This document shows positions 1 to 64,000 of a DNA stretch of 64,000 nucleotides, piece after piece (the stretch's first letter is position 1; every line of letters begins with the position of its first letter). A model generated the notes under the pieces. That model had not been told where the DNA came from. It did not search any database and saw only the letters and a list, made by a program, of their open reading frames with translations. The DNA comes from Pseudomonadota bacterium (GTDB taxonomy: Bacteria; Pseudomonadota; Gammaproteobacteria; Burkholderiales; Sulfuriferulaceae): positions 1 through 64,000 of the forward strand of contig JAJYYK010000009.1 of the NCBI GenBank assembly GCA_021801025.1, written 5' to 3'. The position numbers and the translations under genes were made by a program.

Positions 1-214
1 CACAGGCCATGGCAGACAAAGGAAAAAATACACTAAACACCCCACTGACCCACAATAATTTTTTGATCATTTTATATTTCCCCTGAATAAAGTGTACAAC
101 GGGAATATCTTAACAAAACAGCATCGCGGGGCGCATGTGACATAATGACGCACAGCAAATTCAATACAGACTGTTTATGTTATAAATTGCCTCGTGTAAC
201 CCCAAGGAAATTGA

Positions 215-1480
215 ATGACTATCCCTTTACAAACGATGTCCCCCAGAGACACTTGGCTACATAATCTGTTTATACTGCGGCTCTGTGGACTGATGTTACA
301 GATCGGCGTATTAGCGGTGGCCCAATGGAAACTGCATATTCTCTTGCCATTGGCTACGCTGCTGTGGGTGCTTGCGCTGTCAATGGTTTGGGTGGTTCTG
401 ACGGGTTGGCGCTTAACCCGTCTTTGGTCAGTGACGGCATGGACGTATTCAGGTCAATTGCTCGTCGATATGAGCATACTTGGCATGCTGTTGTATTTTA
501 CTGGCGGAGCCAGTAATCCCTTTGTTTCCTTATTTTTGCTGCCAGTGATCATTGCAGCCACCGTATTACCCACACGTTTCGCCTGGGCAATCAGTGGATT
601 AAGCATAGTGACTTACACCTTGTTATCTCATTGGTATGTACCGATGGTGCTACCCAGTGGCGCGGTTGCGTTCCGTTTGCACCTGCTGGGCATGTGGTTG
701 AATTTTATTTTGAGCGCGGTATTAATTACTGGATTTGTCGGCAGGATGGCGCATTCCATCCGCGTGCGCGATCAGGCCTTGGTGCGAATACGCGAACAGC
801 GCCTGCGTGACGAACAAATCGTGGCGTTGGGGAGCCTTGCCGCAGGCGCGGCACATGAACTGTCCACCCCCCTGGCAACGATGAATGTGGTGACGGGTGA
901 ATTGTTGGAAGATTTTACTGAAGACCCTGAACTGCAACCGTCATTGGCATTGCTACAGCAACAAATTGGTCTGTGCAAAAACATTCTGACCCGCCTGACC
1001 CAACAAGCGCAAAACGCAAGAAGCAATTCGGGCCATTTACAAACTGTTGATGCATGGTTATTGTCTGTTCTGGATCAATGGCAATTGATGCGCCCTCAAG
1101 TACAACTACAAATTCGCTGGTTATCGGCATTGCCTGCACCCGAAATAATTGTCGGTGAAGCCTTGGGGCAAGCCGTGTTAAATTTGTGCAACAATGCCGC
1201 CGATGCAGGGAATAACCAGATGGAGCTGGAAGTGACTTGGGATGCGCAAAAAATTCACATTGACATTCTTGATCGTGGCGCAGGCTTTGATTCGGCATGG
1301 CCGCTGGGACTGGGGTTTTTCACCACCAAACATGAACAGGGCGGCAGTGGTATCGGACTCATGTTGGCCAATGCCAGTATTGAACAATACGGCGGCAAGG
1401 TCAGCCTTCATCAACGCAATGACGGAGGTGCCCGCGTAAAGGTAAGTCTGCCGATATTTGTCAGCAAGGAACAGACATGA
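215..1480 (+). CDS. regB: RegB/PrrB/ActS-family redox sensor histidine kinase
   Basis: Membrane sensor kinase of the RegB/ActS family, which senses quinone-pool redox state and phosphorylates RegA. About six hydrophobic segments fill residues 15-175. The family quinone-binding heptapeptide GGASNPF is at 97-103. The H-box has the family form AAHELSTPL with the phosphorylated histidine at 214. Cys254 in IGLCKNILTRL matches the redox-active cysteine of RegB. The N-box (NLCNNAADA) is at 323-331 and G-boxes are at 353-358 and 376-382. The ATG follows an AAGGAA ribosome site. It overlaps the next gene by 4 bp (ATGA), so the two are co-translated. The family role is known; the stimulus in this organism is inferred. 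Confidence 0.93.
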   Translation: MTIPLQTMSPRDTWLHNLFILRLCGLMLQIGVLAVAQWKLHILLPLATLLWVLALSMVWVVLTGWRLTRLWSVTAWTYSGQLLVDMSILGMLLYFTGGASNPFVSLFLLPVIIAATVLPTRFAWAISGLSIVTYTLLSHWYVPMVLPSGAVAFRLHLLGMWLNFILSAVLITGFVGRMAHSIRVRDQALVRIREQRLRDEQIVALGSLAAGAAHELSTPLATMNVVTGELLEDFTEDPELQPSLALLQQQIGLCKNILTRLTQQAQNARSNSGHLQTVDAWLLSVLDQWQLMRPQVQLQIRWLSALPAPEIIVGEALGQAVLNLCNNAADAGNNQMELEVTWDAQKIHIDILDRGAGFDSAWPLGLGFFTTKHEQGGSGIGLMLANASIEQYGGKVSLHQRNDGGARVKVSLPIFVSKEQT

Positions 1481-2031
1481 ACAGCGCCCTGGAACCCGTG
1501 AATGCGTCCTTATTGCTGGTGGATGACGATGCGACATTCTCTATGGTACTGGCCCGGGCACTGGGCAAACGCGGTTTTACAGTTCAATGCGCAAGCGATG
1601 TCAGCCAGGCACTGGAACTGCTGCGCGCTCACACTCCCGATTATGCCGTCATCGATCTGAACATGCCGGGAGACAGTGGACTGGTGCTCATACCACAATT
1701 AAAACAAGCCAACAGTCAGGTGCAAATTGTCATGTTGACCGGCTATGCCAGCATTGCGACCGCAGTCGAAGCCATTAAACTGGGTGCCACACATTATTTA
1801 GCCAAACCTGCGGACGTGACCGATATTGTGACTGCCCTGAGTCGTGACCAGGGTGATGCGCAAATTGAAACACGGCATCAACCTCATTCTGTGCGCCGCC
1901 TGGAATGGGAACACATTCAAGCGGTACTGACCGCGCACGATGGCAACATCTCAGCGACCGCACGGGCACTCAACATGCATCGACGCACCTTGCAGCGCAA
2001 GCTGTTCAAACGACCTGTTCAGGAGCATTAG
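1477..2031 (+). CDS. regA: RegA/PrrA/ActR-family response regulator
   Basis: Partner response regulator of the kinase just upstream. The receiver domain spans about residues 11-125, with the acidic pocket at 16-18, the phospho-acceptor Asp60 (VIDLNMPGDSG) and the conserved Lys110. A short linker leads to a Fis-type helix-turn-helix (about 145-180; NISATARALNMHRRTLQRK), the arrangement of RegA/PrrA/ActR. Its length of 184 residues is normal for the family. Homologues control photosynthesis, CO2 and N2 fixation, hydrogenase and terminal oxidase genes; the targets here cannot be read from the window. Confidence 0.93.
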   Translation: MNSALEPVNASLLLVDDDATFSMVLARALGKRGFTVQCASDVSQALELLRAHTPDYAVIDLNMPGDSGLVLIPQLKQANSQVQIVMLTGYASIATAVEAIKLGATHYLAKPADVTDIVTALSRDQGDAQIETRHQPHSVRRLEWEHIQAVLTAHDGNISATARALNMHRRTLQRKLFKRPVQEH

Positions 2032-2125
2032 TGTTACGGGTATAGATGCGCTGTGCTTATCCAGCTTGAGGAATGGCGATGAGCTGCGAATAATATTGAT
2101 TAAACAATAACCAGTCTGCTGCCGT

Positions 2126-3046
2126 TTACACGGTCAAACCATCCGGCACAGTATGCCCGGCCAGCCACTGTGCAACCGTTTGTTTTTTTCCCCCAGGCAT
2201 TTGCAATTCGGTGATGCACAATGCACCTTGCCCACAAGCAATCACGATACCTTGCTCATCAGCGCGCAGCACTTTACCCGGCGCACCGCTATCAGCCAGA
2301 GTTTTCGCTTGCCAAACTTTAACCGGCTTGTCTTGCCACAGCAACCACGCCCCTGGCGCAGGGTTAAAAGCACGTACTTTGCGCTCAATCTGTTCGGCAG
2401 TTTCACGAAAATCAATCTGCGCTTCGCTACGGCTGATTTTGCTGGCGTAGGTCACGCCTTCTAAGGGTTGCATATGGGCGGTCAAAGTGCCGGAAGCAGC
2501 CCGTTGCAAAGCTTCGACGATTAATTCCCCGCCCAGAACAGCAAGCTTGTCGTGCAGGCTACCCAATGTGTCGGAAGGACTGATGTCCATGGCTTGCTGC
2601 AAACAAATCGCCCCCGTATCCAGGCCCGCATCCATTTGCATGATGGCAATACCTGTTTGCGTGTCACCTGCAGCAATTGCCCGATGGATGGGTGCTGCGC
2701 CGCGCCAGCGAGGAAGCAGTGATGCATGGATATTAAGACAACCCAAACGGGGGATTTCCAATACCGCAAGGGGCAAAATTTGCCCATAAGCCGCCACCAC
2801 CATGACATCTGGCGAAAGCGCCTGCAATTCGCTTTGAAGCATTGCATCACGCAAAGTGGTGGGTTGCCATACTGGCAGGTTCAGCGCTAATGCGGCTTGT
2901 TTCACTGCGCTGGGCACCAGTTTCATGCCTCGCCCGGAAGGACGATCGGGTTGAGTCAGCACTGCAATAATTTCATGTCCCGCCTGATACAAAGCCAGCA
3001 AAGCGGTACGCGCAAATTCCGGGGTACCGGCAAAAACAATACGCAT
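2126..3046 (-). CDS. fmt: Methionyl-tRNA formyltransferase
   Basis: Formylates the initiator Met-tRNA with 10-formyl-tetrahydrofolate in the cytoplasm. The catalytic triad is visible: Asn105 and His107 in CLNIHASLLPRWRG, and Asp143 in DAGLDTGA, matching Asn106/His108/Asp144 of the E. coli enzyme. The N-terminal formyltransferase fold is followed by the C-terminal OB-like domain from about residue 205. Length 306 is typical. The start ATG shares one base with the def stop (TAATG), so def-fmt is a translationally coupled operon, as in many bacteria. Confidence 0.97.
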   Translation of the reverse strand: MRIVFAGTPEFARTALLALYQAGHEIIAVLTQPDRPSGRGMKLVPSAVKQAALALNLPVWQPTTLRDAMLQSELQALSPDVMVVAAYGQILPLAVLEIPRLGCLNIHASLLPRWRGAAPIHRAIAAGDTQTGIAIMQMDAGLDTGAICLQQAMDISPSDTLGSLHDKLAVLGGELIVEALQRAASGTLTAHMQPLEGVTYASKISRSEAQIDFRETAEQIERKVRAFNPAPGAWLLWQDKPVKVWQAKTLADSGAPGKVLRADEQGIVIACGQGALCITELQMPGGKKQTVAQWLAGHTVPDGLTV

Positions 3047-3549
3047 TACATGGTTTCCCGCAGGCGTTTTTTGAGTTTGGTACGAATACGGTTCTGTTTC
3101 AATGTGGAAAGATATTGGACAAACACTTTCCCCAAGAGATGATCCATTTCATGCTGGACGCACACCGCCAGCAAACCTTCGGCATTCAGTTCAAAAGACT
3201 TTCCGTTCAAGTCCAAAGCACGGACCCGCACACGCTCCGCACGGGTCACTTTGTCATAAATACCCGGCACTGACAGACAGCCTTCTTCCCGTTCAACCTC
3301 TCCAGTCGAACCGATTAGTTTTGGGTTGATCAGCACGTGCAGGTCATTTTGTGCTTCGCTGATGTCAATCAGCAACAGCTGGATATGACGGTCAACCTGG
3401 GTAGCAGCCAAACCAATGCCCGGTGCGGCATACATGGTCTCAGCCATATCAGCGGCCAATTGGCGAATACTGTCATCAACCTGTTGAATGGGTTTTGCCC
3501 GGGTATAAAGGCGTTCATCCGGGTAACGCAAAATATTTAATTTAGCCAT
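3046..3549 (-). CDS. def: Peptide deformylase
   Basis: Removes the N-formyl group from nascent proteins. All three family motifs are present: GIGLAATQ (44-51), EEGCLS with the metal ligand Cys91, and QHEMDH with ligands His133 and His137 and catalytic Glu134. At 167 residues it has the usual length of a type 1 (Gram-negative) deformylase. It is first in an operon with fmt and divergent from the LysM gene, so the 170 bp between them must hold both promoters. Confidence 0.97.
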
Positions 3550-3719
3550 AATTACACTTGTCTGCCTGAATAATTAAACGCAAAAGCCTCGCAAAATTTC
3601 GTTCAATCTGGCATATTATACGTGTGCAGGGTCATCATGTCGCGTTTTGTCACACCAACCAGGTTGATGAACGGCGTTAACGCGCATCGATTGATCCACC
3701 CTATCACTAGAGAGGCCTT

Positions 3720-4739
3720 ATGAGAATTCCCGTTATCGCGCTGTTCTGTCTTAGCCTTTTGTCTGTCGCCAGCCGGGCTGATGATTTACCGTTGCAAGAC
3801 AATGCACCTGCCCGATATACCGTGGTGAAAGGTGATACGTTGTGGGGTATCTCTGCAAAATTCCTGAAAGACCCATGGCAATGGCCACAAATCTGGGGAA
3901 TGAACAAAGCTGAAATTAAAAACCCACACTGGATTTATCCAGGCAATATTATTGTTCTCAACATGCATGACGGCGTACCCCAGTTGACACTGGAAACACC
4001 AAACGAAAACAGCAATGACCTGGTCACAGTCAAATTATCGCCCACCGTGCATAGCGAAGCGCTCAACCGCAGTGGTGTTTTGCCCATTCCCGCTGACATG
4101 CTGCGCAGCTTTGAGAACCAGGCACTGGTACTGGATAAAGACGGCTTGGCAAACAGCCCGAAAATCATTGAATTTGAAGACACGCATATTGTGGTAGGTA
4201 CCGGCGATGAAGTCTATGCTACCAGTGATCACAGTCACACCACACATTGGAAAATTGTACGCGCAGGCCAGGCAATTATTGATCCAGTCAGCAAGGAAAT
4301 TTTAGGTTACAGTGCCGACTATATGGGCGAGGCCCGCACCGTCACACCCGGAAATCCCCAGCGCATCGCCATCGTTTCCAGTATCAGCGAGGTCCAGGAT
4401 AAAGACCGCCTGGTGCCTGCCGAAGACGACTACACTTTTCGTTATATTCCGCACGCGCCAGATGCCATCATCAATGGGCGCGTCATCTCGGCCCTGGGCG
4501 TCATGACCGAAGCGGGACGTTACAACAGCATCATGATCAACAAAGGCGCACGCGATGGCCTTGAAAAAGGCGATGTATTGGCCATTTATCGCGCCCCACG
4601 ACAAAAAGATGGCTTAAAAATCCCCCCTTCCCGCAGTGCTTTGTGTATGATTTATCGCGTATTTAACAAGGTCTCTTATGCGCTAATTATGGATTCCACC
4701 TATCCGGTAAGCGCTTTGGATGTGGTTCGCAATCCATAG
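3720..4739 (+). CDS. LysM-domain secreted protein upstream of dprA
   Basis: Exported protein with a Sec signal peptide (residues 1-20, cleavage near SRA/DD) followed by one LysM peptidoglycan-binding domain (about 33-83; YTVVKGDTLWGISAKFL, then the family-typical WQWPQIWG and PGNIIVL). The remaining 250 residues have no motif I recognise. Proteins with this layout sit beside dprA or topA in many betaproteobacteria. It probably binds the cell wall in the periplasm, but its exact role is not known. It lies 9 bp before dprA in the same direction. Confidence 0.85.
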   Translation: MRIPVIALFCLSLLSVASRADDLPLQDNAPARYTVVKGDTLWGISAKFLKDPWQWPQIWGMNKAEIKNPHWIYPGNIIVLNMHDGVPQLTLETPNENSNDLVTVKLSPTVHSEALNRSGVLPIPADMLRSFENQALVLDKDGLANSPKIIEFEDTHIVVGTGDEVYATSDHSHTTHWKIVRAGQAIIDPVSKEILGYSADYMGEARTVTPGNPQRIAIVSSISEVQDKDRLVPAEDDYTFRYIPHAPDAIINGRVISALGVMTEAGRYNSIMINKGARDGLEKGDVLAIYRAPRQKDGLKIPPSRSALCMIYRVFNKVSYALIMDSTYPVSALDVVRNP

Positions 4740-4748
4740 GGGCGAAAT

Positions 4749-5846
4749 TTGAGTGTACCCTTGACTGCTCTGAGCACCGAAGAGCGTAATGCCTGGCTGG
4801 GTCTAACGCACACACCCAGATTGGGTAATGTGCAGATACGCGCACTGCTCACGGCATTGGGCAGTCCGCAAGCCATCTATGCCGCGCCATCGGCTTTGCT
4901 TCGGCAATACCTTGCCGAGCCTGTTGTGCAAGCGATCGCCGCAGGCATTGATGAGGCGCGCATTCAACCCGCACTGGATTGGTTGGCACAAGCGGGCAAC
5001 CAGCTTCTGACCCTGGCCGATTCCGATTATCCGCCACGTCTGTTACAAATCAGCGATCCCCCACCCGTGCTGTATCTGAAAGGCCGCCGCGAACTGCTCA
5101 CCCGCCCCATGCTGGCCGTGGTAGGCAGTCGTAATGCCAGCGCACAAGGCATACGTGACGCACATGCCTTTGCCCACAGCCTGTCCGATGCGGGGCTCAC
5201 GATTGCCAGCGGTTTGGCACTGGGTATTGACACCGCAGCGCACGAAGGCGCATTGGCGGGATCCGCCAGCACAGTGGCGGTCATGGGAACCGGTCTGGAT
5301 ATTGTTTACCCTGCCCGTAACCGGCAACTGGCGTTACGCATTGCCGATTATGGGGTGATTGTGAGTGAGTTCGCGCCCGGCACACCGTCTGTGGCCAGCA
5401 ATTTCCCCCGACGCAACCGCATTATCAGTGGGTTGAGTCAAGGTTGTTTGGTCATCGAAGCCGCCCTGCACAGCGGATCGCTGATCACCGCCCGCCAGGC
5501 ATTAGAGCAAGGCCGTGAGATTTTTGCCTTGCCGGGTTCCATTCATTCGCCTTTTTCACGAGGGTGTCATGCACTGATCAAACAGGGTGCCAAATTGGTG
5601 GAGTCAGCACAAGATGTGTTGGACGAATTGAATTGGGCCGTACACGTCGATATTGAAAAAACGCCTGTGCAAGAGGATACCGACGACCCCATCTGGATCC
5701 ATTTGGGCCATGCACCGATGACTTTAGACAGCTTAATTGAGTGCACCGGGTTGACGGCATCCACACTTTCCGCCATGCTGTTGGACAGAGAGCTTGCTGG
5801 GCAAGTGGCAACCTTGCCAGGCGGCCTGTACCAGAGGACACGATAA
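4749..5846 (+). CDS. dprA: DNA-processing protein DprA
   Basis: Cytoplasmic single-strand DNA-binding protein that loads RecA on incoming DNA during natural transformation. The Rossmann-like core shows AVVGSRNAS, SGLALGIDTAAH, GTGLDIVYP and NFPRRNRIISGLS, all signatures of the family. A C-terminal winged-helix domain follows from about residue 300. I chose the TTG at 4749 because an AGGGG ribosome site lies six bases upstream and no ATG is available near the family N-terminus. Its presence fits competence but does not prove it. Confidence 0.93.
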   Translation: MSVPLTALSTEERNAWLGLTHTPRLGNVQIRALLTALGSPQAIYAAPSALLRQYLAEPVVQAIAAGIDEARIQPALDWLAQAGNQLLTLADSDYPPRLLQISDPPPVLYLKGRRELLTRPMLAVVGSRNASAQGIRDAHAFAHSLSDAGLTIASGLALGIDTAAHEGALAGSASTVAVMGTGLDIVYPARNRQLALRIADYGVIVSEFAPGTPSVASNFPRRNRIISGLSQGCLVIEAALHSGSLITARQALEQGREIFALPGSIHSPFSRGCHALIKQGAKLVESAQDVLDELNWAVHVDIEKTPVQEDTDDPIWIHLGHAPMTLDSLIECTGLTASTLSAMLLDRELAGQVATLPGGLYQRTR

Positions 5847-5848
5847 AA

Positions 5849-6310
5849 ATGTTTGAAATTTTACTTTTTTTGTTTGGGCACTACGCGCAAATTGAAGCGA
5901 CCCCAGACCGCAATACGCTAGCGATTAAACTTAACGCAGCGGGCTTTGAAATGAGTGAAATTGAACAGATCCTTGATTGGCTGGGTAATTTAAACGAAAT
6001 CAATTCACCGGCTTACCCCGAAAAACTGCTTGAGAGCCATGCCGAACGGGTTTATACCACCGAAGAGTTGCACCGGCTGGATCTGTCTGGTTTGAGTTTC
6101 CTGGCATTCATGCAGCAGTCCGGCATGATCAATACCGTGCAGCGCGAATGGATTATTCATCAAGTCATGGCGCTGAAAGAAAGCGAACACGTTGAACAAC
6201 AATTACGCTGGATTACGCTGGTTGCGCTCTGGAGCCAACACCCTGATCAAAGTATCTTGCTGTTAGAAGACCTGCTGTTTAACCAAGACGCCACACCTAC
6301 CCTGCACTGA
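5849..6310 (+). CDS. smg: Smg family protein (DUF494)
   Basis: Small cytoplasmic protein of 153 residues of the Smg/DUF494 family, which is found next to dprA (smf) in many proteobacteria. The start at 5849 gives the conserved N-terminus MFEILLFLFGHY; the frame stays open upstream but only inside dprA. The sequence is rich in acidic and leucine residues, with no catalytic motif. Its molecular function is not established. It lies 2 bp after dprA and 9 bp before topA, so the four genes from the LysM protein to topA look like one operon. Confidence 0.9.
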   Translation: MFEILLFLFGHYAQIEATPDRNTLAIKLNAAGFEMSEIEQILDWLGNLNEINSPAYPEKLLESHAERVYTTEELHRLDLSGLSFLAFMQQSGMINTVQREWIIHQVMALKESEHVEQQLRWITLVALWSQHPDQSILLLEDLLFNQDATPTLH

Positions 6311-6319
6311 GCCCTGTAC

Positions 6320-8989
6320 ATGTCAACACTCGTTATTGTCGAATCGCCTTCCAAAGCCAAAACCCTCAAAAAATACTTGGGCGATGATTATGAAATTCTG
6401 GCCAGTTACGGGCATGTACGTGATTTGGTGCCAAAAAACGGCGCGGTCGATACCGAACACGATTTCGCCATGCAGTACCAACTCATTGAGCGCAATGAAC
6501 GACATGTAACGAGCATTCTGAAAGCCGCACGCAAAGCTGACCGCATTCTGCTGGCAACTGACCCGGATCGTGAAGGGGAAGCCATTGCCTGGCATTTGTC
6601 CGAAATTTTACGTGAGGCGCGCATTACCCCCAAGGTACCCATCGCCCGGATAGAGTTTCACGAAGTGACCCCCACAGCCATTCGGGAAGCGGTGGCTCAC
6701 CCGCGTGAAGTGGCCATGCCTTTGGTAGATGCCCAGCAAGCGCGGCGGGCTCTGGATTACCTGGTAGGATTTAACCTCTCGCCCCTGTTATGGCGAAAAA
6801 TCAGCCCCGGTTTGTCCGCTGGACGGGTACAAAGCCCGGCTTTACGTTTGATTGTAGAGCGTGAAATTGAAATTGAACGCTTCGTTGCGCGTGAATATTG
6901 GTCCGTGCATTTGGACAGCCATAAAGCCCAACAGCCCTTTTCCGCCCGTCTGATTCAATTCGATGGCAACAAGCTGGAACAATTCAGCCTGCCGGATCAA
7001 ACCGCCATGCAGGCTGTACTGGATCAATTGCTGACTGCCCGCACCGCCAGCGTGCTGAACATTGAGAAGAAGCGCAAGGTACGGCATGCTGCCGCACCGT
7101 TCACCACCTCTACGCTGCAACAGGAGGCCGTGCGCAAACTGGGTATGACCACAGATCGCGTCATGCGCACTGCACAACAGCTGTACGAAGGTATCGACAC
7201 CGGCAAAGGCGCAACCGGTCTGATTACCTACATGCGTACTGATGCGGTCAATTTGGCCAAAGATGCCATCGCAGATGTTCGCCAATACATCGACAGTCAT
7301 TTTTCCGCCGATTACCTGCCGGATGCTCCAGTGTACTACCGCAACAAATCCAAAAATGCCCAGGAAGCGCACGAAGCCATCCGTCCTACGGCGATAGCAC
7401 GCACCCCGGACTCGCTGCGCCCTTTCTTAACCAGCGACCAGGCCAAGCTGTACGAGCTCATCTGGAAACGCACGTTGGCCTGCCAAATGACCCCAGCGCA
7501 ATTCGATACCGTCAGCGTGGATCTGGCCGTTGGGCAAGACAAACACCGCTTTCGTGCCAATGGGCAAGTATTGGCATTCCCCGGTTTTATCGCGGTGTAT
7601 CAAGAAAATCTGGATGACAGCGCAGAGGAAACCGATACCCGCTTGCCTGCTCTGGAAATAGGTGAAACGCTGCCCATCGACAAGCTGTACAGCGAGCAAC
7701 ACCACACCCAGGCACCACCACGTTACACTGAAGCCAGCCTGGTCAAAACCCTGGAAGAATATGGCATAGGCCGTCCCTCTACCTATGCCAGCATTATTTC
7801 CACCCTCAAAGACCGTGAATACGTCGATCTGGACAAAAAACGTTTTATCCCCACACCCACCGGGCGTTTGGTGAACTGTTTTCTGACTACCCATTTCACC
7901 CATTATGTGGACTATGATTTCACCGCCCGGCTGGAAGACAAGCTGGATGATGTCGCCAACGGCGAAATGCCCTATATCCCACTGCTGGGGGAATTTTGGC
8001 GTGAATTTTCCGCCACCTTGCAAGCCAAGGCCGATGTCGCACGAGGCTGTCCCATCGAGGACGAAGTGTGTCCGAAATGCGGCGGAAAACTGTTCCTGCA
8101 AGCCAGCAAACGCGGCTTATTCATCGGTTGCTCCAACTACCCGGAATGTGATTTTACCCGGCCATTCAATCAAACGGCCGAGCAGGAACCCATGATGTTG
8201 GGTACAGACCCCGCCACTGGACAAGATATTCATCTGCTCAATGGACGTTACGGTTGGTATGTGCAAGTAGGCGCCACGCCGGAAGACAAAACCATTAAAC
8301 CGCGCCGCGCCAGCTGGCCTAAAGCCATCCCCATAGAACAAGCCACATTAGACCAGGCACTGATCCTGCTCTCACTGCCAAGAACCCTGGGAGTGCACCC
8401 GGAAACCGGACTGGAAATTGTTGCCAACATTGGCCGTTTCGGCCCCTATTTGCAACACAACGGAAAATTCAAATCGATCCCGAAAACCGATGACGTGTAC
8501 AGCGTTGAATTGCCCCGCGCACTGGAAATCCTCAGCCAGCCCGCAGGTCCGCGCGCGCAGGCCATGGCCGGAAAACTTTTGGGCGAACACCCGGAAGACA
8601 AAAAGCCAGTGACCTTGCATGAAGGGCGCTATGGCTGGTATGTCAAACATGGCGCGCTCAACGCCACCCTGCCCAAAGATGTGAGCAGTGAAGAAATCAA
8701 CCTGGACGATGCACTGATTTTGTTGGCACAACGCGCTGAAAAAGCACCCGTCAAAAAAACCAGAGCCAAAGCCAAAACCACGGTCAAAACAGGTGGCAAA
8801 GCAACACCTGCCACCAAGAAAAAACCTGCCGCCACGACAACGAAATCCCCTGCCAAAAAAACCACAGCGGCCAAAACACCTGCGAAACCAGGTGCCAAAA
8901 AAACTGCCGCAGCAAAACCGGCGTCAAAGGCTAAAACCACCGTAAAAACAAAAGCGGTTAGCAAAACGCCCAAGGCTGAAGTGAAATAA
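6320..8989 (+). CDS. topA: DNA topoisomerase I
   Basis: Type IA topoisomerase that relaxes negative supercoils. The toprim domain has Glu8 (VIVESPSKAK) and the acidic triad around 81-85 (TDPDREGEA). The active-site tyrosine is Tyr304 in GLITYMRTD. A four-cysteine zinc-ribbon follows near 575-610 (CPKCGG then CSNYPEC), then repeated topoisomerase C-terminal modules with GRYGWYV and GRFGPYLQ. The last 80 residues are a Lys/Ala/Thr/Pro-rich basic tail. Such tails occur in proteobacterial TopA and probably add DNA or RNA polymerase binding. Length 889 is normal with the tail. Confidence 0.97.
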   Translation: MSTLVIVESPSKAKTLKKYLGDDYEILASYGHVRDLVPKNGAVDTEHDFAMQYQLIERNERHVTSILKAARKADRILLATDPDREGEAIAWHLSEILREARITPKVPIARIEFHEVTPTAIREAVAHPREVAMPLVDAQQARRALDYLVGFNLSPLLWRKISPGLSAGRVQSPALRLIVEREIEIERFVAREYWSVHLDSHKAQQPFSARLIQFDGNKLEQFSLPDQTAMQAVLDQLLTARTASVLNIEKKRKVRHAAAPFTTSTLQQEAVRKLGMTTDRVMRTAQQLYEGIDTGKGATGLITYMRTDAVNLAKDAIADVRQYIDSHFSADYLPDAPVYYRNKSKNAQEAHEAIRPTAIARTPDSLRPFLTSDQAKLYELIWKRTLACQMTPAQFDTVSVDLAVGQDKHRFRANGQVLAFPGFIAVYQENLDDSAEETDTRLPALEIGETLPIDKLYSEQHHTQAPPRYTEASLVKTLEEYGIGRPSTYASIISTLKDREYVDLDKKRFIPTPTGRLVNCFLTTHFTHYVDYDFTARLEDKLDDVANGEMPYIPLLGEFWREFSATLQAKADVARGCPIEDEVCPKCGGKLFLQASKRGLFIGCSNYPECDFTRPFNQTAEQEPMMLGTDPATGQDIHLLNGRYGWYVQVGATPEDKTIKPRRASWPKAIPIEQATLDQALILLSLPRTLGVHPETGLEIVANIGRFGPYLQHNGKFKSIPKTDDVYSVELPRALEILSQPAGPRAQAMAGKLLGEHPEDKKPVTLHEGRYGWYVKHGALNATLPKDVSSEEINLDDALILLAQRAEKAPVKKTRAKAKTTVKTGGKATPATKKKPAATTTKSPAKKTTAAKTPAKPGAKKTAAAKPASKAKTTVKTKAVSKTPKAEVK

Positions 8990-9027
8990 TATCCACCCGG
9001 CAGTAACGCGTGTTTCAAATCATGGCA

Positions 9028-9085
9028 ATGGAAACCGGTTCATGGGTGTGCGATACGCTTATCGATTGAATCCGGTTCATTCCAT
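9028..9085. terminator. Imperfect hairpin between convergent topA and acyltransferase genes
   Basis: The arm ATGGAAACCGG (9028-9038) can pair with CCGGT (9072-9076) plus TTCCAT (9080-9085) across a three-base bulge. It sits where two convergent genes meet and overlaps the end of the acyltransferase frame. There is no T-run, so it is only a possible terminator. Confidence 0.3.
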
Positions 9086-10273
9086 CACCTCATGACGATA
9101 AACCACACGACGAGACAAATTGCGACCGAAATTTATCCCCGGTACCTCTACCAGCAAATGTGCGGCCATGGCAACCAGTACAGAAGCCATCCCCACCAGC
9201 ACAATCATCATCCAAAAATAAGGCGTTGATGACCGAGCGAAATGACTCACGCCCTGAGAATTAAAAAAAGCATGCAAAACGATGCCGTGCAATAAATAAA
9301 TACCAAAACTCAGTTCCCCTAATCTTCTTGCTGCTCTGGATGAAAGAAGGCCAAAAATAGAGCAACCGGAAGTAATGAGCAAAAATATCGCCCATAAAAT
9401 TAAAAAAGGTGCGGTTTGATAGGCTGTTTCAAAAAACATAAGTAGCATCAACAAAAGAAGCACCGCGAATGAAAGCATAAAATTTAAACGTTTACCCATT
9501 ACAAACGCAAAACGCTCCTGGATTGACGCGCACAACATCCCACCAAAAAACTCCAATAAAGCAATAGCGGAGTGGCTTGAAGGTAATCTGATAGTGATGA
9601 TGGTTAACAGGACAAATCCCGCCACTGCATACCAAATATGCCAACCTGCCCGCCTTGCAAAAATGGCTGAGATTGGCAATATCAATAAGTAGTATTCCCA
9701 TTCGTATCGGAGTGTCCATGTCACATTTGCATTAATTTCACCTGGGAAAGGATAGCCATTAATTAGGTGTCCAATTTTATAAAATCCACTCAACAAAAGC
9801 GGAGCAATTTCAGTGAACAATATACTTGGTGCTTCCCTCAACTGGAAATGACTTTCATAAAAAACAACAAACAGTACAATAGATATTGAAAGATAGAAAA
9901 CGGGAGCGATTCGAAAAAAACGGGTAATGTACAACTTACCCCAACTTAGGCGTCCATTAGTTTCTATTGCTTTTCTCCAAAACAAAAAACCAGTGATCAT
10001 AAAAAAAAGCGATACACTGGCTTGCCCAGCCTGATTAAAAAGATTGGAAATTGGGTATGGCCAGCTTAATCCGATGAGAGAACCATGTAGTAATGCTGAG
10101 TGTTGGGTGAAAACGCTAAGCGCAAGAATCCCTCGTAAACCATCGATATTGATCGTTCTGGTTGTAGCGCTATGCCAAGATGCGTCCGCCAAATTAAAAA
10201 GCGGACTTTTGACAAAAACCAGCAAAACCCCAATTACAAAAAAATAATAGAATGGGCTTAAAGCATCTAACAT
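9077..10273 (-). CDS. Membrane acyltransferase, acyltransferase-3 (OatA/NolL) family
   Basis: Integral membrane protein with about ten hydrophobic segments. It starts with the acyltransferase-3 signature IDGLRGILALSVFTQHS (residues 43-59), which contains the conserved arginine and histidine. Members O-acylate sugars of lipopolysaccharide, capsule, peptidoglycan or antibiotics at the cytoplasmic membrane. The gene is visibly AT-richer than its neighbours and uses many AT-ending codons, a sign of separate acquisition. It follows pilV on the same strand after 68 bp, so it may be the last gene of the pilus operon or an independent cargo gene. The substrate cannot be predicted. Confidence 0.8.
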   Translation of the reverse strand: MLDALSPFYYFFVIGVLLVFVKSPLFNLADASWHSATTRTINIDGLRGILALSVFTQHSALLHGSLIGLSWPYPISNLFNQAGQASVSLFFMITGFLFWRKAIETNGRLSWGKLYITRFFRIAPVFYLSISIVLFVVFYESHFQLREAPSILFTEIAPLLLSGFYKIGHLINGYPFPGEINANVTWTLRYEWEYYLLILPISAIFARRAGWHIWYAVAGFVLLTIITIRLPSSHSAIALLEFFGGMLCASIQERFAFVMGKRLNFMLSFAVLLLLMLLMFFETAYQTAPFLILWAIFLLITSGCSIFGLLSSRAARRLGELSFGIYLLHGIVLHAFFNSQGVSHFARSSTPYFWMMIVLVGMASVLVAMAAHLLVEVPGINFGRNLSRRVVYRHEVME

Positions 10274-10308
10274 TTATGTATATGTCCCGCGTCAAAATGT
10301 GCGTTATG

Positions 10309-10328
10309 TTATTACATTTTGGTAATAA
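10309..10328. other. AT-rich hairpin just after pilV
   Basis: TTATTAC (10309-10315) and GTAATAA (10322-10328) are perfect complements with a six-base loop. The hairpin lies between the pilV stop and the acyltransferase start. It could partly separate the two transcripts, but the stem is weak and has no T-run on the minus strand. Confidence 0.3.
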
Positions 10329-10341
10329 GAGGTTACAAACA

Positions 10342-11697
10342 TTACCACCACGAATTCGTCGAACAATATCCAAATGGGCTAGATATATACAAAAGTGGGG
10401 GCATCGAACCAATGTCACTCCAATATGCCTGTCCTTGCCAGCACGCTGTCGCTGCTGTACCTGCCACCCAACCTGTAGCACAACCCCTATTACCACTGAC
10501 AGAATAAGCTGTATAGGGTTGCAGTCCTGTCGTTACTGTTGCATTAGCCTGATGATAATTACCATTACCATCTCTAAATCCACACGAGGCGCTTTTCCCA
10601 GCGATTTCTGCCAACGGATTCGGGTAACGCCACACCCCATTCACACAAGACAAAACCATTCCGGCCGCATCTCGCGCTTGGCTCCCTTTTGAGCCGCACC
10701 ACGTACCGGCTGTGGCGACTCCGTTAAGCTGAAGGGTATTCGTGCTGAGTTGTCCAACCGCCAAGGTACCAGCAACGGTCAAATTCCCACCATCATCCAG
10801 CGATAACGGCTGCCAACTGGTGCCGTTACAGGTATATGCCCGTGGCCCCACACCCACGCTAGACATTTGCGCAATCCGTGTTTGCCATGCACTTGTTGTG
10901 TTACACACGGGTAAACTGGCAAAATTTGCTACAGGGTCCCTCCAATAAGCAGAGCCTTGCTGTTGCCATGCACCACTTTGACATGACAACACCACACCAT
11001 TACCATCCTGGGCTATCGCACCATTGGTTGCGCAAGCCTGTGTTGCGGTTTGTACAGAATTCATGATCAGCGGCGTGTTCATGGCATTCAGTTGCGGTTG
11101 ACCGGGTATGGCGTTCCGGTACAGGTAGGGGCTTTGCAATTGTCCGTTGTTAAAATACAGCAAAGCAGCCAGTTCACCGGGAGTGGCATTGATATAACTG
11201 GTCGTCGGCACTTGCCAGCTGCCTGCCGTGCCATACGCGGTGTTGGTCACATAAAGTCCAGTGTCATTTTTTGGAATAAAACCGCCAGTTGCACCCATAA
11301 GGTTGGCAATATTGGCGGCCTGTTTGTCCGGCAGTGCTGTGCCGCCGATGGTCATGATCAAGGCTTGCAGGTTGCCTGCGGTGGGCTGCAGCACTTCAAT
11401 TTGCCAGGTTTGCTGATATGGATTGGTTGATGTGAAGCTGGCAGGCAATAGACTTACCTCAGGCGTCTGCAACATACCTATCGTAATTATCGCTGGCGTT
11501 GTGGCTGTCGCCACAGCCTGAATTGCGACAGCATTGGTTTGAATGTAACTGGTGGCAGCAGTGCTGATCTGTGTCCACTGCGATGCAGTGGTGGCTGCCA
11601 AAAGATTATTGTTACTCTGCACTTGATAATCTGAGTAAGTTTTTACGCCGAACATTGCCACTAAAGCGGCAATCAGCACACCAACAATTTCACCCAT
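10342..11697 (-). CDS. pilV: PilV-type pilus tip adhesin with shufflon N-terminal domain
   Basis: Resembles the PilV minor pilin/adhesin of R64-type thin pili, which selects recipient cells. After a hydrophobic N-terminus (3-18), residues 20-215 match the constant shufflon-type region (TTASQWTQISTAATSYI; ATPGELAALLYF; YLYRNAIPGQPQLNAMNT). The C-terminal part has two copies of a short module with the pattern A-x-D-x-x-G-x-V-L-S-C-x-x-G-x-W (229-244 and 341-356), then a Cys-rich tail ending in WW. The N-terminus starts MGEIVG and has no basic leader peptide. There is no rci recombinase or sfx-like repeat nearby, so this adhesin appears fixed. Family call strong; ligand unknown. Confidence 0.87.
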   Translation of the reverse strand: MGEIVGVLIAALVAMFGVKTYSDYQVQSNNNLLAATTASQWTQISTAATSYIQTNAVAIQAVATATTPAIITIGMLQTPEVSLLPASFTSTNPYQQTWQIEVLQPTAGNLQALIMTIGGTALPDKQAANIANLMGATGGFIPKNDTGLYVTNTAYGTAGSWQVPTTSYINATPGELAALLYFNNGQLQSPYLYRNAIPGQPQLNAMNTPLIMNSVQTATQACATNGAIAQDGNGVVLSCQSGAWQQQGSAYWRDPVANFASLPVCNTTSAWQTRIAQMSSVGVGPRAYTCNGTSWQPLSLDDGGNLTVAGTLAVGQLSTNTLQLNGVATAGTWCGSKGSQARDAAGMVLSCVNGVWRYPNPLAEIAGKSASCGFRDGNGNYHQANATVTTGLQPYTAYSVSGNRGCATGWVAGTAATACWQGQAYWSDIGSMPPLLYISSPFGYCSTNSWW

Positions 11698-11711
11698 GAT
11701 TTTATTCTTTC

Positions 11712-12209
11712 TTAATTACTGACAACCACAAAAACCAACTGCCTGGCTGGCATGGCCGTCCAATTGGGCTGAGTAATGCCGCCATTGAGCACAGACTGAT
11801 TGCTGTTCCATACCCCATTCGCACTTGTGCTGCCCATGCCTGCATTGCCATGCTCGACATTTTGCATCGCTGCCGTCACGCCGGGCATGAGATTTTGCCC
11901 ATACACCATGATTGCATGCCCTACTCCCTGCACTTGTGCAATATTGTTTCCCGCGTTATTGACCAGGAACTCGGGTGACATACCAGGCGGTAAATATGGT
12001 TGTAATACATTTATGGGCACTGTTCCGACATATGCTGGATTGGCCGCTGCGAAATTCATCACGGCGTTGCGATAAGCGATGATATTTTGCGCCTGGATAA
12101 CCGCCATAGATTGTGAAACGGCTGGAATCAGGTTGTCTGCGTAACGAGCCATGATGGCATTGAGTCCCAAATATGCAACGAATAAAATCACTGGTAATGC
12201 GAAGCCCAT
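11712..12209 (-). CDS. pilM: PilM-like thin-pilus membrane protein
   Basis: Small protein with one N-terminal membrane segment (FALPVILFVAYLGL) and the PilM-family stretch IAYRNAVMNFAAANP followed by GTVP and LPPG. I chose the internal ATG at 12209 (MGFALPV, 165 residues) because AGGAG lies seven bases upstream; the longer frame from 12248 has no ribosome site. PilM of plasmid R64 is needed for thin-pilus formation, but its biochemical role is unclear. It lies between the pilS- and pilV-like genes, whereas in R64 pilM comes before pilN. Confidence 0.72.
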   Translation of the reverse strand: MGFALPVILFVAYLGLNAIMARYADNLIPAVSQSMAVIQAQNIIAYRNAVMNFAAANPAYVGTVPINVLQPYLPPGMSPEFLVNNAGNNIAQVQGVGHAIMVYGQNLMPGVTAAMQNVEHGNAGMGSTSANGVWNSNQSVLNGGITQPNWTAMPARQLVFVVVSN

Positions 12210-12277
12210 TTTATTACTCCTGGTGTGATTGACCCGCATAATGCACAAATGTATATAGCGTCCGGGCCAAACGCCTG

Positions 12278-12760
12278 TTAATGACCAAAAGCCAATACCA
12301 TGGTCGCTGGATTACTCGCAGCGCACGCAGTGGTCACTTGACCGGGGTCAGCAGGCAGCGTGATTGCAGTGCCGTTAATCATGACACTTGCGTAAGTCAT
12401 GCCCTGAGCGAGCTTTGCACAACCGTCTGGCGGCACATTGGTTTCTGTGGCTTGAAATTGACTTGCATTAGCGGGATTCACCATCATCGTGACACTGCCA
12501 TTCCAGGGGTTGACCAGCACACCCGTACCAGTAGTCATGTCTGTGGGTGCCAGTTTTCCATTGGTGACCACGGTATTATTCAATGAAGTGAACTGATTGC
12601 CACCATACAAGGTTTGAATTCCCTGCGATACTTGAGCCAAATCCGACATGGCGGTGCTGGTTTTATTACTCTGGAAAAAGGCATAACTTACTGCCATCAC
12701 TGCGATTAAGCCCAACAACATGCCCAGTTTTGAAAACAACAAACCCAAAATATTATCCAT
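12278..12760 (-). CDS. pilS: PilS-like type IVb major pilin
   Basis: Probable main pilus subunit. A hydrophobic helix (about residues 12-29) is followed by the PilS-type pattern LAQVSQGIQTLYGG, then VNPWNGSVTM, and a pair of cysteines near 114 and 145 that would close the C-terminal disulfide loop of type IVb pilins. The ATG has a good AAGGGAT ribosome site. The N-terminus MDNILGLLFSKLGMLLGLI has a glycine before the helix but no glutamate at +5, the residue normally needed for prepilin processing and assembly. It follows a 186 bp gap, the largest in the cluster, which suggests a pilin promoter of its own. Confidence 0.75.
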   Translation of the reverse strand: MDNILGLLFSKLGMLLGLIAVMAVSYAFFQSNKTSTAMSDLAQVSQGIQTLYGGNQFTSLNNTVVTNGKLAPTDMTTGTGVLVNPWNGSVTMMVNPANASQFQATETNVPPDGCAKLAQGMTYASVMINGTAITLPADPGQVTTACAASNPATMVLAFGH

Positions 12761-12946
12761 CGTTACTATCCCTTAACTTAATGAACTAACTTACTTTAAA
12801 CAAAAGATTATTTTGACAGTTGTGCATCACCACTTCACTCCAGTTCCAATAACATCAATCATTGCGCTGACTTCGTTTTCCTCCTCTATCCACGCCCTGC
12901 CTCCGTCATCCTGTCCTTGCCACTATGCTCTTGCTGGAAATCAAAA

Positions 12947-14041
12947 TTACCCACCGTGCAGAGCGCTAAGTTGAGAGGTCAATTCATTGATCGCCATCAT
13001 TAAAAATCCCATCCACACATACATCATCATTTCCATTGTCCTGCCAAATGATTTTGCAACAATTAAAATTGTGGATTCCAGTTCATGGGCCCATTGCATT
13101 GCAAGCGTGGTGACTTTTTCCGGAAAATCGGGGAAACCAGCCAAAGATTCAATGTCATCCACAATACCCGGATTAGGAAAACCGAAGGCAGGCATGCCAT
13201 ATGCGCCTCTTTCTAACAAGGCATCAGATAAATTGGCGCCATTTTCCATTCGAAACCAATAAGCCCGCAAGCGTTCGCGCAACCAGGGTGAACCCTGATT
13301 TTTTTGACGTGCCAATATCACAGTATCCGGTAAACCCGCACGCAAAAGTTGGGCGAAACCCATTAACCACAGGTAACCATGCATGTCGCGATAAAATGCA
13401 TAGGGAAACAGATTTTCAGCGGCAATACGATGTTTGCCTGTCCATTGTGGTAACGACCACACAAATGCCAGAATGACGAATGCCCCTGCAACCAGCGGTA
13501 TCAATACCCACCAACTGGTCACAAAATCGCCCATTGCATACAAGACATAGACCATGCCATGTACTTTTGATTTTGGCAGCGAGTTTTCCAATTCCGGTGT
13601 CACAAATTTGCCTATTGCCCACAGCATACCGAAAGTCAATGCTGCATAAATCGCCGGATTCACCAATGCCGCTTTGAAAGCCATATACACGCGCGTCATG
13701 CGTCGCCTGGATTCAATAATCAACTCCAGTGAGCGCGGCAATCCTCCTGACAACTCCCCCGCACTCACCACCCCATACTCATTCAGCGGTATCCATGGCT
13801 TGAGTGCTTCCGCCATCGTCGCGCCATCCTGCATCCGGTGTTCTACCTCAGCAATCATGGCACAAGCTTTTATTTGATGCGCACGACGCAGTCGTTTTCT
13901 GAAACTGACCAAAGCGATGTCAATCGGCACGCCATTGGTAATTTGCGTCGACAAATGCCGATACAGCTTTTCGCGTATCAACCAGGTTAAACCTTGGGCA
14001 GGCGAACGGAATTTCGCCACAATTGCAGATTTATTGATCAT
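12947..14041 (-). CDS. pilR: PilR/GspF-family inner-membrane platform protein
   Basis: Polytopic inner-membrane protein of the GspF/PilC superfamily, matching PilR of R64 thin pili. It contains two T2SSF-type cytoplasmic domains (about 15-130 and 220-330), each followed by hydrophobic segments (about 120-150, 175-200, 335-355). The stretch GVVSAGELSGGLPRSLELI resembles the conserved E-x-x-G-x-L motif of the family. It anchors the assembly ATPase. The start overlaps the pilQ end by 11 bp, showing tight coupling. Confidence 0.88.
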   Translation of the reverse strand: MINKSAIVAKFRSPAQGLTWLIREKLYRHLSTQITNGVPIDIALVSFRKRLRRAHQIKACAMIAEVEHRMQDGATMAEALKPWIPLNEYGVVSAGELSGGLPRSLELIIESRRRMTRVYMAFKAALVNPAIYAALTFGMLWAIGKFVTPELENSLPKSKVHGMVYVLYAMGDFVTSWWVLIPLVAGAFVILAFVWSLPQWTGKHRIAAENLFPYAFYRDMHGYLWLMGFAQLLRAGLPDTVILARQKNQGSPWLRERLRAYWFRMENGANLSDALLERGAYGMPAFGFPNPGIVDDIESLAGFPDFPEKVTTLAMQWAHELESTILIVAKSFGRTMEMMMYVWMGFLMMAINELTSQLSALHGG

Positions 14042-15581
14042 TGCGGACCTTAATCAAATCAACTTTATCCTCGATACTGCGCGGATCAACCACGCCATCC
14101 AATGCGTACTGAATGGCCGTTTCCAACATAGATGCATCTGAATCCGGTAATTTTCGGTGATTACGGCGGGCAATTTCCGAACCGTGCTCAATAAAATCCG
14201 TCATCAAGCTTGCACAGGCGACAACCACCTCTGCAACTGCAAATCGCCCTGCTGTGCCCCGTCCTCCGCACAATGCGCATCCGTGCGCAGATTGCACCCG
14301 AACTTTGTCCACATCGCCCCAGCTACGCAATGCTAAAACCATTCGTTCAGAAACATGGGAAGACTTGGCTTTCATTGGCACACTACAATGCGGGCACAAT
14401 TTGGGCAGCAATCGTTGCGCCACGACCCCACGTACAATTTTGTGATCGCAGAAAACACGCCGATTCAGCTTGATCGTGTCCATAAATTCCAGCCGCTCAA
14501 CAATGAGATAAGGATCATCCACATGCAGCGTTGTCCAGACTTGATGTCCGGTAACGGCCATTTCCAAAGCTGTTACCGCCACCTCGGCATCGCGTAATTC
14601 ACCCAGTTGTATGGTGTTAGGAGCCATGCGTAACATAACTCGTGCTGTGGCAGCGAATGCGGCGGCCGTTTCAATATTGGTTTTGGCATTGGTAATCGGA
14701 ATTTGCACTGCCCAATCCATCGGATATTCCACAGGATCTTCTGCTGTAACCAAACGGCGATAAGGTTTGGTGCGTGCCAACTCCTGCAAAGCCTCATGCA
14801 TGGCCGTGGTTTTCCCGGAACCGGTTGGCCCGGTGAACACCACCAAACCACTGGGGGCATCCATGAGCATCTTGAGTTTTTCAACCTGCCGGGGTGAATA
14901 GCCCATATGCCTCAATTGCAACTCTCCTTCTGGTCCTTTAGGGTAAGGCAGTGCGGGCATGTCCAGTTGACGATGATGACGGGCATATTGCAAACGTAGC
15001 GTCATGAACGAACCATTTTTGGCTTGTGGATAACATGGGCCGCGCACAATTCGCAACGAAGTAACGGCTACATCCACAGGCAAATCTTCGCCTGAAATTT
15101 GCGCATTCTGGAATTCGAGTGGATTAAAACTGGCGTCTTTTGTGGTTGCCAACCCTTGATAAATGGCCAGCGCCAATGATTCACCTTCTTTTTGCGATAA
15201 TTTACGCAAGGTGAACAAATGGCCGTCCACCACAACTTGAATTTCAGTGTGCGTACCCCGCATCATGAGATGTAAATCTGACGCGCCATATTGCGATGCG
15301 GTGCGTATTATGGCGATGGCCTCATTCTTCACCTCCAAAGTGATGTCAAGGTGTTTTTCCAGGCGCAAACCAGTGTTGCGCAACCTGGAAATCTCATCCA
15401 CTTCGGTGGGAATAAGTGTGAGTTGATGACCATTGCGCCGATTACGGTCCAACCATGTCAACAACACCGGATCCCCTGACAGACGTTTTTCAACATGAAT
15501 ATGCCCCGTTGAGGCATCAATTGCCACCACATGACTCAAGCTACTGGGGAAAATGGTAAGTGCTGGCAGCTCATTGTCCAT
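14031..15581 (-). CDS. pilQ: PilQ/GspE-family pilus assembly ATPase
   Basis: Cytoplasmic hexameric ATPase that powers pilus extension. Walker A GPTGSGKT is at 251-258, the Asp box is RLVTAEDPVEYP, Walker B is IQLGELRD and the His box is TGHQVWTTLH. A two-CxxC zinc site (CPHC then CALC) lies in the C-terminal part, as in many GspE proteins. The N-terminal 90 residues are unlike classical GspE. I chose the ATG at 15581, with AAGGGG seven bases upstream, over the longer 15599 start. It overlaps the pilO stop by 11 bp. No PilT-type retraction ATPase is in the window, as expected for R64-like pili. Confidence 0.92.
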   Translation of the reverse strand: MDNELPALTIFPSSLSHVVAIDASTGHIHVEKRLSGDPVLLTWLDRNRRNGHQLTLIPTEVDEISRLRNTGLRLEKHLDITLEVKNEAIAIIRTASQYGASDLHLMMRGTHTEIQVVVDGHLFTLRKLSQKEGESLALAIYQGLATTKDASFNPLEFQNAQISGEDLPVDVAVTSLRIVRGPCYPQAKNGSFMTLRLQYARHHRQLDMPALPYPKGPEGELQLRHMGYSPRQVEKLKMLMDAPSGLVVFTGPTGSGKTTAMHEALQELARTKPYRRLVTAEDPVEYPMDWAVQIPITNAKTNIETAAAFAATARVMLRMAPNTIQLGELRDAEVAVTALEMAVTGHQVWTTLHVDDPYLIVERLEFMDTIKLNRRVFCDHKIVRGVVAQRLLPKLCPHCSVPMKAKSSHVSERMVLALRSWGDVDKVRVQSAHGCALCGGRGTAGRFAVAEVVVACASLMTDFIEHGSEIARRNHRKLPDSDASMLETAIQYALDGVVDPRSIEDKVDLIKVRNDQ

Positions 15582-16752
15582 ACAGCACCCCTTCAACATG
15601 CCACCCTGTCGGCGTCGTACTGATTTTACTCAAGCGCAAGCCAGGCACATCAAGATCCAAATCAAATACAGGAATCAACGTATCAAAAGAGAATGGCAAG
15701 CTCGCCTGTGTCACAGCAGCTGCCGGAGCAGATACCTGCCCGGGCAACGCCAGCACAGCAGGGGAAGAAGTCGTCTGTAAATCAATACCTGTTTTTTGCA
15801 AACTCGCCATCAATCGGATTTTAGCCTGCGTCAAATCCAGTGTTTCGCTCCTGCCATCAGGTAACACCGGTAATCTTATTGCACCTGCCACCGTATCATT
15901 ATCGCTTAACACACCGTCTGGCCGTACTGCAACCGTCGCACTCCATTTCCGTTTCCAGACCAGATTCACTGCATTGGATATGCAAACCGCCCCGGACAAT
16001 GTCCAGCCACCCTTAACGGACAAGGGTGTGGCATCGATGATGGTTTTGCACGCCCATAGCCAACGCTCAGCATCTGGCGTAGCAAACAAAGGTGACGAAC
16101 GCGCCAAATTCTGTTGTGCGGCCATGCTGGATTTCAACAACGCAATTGCAGCTAGCCGTTCTTTCAACACGGTTTGGGCACGGTGTTGCCACCATCTATA
16201 TCCAACCACAGAAAACACCAGCAACATCGCCAACACAACCACTTGTCCGGTTGTAATCCTCGCTCCTTTCAGTGAGCGCACATACGTTCTTTTACCCTTC
16301 TGTGCCGCAATCCGTTCGCTTAAATTCAGGATATTACCTTCTATTTCATGCCAATCACCATAGCTGGCATGCTTCTCACGTGCAGCAAACAACATATCCT
16401 GACCGCCAACCTGGTCACCATCTGGCAAGATGGCAAGTCCATCACGGACTGCGATGTACCACCAAATATTTTCCTCAAGCTGAAACACTCCACGCCAGGG
16501 TTGCGGTTCCGTATCTGCCAGTAATGCCGCCAGACTGTATAGCCCCTTTGCATAGGTTGGCGATTCCGGTGGTGGGTTACCGAATCCACATTGAATGGCA
16601 AACTTGCCGATGCGGGTAGCATACCAAACGGCTTCCAACTGCACTGCATCCGCCTTGATATCTGACCGGGTGGGCACCTCTTCAAAGCTACGCCAGCTTA
16701 AACCCAATAACCACGGTGTATTGTTAATGTTGACGATACGGGTGAGGGACAT
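15571..16752 (-). CDS. pilO: PilO-like pilin accessory protein
   Basis: Matches the R64-type PilO accessory family (not the PilO of type IVa pili). A cytoplasmic N-terminal half of about 175 residues contains YSLAALLAD, WRGVFQLEENIWWYIAVRDG and ILPDGDQ. A single membrane segment follows (about 180-197), and the periplasmic C-terminal part ends with a small domain (LRLSKISTTPTGWHVEGVLYG). It should link the ATPase/PilR platform to PilP and the secretin. It starts right after the pilP stop, with no gap. Confidence 0.85.
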   Translation of the reverse strand: MSLTRIVNINNTPWLLGLSWRSFEEVPTRSDIKADAVQLEAVWYATRIGKFAIQCGFGNPPPESPTYAKGLYSLAALLADTEPQPWRGVFQLEENIWWYIAVRDGLAILPDGDQVGGQDMLFAAREKHASYGDWHEIEGNILNLSERIAAQKGKRTYVRSLKGARITTGQVVVLAMLLVFSVVGYRWWQHRAQTVLKERLAAIALLKSSMAAQQNLARSSPLFATPDAERWLWACKTIIDATPLSVKGGWTLSGAVCISNAVNLVWKRKWSATVAVRPDGVLSDNDTVAGAIRLPVLPDGRSETLDLTQAKIRLMASLQKTGIDLQTTSSPAVLALPGQVSAPAAAVTQASLPFSFDTLIPVFDLDLDVPGLRLSKISTTPTGWHVEGVLYGQ

Positions 16753-17337
16753 TTAATCCGCCCCCAATCCTGATGATGCATGGCTTCCATTGAGATTACT
16801 CTCAAGCAGTGGTGGTAAAGGCACATGGCTCGTACCACTGCCATTCATATCTCCCATACCACCAAGCCCCACAGGTGCCGAATAGGGGTCAGCCACAAAA
16901 GGCAGACTCATAACGGCTTGTCTGGTTTGAATCAGCACTTCGTCCAAAGACACTGATTTCACTATACCCAAACCTGGAATAATTTGTCCCACCCTGACTT
17001 TAATTTGTGCGCCATCCAGCAAAATCGTCGCAATGGGATGTTGTGGGTCGCCGGAAATCAACACTACTCTGGCTTCTGGCAATGTCTCTGCTCCACTCAA
17101 ACGCTTACCGTGGGGCACGGGAAATAAGGGAAGCGCAGAGTTATTCTGGCTGTTATTCCTGATTTTTTCTTTCAACTCGATGTTTTTGAGCTGAACAGTC
17201 AGTAAAGCATTCTCTGCGTTCAATGCGTCAAGTTGCGCTTGGGTAGCCACCTCACCGCTCCCGGCATCGGCATGTGCCACAGTTAACGGCACTACCCATA
17301 AACCGATGAGAAAAAACAACAGGTTCATTTTCATCAC
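16753..17337 (-). CDS. pilP: PilP-like thin-pilus biogenesis protein
   Basis: Exported protein with an N-terminal signal or anchor (LLFFLIGLWVVPLTVAHA), a short helical region (QLDALNAENALLTVQLKNIEL) and a GspC/PilP-like beta domain at about 85-160 (RVVLISGDPQHPIATILLDGAQIKVRVGQ is spread over 87-115). These features fit the R64 PilP family, which couples the inner-membrane platform to the secretin. It overlaps pilN by 4 bp. The C-terminal 45 residues are Gly/Pro-rich. Confidence 0.8.
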   Translation of the reverse strand: MMKMNLLFFLIGLWVVPLTVAHADAGSGEVATQAQLDALNAENALLTVQLKNIELKEKIRNNSQNNSALPLFPVPHGKRLSGAETLPEARVVLISGDPQHPIATILLDGAQIKVRVGQIIPGLGIVKSVSLDEVLIQTRQAVMSLPFVADPYSAPVGLGGMGDMNGSGTSHVPLPPLLESNLNGSHASSGLGAD

Positions 17338-19043
17338 AATACCTTTGCTGAAACAACAATTGCAATCATGGCGTTGCCGATTTGGTTATTGACCCCACCC
17401 CCTAATATGGCGTTGGCAGGCGAGCCCACGCCCTCATGATTCGTGCTACCGTTATCTTGCTGCACACCGCTTAATAACAGCGCATCGCCGGGGGTTAATG
17501 ACACCGATTGCTGGAAGGTGCTGAGGTCCACATTAGTGGTCTGTATCCCGTTAGCGGTGCTACCAACCGTGGTAATTCCCAACAAGGTGCTGTTGGTCAT
17601 CGTCATACCAAGAACTATTTTCCCATTCAGTACACGGGGAATGAATGTGGCTGTAAAACCTGTGGTCACTGTGCCTGGGGTATAAGTAGTAATGGCACCA
17701 CCAACCGTTTGAGTAAGCGTCGAAGAACTGGCCAGATAACCCTGTTGATTCGCAATTTGTATTGGAGCAGGCTCGCCATTGAGTGTCACCATGGTTTGTT
17801 GCAAAGTTTCAGTCACCTTGCCCAATGTAGATAAAGCTTGAAATGCTGCTTGAGACCCGGTGTACTGCCCCCATGCACCTTGACCTGCTGTGGGTGTCAG
17901 TACACTGGCGGCAATACCTAAAGGGGTATTCCCACTGATGGGTACCAACGTTGTGGGCGAACTGACGTTATAGCCTATTGTGCCAGCTGCTTTTTTGAAC
18001 ACGATGCCAGGGTCCCAGTTGTAAGTGTCTTCCTGGGCGATTTTTACCCGATAAACCTGCACGGTAATCGCCACTTGCTGACTTAGCTGTTGCGTCAATT
18101 CCTTTATCCAGTTTTCAACGGCGCGAACCTGTGCTGGTGTGCCAGTTACGGTCACACTGCCTGCAGAGGCATTCGCCGCCACCTGCGCCCCACTACCTAC
18201 CGCTTTGGCCGTTTTTTCCAAATCACCCCACATATCTACCCCATAATCACTGGTAATCGTGGCACCTGAACTGGCTGAGGTATTGGTTCCACCTGATGAT
18301 GTCGCGCCAGTGCCACTGTTTGCAGTAGCGGTAGTGATGGTACTGTCGCCCAAGGATTTTCTGGAAATGGCGGGCAGGTAAAAGGTTTTCGTTTCCGTCC
18401 GATAAAACACCACCTTACCTTCATCAAATCGCCACCATACCGCTGCTTTACTGGCCGCAATGTCCAACAAACCCGATACCGTACCTTCATAACTGACGGC
18501 CATCGATTGCAAGCTCTGTGGCAGCGGCATGCCTGCGCCAGGCATCCCAACACCAGCCAACAGACCAGTTTGAGCAGGAAATACAGAACCAGAAACGGGC
18601 GGTTGCTGTACATTGAGCGAACCGGCCATGCCTTGCACACCCGAAACGCCGCTCATTGGCATGGTTTGCATCACTTCAGCGGTATCCACCACCAAGCCTT
18701 TTGATAAGGTGATGTATGCTGCAATATCCGCCAGCGACACGCGCTGCGCCGGATGGTAAAGAATCGGACTGGAAAGCAAAGGGGATGCTGGTTTTGTAAC
18801 GGCAATCGCATCGCCCATCAGCCAAGCACTGTCCACTATAGTGACCACTGGTTTGACTTCCGGTAAATGCTGAGTCGCAATGTTTCGTATGGCTTGATCT
18901 TGCAGGCTAGCGGCTTGTTTCCCTACCGATTGCTCCGCGCAACCTGCGAGTACTGAACACAGCATCGCGCCCATCCATAGCGACCAAATACACCCTGTAC
19001 ATTGACCTCGCATATCGGCCTTATTTTTCTGCCTGCCCATCAT
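17334..19043 (-). CDS. pilN: PilN-type outer-membrane secretin lipoprotein
   Basis: Outer-membrane pore of the pilus. A lipoprotein signal ends at LAGC (Cys35). Next come N-domains, a Gly/Ala/Pro-rich stretch (115-150), a second N-domain with a Ser/Thr/Gly-rich linker (about 240-270) and a ring-forming N1-like domain (GTPAQVRAVENWIKELTQQL). The C-terminal secretin domain (about 400-569) has VTLNGEPAPI, FIPRVLNGKIVL and TPGDALLLSGVQQ. Length and lipobox match the R64 PilN family of lipoprotein secretins. It overlaps the upstream TcpQ-like gene by 4 bp. Confidence 0.93.
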   Translation of the reverse strand: MMGRQKNKADMRGQCTGCIWSLWMGAMLCSVLAGCAEQSVGKQAASLQDQAIRNIATQHLPEVKPVVTIVDSAWLMGDAIAVTKPASPLLSSPILYHPAQRVSLADIAAYITLSKGLVVDTAEVMQTMPMSGVSGVQGMAGSLNVQQPPVSGSVFPAQTGLLAGVGMPGAGMPLPQSLQSMAVSYEGTVSGLLDIAASKAAVWWRFDEGKVVFYRTETKTFYLPAISRKSLGDSTITTATANSGTGATSSGGTNTSASSGATITSDYGVDMWGDLEKTAKAVGSGAQVAANASAGSVTVTGTPAQVRAVENWIKELTQQLSQQVAITVQVYRVKIAQEDTYNWDPGIVFKKAAGTIGYNVSSPTTLVPISGNTPLGIAASVLTPTAGQGAWGQYTGSQAAFQALSTLGKVTETLQQTMVTLNGEPAPIQIANQQGYLASSSTLTQTVGGAITTYTPGTVTTGFTATFIPRVLNGKIVLGMTMTNSTLLGITTVGSTANGIQTTNVDLSTFQQSVSLTPGDALLLSGVQQDNGSTNHEGVGSPANAILGGGVNNQIGNAMIAIVVSAKVL

Positions 19044-19528
19044 TCTGGCGCTCCTGTTACCACCATAGTTTGATTTGCCAGATACAATTGCGCATGCACC
19101 AATGCACCATTACCCGCAAGTGTTTTGATGACCTGCTCAGCCGCATTCTGAAACTCGCCATAAAACAATGAATTAGAGGGGATCACCCAATCTCTTGATA
19201 CATTCCAGACGACATTCCAACCTGCTTTTGCCGCCCACATACGCAAGTCTTTTTTAATCGTATCACCAGCAGTAAGCACCCACTCTCCTTGAGACACCGA
19301 TTCTTTAAATCTAAAAACCATTCTGTTGCTATCAACATCGATGACAGGAGTTTTCTCATTGTGTCCGGTATTGGTGACCGGCAGCAAGGGTGCCATACTT
19401 GGCATTGGCTGAACTGCAACCCTTGTAACGGGATCAAAAATTCCCGGTGCGTTGTCATCCGACATGACATGAGTCGATAAGGCCAGTATGGTTATAAAGA
19501 AAAATAATTTCAGAATCATTGGTTTCAT
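19040..19528 (-). CDS. TcpQ/PilL-like periplasmic protein
   Basis: Small exported protein with a signal peptide (1-22) and, from about residue 75, the TcpQ-type fold (WVLTAGDTIKKDLRMWAAKA, GWNVVWNV, FYGEFQNAAEQVIKTLAG). This domain is found in TcpQ and at the C-terminus of PilL, where it helps the secretin reach or stay in the outer membrane. It sits directly before the secretin gene, in the pilL position of R64. A second protein with similar C-terminal features is encoded three genes upstream. Confidence 0.8.
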   Translation of the reverse strand: MKPMILKLFFFITILALSTHVMSDDNAPGIFDPVTRVAVQPMPSMAPLLPVTNTGHNEKTPVIDVDSNRMVFRFKESVSQGEWVLTAGDTIKKDLRMWAAKAGWNVVWNVSRDWVIPSNSLFYGEFQNAAEQVIKTLAGNGALVHAQLYLANQTMVVTGAPE

Positions 19529-19537
19529 TGACTATGC

Positions 19538-20218
19538 TCAATCTTTAAAAATCAACATACCTAAACTGTTGTGTGCCGCCACATACACACAACCTACCCC
19601 TTTGCTAAAATCATGAGGTAAGCGACCGGCTGGTACAGCGCTGTAATCCACTCCATTGCACGCACTGAGTACCGGATACAGCGCCCCACCAAAATGATAA
19701 ACCTCCAGAGCATAATTCCTGGATGCCGTACCCGGCAAATTCCGGCGAATCAGAATCCTGGTACCGGGAAACCCCGCTCGCAGCAGCAACACCCCCGGAT
19801 CACCGTCAGTAGGCATTGGTGACAAATAAGCATGATTACCATACTGTGCAGTCGTGTCTGCGCCGCAGAAGTTATTCGCCGCACTGGCCATCCCTTTACT
19901 GAACAAAACGGACAACTTATTGGGCACGCAAGCCGTATTGTGCCGGTAGACAGACACGGCATTGGCGATTTCTTCCAATTCGGTTATGGCAGCTTCCACT
20001 CTGGCATCTTCTCTGCTGCGAATAACTACTTTTACAAACATGCTGGCAAAAATGATTATCGCCAGGCAGGTACTTACTTCCACCCAACTGAGGTTCGTTT
20101 GATACCACCACTTCCATGGCATTCTGACCAAACCGGACCACCGCGTCTTTAAGCTGACAAAACCTGCTTGACTGATTGTACGCACCCAGAAAAACCAATT
20201 TTTGCAATCACTGACCAT
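19538..20218 (-). CDS. Prepilin-like minor pilin with unusual leader
   Basis: Contains a prepilin-like helix NLSWVEVSTCLAIIIFASMF with glutamate at the +5 position if cleavage follows Asn42; the usual glycine at -1 is absent. A charged helix (SREDARVEAAITELEEIANA) and a cysteine-containing globular domain follow, the layout of GspG/PilE-type pseudopilins. The start at 20218 has an AGGA site and overlaps the upstream gene by 11 bp. An internal ATG at 20122 (MPWKWW) would give a short, typical leader but has a poor ribosome site. It does not look like the PilS protein of this locus and may be a minor or initiating pilin. Confidence 0.6.
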   Translation of the reverse strand: MVSDCKNWFFWVRTISQAGFVSLKTRWSGLVRMPWKWWYQTNLSWVEVSTCLAIIIFASMFVKVVIRSREDARVEAAITELEEIANAVSVYRHNTACVPNKLSVLFSKGMASAANNFCGADTTAQYGNHAYLSPMPTDGDPGVLLLRAGFPGTRILIRRNLPGTASRNYALEVYHFGGALYPVLSACNGVDYSAVPAGRLPHDFSKGVGCVYVAAHNSLGMLIFKD

Positions 20219-20801
20219 GGGGATCTGTCCTCATTTTTTCCGCCAATAAAAATGCGTTGGCAACATCTTCAATACTGTCCCCAGTAAACAGTGCATCTTG
20301 CTGGGCCAATAAATCATTACCCGCCCAATGCACAACACAGTGATACCGTTGCGCAAATGCCATCAAGCTTTCTTTCAGGCTATCGCCCCTGTGAAGCTGA
20401 ATGAATATTTTTTTGGGGTGAAGTGCCCGCACCTCAGGCACAGGCATGAACAGGTCTGGGCCGACCTTTGTTGACAACGACTGTGCCACACGCATTACAC
20501 CGTTACGGCAGCTGTACTGCAAACCCGTTCCTTCAGCCAGACGCACCACTGCCTCATCCACTGTGCCGGTCACATTGTTTGCGGTAATGTTTACCCCACC
20601 CGGCTCACCAGACTGCACCAGCGAAATACCTGTTCCTGCAAGTATTTTTCTCAACGCAGCAACGGGCTGTTCTTTTTCAAAACTAACCGGGCCAAAGGGT
20701 ACTTGCAAATTACATTCGCCAGATTCACCGGCTTTCACCACAAACGATAACCCCATTGCAATCAGGCCTATCCCCATTAGCCCGAATTTTGATCGCTTCA
20801 T
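20208..20801 (-). CDS. STN-domain plus TcpQ-like periplasmic protein
   Basis: Exported protein with a signal peptide (about 1-23). Residues 40-105 resemble a secretin/TonB short N-terminal (STN) fold (VAALRKILAGTGISLVQSG, DEAVVRLAEGTGLQYSC). The C-terminal part (about 135-190; HRGDSLKESLMAFAQRY, CVVHWAGND, FTGDSIEDVANAFLLA) resembles the TcpQ/PilL C-terminal domain. It is probably an accessory piece of the outer-membrane pore of this locus. The start shares one base with the stop of the upstream VirB9-like gene (TAATG). Confidence 0.68.
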   Translation of the reverse strand: MKRSKFGLMGIGLIAMGLSFVVKAGESGECNLQVPFGPVSFEKEQPVAALRKILAGTGISLVQSGEPGGVNITANNVTGTVDEAVVRLAEGTGLQYSCRNGVMRVAQSLSTKVGPDLFMPVPEVRALHPKKIFIQLHRGDSLKESLMAFAQRYHCVVHWAGNDLLAQQDALFTGDSIEDVANAFLLAEKMRTDPHGQ

Positions 20802-21481
20802 TATTGATTTTCCTTACCCATTACGGGCTGACCTGCCATGATTGCCGCAACGGCGGCACCACTATGATTTTGACGGACATGATGTTGCGGTATACGTTTG
20901 TGTATCACCGTGCCGAGTGTTATGGCTGGGACCGGCGCAGTCAAAACACAGGGGGCTGTGACAGCTGGCGTGCTGCCCGTATTCTGCATAAAGATCAATT
21001 CACCGCTGAAATGGCTGATTTGCTTTATCGCACTGACATTCATCCTTTGGAAGGTGTCTTTTGGAATACTGGCTGACGTATTTTGTATCCCTGTTTGTGC
21101 TACGCCATGACTTTGCCCACCATCCACTAAAGCCCGCCCGCCCGTATAGGTCACCATAGCCTGTTTGCCACCAAATTTGAGCACGACTTCAGGTGACAGA
21201 TTATTCAGGACAAAATATGGGAACTCAGGATGCACATCCATGCGCACCATTCCATTTGCCTCATGAATAAAGACGGCAGGAATGTCAACTTGACTTTTAA
21301 ATTGCAAATACAAATATTGTCCATCGTCAAACACCTGTATAGGTGCCACCGCTGCATCACCGCTGACTGCATAATGAAAGTCGTATCCAGGCAATTCAGA
21401 TGCTCCCACCTGCATACTCATGACTATGAGGCTTGCTACACAGAGGCAAATCCAGATTTTTGGTTTTAACTCTCGTTTCAT
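20801..21481 (-). CDS. Second VirB9/TrbG-like protein
   Basis: Exported protein of 226 residues. After a signal peptide (1-27), residues 33-125 match the C-terminal beta-sandwich of VirB9/TrbG proteins: YHF-like FHYAVSGDAAVAPIQVFDDG, then YLYLQF, IPAVFIHEANG and VLKFGG. It lacks the N-terminal VirB9 domain. The remaining 100 residues end without a known motif. I chose the ATG at 21481 because GGAGG lies directly upstream, inside the virB10 tail; the longer frame is an artefact. It could decorate or replace part of the VirB9 ring; this is inference. Confidence 0.7.
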   Translation of the reverse strand: MKRELKPKIWICLCVASLIVMSMQVGASELPGYDFHYAVSGDAAVAPIQVFDDGQYLYLQFKSQVDIPAVFIHEANGMVRMDVHPEFPYFVLNNLSPEVVLKFGGKQAMVTYTGGRALVDGGQSHGVAQTGIQNTSASIPKDTFQRMNVSAIKQISHFSGELIFMQNTGSTPAVTAPCVLTAPVPAITLGTVIHKRIPQHHVRQNHSGAAVAAIMAGQPVMGKENQ

Positions 21482-21482
21482 C

Positions 21483-22997
21483 TTACCTCCCTCCTGCAGT
21501 AGATAAAGCAGCCAGGACAATGTCTTGCAGCACGATGAGCGACAACTTCGTGCCTGCAGCCACATTGAGCTCCGGTTTCATATTTTGATAATGTGCCAGA
21601 ATCCCGCCGGCAGTATCTGACGTGACTTGCCCCGCCGCACTGCTCAGAGAGTAATTACCCCCTGCAGTATTTACAATTACACCATTCGGCGAATTGGGCG
21701 GCTGCAAAGCCCAGCCCAAAGTGGCCAACAAGATTCCAGTACCAAATTGTTGCCACAGATGATTGTTCAGATCTCCGGCTACCCCAGCACGCCCTTGCGC
21801 ATCTCCACCATTCCAGGCATCGATCTTAAGTGAAGCACCTGACGGCAAAATAATCCGTTTAAATCCGAACATCATGCGATTCTGTCCAAACAGTGTCGAC
21901 GAGTTATAATTGCCTTCTAACTTTGATCCTGCAGGAATAATCAACACATCGCCGGTGATAGAGTCATACACATTGCTGGTCACCCGCGCGGACACATGAC
22001 CTGGCAACGCATTATTCAAGGCGGTCAACAACACCAGCGGTATCACCGCACCTTCTTGTAACAAATGATTTTGGGGCGGATTACCTATAGCGATCGGCTT
22101 ATCAGGTGCAGATTTTGCCGTCTTTTCCTGTTTTTCTTGCCACACCTCATTGGGGTCGCGTTGTATTTGAGGCGTTTGACGACTCAACATCGTTTGAATC
22201 AGTTGATTTCCCATTGCATCCGTACTCTTCGCCGCTTCAGGCACAAGTTGGCTTGTTGTATTAACAGCCAACCCGTTGACCAAGGCATGGGCAGGGTCAT
22301 TTATTCGTGCATCACCAGTGCTCTCATCTGCCGAATCAGAATGATCTGTTGCAGGCATCGCATTGCCTGGCACAGTCTGATTTGATGCAGCAATACCAGA
22401 TACCCGGTCGGCATGCTGTTGCAAATTCTTCATTTCGGGTAAAGTCAATGTCCCGCCAGAGCCCTTCCCTGAAACTGTGTTGCCACTTAAGCTTGTCTGC
22501 CCTGAATGTTGCTGACTCTCATCTGACTTCTCAGGACTGACAACGGCACCACCCTCATCGAAACTGCTGGGTAAAACGCTTTGCGGCGTCATGCTATCGC
22601 GAACGCTGTCAAAAGCCCGTCCTAAAGCCTCTTTGGCTGATTGATAGCGACTTAATTGCTCAGGCGTAATTTCTCCCGTTTCAAAAGGCAACTTGTCTTG
22701 CGGATAAACCGGAGTGAATTTGCGTGCCTGCTCTTGTTGCCGAGCAATGTCCTGCTTGATGTGCTGATCTGCCTCAGCGATTTCAGCCTTGGCCATCGAT
22801 ACTGATTCGGGTGTATCATTACCTACCTGCGCAGCGACTGTTTCGGCCGTTTTTTGTGCGCTCACCCCACCTGGTTTACCGCCTTTTGTGCCATATTGCA
22901 GGATAAATACACCAATCAACCCCCCTATCATCATGACCGACAACACGATGACAATGTGTTTACTGAGTTTTCTTGATGCCATCACTTTATTTCCCAT
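21483..22997 (-). CDS. virB10: VirB10/TrbI-family channel protein
   Basis: Inner-to-outer membrane spanning channel subunit of type IV secretion systems. A short cytoplasmic tail and one membrane helix (IVIVLSVMMIGGLIGVFIL) lead to a long low-complexity periplasmic linker (about 40-290, rich in Gln, Ser, Asp, Pro). The VirB10 C-terminal domain follows (about 310-470): VIPLVLLTALNNALPGHVSA, DVLIIPAGSKLEGNY and FGFKRIILPSGASL. The start ATG at 22997 overlaps the virB9 stop (TGATG). No lipobox is present. VirB10 proteins form a gated pore with VirB9. Confidence 0.92.
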   Translation of the reverse strand: MGNKVMASRKLSKHIVIVLSVMMIGGLIGVFILQYGTKGGKPGGVSAQKTAETVAAQVGNDTPESVSMAKAEIAEADQHIKQDIARQQEQARKFTPVYPQDKLPFETGEITPEQLSRYQSAKEALGRAFDSVRDSMTPQSVLPSSFDEGGAVVSPEKSDESQQHSGQTSLSGNTVSGKGSGGTLTLPEMKNLQQHADRVSGIAASNQTVPGNAMPATDHSDSADESTGDARINDPAHALVNGLAVNTTSQLVPEAAKSTDAMGNQLIQTMLSRQTPQIQRDPNEVWQEKQEKTAKSAPDKPIAIGNPPQNHLLQEGAVIPLVLLTALNNALPGHVSARVTSNVYDSITGDVLIIPAGSKLEGNYNSSTLFGQNRMMFGFKRIILPSGASLKIDAWNGGDAQGRAGVAGDLNNHLWQQFGTGILLATLGWALQPPNSPNGVIVNTAGGNYSLSSAAGQVTSDTAGGILAHYQNMKPELNVAAGTKLSLIVLQDIVLAALSTAGGR

Positions 22998-23854
22998 CAA
23001 CGCAACCATCCAAACCAGGATTTCGATTGAGCGGGCTTCACTGTCACGCGCACTTCCTCATCACCCAATTTGAGTAACCATGCGTTAGCAGTTCGTTGCG
23101 CCTTCATCAAACCATTTTGATCCACGGTATAATTTACCAACTCAGATTCTTTCTTATCATTCAGCACAAACAGTGCTGGCAATTCTTGTACAGATGGCGG
23201 CAATCGAAACCAGGTGAATTTTCCATCATCGGCCACCAGCGTCGGGGTAAATGCCTCATCACCCTGAATAGCATAATCCACAAACATATTCTGCAGGTCA
23301 GGGCCAGACCCTCCGGGTACATTTGGGTTGTCTGGAGCAGTATTTTGCTGATCAACTGTCTCAGGTTGGGCTTCATATTGCGCGGGTAAGCCTGCGCTGT
23401 CGTCATCACCCCCTATCCAACTGACCCGCTGAAACCAAATTCCCGTATTAGCCGCTTCAAACGTCAATAAATAAGAACGCTTGTCTGTGAGCAAAGTGGC
23501 GGTATTTACTGTGCCAGCTTGCATGGGCATGATAAACACATGCCGCTTATCAGCCGAAATGGTATAAGGCCAACCACGTTTTTCATCGGCTGAAGGATAC
23601 CAGGCAATAATTTTTTCGTGATCAGGTACTGCAATTTCACTTAACACTTTCACCCGTGCCTTGATTGGATAAGTACGATTGGAATCATACTCATATGCCA
23701 CTACACGGGTGTCGTTGAATAGTGTAGGCGTCACCCCCTGATCCACCAGCAATGGCGTATCAAACACCTGATCAGCTGCAGGCAAAATTCCTGCCCATCC
23801 CAGTATGCCAACACTTAGGAGCCGAGAAACAATTACACAACTACCGCGCATCAT
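22997..23854 (-). CDS. virB9: VirB9/TrbG-family outer-membrane complex protein
   Basis: Periplasmic VirB9 homologue with both domains. After the signal peptide (about 1-26), the N-terminal domain holds RVVAYEYDSNRTYPIKARV and WPYTISADKRHVFIMP. A Pro/Asn-rich linker lies at 172-192. The C-terminal domain has YAIQGDEAFTPTLVADDGKF, PALFVLNDKKESELVNY and NAWLLKLGDEEVRVTV. It overlaps virB8 by 4 bp and virB10 by 1 bp. It would form the outer-membrane ring of the core complex with VirB10. No VirB7-like lipoprotein gene was found beside it. Confidence 0.92.
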   Translation of the reverse strand: MMRGSCVIVSRLLSVGILGWAGILPAADQVFDTPLLVDQGVTPTLFNDTRVVAYEYDSNRTYPIKARVKVLSEIAVPDHEKIIAWYPSADEKRGWPYTISADKRHVFIMPMQAGTVNTATLLTDKRSYLLTFEAANTGIWFQRVSWIGGDDDSAGLPAQYEAQPETVDQQNTAPDNPNVPGGSGPDLQNMFVDYAIQGDEAFTPTLVADDGKFTWFRLPPSVQELPALFVLNDKKESELVNYTVDQNGLMKAQRTANAWLLKLGDEEVRVTVKPAQSKSWFGWLR

Positions 23855-24501
23855 TGCCCCAACTCATCATCAATCACAAACTGGGTAACATAAAAACCGA
23901 TGGGATTAAGCAGTGCTTCTGCGTCGCTTTTTACCGGCTCCAGTGCGTAATGCATGCTGACCACTTTCGTCTCGGTTTGTACCGCATTGTTTCCGCTAAG
24001 GGTAATGAGTTTGACGACCGCTTCCACCACATTTTCCGCACTGGGTAAAATAGTGATGCGCTGAATCTCAATATTTCTTTCCAATGAAGGGTCTTTGACC
24101 ATGCGTTCCAGTGTCGTATCCACAGTCAAAAATTCATTGACTTGCGATTTGGCTTTGCCTAACACCACTGTTTTTACCGCAGGCAGATATTCTGATTTGG
24201 TGCGGTATGGATCTATTATTAATAATTCTCTAACAAACTTAGCTGCGAAATACTTTATATTTTGTTCTGTGGGCGTAAATTTTTGCGCCACAGTCGAAGA
24301 CACTTGCACCAAACCCGTGTCTTTGTTGCTGGAAACAAAATAAGGAATTCGCTCTTTTAACGGCATTAATACTGCAAAACAGAAGGACAACACAACATTT
24401 GCCAACACTGATGCGGACAACAGCATCGCCATCCGATTCGCCTCCAACCGGGGAGAAAGGTTACGTTTCAACTGATTTGAAATGGGATTATCCACCGTCA
24501 T
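23851..24501 (-). CDS. virB8: VirB8-family inner-membrane assembly factor
   Basis: Bitopic inner-membrane protein of 216 residues. A short cytoplasmic tail and one membrane helix (about 25-47, LLSASVLANVVLSFCFAVLM) precede a periplasmic NTF2-like domain that ends with the VirB8 signature LLNPIGFYVTQFVIDDEL (family pattern N-P-x-G-x-x-V). VirB8 nucleates the type IV secretion core and contacts VirB9 and VirB10. It is the first gene of the long operon, 166 bp after the sensor kinase gene on the same strand. Confidence 0.88.
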   Translation of the reverse strand: MTVDNPISNQLKRNLSPRLEANRMAMLLSASVLANVVLSFCFAVLMPLKERIPYFVSSNKDTGLVQVSSTVAQKFTPTEQNIKYFAAKFVRELLIIDPYRTKSEYLPAVKTVVLGKAKSQVNEFLTVDTTLERMVKDPSLERNIEIQRITILPSAENVVEAVVKLITLSGNNAVQTETKVVSMHYALEPVKSDAEALLNPIGFYVTQFVIDDELGQ

Positions 24502-24517
24502 ATTCCATATACGCGCT

Positions 24518-24611
24518 ACTAATTGTACTCATAATAAAACAAATATCAATTAGTAACAAGTGAATTTTTAACGGCACAACAAAACAATGAATTGATTTAA
24601 CCAATCAATTC
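24518..24611. promoter_or_regulatory. Two inverted repeats upstream of the virB8-pil operon
   Basis: Two perfect palindromic pairs lie in the 166 bp between the sensor kinase and virB8. ACTAATTG (24518-24525) is complementary to CAATTAGT (24547-24554), with centres about 29 bp apart. GAATTGATT (24589-24597) is complementary to AATCAATTC (24603-24611) with a five-base loop. The region is AT-rich and is the natural place for the operon promoter. The second palindrome could also be a weak terminator for the kinase gene. Regulator binding is inferred only. Confidence 0.45.
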
Positions 24612-24667
24612 GGATGTTACAAAATTACCGCGCAATTGGAATAAATTCGGAAGAAACCTGCTAGGGA

Positions 24668-26056
24668 TCAGGTACAAACAGAAAAACTCACTCGCATCAG
24701 CGTCCCCGCCCCATGCACGGGGGTTAAAATTTGCAAGCTAGCCTGGTGCTGGCGCACGATTTCCGCCACGATAGACAGCCCCAGCCCGCAGCCATTGCCA
24801 GGACTGCCTGCGACACGATAGAAACGTTCCAGCACTTTCTCTCGTTGCGCCTCCGGAATGCCCATGCCATTGTCTTCCACTTCCAGCATAGCCACGCCAC
24901 CCGCCGCATAGGTACGCACAGTAATCACGCCGCCATCTGGCGTATAACGCAGGGCGTTGTCGATTAAATTCGCAAATAATTCCGGCAACAGCAGAGCATC
25001 CCCTGCACAAACCGCTGGCAACAACTCAAAACCCAAATCGATATGTTTACTGCGCGCACGCGCCAGCCAGGCAACCATTCCCGCCTCGACCATCACGGAC
25101 AAATCGACTGCTTGCCGATTCACCAGATGTTCGGTCGTCGGTTCTGCACGCGCCAGCGTAAGGAGTTGGTTCGCCAGGTGGGTGGCGCGCCGTGTGGCAT
25201 CCAGCAAAGTATTCAACACCTGCGCTGTGTGCTCGGGCATCTGCTCGCGCAACAACAATTCAACCTGGGTGTGTAGGCCCGCCAAAGGGGTACGCAATTG
25301 ATGCGCCGCATTGGCCAAGAATCGCTGCTGGCCTTCCATCACCGCCGCCAACTCACCGAGCAGCGCATTCAGCGACACCACCACCGGTCGAACTTCCAGC
25401 GGCGCGTGGTCTACCGGCACAGGCCGCAAATCCAGATGGGAACGGCTGGCGATTTCCTGCTGCAATGCGTGCAAAGGCTTTAAACCCTTGGTGACGCCGA
25501 CAGACACCAGCAATCCGGCTGCTATGGCAATCACCAGCGCGGGTGCCACCATCAAGGCCATCAATTCATACAGATTTCGATCACGACGAATCAGGGTTTG
25601 CGCAATCTGTACGATGACGAAATGAGGCACCTCTTCAACCGCCGGATCGCTGTCCAAATCCACGCGCATCGCTACCACACGCACGGCTTGATTGTCATAG
25701 GTTGCATCATAAAACTGCGGTTTATTGCTGATCTTCGGCGGAACGGGCAGGGTCAAGTCACCTGCAAATTGATGTCCGTGTTCATCGGAAATCTGGAAAT
25801 AGGCCGTGTCATAGACATGGGTAAACAAAGGACGCAAGGTGTCTTGCGACAACATCAACACGGGATGTCCGCGCTCAAAAACGATGTGCTGACTCAATGC
25901 CTGAACAGGATCCAGCAAGGACCGGTCAAACGCACGCGTCACCGCCACATGCGCGCCGAAATAGGACGCCCAACTGGCCAAAATCAACAAAGCCAACAAG
26001 GGTGGGAGTAGCCAGCGCAACAGCAAGCCATGCAAACTGTCCGCCCCGCCCCTCAT
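24668..26056 (-). CDS. TctE/QseC-like sensor histidine kinase
   Basis: Membrane sensor kinase with two membrane helices (about 11-38 and 165-188) flanking a periplasmic domain of about 125 residues of the TctE-type N-terminal sensor family. The H-box NAAHQLRTPLAG carries His252. The N-box is LFANLIDNALRYTP; G-boxes are VEDNGMGIP and GNGCGLGLSI. Homologues with this layout sense tricarboxylates or other small molecules. It lies one base after its response regulator and upstream of the virB8-pil operon on the same strand, so control of the pilus genes is possible but unproven. Confidence 0.88.
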   Translation of the reverse strand: MRGGADSLHGLLLRWLLPPLLALLILASWASYFGAHVAVTRAFDRSLLDPVQALSQHIVFERGHPVLMLSQDTLRPLFTHVYDTAYFQISDEHGHQFAGDLTLPVPPKISNKPQFYDATYDNQAVRVVAMRVDLDSDPAVEEVPHFVIVQIAQTLIRRDRNLYELMALMVAPALVIAIAAGLLVSVGVTKGLKPLHALQQEIASRSHLDLRPVPVDHAPLEVRPVVVSLNALLGELAAVMEGQQRFLANAAHQLRTPLAGLHTQVELLLREQMPEHTAQVLNTLLDATRRATHLANQLLTLARAEPTTEHLVNRQAVDLSVMVEAGMVAWLARARSKHIDLGFELLPAVCAGDALLLPELFANLIDNALRYTPDGGVITVRTYAAGGVAMLEVEDNGMGIPEAQREKVLERFYRVAGSPGNGCGLGLSIVAEIVRQHQASLQILTPVHGAGTLMRVSFSVCT

Positions 26057-26057
26057 G

Positions 26058-26741
26058 TTAGCGTTCGCTTTCAGCGTCTTGGGCGTCTAACAAATAACCA
26101 AATCCGCGTATGGTCCGCACATTCACGCCCAGCGGTTCCAGTTTGCTGCGCAAACGCGACATGTACACTTCAATCGCATTAGGGCTGATGCTGTCATCCC
26201 AATTACACACCGCCTGCAGAATTCTGTCTTTACTCAACACTTGACCCTGGTGAATCAGTAAATACTCCAGCACGGCCCATTCACGCACCGTAAAGGCAAC
26301 TTCGGCGTCACCCACCCAGGCGCGATGTGAAATCGTATCCAGCACCAAATTTCCGCAACTCAACCGCACACCGCTCACACCGACAGCGCGCCGGATGAGC
26401 GCCCTTAACCTTGCCTCAAATTCATTTAACTCAAAAGGCTTGACCATATAATCGTCGGCGCCAAAATCCAGCCCGCGCACCTTGTCGGACACATCGTCAC
26501 GCGCTGTCAGGATCATCACTGGAATCGTTTGGCCCCGTGAGCGCAAACGCTTTAGCACCTGCAAGCCATCCATACCGGGCAGCCCGATATCCAGCACCAC
26601 CAAATCATGTTCGCCATCATTCAGCGCGCGGTCGGCAAGTTCGCCGTTATTGACCCAATCCACCGCATAACCCGATTGCTCCAGGACCTTAAGCAATCCG
26701 GCTGCCAACAAATCGTCATCTTCTACAATCAGCACACGCAT
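26058..26741 (-). CDS. OmpR/TctD-family response regulator
   Basis: DNA-binding partner of the kinase that follows. The receiver domain (1-118) has the acidic pocket Glu7-Asp8-Asp9, phospho-acceptor Asp51 (VVLDIGLPGMDGL) and Lys102 in DYMVKPFEL. The C-terminal winged helix (about 130-220) has FTVREWAVLEYLL, VLSKDRILQAV and the recognition helix NAIEVYMSRLRSKL. Its length of 227 residues is normal. Its promoter must lie in the 130 bp between it and rnpB. Confidence 0.92.
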   Translation of the reverse strand: MRVLIVEDDDLLAAGLLKVLEQSGYAVDWVNNGELADRALNDGEHDLVVLDIGLPGMDGLQVLKRLRSRGQTIPVMILTARDDVSDKVRGLDFGADDYMVKPFELNEFEARLRALIRRAVGVSGVRLSCGNLVLDTISHRAWVGDAEVAFTVREWAVLEYLLIHQGQVLSKDRILQAVCNWDDSISPNAIEVYMSRLRSKLEPLGVNVRTIRGFGYLLDAQDAESER

Positions 26742-26872
26742 GGGTTACTCCTTGCACTGCCCTTTGCACAGGCAGTTTAACTCAATTTAAATTTTTGAAA
26801 AAATGTCATACGGGAATGGTTTTTCGGTGAATGCAGAAGAAACGCGAGTTTTAAATTCACGTTTTAAATTAA

Positions 26873-27166
26873 AGTGAAGCTGATCGATAAGCCGGGTTCT
26901 GTCGTGGACAATCATTCCTCTAGATGCACGGTTACCCGTACATTCAAGCAGCCTACCCGCAGGCTCAGCGAGCAACGTCACAGCCTGCCTATTTGGCCTT
27001 GCTCCGGATGGAGGTTACCGCGTTTCACGTCCGCCTTTCGGCATACTCGTCTCTGTGGCCCTGTTCCTCACCTCACGGCGGCCGGCCATTAACCGGCATC
27101 CTGCTCTATGGAGCCCGGACTTTCCTCCCCCTCAAGATGCAAGGCGGCGATTGTCTAATCAGCTTC
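26873..27166 (-). ncRNA. rnpB: RNase P catalytic RNA (M1 RNA)
   Basis: The minus strand begins GAAGCTGATTAGACAATCGC, contains the conserved GAGGAAAGTCCGGGCTCC near the 5' end, and closes with ACAGAACCCGGCTTATCG followed by CAGCTTC, which pairs with the 5' GAAGCTG. These are the universal core regions of bacterial type A RNase P RNA. The ends are set by the terminal helix P1 and may be off by a few bases. The RNA processes the 5' ends of pre-tRNAs together with RnpA. Confidence 0.97.
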
Positions 27167-27275
27167 ATCGCCATTCTAACCCGAATTTCGTACGTTGACA
27201 CCAGAAAGCCAGGAAACAGTCACTTAAATGCCCCGAGACTACGCTGGTGGGCCGCTACGGCTGCCTCCCTGTCGC

Positions 27276-27340
27276 TTGCCGCATAGCTTGTCAGGGCGAC
27301 TAATATTGCCGCATAGCTTGTCAGGGCGACTAATATTGCC
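27276..27340. repeat. Tandem 30 bp direct repeat upstream of rnpB
   Basis: Two perfect copies of a 30-base unit (27276-27305 and 27306-27335) are followed by the first few bases of a third. The unit starts TTGCCGCATAGC and ends GCGACTAATA. It lies between the tonB stop and the rnpB 5' end, about 110 bp upstream of the RNA. It looks like a recent slippage duplication; a regulatory role is possible but not shown. Confidence 0.9.
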
Positions 27341-27361
27341 GACTTATTTTTTTCTCTATGC

Positions 27362-28024
27362 TTAATCTCCATAATGAACCTTGATTTCCAGTTTGGAATA
27401 AACCGCCCGGCCCGCCTTAATTCCCGGGGAAAAATGCGCATGCTGAAAAGCAATTAAGGCACTTTGATTAAAGACATCGGGGGGATTTGCCTCTTTCATG
27501 ACAACAGACCGGACTGCGCCCGTATCGTCCAGCTTCAGTGTCAACACGACCCAACCTGAGAGACCTGCCAGCCTTGCCTGCTCCGGAAAATTTGGCAAAA
27601 CGGGATGTACAGGCTGAGGCAGCACATCCAGCTCACGCGCGGTATAGTAAGTCATGTCCACCAAAGGGTGAACATTCATTACAGGCAAGGCTTCATGTTT
27701 ATCCGGGACATGCGTCGTTGAAACCCGGGCAGGGCTGTCAAGTTTTGGCAAGGTGGATGGGCGAGGCTGACGGTCAATCACAGGTGAAGGCAGCACCCTG
27801 ACTGAATCAGGCGCAGTGAGCGCCGATTGATGGGGGTAAGTTTGTACAGACTGGATACTGACTTGAAAAGATTTGGGGGATACCACCAACCGGGCATGAG
27901 AACCGCCGATGCCCAACAAACCCAAAATCGCCGCGTGCAAACCCGTCGACAATAACACTGCGCCGACAATGCGCCTTGCCATTGGCGACAGTTCAGGTTC
28001 ACGCAAGTAAGCATGTCGAGCCAT
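27362..28024 (-). CDS. tonB: TonB-family energy transducer
   Basis: Couples the proton motive force to outer-membrane receptors. One N-terminal membrane helix (about 15-35, IVGAVLLSTGLHAAILGLLG) is followed by a Pro-containing periplasmic linker and a C-terminal TonB domain (about 130-220; FPEQARLAGLSGWVVLTLKL, SALIAFQHAHFSPGI). No exbB/exbD genes adjoin it, so it either uses a remote ExbBD or serves a special receptor. Its length of 220 residues is normal. Confidence 0.88.
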   Translation of the reverse strand: MARHAYLREPELSPMARRIVGAVLLSTGLHAAILGLLGIGGSHARLVVSPKSFQVSIQSVQTYPHQSALTAPDSVRVLPSPVIDRQPRPSTLPKLDSPARVSTTHVPDKHEALPVMNVHPLVDMTYYTARELDVLPQPVHPVLPNFPEQARLAGLSGWVVLTLKLDDTGAVRSVVMKEANPPDVFNQSALIAFQHAHFSPGIKAGRAVYSKLEIKVHYGD

Positions 28025-28061
28025 GTCAAAAATTGATCAAGTCGCTACTGGGAGAAACCTT

Positions 28062-28445
28062 TCAATGTAAAATTCTTGGCATCACCAACATAAATGGCAC
28101 GACTTCAGCATCGAAGTGCACGCCATCTTCAGCCACCATTTGGTAACTGCCTTGCATGGTACCTACCGGAGTATTAATCGCCGTGCCGCTGGTGTATTCA
28201 AATGCTTCGCCCGGTTTAAGCAAAGGTTGCTCACCCACAACTCCCAATCCACGCACTTCCTGGATGAGATCATTGGCATCGGTAATGATCCAGTGGCGCG
28301 ATACCAGTTGCGCTGCCACGCTACCGGAATTGAGAATCGTAATCGTGTAGGCAAAGACATAACGTTCCTGCTCCGGGTCTGATTGCTCGGGAAGGTAAGC
28401 GGTATGGACTGTGATCGTGATGTGATGTTTTCGAACGTCGGCCAT
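28062..28445 (-). CDS. apaG: ApaG protein
   Basis: A 127-residue protein of the ApaG family, a fibronectin-III-like single domain linked to Co2+/Mg2+ resistance and polyphosphate/Ap4A metabolism, though its exact function is not settled. Family motifs are visible: YVFAYTITILNSG, LVSRHWIITDAN, EVRGLGVVGEQPLLKPGE and FEYTSG, then GTMQGSYQMV. It is divergent from rpe across 268 bp that must hold both promoters. In many betaproteobacteria apaG and rpe are similarly adjacent. Confidence 0.95.
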   Translation of the reverse strand: MADVRKHHITITVHTAYLPEQSDPEQERYVFAYTITILNSGSVAAQLVSRHWIITDANDLIQEVRGLGVVGEQPLLKPGEAFEYTSGTAINTPVGTMQGSYQMVAEDGVHFDAEVVPFMLVMPRILH

Positions 28446-28713
28446 GAATATCTTTCAATTTTCGATTATGATGATTTTGCACAACATAAATTAATGAGCC
28501 CTAAAATCAAATACGGCGAAAAGTAACGTAAAATTGAAGTGTACAACAAGACCATCAGAATTTTGAGCTAATTATCCAAAAATGATGATCGCTCGTCGCA
28601 ACAGGCAAATCGTTCATGAGCAAAAAAAACGCATGCCATACACTGTCAAGCAGGCATAAATACAGGTAAAATTCATCAATATATTAGATATCGCTATTTA
28701 CCAAGGAGCTTTT

Positions 28714-29403
28714 GTGTCGAAAACATTCCGTATTGCCCCCAGCATTCTCTCTGCCAATTTTGCCAAACTGGGCCAGGAAGTGACCGATGTCATTGCTTCC
28801 GGCGCAGACATCATCCACTTTGATGTGATGGATAACCATTATGTACCCAATCTGACCATCGGCCCATTGGTCTGCGAATCACTGCGTCCAGTTACCGATG
28901 CGTTCATCGATGTGCACCTGATGGTCAAACCGGTGGACCGCATTATTCCCGATTTTGCCAAAGCGGGCGCGAATATGATCACGTTTCACCCTGAAGCGTC
29001 CGAGCACATTGATCGCAGCCTGGCACTGATTCGCGAATGCGGTTGCAAAGCAGGTCTGGTGTTCAACCCGGGCACCTCGCTGCATTACCTGGATCACGTC
29101 ATGGACAAGCTGGACATGATTTTGCTGATGTCGGTCAACCCAGGCTTCGGCGGACAAAAATTTATTCCTGAAACCCTCAATAAAATTCGTGCCGTACGTG
29201 AACGCATCAATGCTTCAGGCCGGGACATTTGGCTGGAAGTCGATGGCGGCGTGAAAATTGACAATATCGCTGAAGTCGCACGTGCGGGCGCCGATGTGTT
29301 TGTGGCTGGTTCAGCCGTATTCGGTGCAGGAAAAGACAGCGATGCACACCGCTATGACAGCGTCATTGCAGCATTGCGTGCAGAACTTGCGGGGGTTGCA
29401 TAA
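28714..29403 (+). CDS. rpe: Ribulose-phosphate 3-epimerase
   Basis: Interconverts ribulose-5-phosphate and xylulose-5-phosphate in the pentose phosphate and Calvin cycles. Family motifs: [14 protein letters not shown] (N-terminus), [12 protein letters not shown] with the metal ligands, [23 protein letters not shown] and EVDGGV. The GTG start at 28714 has AAGGAG close upstream. It is followed without a gap by gph, the same order as in many proteobacteria. Confidence 0.97.
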
Positions 29404-30087
29404 GTGAAATTTCCACTTGCGGTCAAGGCCGTCGTCATCGACCTGGATGGCACTTTATTAAACACTGCTTCAGATTTGGCTTATGCGGCCAGCTTAATGA
29501 TGACTGACTTGGGTCGTGAAGCGCCACCGTTCTCCACTTTGGAAACTTATATCGGTAACGGCGTTTCGCGCCTGGTGAAACGTGTGCTCACGGGTGATAT
29601 GACGGCAGAACCGGACAGCGAGTTATTTGCCCGGGGCTATGCGCTGTATGAAAAACATTACAGCGAACATGTTTCACGCGAATCACGCCCCTTTGAGGGT
29701 GTGGTGGCGGGATTGGAACGCTTGCGTGAAATGGGAATGCCACTGGCTTGCATTACCAACAAAGTAGCCCGTTTCACACTGCCCCTGTTGCGCGACACCG
29801 GCTTGTTGGACTTCTTCCCCCTGGTGCTTTCCGGCGACAGCTTGCCCAAGCGCAAACCTGACCCCTTACCACTGCTGCATGCATGCCAGCATTTTGGCAT
29901 CGAACCCAGTCAGTTGCTGCTGATTGGAGATTCGCTGAATGACACCCAGGCGGCGCGTGCAGCCGGATGCCCGGTATTTTGCGTGCCTTATGGCTACAAC
30001 CGGGGCAAGCCTGTTGCTGAGCTTAACCCGGATGCGGTGGTGCCCACGTTGCTGGCGGCGACCGAATTGATTGTCAGGGCCGCGTAA
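29404..30087 (+). CDS. gph: Phosphoglycolate phosphatase (HAD family)
   Basis: HAD-superfamily phosphatase that removes 2-phosphoglycolate made by DNA repair or by Rubisco oxygenation. Motif I is VIDLDGTLLNT (nucleophile Asp), motif II is the CITNK region, motif III is the KRKPDP lysine and motif IV is LLIGDSLNDTQAA. The GTG start follows directly on the rpe stop (TAAGTG). Length 227 is typical. Together with rpe it forms a carbon-salvage pair upstream of trpE. Confidence 0.93.
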   Translation: MKFPLAVKAVVIDLDGTLLNTASDLAYAASLMMTDLGREAPPFSTLETYIGNGVSRLVKRVLTGDMTAEPDSELFARGYALYEKHYSEHVSRESRPFEGVVAGLERLREMGMPLACITNKVARFTLPLLRDTGLLDFFPLVLSGDSLPKRKPDPLPLLHACQHFGIEPSQLLLIGDSLNDTQAARAAGCPVFCVPYGYNRGKPVAELNPDAVVPTLLAATELIVRAA

Positions 30088-30129
30088 ATGATTGTTTTGT
30101 CCTTGTTTCAAAGTGAGAAATTAAATTGG

Positions 30130-30147
30130 CGATGGTGAAAACCATCG
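30130..30147 (+). terminator. Hairpin downstream of gph
   Basis: CGATGGT (30130-30136) and ACCATCG (30141-30147) form a perfect stem with a GAAA tetraloop, followed by TTTCG. Outer sequences GAGAAATTAA and TTAATTTTTCTC can extend the stem imperfectly. This is a plausible terminator or attenuator between gph and trpE. Confidence 0.5.
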
Positions 30148-30186
30148 TTTCGTATTGCTTAATTTTTCTCTACCGCATGATACCTT

Positions 30187-30219
30187 CTTCTTGACCATCT
30201 CTGCCCGACACTCAAGAAG
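30187..30219 (+). promoter_or_regulatory. Possible leader hairpin before trpE
   Basis: CTTCTTG (30187-30193) is complementary to CAAGAAG (30213-30219). The 3' arm ends about 20 bases before the trpE ATG and lies beside its ribosome site. No Trp-rich leader peptide was found, so classical trp attenuation is not supported. Confidence 0.3.
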
Positions 30220-30239
30220 AGGCAAAAAGGACGCGTACC

Positions 30240-31712
30240 ATGACACCACAACAATTTGAAACCCTGGCACAAGCTGGCTATAACCGAATTCCCTTAGTCC
30301 GCAAGCTGCCTGCGGATCTGGATACACCTTTGGCCATCTACCTTAAACTGGCCAACGCGCCTTATTCCTGCCTGCTCGAATCGGTGCAAGGCGGCGAAAG
30401 ATTTGGCCGCTATTCCATTATCGGTTTACCTGCACACACCGTGTTGCGCATCACTGACCACACTGTCAACATCGAGATCGACGGACACATCAGCGAACAA
30501 CATTTTTGCAAAGATCCTTTGGCATTTATTGCTGATTACATGAAGCATTTTCGTGTCGCGCCCTTGCCTGATGCACCCCGCTTTGCGGGAGGCATTACAG
30601 GCTACTTTGGTTACGACACTGTGCGATATATTGAGCAGCGTTTAGCACACAATCACCCCCATGACACCCTCAACATCCCTGACTGTTTGTTGCTGTTAAC
30701 AGAAGAAATGGTGGTCATCGACAACCTCAGCGGTCAATTGAGCCTCATCCTCTACATTGATCCCCGTGCAGAAAACGCTTTTCAACGTGGGCAACAACGT
30801 CTTAACGAATTAAATCGCCGTCTGAATGAGCCGCTTCACACCCCGCAGATGCTGGCCATCGAGCCGGTTGAAGCACAATCCGAAATGGGGGAGATCGCCT
30901 TCAAAGCAGCGGTGTTGCGTGCGCAACAGTACATCAAAACCGGTGACATCATGCAGGTGGTATTAAGCCAACGCATGTCCCGGCCTTTTCATGCTGAACC
31001 ACTCACACTTTATCGGGCTTTGCGCACCATCAACCCATCGCCCTACATGTTTTACTACGACATGGCTGATTTCCATGTGGTGGGCACATCACCCGAAATT
31101 TTAGTGCGACTGGAACAAAATACCATCACATTGCGCCCGGTGGCAGGCACGCGCCCGCGCGGCAAAACACCGCAAGAAGACCAGGCATTGGCCGACGAAC
31201 TGCTTGCCGACCCCAAAGAATGCGCTGAACACCTGCAATTACTCGACCTCGGGCGCAACGATACGGGGCGAGTCAGCCAAATTGGTAGTGTCAAAGTCAC
31301 CGAACAAATGCAAATTGAACGGTATTCGCATGTCATGCACATCGTTTCCAACGTAGAGGGTCAACTCAAACCGGGGCTTTCCGCCATGGATGTGCTACGT
31401 GCCAGCTTTCCGGCCGGCACAGTGAGCGGCGCACCCAAAATTCGCGCAATGGAAATTATTGATGAACTCGAACCCAGCAAACGCAGTCTGTATGCAGGTG
31501 CGGTCGGCTATCTGGATTTTCACGGCAACATGGATCTGGCGATTGCCATACGCACCGCACTCATCAAAGACCACATATTGTATGTTCAAGCCGGTGCTGG
31601 TATTGTTGCAGACTCTGTACCCGAAAACGAATGGGCCGAAACCCGCAATAAAGCACGCGCCGTATTGCGTGCAGCTGAACTGGCCGACAACGCATTATTC
31701 ACCAGTGAATGA
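30240..31712 (+). CDS. trpE: Anthranilate synthase component I
   Basis: Converts chorismate and ammonia to anthranilate, the first step of tryptophan synthesis. The N-terminal regulatory domain shows the Trp-binding LLES-type motif (SCLLESVQGGERFGRYS) and the C-terminal chorismate-binding domain shows GDIMQVVLSQRM, PSPYMFYYD, GTSPEILVR, RPVAGTRPRG and PAGTVSGAPKIRAM. Length 490 is typical. Many betaproteobacteria have trpG, trpD and trpC right after trpE; here mscL follows instead, so the partner genes must be elsewhere. Confidence 0.97.
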   Translation: MTPQQFETLAQAGYNRIPLVRKLPADLDTPLAIYLKLANAPYSCLLESVQGGERFGRYSIIGLPAHTVLRITDHTVNIEIDGHISEQHFCKDPLAFIADYMKHFRVAPLPDAPRFAGGITGYFGYDTVRYIEQRLAHNHPHDTLNIPDCLLLLTEEMVVIDNLSGQLSLILYIDPRAENAFQRGQQRLNELNRRLNEPLHTPQMLAIEPVEAQSEMGEIAFKAAVLRAQQYIKTGDIMQVVLSQRMSRPFHAEPLTLYRALRTINPSPYMFYYDMADFHVVGTSPEILVRLEQNTITLRPVAGTRPRGKTPQEDQALADELLADPKECAEHLQLLDLGRNDTGRVSQIGSVKVTEQMQIERYSHVMHIVSNVEGQLKPGLSAMDVLRASFPAGTVSGAPKIRAMEIIDELEPSKRSLYAGAVGYLDFHGNMDLAIAIRTALIKDHILYVQAGAGIVADSVPENEWAETRNKARAVLRAAELADNALFTSE

Positions 31713-31723
31713 TTTAAGGGGCA

Positions 31724-32158
31724 ATGATGAGTTTAATGCAAGACTTTAAAGCTTTTGCACTCAAGGGCAATGTGATGGATCTGGCAGTCGCCGTCATTAT
31801 TGGTGGTGCTTTTGGTAAAATCGTCACCAGTCTGGTGGGCGACGTCATCATGCCGGTGGTGGGCGCGGTGATAGGAAAGATTGATTTTTCTAATTATTTT
31901 CTCGCATTGGGCGACATTCCTGCCGGCACCGCACACACGCTGGATGCGGTGAAAAAAGCGGGTGTGCCCGTGCTCGCCTATGGCGATTTCATCACTGTAT
32001 CCGTCAATTTCCTCATCCTCGCTTTCATTATTTTTATGATGGTGCGCTTGATTTCCAGGCTCAAACGCGAAGAAGCACCGGCACCGGAAGCGCCTGCCAC
32101 CACACCGGAAGACATTCAGTTGCTGCGCGAGATACGCGATGCGCTGAAACGCCAGTAA
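31724..32158 (+). CDS. mscL: Large-conductance mechanosensitive channel
   Basis: Pentameric inner-membrane emergency valve for osmotic downshock. The conserved N-terminus [20 protein letters not shown] leads into TM1 ([20 protein letters not shown]); TM2 is [18 protein letters not shown] charged cytoplasmic helix ends the protein ([13 protein letters not shown]). Two adjacent ATG codons follow an AAGGGGC ribosome site, so the start may be 31724 or 31727. It is 11 bp after trpE and may be read from the same transcript. Confidence 0.97.
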
Positions 32159-32194
32159 ATAAACCTTACCACTTTTCAATATTAAGGAACAAAC

Positions 32195-32584
32195 ATGAAC
32201 CGATATGGCTTTGGAAAATCCATAAATTTACCGTTCGATGAGGTAATTACCCATGTCACCGAGGCTCTGCAGGTCGAGGGGTTTGGTGTCCTCTCCGACA
32301 TCGACGTCGCCGGCGCCATGAAAAAGAAACTCAATCAGGACATGCCCCCTTACCGGATACTGGGTGCCTGCAATCCGTCTTTAGCTCACCGTGCTTTAGA
32401 AACAGACCCTTCCATCGGATTGCTCTTGCCTTGCAATGTCGTGGTGCGGCAGGATGCCGCGGGGAAAGTTCATGTGGAATTTATGGATCCCAAAGCGGTA
32501 TTGGAACTGGTGAACAAACCGGAAATTGTCACGCTGGCCGGCGAAGTCAAACAACGTTTGGAACGGGTGATGCAAGCACTTTAA
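32195..32584 (+). CDS. DUF302 family protein
   Basis: A 129-residue soluble protein of the DUF302 family. Typical motifs are EALQVEGFGVLSDIDVAG, PYRILGACNPSLAHRALE and IGLLLPCNVVVRQD. The fold is known but the function is not; members occur beside sulfur and redox genes in several proteobacteria. A ribosome site (AAGGAAC) precedes the ATG. It stands alone, 36 bp after mscL. Confidence 0.9.
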   Translation: MNRYGFGKSINLPFDEVITHVTEALQVEGFGVLSDIDVAGAMKKKLNQDMPPYRILGACNPSLAHRALETDPSIGLLLPCNVVVRQDAAGKVHVEFMDPKAVLELVNKPEIVTLAGEVKQRLERVMQAL

Positions 32585-32640
32585 CCTAATCCGGATTTTT
32601 CATAAATTAACTTGAAAAACAGGTAGTTAACTCCTTATTT

Positions 32641-33006
32641 ATGAAACCTCTATTTCGAATTAAACTGGCGTTACTGGTCTCTGTGTTGTGCTGCTGTACT
32701 TCAGTCAGCGCAGATGAGGCACCCCAACCTGCCACGAATTCATCACCGTCTGTCGTAGACAAGATCGAAAAGGCAATAGAACACGGTGCAAAAGCCGCCG
32801 CCAACGGCATCAAAAAAGGCGTGACAGCAGGTGAACACGGGGTTAAGCGTGGTGCACAAGCTGCTGACAAAGGCATAAAACGTGGCGTGAGCGCTGCGGC
32901 AAGGGGCGTCGAACGCGGCGCAACAGCAACGGCCCACGCTGCCAAGACCGTCGCAGGAAAGGTTGGGGGGGCTTCACCTGCACCTTCCCCGGCAGCAGCG
33001 CAATAA
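32641..33006 (+). CDS. Small exported protein with 11-residue Lys/Gly/Ala repeats
   Basis: No family recognised. A signal peptide (1-24, with three consecutive cysteines in its hydrophobic part) is followed by five back-to-back 11-residue units at 47-57, 58-68, 69-79, 80-90 and 91-101. Their pattern is roughly [K/E][R/K/H]G-[A/V]-x-A-[A/G]-x-x-G-[I/V]; the last unit is diverged. The C-terminus is Ala/Pro-rich. Eleven-residue periods give extended amphipathic helices as in LEA proteins and apolipoproteins, so membrane or stress protection is a guess. The ribosome site is weak. Confidence 0.65.
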   Translation: MKPLFRIKLALLVSVLCCCTSVSADEAPQPATNSSPSVVDKIEKAIEHGAKAAANGIKKGVTAGEHGVKRGAQAADKGIKRGVSAAARGVERGATATAHAAKTVAGKVGGASPAPSPAAAQ

Positions 33007-33114
33007 TCCCGGCCATGTTTTCGGCCAGTTGATGCGCCGTGCCGGCACCGGCATTTTGTTGGTTCAGGTACTGACATCAACCCTGTTTCAGGGATTATTC
33101 TGCAAGAGGTTACT

Positions 33115-33834
33115 ATGCTTGAAATGCGTCGTGCAAATGATCGGGGGACTGCCGACTTCGGCTGGCTGTATTCACGACACACTTTTTCCTTTGGAAACTA
33201 TTTCGACCCGCAACAGGTTGGATGCTCCGACCTGCTGGTCATCAACGATGACATCGTCCAACCGGGGCAAGGCTTCGGCACGCATCCGCATCGGGACATG
33301 GAAATTTTCTCCTATGTTCTGGAGGGAGCCCTTGAGCACAAAGACTCTATGGGAACAGGATCGGTGATCCGGCCGGGTGACATACAAATGATGAGCGCAG
33401 GAACCGGTATCCAACACAGTGAATTTAACCATTCGCAGAACGAACTCGTTCACTTTCTTCAGATATGGATCACGCCAGACAGGAAAGGTGTGAAACCGCG
33501 ATATCAGCAAGTGCATTTCCCGGATGCAGAAAAACGTGGACAGCTGCGATTGATTATTTCGCCCGATGGTGAAAATGGCTCACTGTCGGTTTATCAGGAT
33601 ACGCGAGTTTATGCGGGATGCTTCCATGGTGAAGAACGCGCATCGCTGATGCTTCCACCGGGGCGCCTTGTTTACGTTCATATTGCTCGCGGCGCTGTGA
33701 CGATTAATGGAATCCATTTTGAAGGCGGCGACGGTGCTCGTCTGCGTGACGAAACGGCGATTGATATTCAGGGCGGCGTGGACTCGGAGCTGCTTATTTT
33801 CGTTCTTCGCCCTGTGGAACTGCCGTCCGTCTGA
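33115..33834 (+). CDS. Pirin family protein (YhhW-like)
   Basis: Bicupin of the pirin family. The metal-binding motif FGTHPHRDMEIFSYVLEG supplies two histidines; the third ligand is in GTGIQHSEFN. The N-terminus (RANDRGTADFGWLYSRHTFS) and the length of 239 match YhhW-like proteins, some of which have quercetin 2,3-dioxygenase activity in vitro. The physiological role is unknown. It has an AAGAGG ribosome site and appears to be a single gene convergent with rlmJ. Confidence 0.93.
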   Translation: MLEMRRANDRGTADFGWLYSRHTFSFGNYFDPQQVGCSDLLVINDDIVQPGQGFGTHPHRDMEIFSYVLEGALEHKDSMGTGSVIRPGDIQMMSAGTGIQHSEFNHSQNELVHFLQIWITPDRKGVKPRYQQVHFPDAEKRGQLRLIISPDGENGSLSVYQDTRVYAGCFHGEERASLMLPPGRLVYVHIARGAVTINGIHFEGGDGARLRDETAIDIQGGVDSELLIFVLRPVELPSV

Positions 33835-33851
33835 ACCCGGCAGGACAAAAG

Positions 33852-34694
33852 TCACTTCGAACCCTGCAACCGGTAACCCGCAGTACGATCCAGCCCCATT
33901 AACTTCACCAGAGTAGGCAAGGTGGCGCGTAGCATGGGTGCCAGAGTATACGGCGGGTTAACCAGCAGCATGCCGCTGCCGTACATGCCCAGGCCGTCCG
34001 AGGTCGGTGCGCGCACTTGCAACACCACATCCAGGCATTTCACCCCTTCCAGCCGCATGATATTGTCCACCATGCGTTGTGGTTCCGGGCGTGGCAACAA
34101 CGGGTACCACACGGCATACATGCCCGTAGCAAAACGTTGCATAGCGTCTTTGATGGCCTGATGCACCGTCCGGTAATCTTCCTTGTCTTCATACGAAGGG
34201 TCAATCAGCACCAGTCCGCGCCGCGAAGGGGGTGGTAACAACGCGCGCATTCCCGCAAAACCGTCTCCAAACTCCACTTTAACTCGTCGTCCGGCCGCTG
34301 CGAAATTATCATGTAACAAACGCGCATCTGTAGAATGCAACTCAAACAGGCGCAAACGGTCTGATTCCCGTATGGCTTGCAAGGCCAGCCAGGGTGAACC
34401 CGGATATGCTTTGAGCGCGCCTTGTGGGTTCAATTGACGGACTGCTGCAACATAGGTCTGCAAAGGTGCAGGCAAGTTCGGTACATCCCACAATTTTGCA
34501 ATACCCTGCATATATTCAGCGCCTTGCTGCGCATAACCTGTATCAAGCGAATACAACCCCGCACCGGCATGGGTATCGATCACGATATAAGGCTTGTCTT
34601 TCTGGTTCAGGTAATCCAGCAATTGCAACAAAATAAAGTGCTTCAGCACATCGGCATGGTTGCCCGCGTGAAAAGCGTGACGATAACTTAACAT
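33852..34694 (-). CDS. rlmJ: 23S rRNA (adenine2030-N6)-methyltransferase
   Basis: SAM-dependent enzyme that methylates A2030 of 23S rRNA. The N-terminus MLSYRHAFHAGNHADVLKH, the stretch DTHAGAGLYSL and the catalytic motif DPSYEDKEDY are characteristic. Length 280 is normal. It converges on pirin with 17 bp between the stops and diverges from sbcB across 133 bp. Confidence 0.95.
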   Translation of the reverse strand: MLSYRHAFHAGNHADVLKHFILLQLLDYLNQKDKPYIVIDTHAGAGLYSLDTGYAQQGAEYMQGIAKLWDVPNLPAPLQTYVAAVRQLNPQGALKAYPGSPWLALQAIRESDRLRLFELHSTDARLLHDNFAAAGRRVKVEFGDGFAGMRALLPPPSRRGLVLIDPSYEDKEDYRTVHQAIKDAMQRFATGMYAVWYPLLPRPEPQRMVDNIMRLEGVKCLDVVLQVRAPTSDGLGMYGSGMLLVNPPYTLAPMLRATLPTLVKLMGLDRTAGYRLQGSK

Positions 34695-34827
34695 TCACTG
34701 CTCCAAAAAATAACAGTTTGGGTTTCATTAATCCATGGCTGAGCATGCGCAGCTTTGCATTAACGAACCTCTAAACCCCCGATTCTGGCATAATTGTAGT
34801 AACTTCACACCCTAAATCTTTCCACGT

Positions 34828-36255
34828 ATGCGCAGTTTTCTTTGGCACGATTATGAAACCTTTGGCGCCAACCCGCGCTGTGACCGTCCATCCCAGTTTG
34901 CGGCCATTCGCACTGACGCTGAACTCAATGAAATTGAGCCACCGATTGAATTATTTTGCATCCCGACACCGGATTACCTGCCCCAACCCAAAGCATGTCT
35001 AATTACAGGGATTACACCCCAGCACTGCTTGCAATATGGCATACCGGAGTACCAGTTTGCGCAACGCATCGAACAGGCGTTCAGCCAGCCCGGCACGGTG
35101 GGTACAGGTTATAACAGTTTCCATTTTGATGACGAGGTCACGCGTTTTTTGTTCTGGCGCAATCTGATCGATCCATATGCGCGCGAATGGCAAAACGATT
35201 GTGGCCGCTGGGATCTGCTCAATGTGATGCGAGCGGCTTACGCACTGCGACCAGAAGGCATTGTTTGGCCCGTCAACGATGAAGGACGCACCAGTTTTAA
35301 ACTCGAACATTTAAGTGCCGCCAATGGCTTGGCACACACCCACGCTCATGATGCCGTATCAGATGTGCGCGCCACCATCGCACTGGCTCGTCTGTTGCGC
35401 CAACACCAGACCCGTTTATATGATTTCTGCCTGGAGCTGCGCCACAAAGCGACGGTTGCGGCACAAATCAGCTTGCACGAGCCGCGTCCTTTTTTACATG
35501 TATCGGGTATGGTACCTGCCGAACGCGGCTGTCTGATGCTGGCCTGGCCACTGGCCGCACACCCTTTTAACAAAAATGAAGTCATTGTTTGGGACTTGGC
35601 CTACGATCCGGAAGAATTATTCGCCATGGATGCCGACAGCGTGCGCGCCCGGCTATTCAGCAAAACCGAAGATTTGCCAGCAGGACAGTCTCGCCTGCCG
35701 ATCAAAAGCATACACCTCAATCGGGCACCCATTGTCATCGGACAAACCAAAACCCTCAGCCCCGTTCAGGCCGAACGCTGGGACATGAATCTTGATCAGC
35801 AATTGCGTCATGCAGAAACCCTGCGACGGGCCCCTAAACTCGACGCACTGTGGCAGGAAGTCTATCGCCCTCGCCCTGTGGCCGATACGGACATCGAGCA
35901 AGCGCTGTACAATGGTTTTGTCAACAATGAAGACCGCCGCGCCTTGCAAAAATTATCACTGCTGGAAGGCGAGGCGTTAATGCACAGCCGACCCGTGTTT
36001 GCCGATGCGCGTTTGCCTGAATTGCTGTTCCGCTATCGTGCACGCAACTTCCCGCAACACTTAACCCTCGTGGAACAGGAACGTTGGCAACAACATTGCA
36101 AAAACCGGCTATTCCACGGCGGCGACGGCTTACTGACTCTACAAAGTTTTTCGGATGAGATTGATCAATTGGCGGAAACGGCCAATGAGCGAGATGAGGC
36201 AATTTTGGCTGACTTGTATGATTACGCCAGCGATATTGCTCCGACGGGGAATTAA
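34828..36255 (+). CDS. sbcB: Exodeoxyribonuclease I
   Basis: Single-strand 3'-5' exonuclease acting in mismatch repair and recombination. DEDDh motifs: FLWHDYETFG (Asp, Glu), GYNSFHFDDE (Asp) and HDAVSDVRATI (His, Asp). An SH3-like and a helical ExoI_C domain follow (about 200-470). Length 475 is close to E. coli ExoI. Its stop is only a few bases from a tRNA gene on the opposite strand. Confidence 0.96.
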   Translation: MRSFLWHDYETFGANPRCDRPSQFAAIRTDAELNEIEPPIELFCIPTPDYLPQPKACLITGITPQHCLQYGIPEYQFAQRIEQAFSQPGTVGTGYNSFHFDDEVTRFLFWRNLIDPYAREWQNDCGRWDLLNVMRAAYALRPEGIVWPVNDEGRTSFKLEHLSAANGLAHTHAHDAVSDVRATIALARLLRQHQTRLYDFCLELRHKATVAAQISLHEPRPFLHVSGMVPAERGCLMLAWPLAAHPFNKNEVIVWDLAYDPEELFAMDADSVRARLFSKTEDLPAGQSRLPIKSIHLNRAPIVIGQTKTLSPVQAERWDMNLDQQLRHAETLRRAPKLDALWQEVYRPRPVADTDIEQALYNGFVNNEDRRALQKLSLLEGEALMHSRPVFADARLPELLFRYRARNFPQHLTLVEQERWQQHCKNRLFHGGDGLLTLQSFSDEIDQLAETANERDEAILADLYDYASDIAPTGN

Positions 36256-36257
36256 AC

Positions 36258-36331
36258 TGGAGCGGGTGATGGGGATCGAACCCACGTCTAGAGCTTGGGA
36301 AGCTTTCGTTCTGCCATTGAACTACACCCGC
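36258..36331 (-). tRNA. tRNA-Gly(CCC)
   Basis: Complete cloverleaf on the minus strand, including the encoded CCA end. The acceptor stem is GCGGGTG/CACCCGC, the T-loop TTCGATC and the anticodon loop TTCCCAA, giving anticodon CCC. The anticodon stem AAAGC/GCTCT has one A-C mismatch (28-42) that the E. coli CCC isoacceptor does not have. The T-stem contains one G-T wobble. Confidence 0.97.
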
Positions 36332-36384
36332 TGTGGTAGAATTGCGTTGCAATCATACGCTATTTTTCAGGAATTTTGAAGGTG

Positions 36385-36585
36385 ATGACACTGTTAATCA
36401 ATGGCAGCCCGCAACAATTTGAATCGCCACTCACGCTTGGACAGCTGCTCAATACCCTGCAAATGGCCGGCAAGCGCATTGCTGTCGAAAAAAATGGTGA
36501 AATTGTACCCCGCAGCCTGCATGAGACCACGCATTTGGCCGATGGCGATGCACTGGAAATTGTTGTGGCTGTTGGTGGCGGTTAA
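36385..36585 (+). CDS. thiS: Sulfur carrier protein ThiS
   Basis: Ubiquitin-like sulfur carrier for the thiazole half of thiamine. At 66 residues it has the exact family length when started at the ATG 36385; in-frame TTG and GTG codons lie just upstream and cannot be excluded. Motifs: VEKNGEIVPRS, LADGDALEIV and the C-terminal AVGGG whose end glycine carries the thiocarboxylate. It lies 29 bp before thiG. Confidence 0.95.
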   Translation: MTLLINGSPQQFESPLTLGQLLNTLQMAGKRIAVEKNGEIVPRSLHETTHLADGDALEIVVAVGGG

Positions 36586-36614
36586 TTAAATATTAAATTA
36601 AGGAACCCAAACAA

Positions 36615-37397
36615 ATGGACAAATTAGGGATCGCCGGACGCGAATACACTTCGCGCTTGCTGGTCGGCACAGGGAAATATCGCGATTTTGATCAAACCCG
36701 GCAAGCCGTCGAAGCCAGCGGTGCAGAAATTGTCACTGTGGCCATCCGCCGTACCAATATTGGACAAATCGCTGGTGAGCCCAGCTTGCTCGATGCACTG
36801 CCCCCAAACCGTTATACCTACCTGCCTAATACCGCCGGCTGTTACACTGCAGACGAAGCCGTACGTACCCTGCGTCTGGCGCGTGAACTGCTGGACGGAC
36901 ATGAATTGGTCAAACTGGAAGTTCTGGGCGATCCGCACACCCTGTACCCCAATGTCATCGAAACGCTCAAAGCGGCCAAAACCCTTATCCATGAAGGCTT
37001 TAAAGTAATGGTCTATACATCGGACGATCCGATTGTGGCACGGGAATTTGAAGCAATGGGCTGCGTTGCTGTCATGCCTTTGGCATCACTTATCGGCTCA
37101 GGCATGGGGATACTTAACCCCTGGAATTTACAGATTATCATCAACGAACTCAAAGTTCCGGTGATTGTCGATGCAGGCGTTGGCACTGCCAGCGATGCCG
37201 CCATTGCCATGGAACTCGGTTGTGCGGGGGTGTTAATGAATACCGCTATCGCCGCAGCACAAGACCCCGTGCGCATGGCGGGCGCCATGAAACTGGCGGT
37301 CACCGCAGGCCGCCAAGCGTATCTGGCTGGCCGCATGCCCAAAAAAATCTACACCGCAAGCCCATCATCACCCGGCACGGGCATTATTGGCAGCTAA
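36615..37397 (+). CDS. thiG: Thiazole synthase
   Basis: Forms the thiazole phosphate of thiamine from deoxyxylulose phosphate, dehydroglycine and ThiS thiocarboxylate. Conserved stretches include [37 protein letters not shown] (Schiff-base lysine), [29 protein letters not shown] and GVLMNTAIA. Length 260 is normal. It shares one base with the trmB start (TAATG), so thiS-thiG-trmB is an operon. Confidence 0.97.
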
Positions 37398-38089
37398 TGG
37401 AAACGACTTCAACTTCACCCGTACACCGCCCGATACGCAGTTATGTGCTGCGTCAAGGACGCCTCACTGTGGCACAAGAGCGGGCACTCAGCCAGATGAT
37501 GCCTGTATACGGCATCCCGTTCGAAGAGCAACCACTTGATTTGCAGACCTTATATGGGCGTAGCGCGCCAAAAATCATGGAAATTGGTTTTGGTATGGGG
37601 CAAGCTACCGCACACATCGCAGCCCAACACCCAGAAAATGATTACCTTGGCATCGAGGTGCATACCCCTGGCGTCGGCAGTCTGCTCAGCTTGATCGAAC
37701 AACACGAACTCAGTAACCTGCGCATCATTCAGCACGATGCCGTTGCAGTGATCAAGCACATGATCCCGGACGCCAGTCTGGCGGGCATCCATATCTTTTT
37801 TCCCGACCCCTGGCACAAGGCCCGGCACCACAAACGTCGTTTGATACAGCCCGATTTCGTTGCCTTGCTGGCAAAAAAACTGGCTCCTAACGCCTATTTA
37901 CACCTTGCCACTGACTGGGAAGCTTACGCCGAACACATGCTCGCTGTCTTGCGCAACGAGTCCAGCCTCATCAACCTGCATAAAACCCACGCACCGCGCC
38001 CGGCATATCGTCCATTAACAAAATTTGAGCAACGCGGCCTAAAACTGGGACATGGTGTATGGGATTTGGTATTCAACAAAGTGCCGTAA
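37397..38089 (+). CDS. trmB: tRNA (guanine46-N7)-methyltransferase
   Basis: Methylates G46 in the tRNA variable loop. Motifs: [15 protein letters not shown] (SAM binding), [31 protein letters not shown] and [11 protein letters not shown]. The start is the ATG overlapping the thiG stop, giving 230 residues; the longer frame upstream lies inside thiG. A small hairpin GTGCC/GGCAC spans the stop codon (38081-38094). Confidence 0.96.
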
Positions 38090-38251
38090 GGCACATCACG
38101 AACAAACGTCTGGTGAAGCAGCTGCACCACCTTCAACACAGACGTGTCACCTCAACCGCATTGATTTTACTTCGGCAACCTTGTCACCCCACATTGAACT
38201 TGCGATCTTGATACAATGCGACGAACGCTACCGTCATGCAAAAATTTCGGG

Positions 38252-38815
38252 CTAAAACTCGTTCTGCAACCGCTTATATCCTTTGACTAACCGTATATTA
38301 GTCTGTGCTACATCTTCAGAAAAATCTTTTTCACTGAACCCTACTTGCGGAATCATGCTGAGGTCAGAATCGGCATGAAGATTGGTGGTAGAGGGAATAT
38401 GAAATCCATCCGGCACAGAGCACGCCTCGACAACAGAGTTATGCCGCACCACACAATTGTTACCCACCCTGCAATTGTATAACACACTGTTAAAACCGAT
38501 AAAGACATGGTTACCCACTACACAAGGGCCATGCACAATAGAACGGTGGGCGATGGAAGTTTGTTCGCCGATTTGCACTGCTGCGCCAGATTTTGAATGA
38601 ATCACCACACCATCCTGGATGTTGGAATTTGCACCAATAAAAATGGCCTCCATTTGGCCTGACTCATTCACCTCATCGGCACGAATCACCGCATAGGGGC
38701 CGATAAACACATTCGCACCAATCACCACTTTGCCGCAAATAATGGCTGTCGGATCAACAAAAGCAGATTCATCAATCACCGGCAAATCACCGCTGGGGTT
38801 TTTACGTATCATCAT
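38252..38815 (-). CDS. Gamma-class carbonic anhydrase homologue
   Basis: Left-handed beta-helix protein of the Cam/CamH/CcmM type, with repeated hexapeptides at 28-45, 58-72 and 80-135. The three zinc ligands are conserved: His73 (GVVIHSKSG) and His90/His95 (SIAHRSIVHGP), with the family spacing of five. The acidic loop that holds the proton-shuttle glutamate in Methanosarcina Cam is missing, as in CamH. The C-terminal helix ends RLVKGYKRL. It probably hydrates CO2 or binds bicarbonate, which would suit an autotroph; activity is not certain. Confidence 0.87.
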   Translation of the reverse strand: MMIRKNPSGDLPVIDESAFVDPTAIICGKVVIGANVFIGPYAVIRADEVNESGQMEAIFIGANSNIQDGVVIHSKSGAAVQIGEQTSIAHRSIVHGPCVVGNHVFIGFNSVLYNCRVGNNCVVRHNSVVEACSVPDGFHIPSTTNLHADSDLSMIPQVGFSEKDFSEDVAQTNIRLVKGYKRLQNEF

Positions 38816-39128
38816 TACACAGAGCTGAACACCACGTTATTGGTTTTGCCAATTCCGTGACCAAGCTAAGCCTCACTAAAAAATTATCGCTACTATACCC
38901 AATTTTGCATTATTCAGGAAATTTTTTTATCAACCGATTGATTACATAATGAATAAATGCAAACTTTACCGCACATAAAAATATCGCAATATCCCAGCAC
39001 ACCCGGTTCACTCTTTATTTCCTGTGCTCTATCGGTGACGGTCCGTAAAAATTAATTTTTAAATCAAACATGCGCGTAAAATACGTTGGGCGCACCCGCG
39101 CTATGTGTATTTTTTGGATGCAACAACC
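38816..39128. other. Intergenic region between divergent carbonic anhydrase and methyltransferase genes
   Basis: AT-rich stretch that must contain two divergent promoters. I found no RNA gene, strong hairpin or convincing small frame. The last 24 bases are in frame with the methyltransferase from an ATG at 39105, but that start has no ribosome site. Confidence 0.6.
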
Positions 39129-40331
39129 ATGAAACAAAACTCAAGCAATACCGCACTACCTTTGGCAATGGGGAAAACATCAGGCAAACCCGTGCCCGTG
39201 ACCGGGCGCCCCACCATCAATTGGACTGAAGCAAATACTGCCCGTTCAGCAATCTGGCGCTCAGAAAATAAAATACCGCCACCCAAACGCGTTGCGATCG
39301 CGGATGACACCATGACAGCCGATACGGCCTATCGTTTAGCCTGTGAAGGTAATGCACTCCTTTGGCGGGGTGATTTCCACAATGCGCGCCAGTTACTTCA
39401 GGCGCTAGGACGCCGTGTTGACCGACCACCACACAGAAAATCAGTCAGGCAAGCCACTTCGCCTACCGAAGCCTTCAACTTTCACCGTCAGGCACAGTCG
39501 TTGCGTGCCCGTGTTCTGGCGATGTTGCTGATACCGCTCAACGCCGATTACACTATCCCCTTGCGGCGCGCACCGGATGTGCTGGAAGCCTGCACCGAAG
39601 CTTACGGCGCGGAAACTGTCGCCACCATCGTCTCGCTACGCGAACTACTCGGCTTGATCGGGGCGCACGAATGGCGCAAAAAAGGCGTGGCAATTCCTGT
39701 CCTCGGAGAACGCATTCACCCGCATTATGGTGTTTTCTCACCCGTGCGTGGTGAATATATGGAACTGGTGGCACAGGCACCGCTGCCTTCCACCAGCCTC
39801 GCGTTCGACATTGGTACCGGCACAGGCGTATTGGCGGCACTGTTGGCCCACCGGGGCGTTCAGCATATCGTCGCCACGGACAATGACCCGCGCGCACTGG
39901 CCTGCGCCCGTGAAAACATCACACGACTGGGATGGAGCGAACAAATCGATCTGGTGCAAACGGATATGTTTCCGGCAGGACGCGCACCACTGGTGATTTG
40001 CAATCCGCCATGGATACCGGCACGCCCCAATGCAGCGATTGAATACGCGATTTACGACCACGACAGCCAGATGTTACGCAAATTTCTCAATGGATTGACT
40101 GAACATCTTGAACGCGCAGGCGAGGGCTGGCTGATCCTGTCTGATTTCGCCGAACATCTGGGCCTGCGGTCGCGCGAGGAATTGCTGGAAATGATCGCGG
40201 CAGCAGGATTGAAAGTTCTGGAACGGCTGGATGTCAAGCCACACCACCCCAAAACCCGCGATGACACCGACCCGCTACACCTTGCACGCCAGGCAGAAAC
40301 CACCTCGCTCTGGCGCCTCGCTCCAAATTAA
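39129..40331 (+). CDS. Class I SAM-dependent methyltransferase with NPPW motif
   Basis: A 400-residue protein. The N-terminal 190 residues are an extension I do not recognise, with LACEGNALLWRGDFHNAR and an Arg-rich part. The C-terminal part is a Rossmann methyltransferase: AFDIGTGTGVLAALLAHRG (motif I), ATDNDPRAL (motif II) and VICNPPWIP (motif IV, as in N6-adenine or glutamine-N5 methylases). Those motifs point to a nucleobase or protein-glutamine target rather than a small molecule. The ATG at 39129 was preferred to 39105 because GGATG precedes it; this is uncertain. Confidence 0.75.
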   Translation: MKQNSSNTALPLAMGKTSGKPVPVTGRPTINWTEANTARSAIWRSENKIPPPKRVAIADDTMTADTAYRLACEGNALLWRGDFHNARQLLQALGRRVDRPPHRKSVRQATSPTEAFNFHRQAQSLRARVLAMLLIPLNADYTIPLRRAPDVLEACTEAYGAETVATIVSLRELLGLIGAHEWRKKGVAIPVLGERIHPHYGVFSPVRGEYMELVAQAPLPSTSLAFDIGTGTGVLAALLAHRGVQHIVATDNDPRALACARENITRLGWSEQIDLVQTDMFPAGRAPLVICNPPWIPARPNAAIEYAIYDHDSQMLRKFLNGLTEHLERAGEGWLILSDFAEHLGLRSREELLEMIAAAGLKVLERLDVKPHHPKTRDDTDPLHLARQAETTSLWRLAPN

Positions 40332-40362
40332 TACAGAGAAAGCACTCGCGCATCGCTTTAAG

Positions 40363-41268
40363 TTACCTGCCCAGATTGGCCAATTTGGCTTTAATCTCGG
40401 GCATCATTGCCGTGGCGGCTTCTTCACCTTCCAATATGGCAAGGTGCCGTCCATCCAGGTTACTCACATCAATATCCTGTATGCGTGGGCGGATGACGAT
40501 GTCGGCCTGGGGCAGTTCATAACGGCTGATGGTCTGACTCATGATATCAAACGTCTGCATCAGCACATCAATGGTGCTGTTGGTGTGGTTATTTCTGGGC
40601 TTGTTGGAAATGTCCACTGCAATAACGAAATCAGCTCCAAGCGACCGGGCAACATTGACAGGTACCGGGCTCACCAAGCCACCATCCACATAACTTTTCT
40701 CCGCGATAACGACAGGTTGAAATATGCCAGGCACCGCACTGGAAGCGCGGACGGCCTGTCCTGTATTCCCCGTGCGGAACACCACCATTTCACCAGTGCT
40801 TAAATCAGTCGCCACTGCGGCAAAACTACGTTTAAGTTTTTCAATCGGCGTTTGTTTCACAGCGATATTGACAAATTTTTGCAAGGCCTCGCCCTTGAAA
40901 ACACCACGACTGGGCCAAGTCCAATCAATCAGAGATTGCGCTTCCATTGGAATCGCAAATTGTTGCAATTCATAGCCGTTATACCCATAAGCATACAGGG
41001 AACCGATCACCGACCCTGCACTGGTCCCGACAATCATGTCTGGCACAATACCCTGGGCTTCCAGTACTTTGATCACACCAATATGCGCAAAGCCGCGCGT
41101 GCCACCACCGCCCAGCACAAGGGCGATTTTGGGTACGTGACGAGTGACAACAGGCTGAAGTTGGGGCGGAGTCGGCCCGGCATGTTTAGGCAGCGTTGAG
41201 CAAGCCGTTAAGTTGAACAACAAAAAGAAACTGAATAGCCAAGTATAAAAAAAACGGGAACACATCAT
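40363..41268 (-). CDS. Patatin-like phospholipase, probable lipoprotein
   Basis: RssA/patatin-type serine hydrolase. Oxyanion loop LGGGGTRGFAHIGV, nucleophile elbow GTSAGS (Ser83 from the chosen start) and catalytic DGG in SYVDGGLVSPVPV are all present. The N-terminus carries a lipoprotein signal ending at LTAC (Cys23), so the enzyme is probably anchored in the envelope. I moved the start from a TTG at 41316 to the ATG pair at 41268, which gives a normal signal peptide. Lipid substrate unknown. Confidence 0.87.
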   Translation of the reverse strand: MMCSRFFYTWLFSFFLLFNLTACSTLPKHAGPTPPQLQPVVTRHVPKIALVLGGGGTRGFAHIGVIKVLEAQGIVPDMIVGTSAGSVIGSLYAYGYNGYELQQFAIPMEAQSLIDWTWPSRGVFKGEALQKFVNIAVKQTPIEKLKRSFAAVATDLSTGEMVVFRTGNTGQAVRASSAVPGIFQPVVIAEKSYVDGGLVSPVPVNVARSLGADFVIAVDISNKPRNNHTNSTIDVLMQTFDIMSQTISRYELPQADIVIRPRIQDIDVSNLDGRHLAILEGEEAATAMMPEIKAKLANLGR

Positions 41269-41631
41269 TTTAAATAGGGTTAATTTATTGTGAATAGCAA
41301 ATGAAATTCGCGTCAATATAGCAGTATGGTTTTAGGGAGGAAAAGACTTGGTGAGCGAAAAAATCTTTTGCTGTCCAGTTTGTGCAAATTTGCAGCTGAT
41401 TTCCTTTCGGTTCGCCATGCACATTGGTCTCGCCGCAAATGAGCCGCAGTCAGTATAACAAATAAATTTGGCACTGCTGCAGGGAAAATGTGGCTTGCCT
41501 TTCCTCCGGCAACTCTCGCCGGATTAAGATGGCGCGGAAGTCCAGCAAAAACCGTTCCGGGTAATCCCTGCATAGTCAGGCATCCGCATAAACATAAGGT
41601 AACGTCTACTTTTACCGAACTCTATCGCGTT
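41269..41631. other. Intergenic region without a supported gene
   Basis: About 360 bp between two minus-strand genes. A minus-strand frame of 86 codons (41313-41573) exists but has no ribosome site, no domain and no signal peptide, and its composition looks random. I see no RNA signature. Confidence 0.55.
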
Positions 41632-42510
41632 TCACTCAACTTCAGGAACCAAAGGCTCTGATTTCGGGACTGACGGCTCCGGGGGAATATCCACCTCGCC
41701 ACCTGGCGGAGCGAAATGTTCTTTGTCCGCACAAAAACACGGGCAATAGCACTGATTGGCGCTCATCGTCGCTTCCCTTAACCTTATTTCAAACTCCCTG
41801 GTTTTGTTTTCCCTCTCTCGGTCACGTTCCTCTTTCTGAAGCATCGCCAAAGAATATTCGTGCATGTTTCTCAACATGAGATTCATGTTCTCGTAGATAT
41901 GATGATAAACATCACCATCCTGAACAACATTCACCTTTTTATATTCAAAATAAGCATCATTTTTATTCAAAATCGCAACAATATCGAGCACCAGACCGGA
42001 AAATAGTTTGATTGTATCCTCAATCAAGACACTCTCATTAATGATCAACTGTTCTGTATAAACAATTAGTTGCGATTCATAGAGTATTTTGTCGCCAAAC
42101 TCTCCAATTTTATTGGCCATGAATAAAATGCGATCGGACATTTCGCCGATACGGTCGGCCATCACACCGATCTGCACAGCCATAAATAACACTCTGTTTG
42201 CCATGGGGCCTACCGCTTCGCCCTTTAAAGCAAACTCAAAACCCAGGTCCATACCGTGTTCAGCGAAAACAAAGCCCAGATCCATGCCATGATTCGCAAA
42301 TTGCGCGGCAAGTTCCATGCCTTCTTTGGCCAGTTGTTGCCAAGTGGTTGCCGTCTCGATGACTTGCTTAATGACTTCGCCTGGAAGCGGTGCCTGATTA
42401 CGTCGTTCCAGCATCGATTTATGCGTTTCCACCATATGTTGATGTAGCGTGGGAATAAGGGTATTCATTTTTCCCATGATATCGTTAGGATCCGTATTGG
42501 CATTAAACAT
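41632..42510 (-). CDS. Hypothetical protein with MADRI-type heptad repeats
   Basis: No named family recognised. Residues 72-95 contain two copies of HGMDLGF[V/E]FA. Residues 104-166 form nine consecutive heptads of pattern [M/F/E]-x-[N/D/Q]-[R/K/L]-[I/V]-x-x (MANRVLF, MADRIGE, MSDRILF, MANKIGE and so on). These predict a long amphipathic coiled coil or membrane-surface helix. A second charged helix (YSLAMLQKEERDRERE) precedes a Cys cluster (CYCPCFC near 253-259) and a Pro/Glu-rich tail. No signal peptide is visible. It could be a filament, phasin-like or scaffold protein; this is a guess. Confidence 0.7.
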   Translation of the reverse strand: MFNANTDPNDIMGKMNTLIPTLHQHMVETHKSMLERRNQAPLPGEVIKQVIETATTWQQLAKEGMELAAQFANHGMDLGFVFAEHGMDLGFEFALKGEAVGPMANRVLFMAVQIGVMADRIGEMSDRILFMANKIGEFGDKILYESQLIVYTEQLIINESVLIEDTIKLFSGLVLDIVAILNKNDAYFEYKKVNVVQDGDVYHHIYENMNLMLRNMHEYSLAMLQKEERDRERENKTREFEIRLREATMSANQCYCPCFCADKEHFAPPGGEVDIPPEPSVPKSEPLVPEVE

Positions 42511-42689
42511 GTTTAACCTCTTTGGTCATAGACATTTGAAAATTGTATACCTATCTCGCTCCTGTAGTGAGTGTCCCTGTTCCAGTATCCGGTAATGAAA
42601 TTCCGGTTTTCAATCACAATGTTTTGGATAATAATAAAAAGAGCGCGCGACAACCCGCGCAACGCAATTCAGCCAAGAGGAATCCAGCC

Positions 42690-43511
42690 ATGCCGAATCA
42701 ACTTGCTGCCATTGAACAAGCCCAGAGTACGCTAATCGATTTAAGCATCAAATTTGGGCCCAGAATTGTTGTCGCGATCCTTATTTTGGCAGGAGGCTTT
42801 TATGCCGGGCGCTGGATCGGGACAGTTGTTGATCGCTGGCTTGGAAAAATTCGGCTGGAACCACCAGTACAATCGCTATTGGTGCGCATTGTGCGCCTGA
42901 TGATACTGGGCATTTCCCTGATCATGGCACTACAAAATCTTGGGGTCGACCTGCTGCCACTCATCGCCGGGTTGAGCGTAGCCGGAGCTGGTGTTGCGCT
43001 TGCAATGCAAGGAGTATTGGGCAATATTGCAGCGGGACTCACTATTGTTTTTACCCGACCATTTCGGGTGGGCGAATATATCTCCATCGTGGGAATTGAG
43101 GGTCAGGTTGAGGCAATCAACCTTTTTTCCACCAAGATCAGCCATACGGATCACTCTGAAATTATTGTCCCCAACCGTAAAATTGTCGGAGAGATACTGC
43201 ATAACTATGGTCAGATACGGCAACTTGATATGGGAATTGCCATTGCAAAAGCCAGCGATCTTAAGCGGGCGCTTACGGCAATTGACGAAGTGGTCAAGGC
43301 TAATCCTCGGGTACTGAGAGAACCAGTGGCATTCATCGGAGTAATGACACTTACCGTCACATCAATCGGTATCGCCATCAAGCCCTGGGTCAAAATTCCC
43401 GATTACGGCTCAGCATGTGACGAGATTAATCGTGCAATCGTCGAAAAAATTTGCGCGGATGGCATAGACTATCCACCGTCGGAACGTAAGATCCACATCA
43501 TCAACACGTAG
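42690..43511 (+). CDS. mscS: Small-conductance mechanosensitive channel (MscS family)
   Basis: Heptameric inner-membrane tension valve of 273 residues. Three membrane helices: FGPRIVVAILILAGGFYAG, VRIVRLMILGISLIMAL and the pore helix PLIAGLSVAGAGVALAMQG, which continues GVLGNIAAG. The MscS beta domain follows (FRVGEYISIVGIEGQVEAI, HSEIIVPNRKIVGEILHN). I chose the ATG at 42690, preceded by AAGAGGA, because the 49 upstream codons do not look like MscS. Confidence 0.92.
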   Translation: MPNQLAAIEQAQSTLIDLSIKFGPRIVVAILILAGGFYAGRWIGTVVDRWLGKIRLEPPVQSLLVRIVRLMILGISLIMALQNLGVDLLPLIAGLSVAGAGVALAMQGVLGNIAAGLTIVFTRPFRVGEYISIVGIEGQVEAINLFSTKISHTDHSEIIVPNRKIVGEILHNYGQIRQLDMGIAIAKASDLKRALTAIDEVVKANPRVLREPVAFIGVMTLTVTSIGIAIKPWVKIPDYGSACDEINRAIVEKICADGIDYPPSERKIHIINT

Positions 43512-43809
43512 CACCGTACTGATTATTTACTTTGGCAGCATATCGAACAGATTGTCCTTCCCGCTTCAGGCAGAGCCCCTTTTTACAGACGTACTCAATG
43601 ATGAATGAAGCAACCCACAGCAAATTTTTAAACAGAGTCAATGTGTTTCAAGATCGTGACGATCCCGGCGGGTGGTGCGAACAGGTGTAACGCGATGCCA
43701 ATGACGACCCCAGCGAGATCGAATACCGCATCAAAATGAGACATTGAAATTGCTAACTGAAGAAAAACGACATCTATATTGACAGGGCAGGATGAACCCT
43801 TTGATTTAT
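43512..43809. other. Intergenic region before tRNA-Phe
   Basis: About 300 bp. A minus-strand frame that runs out of the tRNA contains a short hydrophobic stretch (DLAGVVIGIALHLFAPPAGI) but has no independent start signal; it may be a gene remnant. Nothing else was identified. Confidence 0.5.
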
Positions 43810-43885
43810 TGGTGGCTGGGGGCGGAATCGAACCGCCGACACGCGGATTTTCAATCCGCTGCTCTACCAACTGAGCTACCCAGCC
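43810..43885 (-). tRNA. tRNA-Phe(GAA)
   Basis: A 76-base cloverleaf on the minus strand with encoded CCA. The acceptor is GGCTGGG/CCCAGCC, the D-arm GCTCAGTTGGTAGAGC, the anticodon loop TTGAAAA gives GAA and the T-loop is TTCGATT. All stems pair perfectly. Confidence 0.98.
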
Positions 43886-44023
43886 ACAACAGTCGAGCAT
43901 TAGACGCTATTTGGCCCCCGAAGTCAAGCGAACAAAGCTTGGTCGAACAGTTAAAACCGAAACACAACAGCGACCCACACTGCGACAAAATTTTGCCTGC
44001 ATTTATCTTCTGGCGTAGAATGC

Positions 44024-44130
44024 GAGGTGGCGGGTCTCCCCGCATTGCAAGGCGGTGAACCTGGTCAGATCCGGAAGGAAGCAGCCACAGCTGTCGGCTG
44101 CAAGTGCCGGGGGTCGGACTCGCCACCTTC
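44024..44130 (+). ncRNA. ffs: 4.5S signal recognition particle RNA
   Basis: Contains the universal Ffh-binding hairpin GGTCAGATCCGGAAGGAAG followed by CAGCCA. The outer arms GAGGTGGCG (44024-44032) and CGCCACCTTC (44121-44130) pair, closing the long hairpin. The length of about 107 matches the bacterial small SRP RNA. It lies between tRNA-Phe and ubiE. Confidence 0.97.
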
Positions 44131-44205
44131 TTCATCTGCCTGTACCTCAGTTTGGTGAACAGGATACAGGTGAAAACACCCATTTTCAGATAAACGCGCA
44201 CAATT

Positions 44206-44940
44206 ATGGACAACACGACACATTTCGGTTATTCCACGGTTCCTGAGGCTGAAAAATCGGCCAGGGTGGCGGGGGTTTTTCACTCAGTGGCGGCCAAATA
44301 CGATGTGATGAATGATGTCATGTCGCTGGGTTTGCATCGCTTGTGGAAACACTTTACGGTGAGCACCTCGGGTGTGCGCCCCGGAAACAGGGTGCTGGAT
44401 GTGGCCGGAGGCACCGCAGACCTTGCCCGTTTGTGGATAAAGCGTGTCGGCGCAAGTGGTCAGGTCTGGCTGACCGACATCAACAGTTCAATGTTGACTG
44501 TGGGGCGTGACCGTTTGCTGGATGAGGGTCAACTGGTTCCCGTGACGCAATGCGATGCCGAACAACTTCCCTTCCCCGATAATTATTTTGATTGCGTCAG
44601 CGTGGCCTTCGGTTTGCGCAACATGACGCACAAAGACCGCGCACTGGCGGAAATGCGCCGTGTACTGCGACCCGGTGGACGACTGCTGGTTCTGGAATTT
44701 TCACATATCTACAAACCTTTAACACCTTTGTACGACCTCTACTCTTTCCGGTTGCTTCCCCTGATGGGTAAACTCATCGCCAAAGATGCTGACAGCTATC
44801 AGTATCTGGCGGAGTCCATACGCATGCACCCGGATCAGGAAACCCTGAAATCAATGATGCTGGCCGCCGGTTTCGACCAAGTCAGTTACCATAACCTGAC
44901 TGGCGGCGTGGTGGCACTGCACAAAGCCTTCAAATTTTAG
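44206..44940 (+). CDS. ubiE: Ubiquinone/menaquinone C-methyltransferase UbiE
   Basis: Methylates carbon 2 of the quinone ring. Motifs: [31 protein letters not shown] (SAM binding), [18 protein letters not shown] and [14 protein letters not shown]. Its 244 residues are typical. It is the first of three consecutive quinone genes, ubiE-ubiJ-ubiB, the usual proteobacterial order. Confidence 0.97.
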
Positions 44941-44948
44941 GCAACCGC

Positions 44949-45569
44949 GTGTTCAACCTGTCCGAGCGATTGCTGCTTGCTGCTGTGAACCACCTGCTTG
45001 ACCAAGCCCCGTGGGCACGGCGCAACGCAAGGTCGTTGGCTGGACAGACCATACGTTTGAATGTGCCTGGCGTTCAATTAAATTGGGCATTTAATCCGGA
45101 AGGCTGGATGTGTGCGGTGCAAACGGAACCGCAAGCGCAAATCAATCTGTCTTTGTTGTTGCTGTTGCGTTTGGCAACTAACGATGCCCGTGCACGCTAT
45201 GATATTCCGCTGCAAGGTGATGCGCAGCTGGCTAACCAGTTTGCATCAGTCTTGAGTCAACTGTCCTGGGATGCCGAAGCAGACCTTGCGCGCTTTGTAG
45301 GTGATGCCCCGGCACACGTCATGAGCCAAGCGGCGCGTCATCTCACACAATGGAAAATGAACCTGCCTTTAGACATCAGTCGTGTCTGGGTGGAATTTGC
45401 TACTGAGGAATCCGCCCTGCTGGTGCACCGCTATCAATTGACAGCATGGGTGGAAGACGTCAACACGTTGCGCGACACCTGCGCACGTTTGAACAAACGT
45501 CTAAATCATTTAACGCACCAACACAGTTTGGCTGCCCCTCATTCAACCCGAGCCGAGTCAACCGTCTGA
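44949..45569 (+). CDS. ubiJ: Ubiquinone biosynthesis accessory factor UbiJ
   Basis: SCP2-like lipid-binding protein that scaffolds the Ubi complex. The N-terminal sterol-carrier-like domain (about 15-120) is followed by a helical region ending in a predicted coiled coil ([19 protein letters not shown]). The GTG start is 8 bp after ubiE. The stop overlaps the ubiB start (TGATG). Sequence conservation in this family is low; position and length support the call. Confidence 0.87.
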
Positions 45570-47116
45570 TGCGTATTACCCGTTTAATCACAATTGTGTG
45601 GGTGGCTGCATACTTTGGCCTGGATGAATTTTTCCTTGGCCACGAGCGTGTGCGTGGCTTGCGCACCACCATCAACATTTTTTTGTTCTGGCGCAATTTA
45701 AGCGCACCCCGCGCCGTTCGCTTGCGTTTGGCCCTGGAAAGGCTGGGGCCTATTTTTGTAAAATTTGGCCAAATGCTGTCCACCCGGCGTGATTTGTTAC
45801 CCGGTGACATCGCCAATGAATTGGCTAAATTGCAGGATCGTGTGCCGCCATTTTCTGCAGAACTGGTACAAAGCACACTGAACAAAATTTATGGCAAACC
45901 CATTCATGAAGTATTTGCTCATTTCGATTTAACCCCCATCGCCAGCGCATCCATGGCGCAGGTACATTTTGCCGAGTTGCATGACGGCACACCAGCTGCA
46001 GTGAAAGTATTGCGCCCCAATATTGTCCGCGTTATTGACCACGACCTGGGGCTGCTGGAAGCAGCAGCGGGTTTGCTGGAAAAACTGCTCATTGATGGCA
46101 AACGGCTTCGACCGCGTGAAGTGGTGGCAGAGTTTTCAAAAACCTTGCATGACGAGCTGGATTTAATGCGCGAAGCTGCCAACTGCTCACAATTACGGCG
46201 AAATTTTGCCCAATCTTCTCTTCTGATCGTGCCAGAAGTCTATTGGGACTTTTGCGAAACAGGCGTGATGGTGATGGAACGCATGGAAGGTGTGCCGATC
46301 AATCAAAAAAACCGCCTGCTGGAAATGGGAGTTGATGTCCGAAAATTGGCCCGCGAAGGGGTGGAAATATTTTTTACCCAAGTATTTCGAGATGCTTATT
46401 TCCACGCAGACATGCATCCCGGTAATATTTTAGTCAACCCGCGCGGTCAATACATTGCGCTGGACTTCGGCATCATGGGCACCTTGACTGAAGAAGATAA
46501 AAATTATCTGGCGCGTAATTTTCTGGCTTTCTTTCAACGCGATTACCGTGCTGTGGCGCAAGCGCACGTTGATGCAGGCTGGACACCCGCCGATACCCGT
46601 GTAGATGAATTTGAAGCAGCCATTCGTGCGGTGTGCGAACCGATTTTCGACCGGCCGCTCAAGGAAATTTCCTTTGGCAAAGTCCTGCTGCGCCTGTTCC
46701 AGACTTCACGCCGTTTCAATATGCAAATCCAGCCGCAATTGGTGCTGTTGCAAAAAACCCTGCTCAATATTGAAGGTTTAGGGCGCGATCTCGATCCGGA
46801 TCTGGATTTATGGAAGACAGGAAAACCCTATCTGGAACGCTGGATGAACGAGCAATTCGGCTGGCGCGGCCTGCTCGACAATGCCAAACATGAAGCGCCA
46901 AACTGGGCGGTCATGCTGCCCCAACTTCCCCGCCTGGCGCACGGCTGGCTCAAACAGAATCAACTTAACAGCTCGTCCATGATGGAACATATTTTGATTC
47001 AACAACATCGCACTCAGCGCCTGCTGTGGGCAGTGCTGTTACTGCTGTTATTGGGTATTGGTGCACTGATTTACCTTGCCTTAACCCATCCTGCCCTGCC
47101 TCATTTCCATTTTTAA
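45569..47116 (+). CDS. ubiB: UbiB atypical kinase-like protein
   Basis: ABC1/ADCK-family ATPase needed for ubiquinone synthesis. The family K-x-G-Q motif is KFGQ (65-68, in [11 protein letters not shown]). Other kinase-like motifs are [18 protein letters not shown] and LDFGIMG. Two C-terminal membrane helices end the protein ([20 protein letters not shown]). The start is the ATG overlapping the ubiJ stop (TGATG), giving 515 residues; the upstream frame lies inside ubiJ. Confidence 0.95.
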
Positions 47117-47135
47117 TTTTTAATTTTTAATTTTT
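47109..47135. repeat. AATTTTT heptamer tandem repeat
   Basis: About four copies of the 7-base unit AATTTTT (the first lacks one A) run from the ubiB stop codon to just before the ribosome site of the symporter gene. Such arrays can change length by polymerase slippage and would alter leader spacing; this is inference. Confidence 0.85.
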
Positions 47136-47148
47136 GGGACGTTCCACC

Positions 47149-48576
47149 ATGTTAATCTGGTTCGTTATCATTTATCTGATTATCGCCATTGGCATCGGTC
47201 TGTATGCCGCCACCAAAGTTCATAATGCACGCGACTATGTAGTCGCCGGTCGCTCACTGCCCCTGTATATGGTCACTGCCACGGTGTTTGCGACGTGGTT
47301 TGGCTCGGAAACCGTATTGGGGACTTCCACCACTTTCCTGCAAGAAGGCCTGCATGGCATTGTCGCCGACCCGTTTGGCGCAAGCATGTGCCTGATTTTG
47401 GTGGGTCTGTTTTTTGCGCGCAAACTCTACCGCATGAACCTGCTCACCATCGGCGATTATTACCGGATACGTTATGGCCGCGCGGTGGAAACCTTAACCG
47501 GTATAGCCATTGTGGTGTCATATCTGGGTTGGGTGTCCGCGCAAATTACCGCTATTGGCCTGGTATTTTCTCTGGTCAGCCAGGGGCAAATCACTCCGCA
47601 CAACGGTATGCTCATCGGTTCCGCCATTGTGCTGATTTACACCATATTTGGCGGCATGTGGTCAATCGCACTGCATGATTTCCTGCAAATGAACATTATC
47701 CTCATCGGAATGCTCTATATTGCCTGGATTATCAGCGGGGATGCCGGGGGCGTTTCAAACGTCATCGCACACGCCAATGCGGAAGGGAAATTTGCCTTCT
47801 GGCCCAAACTTTCCCTACCCGATGTGCTGGCTTTTATCGGTGCGTGGGTCACCATGATGTTTGGTTCTATCCCGCAACAGGATGTATTTCAGCGCATTAT
47901 GTCGGCCAAAAATGAACGGGTCGCCGTGCAAGGTTCGGTACTGGGCGGCAGTATGTATTTCCTGTTTGCATTCATACCTATTTTTCTGGCTTATTCCACC
48001 AATTTAATTGACCCCAATTTGGTAAAAAGTCTGATCAACGCCCAACCGCAGCACATTTTGCCGGAAATGATTTTGCACCACACGCCTATTTTTGCACAGA
48101 TTATGTTTTTTGGCGCATTGTTGTCTTCCATTCTCAGCACGGCCAGTGCCGCGCTACTGGCACCTTCCATCACCTTTACCGAAAATGTCATCAAACCGTT
48201 GATCGGTGATTGGGGGGAACGTCATCTGCTGTTGGTCATGCGTAGCATAGTGGTTATTTTTGCAGGCGTTGTGGCTGCCTATGCCCTGAGTGCAAATACC
48301 ACGATTTTTAATATGGTTGAAAATGCATACAAAATCACTCTGGTCACCGCCTTCGTGCCGCTAACTGCCGGCATATATTGGAAACGCGCTAACAATCAGG
48401 GGGCATTACTGGCCATTATTGCCGGTGCCAGTTCCTGGGTTTGGCTGGAAACGACACAACCAGACGGCCTGTGGCCGCCACAACTGTTTGGCTTGCTGAT
48501 GAGCGTGGCCGGAATGATATTGGGATCGCTATTACCCAATCTCATGTCAAAGCAAGATATTCAATCCGGGCTTTGA
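47149..48576 (+). CDS. Sodium:solute symporter (SSS family)
   Basis: Inner-membrane secondary transporter of 475 residues with about 12-13 hydrophobic segments. Family features include DYVVAGRSLPLYMVTATVFA, GSETVLGTSTTF, the TIGDYYRIRYGR loop and GSIPQQDVFQRIMSAKNE near the SSS signature. It resembles proline/pantothenate-type SSS members but the substrate is not predictable. The ATG 47149 has GGGACG upstream; a TTG at 47134 was rejected. Confidence 0.9.
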   Translation: MLIWFVIIYLIIAIGIGLYAATKVHNARDYVVAGRSLPLYMVTATVFATWFGSETVLGTSTTFLQEGLHGIVADPFGASMCLILVGLFFARKLYRMNLLTIGDYYRIRYGRAVETLTGIAIVVSYLGWVSAQITAIGLVFSLVSQGQITPHNGMLIGSAIVLIYTIFGGMWSIALHDFLQMNIILIGMLYIAWIISGDAGGVSNVIAHANAEGKFAFWPKLSLPDVLAFIGAWVTMMFGSIPQQDVFQRIMSAKNERVAVQGSVLGGSMYFLFAFIPIFLAYSTNLIDPNLVKSLINAQPQHILPEMILHHTPIFAQIMFFGALLSSILSTASAALLAPSITFTENVIKPLIGDWGERHLLLVMRSIVVIFAGVVAAYALSANTTIFNMVENAYKITLVTAFVPLTAGIYWKRANNQGALLAIIAGASSWVWLETTQPDGLWPPQLFGLLMSVAGMILGSLLPNLMSKQDIQSGL

Positions 48577-48577
48577 T

Positions 48578-49288
48578 ATGCACATATCGGCCCCCCCCCC
48601 CACCTTGATGAATAAATATGTGATATTACAGCGTGTGCTGTTAGTATTTGTCCTGTACAGTCTCTTCACCCCCTTTGTTGCAGACCACCTGCTCGTCCAA
48701 TTTGAACACACGCCATCGCTCTTGCCTCAAACACTGGCACATGCCGACGCACTGGTGATACTGGGGGGAGGCCGATGGCGCAACGCGCCAGAATATGGTG
48801 GCGACACCCTCAGCGGGGCGAGTCTGGAACGGGTGCGTTATGGCGCAAAATTATGGCGAATCCATCACTTGCCAGTTGTTGTCAGTGGTGGCAATCCACA
48901 TGGCGGTACGCCGGAAGCAGTCATCATGAAAACAGTGCTGAATGAAGAATTGAATGTGCCGGTCACCTGGGTAGAACCCCGCTCTAACACCACCTTTGAA
49001 AACGCGTACGATTGTCGCACTTTGTTGCCAGCAAGCATTCATACCATCATTTTAGTGACCCACGCATGGCATATTCCGCGTGCCCAATATGCCTTCGAGC
49101 AGGCTGGCTTCACCGTCATCCCAGCCGGAACCGGCTATAACCTCACTCGCGCTACCCGCTGGACTGATTTTTTACCCCATTTCAGCGCCGTGCGCGATCT
49201 TGGCCTGGCAGTGCATGAGGGGCTGGGTTGGATATGGTACCACCTCCGTGCCAATTTTACTGTCGGGCTACCCACGCTGCTTCGCTAA
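48578..49288 (+). CDS. YdcF-like DUF218 membrane protein
   Basis: One N-terminal membrane helix (about 16-33) is followed by a DUF218/YdcF domain: ADALVILGGGRWRNAPEYGG, LPVVVSGGNPHGGTPEA, VEPRSNTTFENAYDC and ILVTHAWHIPRAQYAFEQ. Members of this family are linked to cell-envelope metabolism (SanA, ElyC); a few bind SAM. The first start, ATG 48578, is 1 bp after the symporter stop and puts an 11-C tract into codons 5-8. A second ATG at 48608 lies after the tract but has no ribosome site. Confidence 0.87.
   Translation: MHISAPPPTLMNKYVILQRVLLVFVLYSLFTPFVADHLLVQFEHTPSLLPQTLAHADALVILGGGRWRNAPEYGGDTLSGASLERVRYGAKLWRIHHLPVVVSGGNPHGGTPEAVIMKTVLNEELNVPVTWVEPRSNTTFENAYDCRTLLPASIHTIILVTHAWHIPRAQYAFEQAGFTVIPAGTGYNLTRATRWTDFLPHFSAVRDLGLAVHEGLGWIWYHLRANFTVGLPTLLR
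48591..48601 (+). repeat. Poly-C tract (11 C) at the 5' end of the DUF218 gene
   Basis: Eleven consecutive C residues encode part of Ala-Pro-Pro-Pro when translation starts at 48578. A gain or loss of one C would shift the frame. Tracts of this length in early codons are typical of slipped-strand phase-variable genes. Confidence 0.9.
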
Positions 49289-49363
49289 ACTTGATTTGAG
49301 GCAAAGACCCTTAGCCAGTTTTAATCGTTTTTATCTTGAGGAAATTTAAAAGCGATATTAAGA

Positions 49364-49391
49364 CTTTAATTTTTTGATATCGCCCCCATCT
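49364..49391 (+). promoter_or_regulatory. Heat-shock (sigma-32-like) promoter of hsp20
   Basis: CTTTAAT (49364-49370) resembles the sigma-32 -35 box CTTGAAA, and CCCCATCT (49384-49391) matches the -10 box CCCCATnT; the spacer is 13 bases. It lies about 80 bases before the hsp20 ATG. A palindrome GCGATAT/ATATCGC overlaps it. Confidence 0.55.
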
Positions 49392-49471
49392 ACCAGAGGC
49401 ACGGTAGTGATTACTGGTGTGATTGACTGCTGTGATCGGCTGTTTTAATTTAACGGACAGGAGAAGAAGTC

Positions 49472-49975
49472 ATGGATACCAAAGCTGAAGTCACGACAAA
49501 AAACAAGGAAATTCAGAATGTAGCGCCGGTGCGTACCTTGCGCCCATTTGAGGAAATGGACCGCTTGTTTGAGGGCTTTCTCCAGCGCAACTGGTTACGC
49601 CCATTTCACTGGGAACACCCCTCATGGAAAGAACTGGTATTACCGTCAGGAGGCAAGATGCCAAGCGTCGACGTTGTCGAACGTGACGCGGATATCCTGG
49701 TTCGCGCCGAGCTGCCAGGCGTGAACAAGAAAGATCTGGATATCTCCGTGACAGAAAACACGGTCAGCCTCAAAGGCAAATCCAGCCACGAAGAAAAAGA
49801 GGAAAAGGGTAATTACTATCGTTGCGAAATTTCACGCGGATGCTTCACCCGAACTGTCACCTTGCCACAAAATGTGGATCCGGACAAAGTCAAAGCAACG
49901 TTTAAGGATGGCGTCCTGGAATTAACCATGCCCAAGGTGCAAAAATCCAAACGTCGCACAGTCACCCCGGATTGA
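49472..49975 (+). CDS. Small heat-shock protein (Hsp20/alpha-crystallin)
   Basis: ATP-independent holdase of 167 residues. The alpha-crystallin domain spans about 60-160: PSVDVVERDADILVRAELPG, VNKKDLDISVTENTVSLKG and YRCEISRGCFTRTVTLPQNV, then the family A-x-x-x-G-V-L motif ATFKDGVLELTMPK. No I-x-I/V tail motif is present. The ATG has a strong AGGAGAAG ribosome site. It stands alone behind a heat-shock-like promoter. Confidence 0.95.
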   Translation: MDTKAEVTTKNKEIQNVAPVRTLRPFEEMDRLFEGFLQRNWLRPFHWEHPSWKELVLPSGGKMPSVDVVERDADILVRAELPGVNKKDLDISVTENTVSLKGKSSHEEKEEKGNYYRCEISRGCFTRTVTLPQNVDPDKVKATFKDGVLELTMPKVQKSKRRTVTPD

Positions 49976-50074
49976 ACAGCGAGTAATTTTTATTTCTGCA
50001 ACATATTGATTTTACTTATCCACTCCCGGATGAGAGCATTTTGAGATGATGTATTTCTGCGCGGGGACGACGAA

Positions 50075-50102
50075 AGGCCACCAGGCTCCAGGCCGGTGGC
50101 CT
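50075..50102. terminator. Strong hairpin between convergent hsp20 and DUF2322 genes
   Basis: AGGCCACC (50075-50082) and GGTGGCCT (50095-50102) are perfect complements with a 12-base loop. Position between convergent genes fits a bidirectional terminator, but there is no long T-run. Confidence 0.5.
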
Positions 50103-50111
50103 GATTACTGG

Positions 50112-50432
50112 CTAAGCCGAATAACAGCGCACGGCATACCCTGCGCCACTGTCCACCACTGCCAGCAAGCGATCAATGTTAGGGTGTTTTCCCGGATGAG
50201 CGCGCGCATCCTCAGTGTGCTCGGCAAACAACTCCAACCCTTCTTGCGCAGCTTTAGCACCTATTCCGCCCCATTTCACTGCCAAATGGTAATACACACG
50301 GAATGAACCGCTGCTACCGGGCTGGTTAAGTATTTCCGCACAGGCATTGCCCTGATCATCGAATAAACGCATCCGTACATGCCTGTCTGCATTGTCCAAC
50401 CGTGTCAGGTTTTCAGTAAATGTGCTCATCAT
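50112..50432 (-). CDS. DUF2322 family protein
   Basis: A 106-residue soluble protein. The conserved part runs from about 45 to 92: SFRVYYHLAVKWGGIGAKAA, then GLELFAEHTEDARAHPGKHP and NIDRLL, which I associate with DUF2322. Function unknown. It is separated from coq7 by a long palindrome, so it is probably a separate unit. Two ATG codons are adjacent at the start. Confidence 0.72.
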   Translation of the reverse strand: MMSTFTENLTRLDNADRHVRMRLFDDQGNACAEILNQPGSSGSFRVYYHLAVKWGGIGAKAAQEGLELFAEHTEDARAHPGKHPNIDRLLAVVDSGAGYAVRCYSA

Positions 50433-50477
50433 TCATCCTTAAGCTTGAGAAATATTATTATCCTGATCACCCGTCAA

Positions 50478-50509
50478 CCCGTTATGCCTGTCTGCGCAGG
50501 CATAACGGG
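50478..50509. repeat. REP-like perfect palindrome, 13 bp arms
   Basis: CCCGTTATGCCTG (50478-50490) is the exact complement of CAGGCATAACGGG (50497-50509) across a six-base loop, followed on the plus strand by ATTTTG. It is downstream of coq7 and upstream of DUF2322. Similar palindromes with a TGCCTGCGCAGGCA core are dispersed in many proteobacterial genomes. It may be a REP element, a terminator or both. Confidence 0.7.
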
Positions 50510-50529
50510 ATTTTGCGCCATTATCCAAG

Positions 50530-51153
50530 TTATATCCAATACGCCGTGCTGGTCATCATTTTAGCCATCACCCGCATCATCCCTCGTACGGGAGCAGGCA
50601 AGCTTACCGCACCAAATTCAACCGCCATGTCGGCGTGCCTGGCCTCATCATCTTTCATTTGTTCAACCACAGCACGGCTTTTGGCATCTTCGGCAGGCAA
50701 TTGGCCCAAATGCGATTCGAGGTGTGCGCCGACCTGCCGTTCAGTCTCAGCCAAAAAGCCCAAATTCCAATGGTCGCCTAACAGGCCAGCGGCGACACCC
50801 ATTGTCAGGGAACCGGTGTACCATAAGAGATTAAGCAGACTTTTTCTGCCGTCCAAAGCAGCTATACGCGCTTCGCACCAGGCCAGATGCTCCACTTCTT
50901 CTTGTGCGGCCTGTGCCAAAGTCCGTTTGGCTTCAGGGTTACGCGCCGTGAGTGCCTGCCCTTGGTACAAGGCCTGCGCGCACACTTCACCCACATGATT
51001 CACGCGCATTAATGCCGCAGCACGGCGCGCTTCGGCCTGGGTGAGCGCCCCTTCAGGCAAATCCCGTCCGGGCAAAGCACGTACCGTGTGCGCTGCGGCA
51101 AACAAAGTACGTAACGCATTATCCACTGTCGCAATGATTTCATCTCGTAACAT
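50530..51153 (-). CDS. coq7: Demethoxyubiquinone hydroxylase Coq7
   Basis: Di-iron monooxygenase for the C6 hydroxylation of ubiquinone. Ligand motifs: [12 protein letters not shown] with the first glutamate, [10 protein letters not shown] (E-x-x-H), and later [11 protein letters not shown] and [11 protein letters not shown] (E-x-x-H). The start was set at ATG 51153 (MLRDEI), which has AGAGGT nine bases upstream; the longer GTG start has no proper spacing. Length 207 fits the betaproteobacterial form. It complements the ubiEJB genes 4 kb away. Confidence 0.94.
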
Positions 51154-51238
51154 ATTGCGCACACCTCTCTATCCATTCGTCCACACAGACGTGTATTGTG
51201 CCACAATACCACTTCATTTATTCTCACCTGATGATGTC

Positions 51239-52630
51239 ATGCGCCTCGCAACAACCGGTCTGTTGCCGTTGTTCTTTTTATTCAGCCATTCGGTCACTGC
51301 CGCACCGCTGCCGCCTCAGTTTATTCAGGCACTGCATCAGGCCGACATTTCACTTCGACATGTGGGTCTCATCGTCTGGCCGCTCAATGCGCCCGCCCCC
51401 AGCCTGACACTTAACCCCGACAATGTATTTAACCCGGCTTCCACACTGAAGCTGGTCACCAGTTATGTTGCGCTGAATGTGCTCGGTCCCGCTTACACCT
51501 GGCAAACAGCCGTGTTAAACGACGGTACGCTCCAAAATGGGGTGTTGAATGGCAACCTTTATCTGCGTGGTGATGGCGATCCAAGCCTCACAGACGAACG
51601 CTTATTTTTGCTGGTGCACCAATTACGAGTAAGCGGCCTGAACCGCATCAATGGTAATTTAATTATCGACCAAAGCCAGTTTCAAACGGCACCCTCTGAA
51701 GCCGCATTCGACGATCACCCCTGGCGTGCCTACAACGCTTTGCCCGCTGCCACATTATACGATTACTCAGCCACTACCATCAGCTTACGCATCACAAACC
51801 AGCAGATTTTTCTTTCTGCTGAACCCCTGCCGCCGCACACACAACTCATTAATCAAGTTGCCGCAGATCACTCACCCTGTGATGCCAATTGGCGCGATCA
51901 TTTGCACACAGACTGGCGAGCAGGAAAATTAATGCTGAGTGGCACCTATTCTGCGCAATGCGGCACCAAGGAATTTGCGTTGACCGACAATGTGCCCAGC
52001 GCCCTGCTCGCGGGCGCTTTTCTGACAGATTGGTCAGAACAGGGGGGGCAATTTCATGGCATTTGGCACCAGGGCACTACGCCGGACAATGCACAATCAC
52101 TGTTTGAATTCTCATCCTTACCATTGACCAACGTGCTGTATAACATGAACAAATACAGCAACAACATCATGGCACGCAATGTATTTTTAAGCTTGGCGAA
52201 CAACCGGCCTGCAGACATCGCATCGGCCAATCAAACCGTGTTGCATTGGCTGTCCAGTCAAGGCCTTCATTTCCCTGAACTGGTAATGGACAATGGTGCC
52301 GGCCTGTCTCGCACGGCACGAATTAGCGCACAGAACATGGCGATGTTGTTGCGCCATGCCGCCACAAGCCCGCTTTACCCTGAGTTGACCAGCAGTTTAC
52401 CTATTTGGGGGGAAGATGGCACGCTCAAAAAACGTCCGCATACCTGCGCAGTCACCGACAGCGCACACCTGAAAACCGGCACCCTGGACGGCGTCAAAAC
52501 CTTGGCTGGATATGTGCACCGACCAGATGGCACGACTGTTGTCGTCGTGCTGTTCATCAATGACGAACATGCTAACCAGGGTGCTATCGCTCAAGAAGCT
52601 TTACTCAACTGGATTAATGCGACCCGCTGA
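51239..52630 (+). CDS. dacB: D-Ala-D-Ala carboxypeptidase/endopeptidase (PBP4)
   Basis: Periplasmic class C penicillin-binding protein. A signal peptide (1-22, cleavage near VTA/AP) comes first. The active-site motifs are STLK (68-71), the YSNN motif in MNKYSNNIMARN and KTG in HLKTGTLDGVK. The large insertion domain of PBP4 lies between the first two. I chose the ATG at 51239; the longer frame lacks a signal peptide. It converges on the cNMP-binding gene with 14 bp between them. Confidence 0.95.
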   Translation: MRLATTGLLPLFFLFSHSVTAAPLPPQFIQALHQADISLRHVGLIVWPLNAPAPSLTLNPDNVFNPASTLKLVTSYVALNVLGPAYTWQTAVLNDGTLQNGVLNGNLYLRGDGDPSLTDERLFLLVHQLRVSGLNRINGNLIIDQSQFQTAPSEAAFDDHPWRAYNALPAATLYDYSATTISLRITNQQIFLSAEPLPPHTQLINQVAADHSPCDANWRDHLHTDWRAGKLMLSGTYSAQCGTKEFALTDNVPSALLAGAFLTDWSEQGGQFHGIWHQGTTPDNAQSLFEFSSLPLTNVLYNMNKYSNNIMARNVFLSLANNRPADIASANQTVLHWLSSQGLHFPELVMDNGAGLSRTARISAQNMAMLLRHAATSPLYPELTSSLPIWGEDGTLKKRPHTCAVTDSAHLKTGTLDGVKTLAGYVHRPDGTTVVVVLFINDEHANQGAIAQEALLNWINATR

Positions 52631-52644
52631 TCCCGGTTTTCACA

Positions 52645-53160
52645 TCATGACCCTTCCGGATATTTTGCGCCACCGCCGTACAAATAATGAGAAAACTGTG
52701 CATAATCACTGCTTACCGAACGGAATAAGCGATCCAGGCTCATGACGGCCTGTTCCACCAAATTAATGGCGATGTAAGCATGTTCAACCCGCATGCGCTT
52801 ATACATGGCACGAGATAAACGCAACACTTGCGTGTCATTCGCACGGGTCACCATACGTACTGAGCGCGCACGCTTGTCAAAGAAAGACATCATGCCCAAC
52901 ATTTCACCCTCGCCACTGCGCACAATTTCATATTCCGTCTGTCCGTCAGGAATCACGAGTGCGATTTCGCCTTTCACCACAAAATACAACTCATCGCCCA
53001 CATCGCCCACATCGGAAATGACATCCCCATTATCAAAATGCAATACAGTCAAATAATGCAGCAAGATATTGACTTCCGCCACTGTCAGCGACTCGCACAG
53101 GTATTGCTGACTTAAAAACTGTGCCAAATCAGCATGCTGCCCCAATTGTGTCATGACCAT
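52645..53160 (-). CDS. Cyclic nucleotide-binding domain protein
   Basis: A 171-residue protein with one cNMP-binding beta-barrel (about 35-140): VLHFDNGDVISDVGDVGDEL, YFVVKGEIALVI, the phosphate-binding cassette GEGEMLGMMSFFDKRARSVR and LSRAMYKRM. It has no helix-turn-helix or effector domain after the barrel, only a short helix. The ATG at 53160 has AAGGG upstream; the longer frame lacks homology. It may act as a regulatory subunit or a solitary sensor. Confidence 0.82.
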   Translation of the reverse strand: MVMTQLGQHADLAQFLSQQYLCESLTVAEVNILLHYLTVLHFDNGDVISDVGDVGDELYFVVKGEIALVIPDGQTEYEIVRSGEGEMLGMMSFFDKRARSVRMVTRANDTQVLRLSRAMYKRMRVEHAYIAINLVEQAVMSLDRLFRSVSSDYAQFSHYLYGGGAKYPEGS

Positions 53161-53173
53161 CCTATTCCCTTTC

Positions 53174-53545
53174 TCAATCTTCCATTTGTGCCGCATTTTC
53201 CAACAAACGCATTCCACCGGCCATACCCAGAATACGTGCACGCAACCGCTGGTGTAGCGACGCCTCATCTTCCCCATTCCGCTCAAACGGATAATGCCTG
53301 TGTTGGACCCTACTTGGCAATAGGGGTAAATCTGCCAAAGCGGCAGCGTCCAAAGTAACCAGCACATCCGCCCATGCCAAGTCTTCATCACTTAACACTT
53401 GCTGTTCCTTTTCACTCAAGGGTGCCATCCCACGTGCCTCCATCCACGACGATGCCAATTGATCCGTCCATTGCATGGCTAACTCCGCCAATCCGTCCGC
53501 ATGTCCTGATAAAAACACAACCTGAGCCCGACGTTTATACCCCAT
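53174..53545 (-). CDS. LMW-phosphatase-like protein lacking the catalytic cysteine
   Basis: The fold resembles low-molecular-weight protein tyrosine phosphatase/ArsC: beta-strand VVFLSGHADGLAELAMQW at the P-loop position, then DEDLAWADVLVTLDAAAL as in the family D-L-x-W-A-D-x-I-V-T-M-D pattern, and YPFERNGEDEASLHQ near the C-terminus. The active-site C-x5-R loop is missing; serine stands where the cysteine would be and no arginine follows. It is probably inactive or has another role. It lies 13 bp upstream of the cNMP-binding gene on the same strand. Confidence 0.6.
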   Translation of the reverse strand: MGYKRRAQVVFLSGHADGLAELAMQWTDQLASSWMEARGMAPLSEKEQQVLSDEDLAWADVLVTLDAAALADLPLLPSRVQHRHYPFERNGEDEASLHQRLRARILGMAGGMRLLENAAQMED

Positions 53546-53669
53546 AACACCACCGCCACCAAAAAATAAAGACTATTCTATCTGAATTGTGTATCTCTGC
53601 GTTTGATTCTATCCATTCTTGCGGTAAGATTCGCCTTGGAACAAATCATTCATGAGCCCTTAAATTACT

Positions 53670-54677
53670 GTGCATCTTTTGCTTATTCCCCTGTTGCGTA
53701 TTCTGTCCGATGGAAAGTTCCATGCGGGCTCTGAGTTGGCACAAAATTTGGGGGTTTCACGGGCCACCGTGAGCAACGCCCTTAAAACGGCGGATACTTT
53801 ATCCGTTTCCGTTTTCAAAGTACGCGGGCGCGGCTACCAATTGCCCCACCCTCCCGAATGGCTGGATGCCGAAGCGGTGCGTCAACAACTTGGTTTACTT
53901 GCGCAGGATGTGCGGCTTGAAGTCGTTGACGCCATAGGCTCCACCAACTCTACCCTGCTGCGAGAAAGCACGACGCATTGCCATTGTCTGGCGGCAGAAT
54001 ACCAATACGCTGGGCGTGGACGACGTGGACGCCACTGGTTCGCCACCTTGGGGGGGAGCTTAAGTTTTTCAATGCGCTGGCGATTTAATCAGGGTATGGG
54101 CGCACTGGCCGGGTTGAGCCTTGCAGTCGGTGTATCAGTACTGCGCACATTGCACCAGTTTGACTTGACTGAAATACAGCTCAAATGGCCTAACGACCTT
54201 TTGTGGCGTGAAAAAAAACTGGCTGGCATTCTGATAGAAGCCCAAGGTGACGCCAATGATTCATCCATAGCCGTCATCGGTATCGGCATTAACCTCCACA
54301 TCCCAAATGAAACCCGTGAGCGCATTGATCAACCGATGACCGATCTTCAGGAAATCGCTGGCCACACGCTGCCCCGAAACATATTGTTAGGCACTTTGAT
54401 TCAACAATTGGTGCTTGCACTACAAGAGTTTGAGGCGCATGGTTTGATTCATCTCAGTCAAGAATGGAATGCAGCCCATGCGTATTCCGGACGATCACTG
54501 TGTGTTACGCTGGCCAACGGCAACACACTCAACGGCAGTGCTGAGGGCATTAACCATCAGGGCGAACTGCTGCTCAAACAAGCCAACGGCGAGATCATCA
54601 CCGTACACAGTGGAGAGGTTCAGTTGGCGCGCCCAGGCCAGAATTTTTCCGGGGATCGCCATGCTGCTGGCGCTTGA
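53670..54677 (+). CDS. birA: Biotin-protein ligase / biotin operon repressor BirA
   Basis: Attaches biotin to acetyl-CoA carboxylase and may repress biotin genes. The N-terminal winged helix (about 1-60; LAQNLGVSRATVSNAL) is complete, so the protein can bind DNA. The catalytic domain shows IGSTNSTLL, YAGRGRRGRHW (biotinyl-AMP loop), LKWPNDLLW, KLAGILIEA and IGIGIN. A small C-terminal SH3-like domain follows. The start is GTG 53670. It overlaps coaX by 17 bp. Confidence 0.95.
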   Translation: MHLLLIPLLRILSDGKFHAGSELAQNLGVSRATVSNALKTADTLSVSVFKVRGRGYQLPHPPEWLDAEAVRQQLGLLAQDVRLEVVDAIGSTNSTLLRESTTHCHCLAAEYQYAGRGRRGRHWFATLGGSLSFSMRWRFNQGMGALAGLSLAVGVSVLRTLHQFDLTEIQLKWPNDLLWREKKLAGILIEAQGDANDSSIAVIGIGINLHIPNETRERIDQPMTDLQEIAGHTLPRNILLGTLIQQLVLALQEFEAHGLIHLSQEWNAAHAYSGRSLCVTLANGNTLNGSAEGINHQGELLLKQANGEIITVHSGEVQLARPGQNFSGDRHAAGA

Positions 54678-55371
54678 TATTGGCAATACCCGCTTAAAGT
54701 GGGGGCTCCATGACGGCCGGGACTGGTTGCAACGTAGCCACAATATCCATGACCTTGCTGCCGTTGCAGCCACATTAACGGCCCAGCCTGATCGTCTCAT
54801 TGTCAGCAATGTCAGCAGCACATTTCCCGATGAGGTCTGGTTGCAGCGATTCGGGCATTTGCCGCACAAAACTGTACACGCAACACATTCGCAGTGCGGC
54901 GTACACAACTCGTATCAACCCGCACAACAACTGGGCAGCGATCGCTGGGCCGCATTGATTGGGGCGCGCAACCTGGGCGCCGGTACCGCACTCATCATCA
55001 ATGCAGGCACGGCGCTGACGGTTGATGCCCTGCACCAAGGAAAATTCATGGGCGGCACCATCACACCCGGTTATCGCCTGATGCGCGACGCGCTCGCACA
55101 ACACACGCGCTTACCTCACGCCTACACCGCAGGCCCCGTCGTTCAATTCCCTCACACCACAGCAGAAGCCATCGACAATGGTTGTCTCAATGCACTGTTA
55201 GGCAGCATCGCCCGCATGCATACGCATTTAGCGCAGCAGACCTCCATCCAACCCACACTATGGCTGTCTGGCGGCGATGCGCCACGCCTGGCACCTCACC
55301 TCAACGCCCGCCTGGAAGAGCATCTCGTACTGCATGGGCTTTATTGCATCGCACAGGAGCTATTTAATTGA
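54661..55371 (+). CDS. coaX: Type III pantothenate kinase
   Basis: First step of coenzyme A synthesis. ASKHA-fold motifs: LALDIGNTRLKWG (phosphate 1), GSDRWAALIGARNLG, IINAGTALTVDAL and GGTITPGYRLM. The start inside birA gives 236 residues, the normal length; the longer frame is antisense-free but lies in birA. The birA-coaX pair is the arrangement known in Bordetella and relatives, where the protein was called Baf. Confidence 0.95.
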   Translation: MLLALDIGNTRLKWGLHDGRDWLQRSHNIHDLAAVAATLTAQPDRLIVSNVSSTFPDEVWLQRFGHLPHKTVHATHSQCGVHNSYQPAQQLGSDRWAALIGARNLGAGTALIINAGTALTVDALHQGKFMGGTITPGYRLMRDALAQHTRLPHAYTAGPVVQFPHTTAEAIDNGCLNALLGSIARMHTHLAQQTSIQPTLWLSGGDAPRLAPHLNARLEEHLVLHGLYCIAQELFN

Positions 55372-56132
55372 AACTGTTTGTCATCATACTCATACTCGTC
55401 AATGCGATTTTCCTGGCCTGGACAATTTCGCAACACGCTGCACCACAATCTGTCCCCAGTGAATACCATCCTGACCGCATTCAATTGATCAGTCAATCGT
55501 TACCCCCGACCTCGGTCGCCCAACCCACACCCGCGTCACTCGCTTTGGTACAGGGTCAGGCTTTACAACACGACGTCGCGCCGGTAAAAGACAATCCAGT
55601 CACTTCAAACAATTCTGCAATCAAAACCGCTGTTACGTCACAAGCGCCGGATAAAACAACAGCCCCCTTGGCACCTGCCTGCTTTGCATGGGGGCCTATT
55701 GATGCGGCACATCTTGTCGATGCCCAAACGCAACTGAATCAACTCCACCTCGGTGAGCGGATGCTTTCGAATGACGACAGCGCTGCAAAAGGACCCTTTT
55801 GGGTTTATTATCCGCCCCTGGCTAACAAACAGGCAGCGGATGCCGAATTGGCTGTGCTAAAAAACCAGGGCATTCAGGACATCGCGATCGTGCGCAACGG
55901 CCCGTGGCAAAACGCTTTATCCATGGGTTTATATGGGAAAGCGTCCGGCGCACAACAACGCCTGAACCAGCTCAAAAAAATGGGACTTAACGGACAAATC
56001 GAAGCCTTTAAGAGTCCTGACCGCCAATTTTTATTCATTAAATTAAACCCAACAGAACAAACCGCTGTTGCAGCGATTACCCATCACTTCACGATATCCG
56101 CCATGCAAGCCGTACCATGCCCAACACCCTAA
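55368..56132 (+). CDS. SPOR-domain inner-membrane protein
   Basis: An N-terminal membrane anchor (about 3-20, FVIILILVNAIFLAWTI), a Pro/Ala/Thr-rich periplasmic linker (25-105) and a C-terminal SPOR domain (about 150-245; FWVYYPPLANKQAADAELAV, QDIAIVRNG, LSMGLYGKASGAQQRLNQL). SPOR domains bind denuded glycan at the division site. The TTG start has AGGAG nine bases upstream and overlaps the coaX stop (TTGA). A SPOR gene after coaX is usual in betaproteobacteria. Confidence 0.87.
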   Translation: MKLFVIILILVNAIFLAWTISQHAAPQSVPSEYHPDRIQLISQSLPPTSVAQPTPASLALVQGQALQHDVAPVKDNPVTSNNSAIKTAVTSQAPDKTTAPLAPACFAWGPIDAAHLVDAQTQLNQLHLGERMLSNDDSAAKGPFWVYYPPLANKQAADAELAVLKNQGIQDIAIVRNGPWQNALSMGLYGKASGAQQRLNQLKKMGLNGQIEAFKSPDRQFLFIKLNPTEQTAVAAITHHFTISAMQAVPCPTP

Positions 56133-56282
56133 TGAACATGACGGCGTTGCCGCCCAAAATGATGAAACAGCACAGTCGCTCGTCCGTTTTCCCTCACGCC
56201 TTACGCTCTCCTTTCAGGGGGAAAGCCGGACAGTCTCGCTTCGCAAGTTTCAAGCTAAAGCATTTACGCCAATATTTAAAAA

Positions 56283-57113
56283 ATGCCTGAATTACCTGAA
56301 GTCGAAACCACTCGTCGCGGGCTCATGCCGCATGCCGTCCGACATGTCATTACCAAAGTCGTGGTACGCAACCCCAGGCTGCGTTGGCCGGTAGATAAAC
56401 TGGTTTCCAGCGCGCCTTGTGGTCAAACCATTCTTCAACTTGATCGTCGCGGAAAATATTTGATTCTGGTCTGCGAAAATGGCAGCCTGATTGTACATTT
56501 GGGCATGTCAGGAAGTCTGCGCATCGTCTCTGCCAACATGCCAGCCAATCCTCACGAACACCTGGATATCGTCCTGGACAATCATATGGCACTGCGTTTA
56601 CGGGATCCGCGTCGTTTCGGTGCAGTATTGTGGCACACAGGAGATAGCCTTGATCACCCGTTGCTCGCCAAATTAGGCATTGAACCGCTCTCTACAGGCT
56701 TTGATGCAGACTATTTATATCACCTCACTCGCTGTCGTACCGCCATCAAATCGCTGTTGATGGATAGCCGCCGCATTGCCGGTATCGGGAATATTTACGC
56801 CAATGAAGCCTTGTTTTACGCTGGCCTGCACCCGGAAACAAGTGCACAACACCTCACCCCGGAAATAGCCTTGCGTTTGGTGTCAAGCATACGTGATACG
56901 CTCACTCGTGCCATTGCTGCCGGTGGCAGCAGCCTGCGTGATTTTGTGGGCAGCGAGGGGCAACCCGGTTATTTTCAGCAACAGTATGCTGTTTATGGCC
57001 GAACAGGACTGCCTTGTCTGTACTGCGGTCACCTCATACAACATATCAAACAATCCCAACGAAGTAGCTTTTTTTGTCCAAAGTGCCAAGAAATTCAGCG
57101 ACAAACTGTTTAA
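56283..57113 (+). CDS. mutM: Formamidopyrimidine-DNA glycosylase
   Basis: Bifunctional glycosylase/lyase removing 8-oxoguanine. The N-terminal catalytic proline and glutamates are in MPELPEVET. The helix-two-turn-helix part holds IAGIGNIYANEALFYAGL. The C-terminal zinc finger is complete: CLYCGHLI then FFCPKCQEI. Length 276 is typical. It starts 150 bp after the SPOR gene. Confidence 0.97.
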   Translation: MPELPEVETTRRGLMPHAVRHVITKVVVRNPRLRWPVDKLVSSAPCGQTILQLDRRGKYLILVCENGSLIVHLGMSGSLRIVSANMPANPHEHLDIVLDNHMALRLRDPRRFGAVLWHTGDSLDHPLLAKLGIEPLSTGFDADYLYHLTRCRTAIKSLLMDSRRIAGIGNIYANEALFYAGLHPETSAQHLTPEIALRLVSSIRDTLTRAIAAGGSSLRDFVGSEGQPGYFQQQYAVYGRTGLPCLYCGHLIQHIKQSQRSSFFCPKCQEIQRQTV

Positions 57114-57194
57114 TTTGCAGTATAGTTTTTACCAAGCTGGTGCGCGCTCTACTTATGGCCTCCTTGCGCGCCGCTGATTTCCAGGAGCAACGCC

Positions 57195-59144
57195 ATGTCT
57201 GACACCCATCTCAGCAAGCATTTTAAACAGTACACCCATTGGCGTGAAAACCTGCTACTGAATATCAATCGCTACCACACCTGGTTGAGCGACGAGGAGA
57301 TCAGTGACTGGCAAATCGATGTGCGACTGCAACACCTGAAAGAACGGTTGTCTGAAGACAAACTCAATCTGGCATTTGTGGCTGAATTTTCCCGAGGGAA
57401 ATCAGAACTGATTAACGCGATTTTTTTCGCCGATTACAAAAGACGTTTATTGCCATCCACGGCAGGACGCACCACCATGTGCCCCACGGAACTGCTTTAC
57501 GACCCTGATCGCCCCCCATCGATTCAATTACTTCCCATCACCACGCGCAGCACGTCCACGACAATTGCAGAATATAAACGTTATCCTGACGAATGGGTAA
57601 CATTACCGCTGGACACGGACTCCGCTGAAGCCATGTCGGAAGCACTGGGCAAAGTCAGTGAAACCGAACAGGCGAGCCAGGTTGATGCCGCGCAGTACGG
57701 ACTGTATTTCCCTGATGAATCTGGTGCGCCACCTCACCCGGATGAATGGGTAGAAATTCCACGATGGCGACATGCTGTTATCAACTTTCCACATCCGCTG
57801 TTAAAACAGGGGTTGGTTATTCTTGACACGCCGGGCCTCAATGCCATCGGCACCGAACCTGAACTGACCTTAAATTTACTGCCTAACGCGCATGCCATTA
57901 TCTTCATGCTGGCTGCGGACACTGGCGTCACCAAATCCGATATTGATATCTGGCGGAATCATATCTCCACGATGCAAAATACCCACCGTGGTCATTTGGT
58001 GGTACTCAATAAAATTGATGGTTTGTGGGATGAGCTCAAAACCACTGAAGAAATCGCTGCCGAAATTGACAAACAGGTGTCCAGCACAGCCAGCATGCTT
58101 GGCTTGCAGGCCGACCAGATTTACCCTGTTTCTGCACAAAAAGCGCTGTTGGCAAAAATTTCTGATGATGATGAATTACTCATAAAAAGCGGGTTGCCTC
58201 AACTCGAAGCGGCTTTGAGCGAACAGCTCATCCCATCCAAGCTGGATATTGTTCGCGACAACACGGCTTCCGAAATCAACGATCTGATCTCCAATACACA
58301 TGAATTGCTCAACGCCAGAATGAAGGGGGTCAATGAACAACTGGCTGAGCTCACCGGTCTGCGTGGCAAAAATGAAGAAGTCGTGCAGCACATGATGACT
58401 AAAATCGAAGAGGAAAAATCCAAATTTGAACGCGGTTTGCAGCAGTTTTATGCCTTGCGCAGCGTGTTTTCGAACCAGTCCAGCCAACTGTTCAGTCACC
58501 TCGGTATGGAGCACATCAAACAGGAAGTACGTCAGACTCGCGTTGCCATGGAAAAAAGCAAATTCTCCACCGGCCTTCAACATGCAATGAATAGTTTTTT
58601 CAGTGAGGCGAAACAGAATTTTGTACAGGCTTCAGAGGCCATTGCTGAGATTACGTTGATGATGACGGCCATGTACACAAAATTCCAGCAGGAGCATGGC
58701 TTAACTGAAACAACTCCCCCTTTGTATTCCACCTTTAAATACACAAAAGAAATGAAAAGACTGGAACAAACTTACAACCAACACTTTAATACCCTGTACA
58801 ACTTACTCACTCAGGAACAATATACCCTGACAACGAAATTTTTCGAAACGATGGCCAGTCGCGTCATCACCCTGTATGAAGTTGCCAACCGCGAAGCTGA
58901 CAGCTGGCTCAAAGCAGTGATGTCACCCATGGAAACACAGGTGCGTGAGCATCAAATGCAGCTGCGACGGCGGCTAGAAAGCGTTAAACGCATTCATCAA
59001 GCCACCGACACACTTGAAGACCGTATTGCCGAATTGCAAGAAATTAAAAACAACATCAATAAACAGATCAGTGAACTCACTTTGATCAAAAATGAAATCG
59101 AACAAGCGTTACGGCCCGAAATGTCTTTGGCTCAGGCTGCTTAG
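57195..59144 (+). CDS. Dynamin-like GTPase
   Basis: A 649-residue dynamin-superfamily protein. G1 is VAEFSRGKS (62-70), G2 lies in GRTTMCPTEL, G3 is DTPG (211-214) and G4 is NKID (272-275). The C-terminal half is helical with coiled coils (about 360-420 and 560-640; EDRIAELQEIKNNINKQI). No clear transmembrane paddle is visible; a mildly hydrophobic part lies near 485-500. Bacterial dynamin-like proteins remodel or protect membranes, some in phage defence. It stands between mutM and an HDOD gene. Confidence 0.85.
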   Translation: MSDTHLSKHFKQYTHWRENLLLNINRYHTWLSDEEISDWQIDVRLQHLKERLSEDKLNLAFVAEFSRGKSELINAIFFADYKRRLLPSTAGRTTMCPTELLYDPDRPPSIQLLPITTRSTSTTIAEYKRYPDEWVTLPLDTDSAEAMSEALGKVSETEQASQVDAAQYGLYFPDESGAPPHPDEWVEIPRWRHAVINFPHPLLKQGLVILDTPGLNAIGTEPELTLNLLPNAHAIIFMLAADTGVTKSDIDIWRNHISTMQNTHRGHLVVLNKIDGLWDELKTTEEIAAEIDKQVSSTASMLGLQADQIYPVSAQKALLAKISDDDELLIKSGLPQLEAALSEQLIPSKLDIVRDNTASEINDLISNTHELLNARMKGVNEQLAELTGLRGKNEEVVQHMMTKIEEEKSKFERGLQQFYALRSVFSNQSSQLFSHLGMEHIKQEVRQTRVAMEKSKFSTGLQHAMNSFFSEAKQNFVQASEAIAEITLMMTAMYTKFQQEHGLTETTPPLYSTFKYTKEMKRLEQTYNQHFNTLYNLLTQEQYTLTTKFFETMASRVITLYEVANREADSWLKAVMSPMETQVREHQMQLRRRLESVKRIHQATDTLEDRIAELQEIKNNINKQISELTLIKNEIEQALRPEMSLAQAA

Positions 59145-59346
59145 GATAAACACAAAATTTGAAATATACGATGCAATATTAAGGCCCTGTTTACCATGCT
59201 CAAAGCCAACAGCTTGGCGTCCATAGCGAGGTAAAGTGATACACTAGAAAACCATCTGCTTGCTTGAATAGTACAACCAACAAATTGTTGTCTTAAAAAT
59301 AATGATATGCGTCCAGCGAACGTATACACTGCATCAGGAGGTGACG

Positions 59347-60189
59347 ATGGTTGAATCATCATTAGATTTGGATGGCTGGATAGCATTTTTCAAAACAGCC
59401 GGGATTCCCATACTAAAACGAACCGCACGCGAACTGGGGCGTTTGGATATGGAAGCCGATGAGTTAAGTGCGCGTGGCGTGACGGACATTATTAGCGCAG
59501 ATCCATTGATGGTCGTGGCATTATTGCGTTATTTACAACACCATAAACACAGCAGTCAGCAATCTGAAGTCATACAAATTGAGCAGGCATTGATGATGCT
59601 CGGCATTCCCACAGTGGTTGCCAAAGTACAACCCTCCCTGATCATTGAAGACCTTTTGCGAGGCCAGACCCTTGCATTGGTGGGGGCGTTGCAAACGATA
59701 CGCCGCGCAACCCGCGCTGCTTATTATGCCCGTGATTGGTCGGTGCGGTTAAAAGACACCCATTTTGACGAAGTTCACATCGTGGCACTCCTGCATAATT
59801 TTGCCGAGATACTGATGTGGTGCTATGCGCCGCAACTTATGCTACAAGTACGTGAATTGCAATTAAAAGACAGTGATTTGCGTCATCGCACAGCACAACA
59901 GGCGGTACTGGGCTTCAAATTGTCTGATTTGCAATTCGCATTGGCTAAGTCATGGGTACTGCCGGAGATGTTGATCAGCTTTATGGAAAAAAATAATGCG
60001 CAACAACGCAAAATGCAAATTATTGTATTAGCTACCAATTTGGCCCGCCATTCTGCAAACAACTGGGACAATGCAGCGTTGCCCGATGATTATCTCGCGA
60101 TCGGTGAATTATTACATCTGCCCGCTGCTGAAGTGAAAGCCATCGTCGCCCCAACAGACTTGGATGATGAGGTCGCCCCAATTGAGTGA
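59347..60189 (+). CDS. HDOD-domain signalling protein
   Basis: A 280-residue protein with one HDOD domain: IPILKRTARELGRLDMEADE, VTDIISADPLMVVALLRYL, EQALMMLGIPTVV and HIVALLHNFAEILMWCYAP. HDOD proteins are HD-related but lack the catalytic HD pair and act as signalling scaffolds. The ATG 59347 has a near-perfect AGGAGGTGA site; the ATG at 59302 has none. It follows the dynamin gene after 200 bp. Confidence 0.87.
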   Translation: MVESSLDLDGWIAFFKTAGIPILKRTARELGRLDMEADELSARGVTDIISADPLMVVALLRYLQHHKHSSQQSEVIQIEQALMMLGIPTVVAKVQPSLIIEDLLRGQTLALVGALQTIRRATRAAYYARDWSVRLKDTHFDEVHIVALLHNFAEILMWCYAPQLMLQVRELQLKDSDLRHRTAQQAVLGFKLSDLQFALAKSWVLPEMLISFMEKNNAQQRKMQIIVLATNLARHSANNWDNAALPDDYLAIGELLHLPAAEVKAIVAPTDLDDEVAPIE

Positions 60190-60261
60190 ACAACAAAAAG
60201 TAAAACAGGCTTTTGTTGTATAACATTATCCTGGAAATGGCCGACTGCCGTTTCCAGGATA
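60190..60261. terminator. Two tandem hairpins between convergent HDOD and pyrC genes
   Basis: First: ACAACAAAAAG (60190-60200) pairs with CTTTTGTTGT (60210-60219). Second: TATCCTGGAAA (60227-60237) is the exact complement of TTTCCAGGATA (60251-60261), and the inner GGC/GCC (60239-60241, 60247-60249) extends the stem. Both stops flank the pair, which fits a bidirectional terminator. Confidence 0.65.
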
Positions 60262-60262
60262 G

Positions 60263-61576
60263 TCATGATTTGTGGGTATTGTAAGCGGGAGTACTCACTT
60301 CACTCTGTTCAAACACCAACTGCCCATCCACCAAAGTGTAACGCACCTTACCCCGAACCTCATAACCCATAAACGGTGAGTTTTTACCCAGGCTCTTGAG
60401 TGCACCGGACTCAATGCGCCACCATGCATCCGGATCAAACACACAAATATCTGCGGCAAGTCCCAATGCAATGCGCCCCACATCCAAACCGAGTACACGC
60501 GCTGGGCCGCAGGTAATCGGCGCCAGCGCTTCAACCAGAGTCAGCGCCTGTTCCTCAGCCCATTTCAAATTCAATGGAAGCAACAATTCCACACCGGCAG
60601 CACCAGGTTCAGTCTCGCCAAATGGCAGTTGTTTTGTGTCATCATCCACCGGCGTGTGATCAGAGCACAACGCATCAATCACTCCCTCCGCCAACGCCAG
60701 ACGAATCGCGTCCCTGTCGCGCAAACTGCGTAATGGGGGAATCAGGTGACAATTGGGATCAAAATAACCGATGTCCATTTCCGACAGATGCAAGTGTTGT
60801 GTGCTCACATCACAACTGACAGGTAGACCTTGCGCTTTAGCCTGCCGCACCATATCAATGGCGGCTGCAGAAGACAGCCGACACAGGTGAACGCGTGCGC
60901 CGGTATCGCGCACCAACAGCAATGCGGTCATCACAGCGATGGTTTCTGCGGTGGGCGGTATTGCAGGCAACCCCAAACGGGCAGCCACCACCCCATCGTG
61001 CGCCACGCCGCCACGAGCCAAACAGGCATCCTGAGGGCGCAACCATACCGTCATATCAAAGGTGGCGGCATACTCCAAAGCACGCATCAACACATGTGTA
61101 TCCGTGATGGCTGCGTCAGCCTGGGAAAATCCCACGCACCCCGCATCGCGTAATTCCGCCATTTCCGTTAAACGTTCACCAGCCAATTTTTGCGTCAGGG
61201 CGCCAATGGGATACACTTTAGCCAGATTCAGATTTTTTGCCCGGAACTTGAGCATTTCCACCAACCCCGTCTCATCCAGTGGCGGCTCAGTATCTGGCGG
61301 ACACGACAAACTGGTTATCCCTCCGGCACAGGCTGCCAGCAATTCAGACTCCAACGTAGCCCGGTATTCATTACCTGGTTCACGTAGTCTGACAGCCAAA
61401 TCGACCAAGCCGGGACACACCACCAAACCCTTCGCATCAATCACTTTGTTCGGATGAAAGCTCTCCGGGGTTTCACCGATAGCAAGCACCTTCCCCGCCG
61501 CAATACAAAGATCGCCCACCTGATCGAACCCGGATTGCGGATCAATAATTCGCCCTTGTTTAATTTGGATTTTCAT
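60263..61576 (-). CDS. pyrC: Dihydroorotase-like protein PyrC' without HxH metal site
   Basis: Class I dihydroorotase homologue of 437 residues at the end of the pyr operon. The normal PGLIDxHxHLREPG motif reads [14 protein letters not shown], so both zinc histidines are replaced (Ala61, Arg63). Other family parts remain: [22 protein letters not shown] and [15 protein letters not shown]. Pseudomonas has such inactive PyrC' subunits, which hold aspartate carbamoyltransferase together as a dodecamer. An active dihydroorotase must then be encoded elsewhere. It overlaps pyrB by 4 bp. Confidence 0.92.
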
Positions 61577-62529
61577 CCTTGATTTCCCGCTAATATACTC
61601 ATTACAGCCATCCGGACAGCAATCCCAAACGTCACCTGCGGCAAAATAACAGACTGCTTACCATCAGCCACAGCAGAATCAATTTCTACCCCCCGATTCA
61701 TCGGCCCCGGATGCATCACAATGGCATCCGCTTTAGCATGAGCCAACTTCTCCGCAGTCAAGCCGTAATATTTAAAGTATTCTTGCGAACTGGGCAGGCG
61801 CGCACCACGCATACGCTCATTTTGTAGCCGCAAAATAATCACCACATCCACATCATGCAAACCTGCCGCAAGGTCATGATAGACTTGCACGCCCATTTGC
61901 CTCATGTCTCCGGGCAACAATGTTTTCGGCGCAATCACACGCACCTCAGGCACCCCCAAGGTAGTTAAAGCATGAATCTGCGAACGCGCGACACGCGAAT
62001 GCAACACATCACCCACGATGGCCACACGAAGATTATGAAATTCGCCCTTATACTTGCGTATCGTGAACATATCCAGCAAACCTTGCGTCGGATGCGCATG
62101 ACGACCATCTCCCGCATTCACCACATGAATATGCGGCGCCACATGCCGGGCAATCATGTGCGCCGCACCTGACTGTGCATGACGCACCACAAACATATCA
62201 GCTTGCATCGCCGCGAGGTTATCCACGGTATCCAGCAAAGTTTCGCCCTTGCTTTGACTGGAGGCGCTGATATTAAGATTAATCACGTCCGCCGAAAGGC
62301 GTTTGGCCGCGATTTCAAATGTCGTGCGAGTGCGCGTAGAGGGCTCGAAAAACAGGTTAAAAATTGCTTTCCCGCGCAGAAGCGGCACTTTGCGTACTTC
62401 CTGCTGATTCACGGCCACAAACCCTTCTGCAGTATCGAGAATATGAATTAACAGGCTACGCGGAAGACCCTCGATAGTCAGTAAATGTTGTAACTCACCT
62501 TGCGCATTCAGTTGTGGATTCGCGCCCAT
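61573..62529 (-). CDS. pyrB: Aspartate carbamoyltransferase catalytic subunit
   Basis: Makes carbamoyl-aspartate for pyrimidine synthesis. Motifs: [19 protein letters not shown] (carbamoyl-phosphate site), [30 protein letters not shown] and [13 protein letters not shown]. No pyrI regulatory gene is adjacent; the neighbouring inactive PyrC' fits the class A ATCase type. It shares one base with the pyrR stop. Length 318 is normal. Confidence 0.97.
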
Positions 62530-63035
62530 TACAAATCAACCCGTTTCAACATCAATTGCCCATCTTCCTGTCGTATTAAATGGATATGCTGTGTGCCGGG
62601 TACTTTCAGAGCAAGACCGGCATAATCGGCTGCAATAGGCAATTGACGATCACCGGTACGATCAATCAGTACTGCAAGCCGTATCCGCTGCGGACGACCA
62701 TAATCAAACAGCGCATTCATGGCTGCGCGCACTGAACGTCCTGTAAACAACACATCATCCACCAGCAAAATATCCCGCCCCTCCACCTCAAAAGGCAAGC
62801 GGGTCGGCTTCACTTGCGTATGCAGGCCTATTTTTTCAAAATCATCACGGTAAAATGAGATGTCCAAACTGCCATGTGGCATATCGGGATTCAGCAAGGG
62901 GTGCAACTTTTCCGCTGCCCACACGCCGCCGGTGTGCATACCCACCAGCACGCTGTTGTCTGTAATATCCGGCAACATTCTGTCGGCAAGTTGCCGTATC
63001 AGCGTATCCGCATCAGGTAATGACAAATTATTCAT
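62529..63035 (-). CDS. pyrR: PyrR bifunctional regulator/uracil phosphoribosyltransferase homologue
   Basis: PRTase-fold protein of 168 residues. The PRPP loop is [37 protein letters not shown] and YRDDFEKIG are also PyrR-like. In Gram-positive bacteria PyrR causes pyr mRNA attenuation; in proteobacteria its regulatory role is less clear. I found no clear PyrR-binding loop in the 105 bp upstream. It precedes pyrB, overlapping by one base. Confidence 0.93.
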
Positions 63036-63140
63036 TTAATTAAAATTTAAAATAAGATCGGCCATCATATTGACTTCATTCTCAGCAGCGGCCATACAAC
63101 TGCCTGCGTCATCGTTCTAATAAAAACAGAACTCCCAGGG

Positions 63141-63584
63141 CTACATTTCATGTACATATTCCGGCTCATCAAAATAGAGCTGCAGTATCTGTTGCGCGGC
63201 CATTTGGTCAAGCACCTGTTTCTGGCTGCGTCCGCGCACACCACTTTCGTTTAAGGCCATGCTGGCGGCCGTCGAACTGTAACGTTCATCTACCCAAAAA
63301 ACCCTTAAGGAGAAACGCCCTTTTAACCGGCGGGCAAAACGCAGACATGTGGGAGCCAATTCATGTTCACTCCCATCATCCTTCGTCGGCATTCCCACCA
63401 CCACTAAAACCGGTTGCCACTCGGCAATAAGTGCGGCGATACGTGCAAACCTGGCCGTATTCCCTTCCACATGGATAGTTTCCAGGGGATGTGCCAAGCC
63501 CAATTCTCCATCGCCCACCGCCACGCCTATCCGTTTGAGCCCAAAATCAAAGGCCAGCACCGTCCCGTTTTGGCGGTCAAGCAT
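63141..63584 (-). CDS. ruvX: RuvX/YqgF Holliday junction resolvase-like nuclease
   Basis: RNase H-fold nuclease acting in 16S rRNA 5' maturation. Motifs: VLAFDFGLKRIGVAVG (first Asp), VVVGMPTKDDGSEHE, VFWVDERYSSTAAS and the C-terminal DQMAAQQILQLYFD (last Asp). The start ATG 63584 (MLDRQNG) gives 147 residues and overlaps algH by 8 bp; the longer frame is inside algH. Confidence 0.94.
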   Translation of the reverse strand: MLDRQNGTVLAFDFGLKRIGVAVGDGELGLAHPLETIHVEGNTARFARIAALIAEWQPVLVVVGMPTKDDGSEHELAPTCLRFARRLKGRFSLRVFWVDERYSSTAASMALNESGVRGRSQKQVLDQMAAQQILQLYFDEPEYVHEM

Positions 63585-64000
63585 GTCCAGCGTCGTTGGA
63601 TAAACTCGAATAATCGACGCCGAGCAAATGGGTGGCGGCGTCCAAACGGGCTTCCACAGGCAAATCAAAAATCACATCGGCTTGCGCGGGCACCGTGAGC
63701 CAAGCATTCTGCGCCACCTCATTTTCCAACTGTTCGGCATGCCAGCCCGCGTAACCCAAGACCACCATAAATCGCTCCGGACCACCACCTTGTGCCAAAG
63801 CATCCAGAATATCACGCGACGTGGTCAAAGCAAGCTGATCCCCTACCATCAATGTGGACTGCCAGTCCCCTTTGGTTTGATGCAACACAAAGCCCCGTTC
63901 GGTTTCTACCGGCCCGCCAAAATACAAGGGCCGTTCGCTCAATACTGTATCACCGGAAGTCAAACCGGTTTGAGAAAATAAATCCGACATCCGCATATCG
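63577..64000 (-). CDS. algH: AlgH/YqgE family protein (5' end beyond the window)
   Basis: UPF0301 family protein. Visible are the C-terminal 139-plus codons: MSDLFSQTGL, PLYFGGPVETERGFVLHQ, RFMVVLGYAGWHAEQLENE and NAWLTVPAQADVIFDLP. Full-length members have about 185 residues and start with a conserved FLIAMP stretch that is missing here, so the gene continues past base 64000. The internal ATG at 63996 is not the real start. Function is not settled; it commonly precedes ruvX. Confidence 0.93.
   Translation of the reverse strand, partial: DMRMSDLFSQTGLTSGDTVLSERPLYFGGPVETERGFVLHQTKGDWQSTLMVGDQLALTTSRDILDALAQGGGPERFMVVLGYAGWHAEQLENEVAQNAWLTVPAQADVIFDLPVEARLDAATHLLGVDYSSLSNDAGHA

Follow-up and report, generated by a model that had tools for sequence, protein, structure and literature searches.

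A chromosomal VirB system split over two loci and paired with a type IVb pilus operon in a Sulfuriferulaceae bacterium

VirB (IVA) secretion genes and type IVb pilus genes stand in one chromosomal string in this bacterium, and the remaining VirB genes lie at a second locus. Together, the two loci probably encode a domesticated, VirD4-less machine for secretion or adhesion with an exchangeable pilus, a function that we infer. In this proposal, the VirB system would be divided between locus A (virB8-9-10, cagX2 and an STN/TcpQ gene), where the pilus is paired with it, and locus B (virB1-11-2-3-4-5-6).

Locus A and its setting

Locus A occupies positions 10342-24501 of the window (the 64,000-nucleotide stretch of contig JAJYYK010000009.1 that was analysed), where 15 ORFs on the minus strand form one operon-like string, in the order virB8-9-10, cagX2, STN/TcpQ gene, orf226 pilin and tcpQ-pilN-P-O-Q-R-S-M-V (Table 1). 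The original prediction had the coordinates, strand and main gene calls right but counted fourteen genes; its description of genes mostly overlapping or less than 20 bp apart fits 12 of the 14 junctions, which are overlaps or gaps of at most 14 bp, but not pilR-pilS (186 bp) or pilS-pilM-like (29 bp). Such spacing suggests transcription as a single operon. The profile matches across the operon are not due to chance (E-values of 1.1e-15 to 7.1e-50 for the main genes). VirB8, VirB9 and VirB10 all score above the Pfam cut-off, and the virB10 match is the single one genome-wide, making it the only copy. No convincing VirB7 candidate came from a search for short-lipoprotein ORFs.

Table 1 Features of locus A and its upstream region (positions in the window)
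Feature	Positions	Strand	Evidence
Two-component sensor and regulator	24668..26741	-	PF08521, HisKA, Response_reg, Trans_reg_C; upstream of operon
Best sigma-70-like promoter match	24522..24549	-	TTGATA-16-TACAAT, 10/12; just upstream of virB8
virB8	23851..24501	-	216 aa; PF04335 2.8e-25; 53-93% identity in congeners
virB9	22997..23854	-	285 aa; PF03524 (VirB9/CagX) 1.9e-39; TIGR02781 6.3e-22, under its cut-off
virB10/TrbI	21483..23009	-	508 aa; PF03743 5.8e-44
cagX2 (second VirB9 C-terminal-domain protein)	20801..21565	-	PF03524 profile positions 115-194, 5.4e-14
STN (secretin N0-like) and weak TcpQ protein	20208..20801	-	197 aa; STN 1.8e-5, TcpQ 0.021, both under gathering cut-offs
orf226 (degenerate pilin of old pilus type)	19538..20218	-	41-53% identity to sibling pilins; none in plasmids
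tcpQ/pilL-C (first gene of putatively acquired pilus half)	19040..19528	-	PF10671 2.7e-19; 60% to Acidovorax pACP4.3, none in siblings
pilN (lipoprotein secretin)	17334..19043	-	569 aa; Secretin 6.7e-7; lipobox LAGC; 47% to pACP4.3
pilP	16753..17337	-	194 aa; TIGR03021 2.6e-13, above its cut-off
pilO	15571..16752	-	393 aa; PF06864 9.2e-32
pilQ (assembly ATPase)	14031..15599	-	522 aa; PF00437 (T2SSE) 7.1e-50; 57% to plasmids
pilR (inner-membrane platform)	12947..14041	-	364 aa; PF00482 (T2SSF) 1.8e-16
pilS (leaderless major pilin)	12278..12760	-	160 aa; PF08805 1.1e-15
pilM-like	11712..12248	-	178 aa; PF07419 1.2e-5; alignment
pilV (tip adhesin, leaderless)	10342..11697	-	PF04917 (Shufflon_N) 1.8e-28

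Between the VirB core and the pilus genes lie three less familiar proteins. For CagX2, the likely start is M29 (about 21481), as in its homologues, and the core of its AF2 model (residues 61-140) matches TrwF/VirB9-CTD (Z 13.6, rmsd 2.3, 90 residues). The STN/TcpQ protein gave nothing useful in a PDB sequence search; its counterpart in sibling G006 (G numbers denote genomes, G000 being the present one) has both domains, likewise under cut-off. In the case of orf226, alignment shows that the Gly(-1) of the prepilin cleavage site has become Asn.

The flanks of the locus include topA and rnpB. Together with apaG, tRNAs and the lack of any genome-wide match to PF03432, the family searched for a MOBP relaxase, they rule out a plasmid or ICE location. 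The predicted chromosomal setting between topA and rnpB is thus borne out, with the VirB8/9/10 core and type IVb pilus genes in one gene string outside any recognisable ICE or plasmid. A promoter and terminator scan was near chance level overall. The upstream two-component pair is a possible regulator of the operon; it adjoins virB8 in G007 and G009 as well, the upstream flank being common to these two and G000, and the HK gene is also beside virB8 in G002 and G004. Upstream flanks at virB8 are different in G005, G006 and G010. Beyond pilV, the next gene encodes an acyltransferase.

The type IVb (R64/TCP class) set is present, namely a lipoprotein secretin, PilO, PilP, ATPase, platform, PilS-domain pilin and TcpQ. 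This is not, however, the complete R64-type operon that had been predicted: it holds no PilU prepilin peptidase and no R64 PilT-type lytic transglycosylase, and an R64 shufflon at pilV is ruled out by the absence of repeats there, with no recombinase-sized ORF adjoining the gene. Its pilins also differ. Type IVb pilins are defined by a type III leader ending in Gly/Ala, with Glu5 usual (PMC10191384). PilS and PilV in this lineage have no prepilin leader and no Glu5; an in-frame stop lies 5 codons upstream of the pilS ATG, which has a Shine-Dalgarno-like AAGGGA, and an in-frame TAA lies 7 codons upstream of the pilV start. Leaderless PilS and PilV are common to several Burkholderiales and Acidiphilium plasmid pili. 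A PDB sequence search with PilS found nothing useful, and its single-sequence AF2 model (pLDDT 55) is credible for the N-terminal helix only.

A second VirB locus

The original prediction noted that virB4 is absent from the window, which is correct; its absence from the whole genome is ruled out by locus B (G000:C2:193925-201055). VirB4 there is above cut-off with both PF03135 (32.3 bits) and PF19044 (32.0 bits), as are SLT (VirB1), VirB3 and TrbL (VirB6) with their Pfam profiles, and VirB11 scores 250.0 bits against a TIGR02788 cut-off of 249.95. VirB2 and VirB5 are called as candidates from their position; they have the expected size and place and are conserved in siblings, with no Pfam match and a TrbJ-like match (1.4e-6) under cut-off. 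The downstream flank of locus B is kept in G006, G007 and G010, from which we conclude that this locus is chromosomal too. As for the other genes proposed for a remote search, a single VirD4-like gene is present in this genome, located on an island with an integrase, and the sole PF01478 (prepilin peptidase) gene is on another contig. No VirD4 was found at locus A or locus B, nor genome-wide in six of the nine carriers or in G025.

Both loci occur in 9 of 18 genomes of the genus and neither occurs in the other 9, a perfect co-occurrence (criteria: locus-A VirB8 >350 bits; locus-B VirB4 at least 61% identity). VirB4 and VirB8 trees have the same genus topology, with only moderate support for the placement of G007, and within the genus the two loci correlate at a Mantel r of 0.96-0.97. 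Deeper VirB4 and VirB8 trees do not resolve branching between families, so we do not estimate how old the split is beyond the genus. Purifying selection acts on both loci, with dN/dS <0.51 in all 19 genes measured (pilS 0.036, pilQ 0.042, virB4 0.078).

These data bear on two other explanations. VirB8/9/10 could by themselves serve the pilus as a shared envelope scaffold, without any further VirB part, as they are the sole VirB genes adjoining it and VirB9-C/TcpQ fusions exist; this is very improbable given that the locus-B genes (virB1, 11, 3, 4 and 6, candidate virB2 and virB5) show perfect co-occurrence and coevolution with locus A. The same genes tell against the stand-alone device suggested originally. 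The system could also be what is left, in domesticated form, of an IncI2/pHG1-like conjugative element whose relaxase and coupling protein were lost, and it possibly still helps to mobilise others in trans. Related clusters of other families do lie beside VirD4-like genes or on plasmids with MOBP relaxases, and the VirD4-like island gene in this genome fits. However, VirD4 is missing in most carriers, both loci are retained together under selection and locus B is syntenic across species, and we consider such a remnant unlikely.

A chimeric operon

Judged by its closest matches, the locus A operon is chimeric, with a sharp switch of source at the orf226-tcpQ junction. The 5' part (virB genes, cagX2, STN gene and orf226) has its best matches in sibling species; the 3' part (tcpQ to pilV) has no sibling match except a distant pilQ paralogue and matches plasmids at 25-60%. 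The GC profile has no step at the join. Sister species mostly carry an unrelated pilus at the same site; for example, the flank upstream in G007 is again apaG-tonB-RR-HK-virB8, but its pilus half is a different one. In this species and its sister G004, a thin-pilus operon of plasmid type (pACP4.3/pHG1-like) probably took the place of the ancestral pilus genes, and only the VirB core and one degenerate old pilin, orf226, were left. Separate distribution of the two halves, which the original prediction held would speak against it, is thus found in part: the pilus half is exchanged, and in some families no pilus adjoins VirB.

In relatives G025, G065 and G005, though not in the window protein, a VirB9-C domain is fused to TcpQ. 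These fusions suggest a bridge between VirB and secretin and lend domain evidence to the shared envelope core that had been predicted. R721 PilL was ruled out as the same fused protein, as only TcpQ was found in it. A fusion is not established for pHG1, whose second VirB9-family protein gives a weak CagX match and no TcpQ match.

Comparison with known systems

A literature search for a VirB/thin-pilus hybrid of this kind gave nothing useful. The combination of IVA genes with a thin pilus is nevertheless not the novelty first supposed, since R721, pHG1 and a B. contaminans plasmid already have it, in a gene order near-identical to that of locus A. Like the window locus, the R721/TP114 type (MPF_T VirB T4SS) has adjoining virB and pil genes on one strand (pilN-O-P-Q-R-S-V; virB8-9-10-11-virD4-pilN...pilV in R721, E. 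coli IncI2), but with VirD4, relaxase, PilU, PilT and leader-bearing pilins, and identity is 18-43%. The TP114 pilus is required for mating in the gut (PMC7508951). The B. contaminans plasmid and pHG1 (Cupriavidus necator H16, NC_005241) both run virB8-9-10-(extra gene)-pilN...pilV. On pHG1, one strand carries virB8-9-10, an extra VirB9-family gene (422 aa), TcpQ and PilN-P-O-Q-R-S-V, with a leaderless PilS; unlike here, virB11-2-3-4-5-6 adjoin this region, and pHG1, which encodes TraD and relaxases, is a conjugative megaplasmid (VirB4 30%, PilN 33% identity). Among named relatives, Acidovorax pACP4.3 and the C. metallidurans Ni-2 plasmid come closest to the pilus half (tcpQ 50-60%, pilQ 57%, pilN 40-47%). 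They too have leaderless PilS and PilV, but their pil operons adjoin, in back-to-back orientation, a trb/VirB set of another kind (VirB4 25-26%) and contain a second, PilT-like ATPase gene, which the window lacks.

To our knowledge, the core is not joined to a type IVb pilus operon in Ptl, Brucella VirB, Bartonella Trw or Helicobacter ComB. These four are VirD4-less T4SSs (PMC12857230), resembling the present system in having a VirB set without a coupling protein. PAPI-1 and R64 are chimeras of a T4SS and a type IVb pilus (PMC12857230), but both transfer DNA, R64 with a Dot/Icm-like core and PAPI-1 with clear homologues of VirB4 and VirD4 only. Pairing of VirB with a thin pilus is therefore already known on plasmids; by sequence comparison, what is new is a split, partner-swapped, coupling-protein-free chromosomal version with unusual pilus subunits.

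Possible function and implications

The domesticated secretion or adhesion machine would work without a MOBP relaxase; its family as a whole would also do without VirD4. Through PilV, the pilus would make and keep contact with a surface or cell. VirB4 and VirB11 would power the VirB envelope complex, which may be linked to the pilus secretin by the VirB9-C, N0 and TcpQ proteins. By analogy, the machine might then display its own short pilus, or export protein without a coupling protein in the manner of Ptl or Bartonella Trw. Only tentatively can this be extended to one single apparatus, in which a VirB9-C/N0/TcpQ bridge joins the VirD4-less VirB system to a type IVb pilus that acts as a cartridge, with leaderless pilins needing no prepilin peptidase; the cartridge idea stems from the finding of two pilus types, unrelated to each other, at this one site.

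Type IV pili mediate DNA uptake in other systems, and a VirD4-less VirB machine might here pull in DNA with the aid of the pilus. The model for this is Helicobacter ComB, likewise VirD4-less (PMC12857230). We find uptake quite improbable, however. A separate prepilin peptidase/PilB/PilC locus, probably T4aP, may serve it instead; the VirB5 candidate, VirB11 and the PilV adhesin suggest contact and export; and dprA, also within the window, is in its usual dprA-topA neighbourhood.

A VirB core can evidently be inherited in two separate parts on the chromosome even as the type IV pilus that partners it is exchanged. The cooperation of IVA systems with thin pili, a long-open question, becomes testable by genetics and comparison, and the VirB9-C/TcpQ fusions point to a likely bridge. 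Leaderless PilS and PilV, in turn, run counter to the rule by which type 4 pilins are first synthesised as prepilins with a leader.

A VirB system split between two chromosomal loci

The window operon (contig G000:C6) lies between topA and rnpB in a 2.38-Mb genome (G000, 99.96% complete) and consists of 15 minus-strand ORFs, of which 12 of 14 junctions overlap or are at most 14 bp apart; wider gaps separate pilR from pilS (186 bp) and pilS from pilM (29 bp). Pfam identified virB8, virB9, virB10, cagX2 (VirB9 C-terminal), an STN/TcpQ protein, the pilin-like orf226, TcpQ, a secretin, PilO, an assembly ATPase, a platform protein, PilS, a PilM-like protein and a Shufflon_N PilV, and PilP was assigned via NCBIfam. 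On the same strand, 68 bp past pilV, an acyltransferase-3 gene, which follows pilV in the sister species G004 too, possibly acts in surface-glycan or pilus modification.

The original prediction that this VirB core could stand alone is not borne out. The genome has one VirB10 copy, and a PF03135 profile search placed its VirB4 on a different contig, where Pfam and NCBIfam revealed, all on one strand, a lytic transglycosylase (VirB1), VirB11, a VirB2 candidate (91 aa), VirB3, VirB4, a VirB5/TrbJ candidate and VirB6 (locus B). When VirB8 of the window operon (locus A) was scored at >350 bits and locus-B VirB4 at ≥61% identity, nine genomes of the genus carried both, the other nine neither, and none a single locus; two of the nine lacking both have only unrelated conjugation systems (~30% identity). 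The chance of this pattern is ~2e-5 assuming independent genomes, a figure that is descriptive since the genomes are related. VirB4 and VirB8 trees share the same genus topology, with G007 moderately supported, and their distances correlate at r=0.96-0.97 inside the genus and 0.91-0.96 overall. The genes downstream of locus B (GNAT, acyltransferase, ApaH and UvrD-type helicase) are kept in congeners G006, G007 and G010, which speaks for vertical inheritance on the chromosome. In three siblings, a GNAT protein resembling the acyl-homoserine-lactone synthase type directly follows virB6. Both loci appear to be under selection, because dN/dS between G000 and G004 is <0.51 in all 19 genes measured (for instance, virB4 0.078, pilQ 0.042 and pilS 0.036).

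Coordinates of features in the window and in other stretches
Feature	Stretch	Coordinates
Locus A operon	window	24501-10342
Acyltransferase-3 gene	window	9077-10273
pilV	window	10342-11697
pilS	window	12278-12760
pilP-pilS (compared with L034)	window	12278-17337
Source switch, orf226/tcpQ	window	~19530
Locus B surroundings	L132	G000:C2:186001-206000
VirD4/TraD-like gene	L025	13222-15042 (G000:C15:53222-55042)
VirB9-C/LysM gene, G006	L029	10700-11608
GNAT genes, siblings	L172	12649-13416
	L135	14254-15090
	L134	13557-14312
Leaderless pilS, relatives	L148	26320-26805
	L149	26424-26906
	L178	20595-21077
	L180	20982-21497
	L181	20422-20922

Probable replacement of the pilus

virB1-11, cagX2, STN and orf226 are 32-84% identical to their sibling counterparts, and tcpQ to pilV have no sibling match beyond distant ATPase paralogy of pilQ. 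Against plasmids pACP4.3/Ni-2 the picture is the opposite: tcpQ (60/50%), pilN (47/40%), pilQ (57/57%), pilR (46/48%), pilS (43/46%) and pilV (45/51%) are similar, while VirB4 reaches just 26/25%. Behind virB8-9-10-cagX2(-STN), congeners G005, G006, G007 and G010 have a secretin, PilM/N-like and PilO-like proteins, a long PilB-type ATPase, PilC and canonical pilins, with a PilT-like ATPase in G010 and G005. This set also follows virB8-9-10 in other families (G025, G073, G064, G232, G103) and largely in f13 genomes; G007 shares the window's upstream flank yet has the sibling-type pilus. Because G000 and G004 nest within its carriers, the simplest reading is that the old pilus was replaced in their ancestor. 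orf226, in which Asn has taken the place of the cleavage Gly in both species, is what is left of the old pilin; neither genome has a further old-type secretin. Between the two species, dS of 0.54-1.3 in pilP-pilS, versus 0.20-0.35 in virB8-pilN (2-4x), hints at later allele exchange in the 3' half.

Likely contact between VirB core and secretin

cagX2 matches the VirB9 C-terminal domain by sequence (Pfam, 5.4e-14) and by fold (R388 TrwF/VirB9-CTD: VIA-align Z 13.6, rmsd 2.3, 90 residues; unrelated rows Z ≤6.7). In G025, G065 and G005 its counterpart and a TcpQ domain form one protein (G065: CagX 4.7e-14, TcpQ 4.3e-32; TcpQ under its cut-off in G025 and G005). TcpQ proteins act in secretin assembly in TCP; this role and the fusions suggest that the VirB outer-membrane core touches the pilus secretin. 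In the G006 counterpart, a LysM (peptidoglycan-binding) domain forms the C-terminal end where the fusions have TcpQ.

Leaderless pilins

Prepilins are defined by a leader with a final Gly/Ala, and Glu5 is usual (PMC10191384). Neither window pilin has a leader or Glu5. PilS begins MDNILGLLF; a stop codon stands in frame five codons before it, and a Shine-Dalgarno-like AAGGGA is present. PilV begins MGEIVGVLIA, seven codons after an in-frame TAA. Leader and Glu5 are likewise absent from PilS of pACP4.3, Ni-2, B. contaminans, Paraburkholderia, Acidiphilium and pHG1, and from PilV where examined among these; most, not all, leaderless relatives have an in-frame stop ≤15 codons upstream. In contrast, PilS of R721 (...KG^ATLMEV) and of Nitratidesulfovibrio (39% identical; ...RG^ATVLEA) keep the leader. 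Operons with leaderless PilS (G000, several Burkholderiales/Acidiphilium plasmids) lack pilU, and no A24 peptidase gene is annotated in the stretches examined around leaderless pilins, whereas R721 has one. These pilins apparently form a class not described so far.

Function and novelty

Neither locus encodes VirD4. PF02534 matches are confined to G000, G005 and G015 (one gene each, 601-608 aa; none in G002, G004, G006, G007, G009, G010 or G025). The G000 VirD4/TraD-like gene, with 601-aa versions in G005 and G015, lies on an island that also encodes a tyrosine integrase but no VirB10, VirB4 or PF03432 relaxase; the G000 genome as a whole has no PF03432 match. A remnant conjugation system ranks second among the readings of this system. 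VirD4-less systems serve in Ptl two-step export, Brucella effector delivery, Trw adhesive pili and ComB DNA uptake (PMC12857230), and DNA uptake ranks third here. Contact plus export or display fits best, given the full VirB set with VirB11, the transglycosylase and a separate tip-adhesin pilus. The Methylophilus-like family f42 (L122, L123, L146) has split chromosomal VirB8-9-10 and VirB11-3-4-5-6 loci, mostly without VirD4; as no pilus adjoins its VirB8-9-10 and no close old-type secretin occurs elsewhere, the VirB core can probably work without such a pilus.

The premise that VirB accompanies other pili and R64 pili accompany Dot/Icm fails, as the VirB/R64-like pairing is already known: R721 (IncI2, MPF_T-typed) has virB8-9-10-11-virD4-pilN-O-P-Q-R-S-T-U-V on a single strand, C. 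necator pHG1 has virB8-9-10 followed by a second VirB9-family protein, TcpQ and PilN-P-O-Q-R-S-V, and B. contaminans LMG 23361 has virB11-3-4-6-8-9-10-x-pilN...pilV. Gut transfer of TP114 (IncI2) needs the pilus (PMC7508951). With parts and pairing known, what is new is the arrangement: split, chromosomal, VirD4-less and with its partner swapped.
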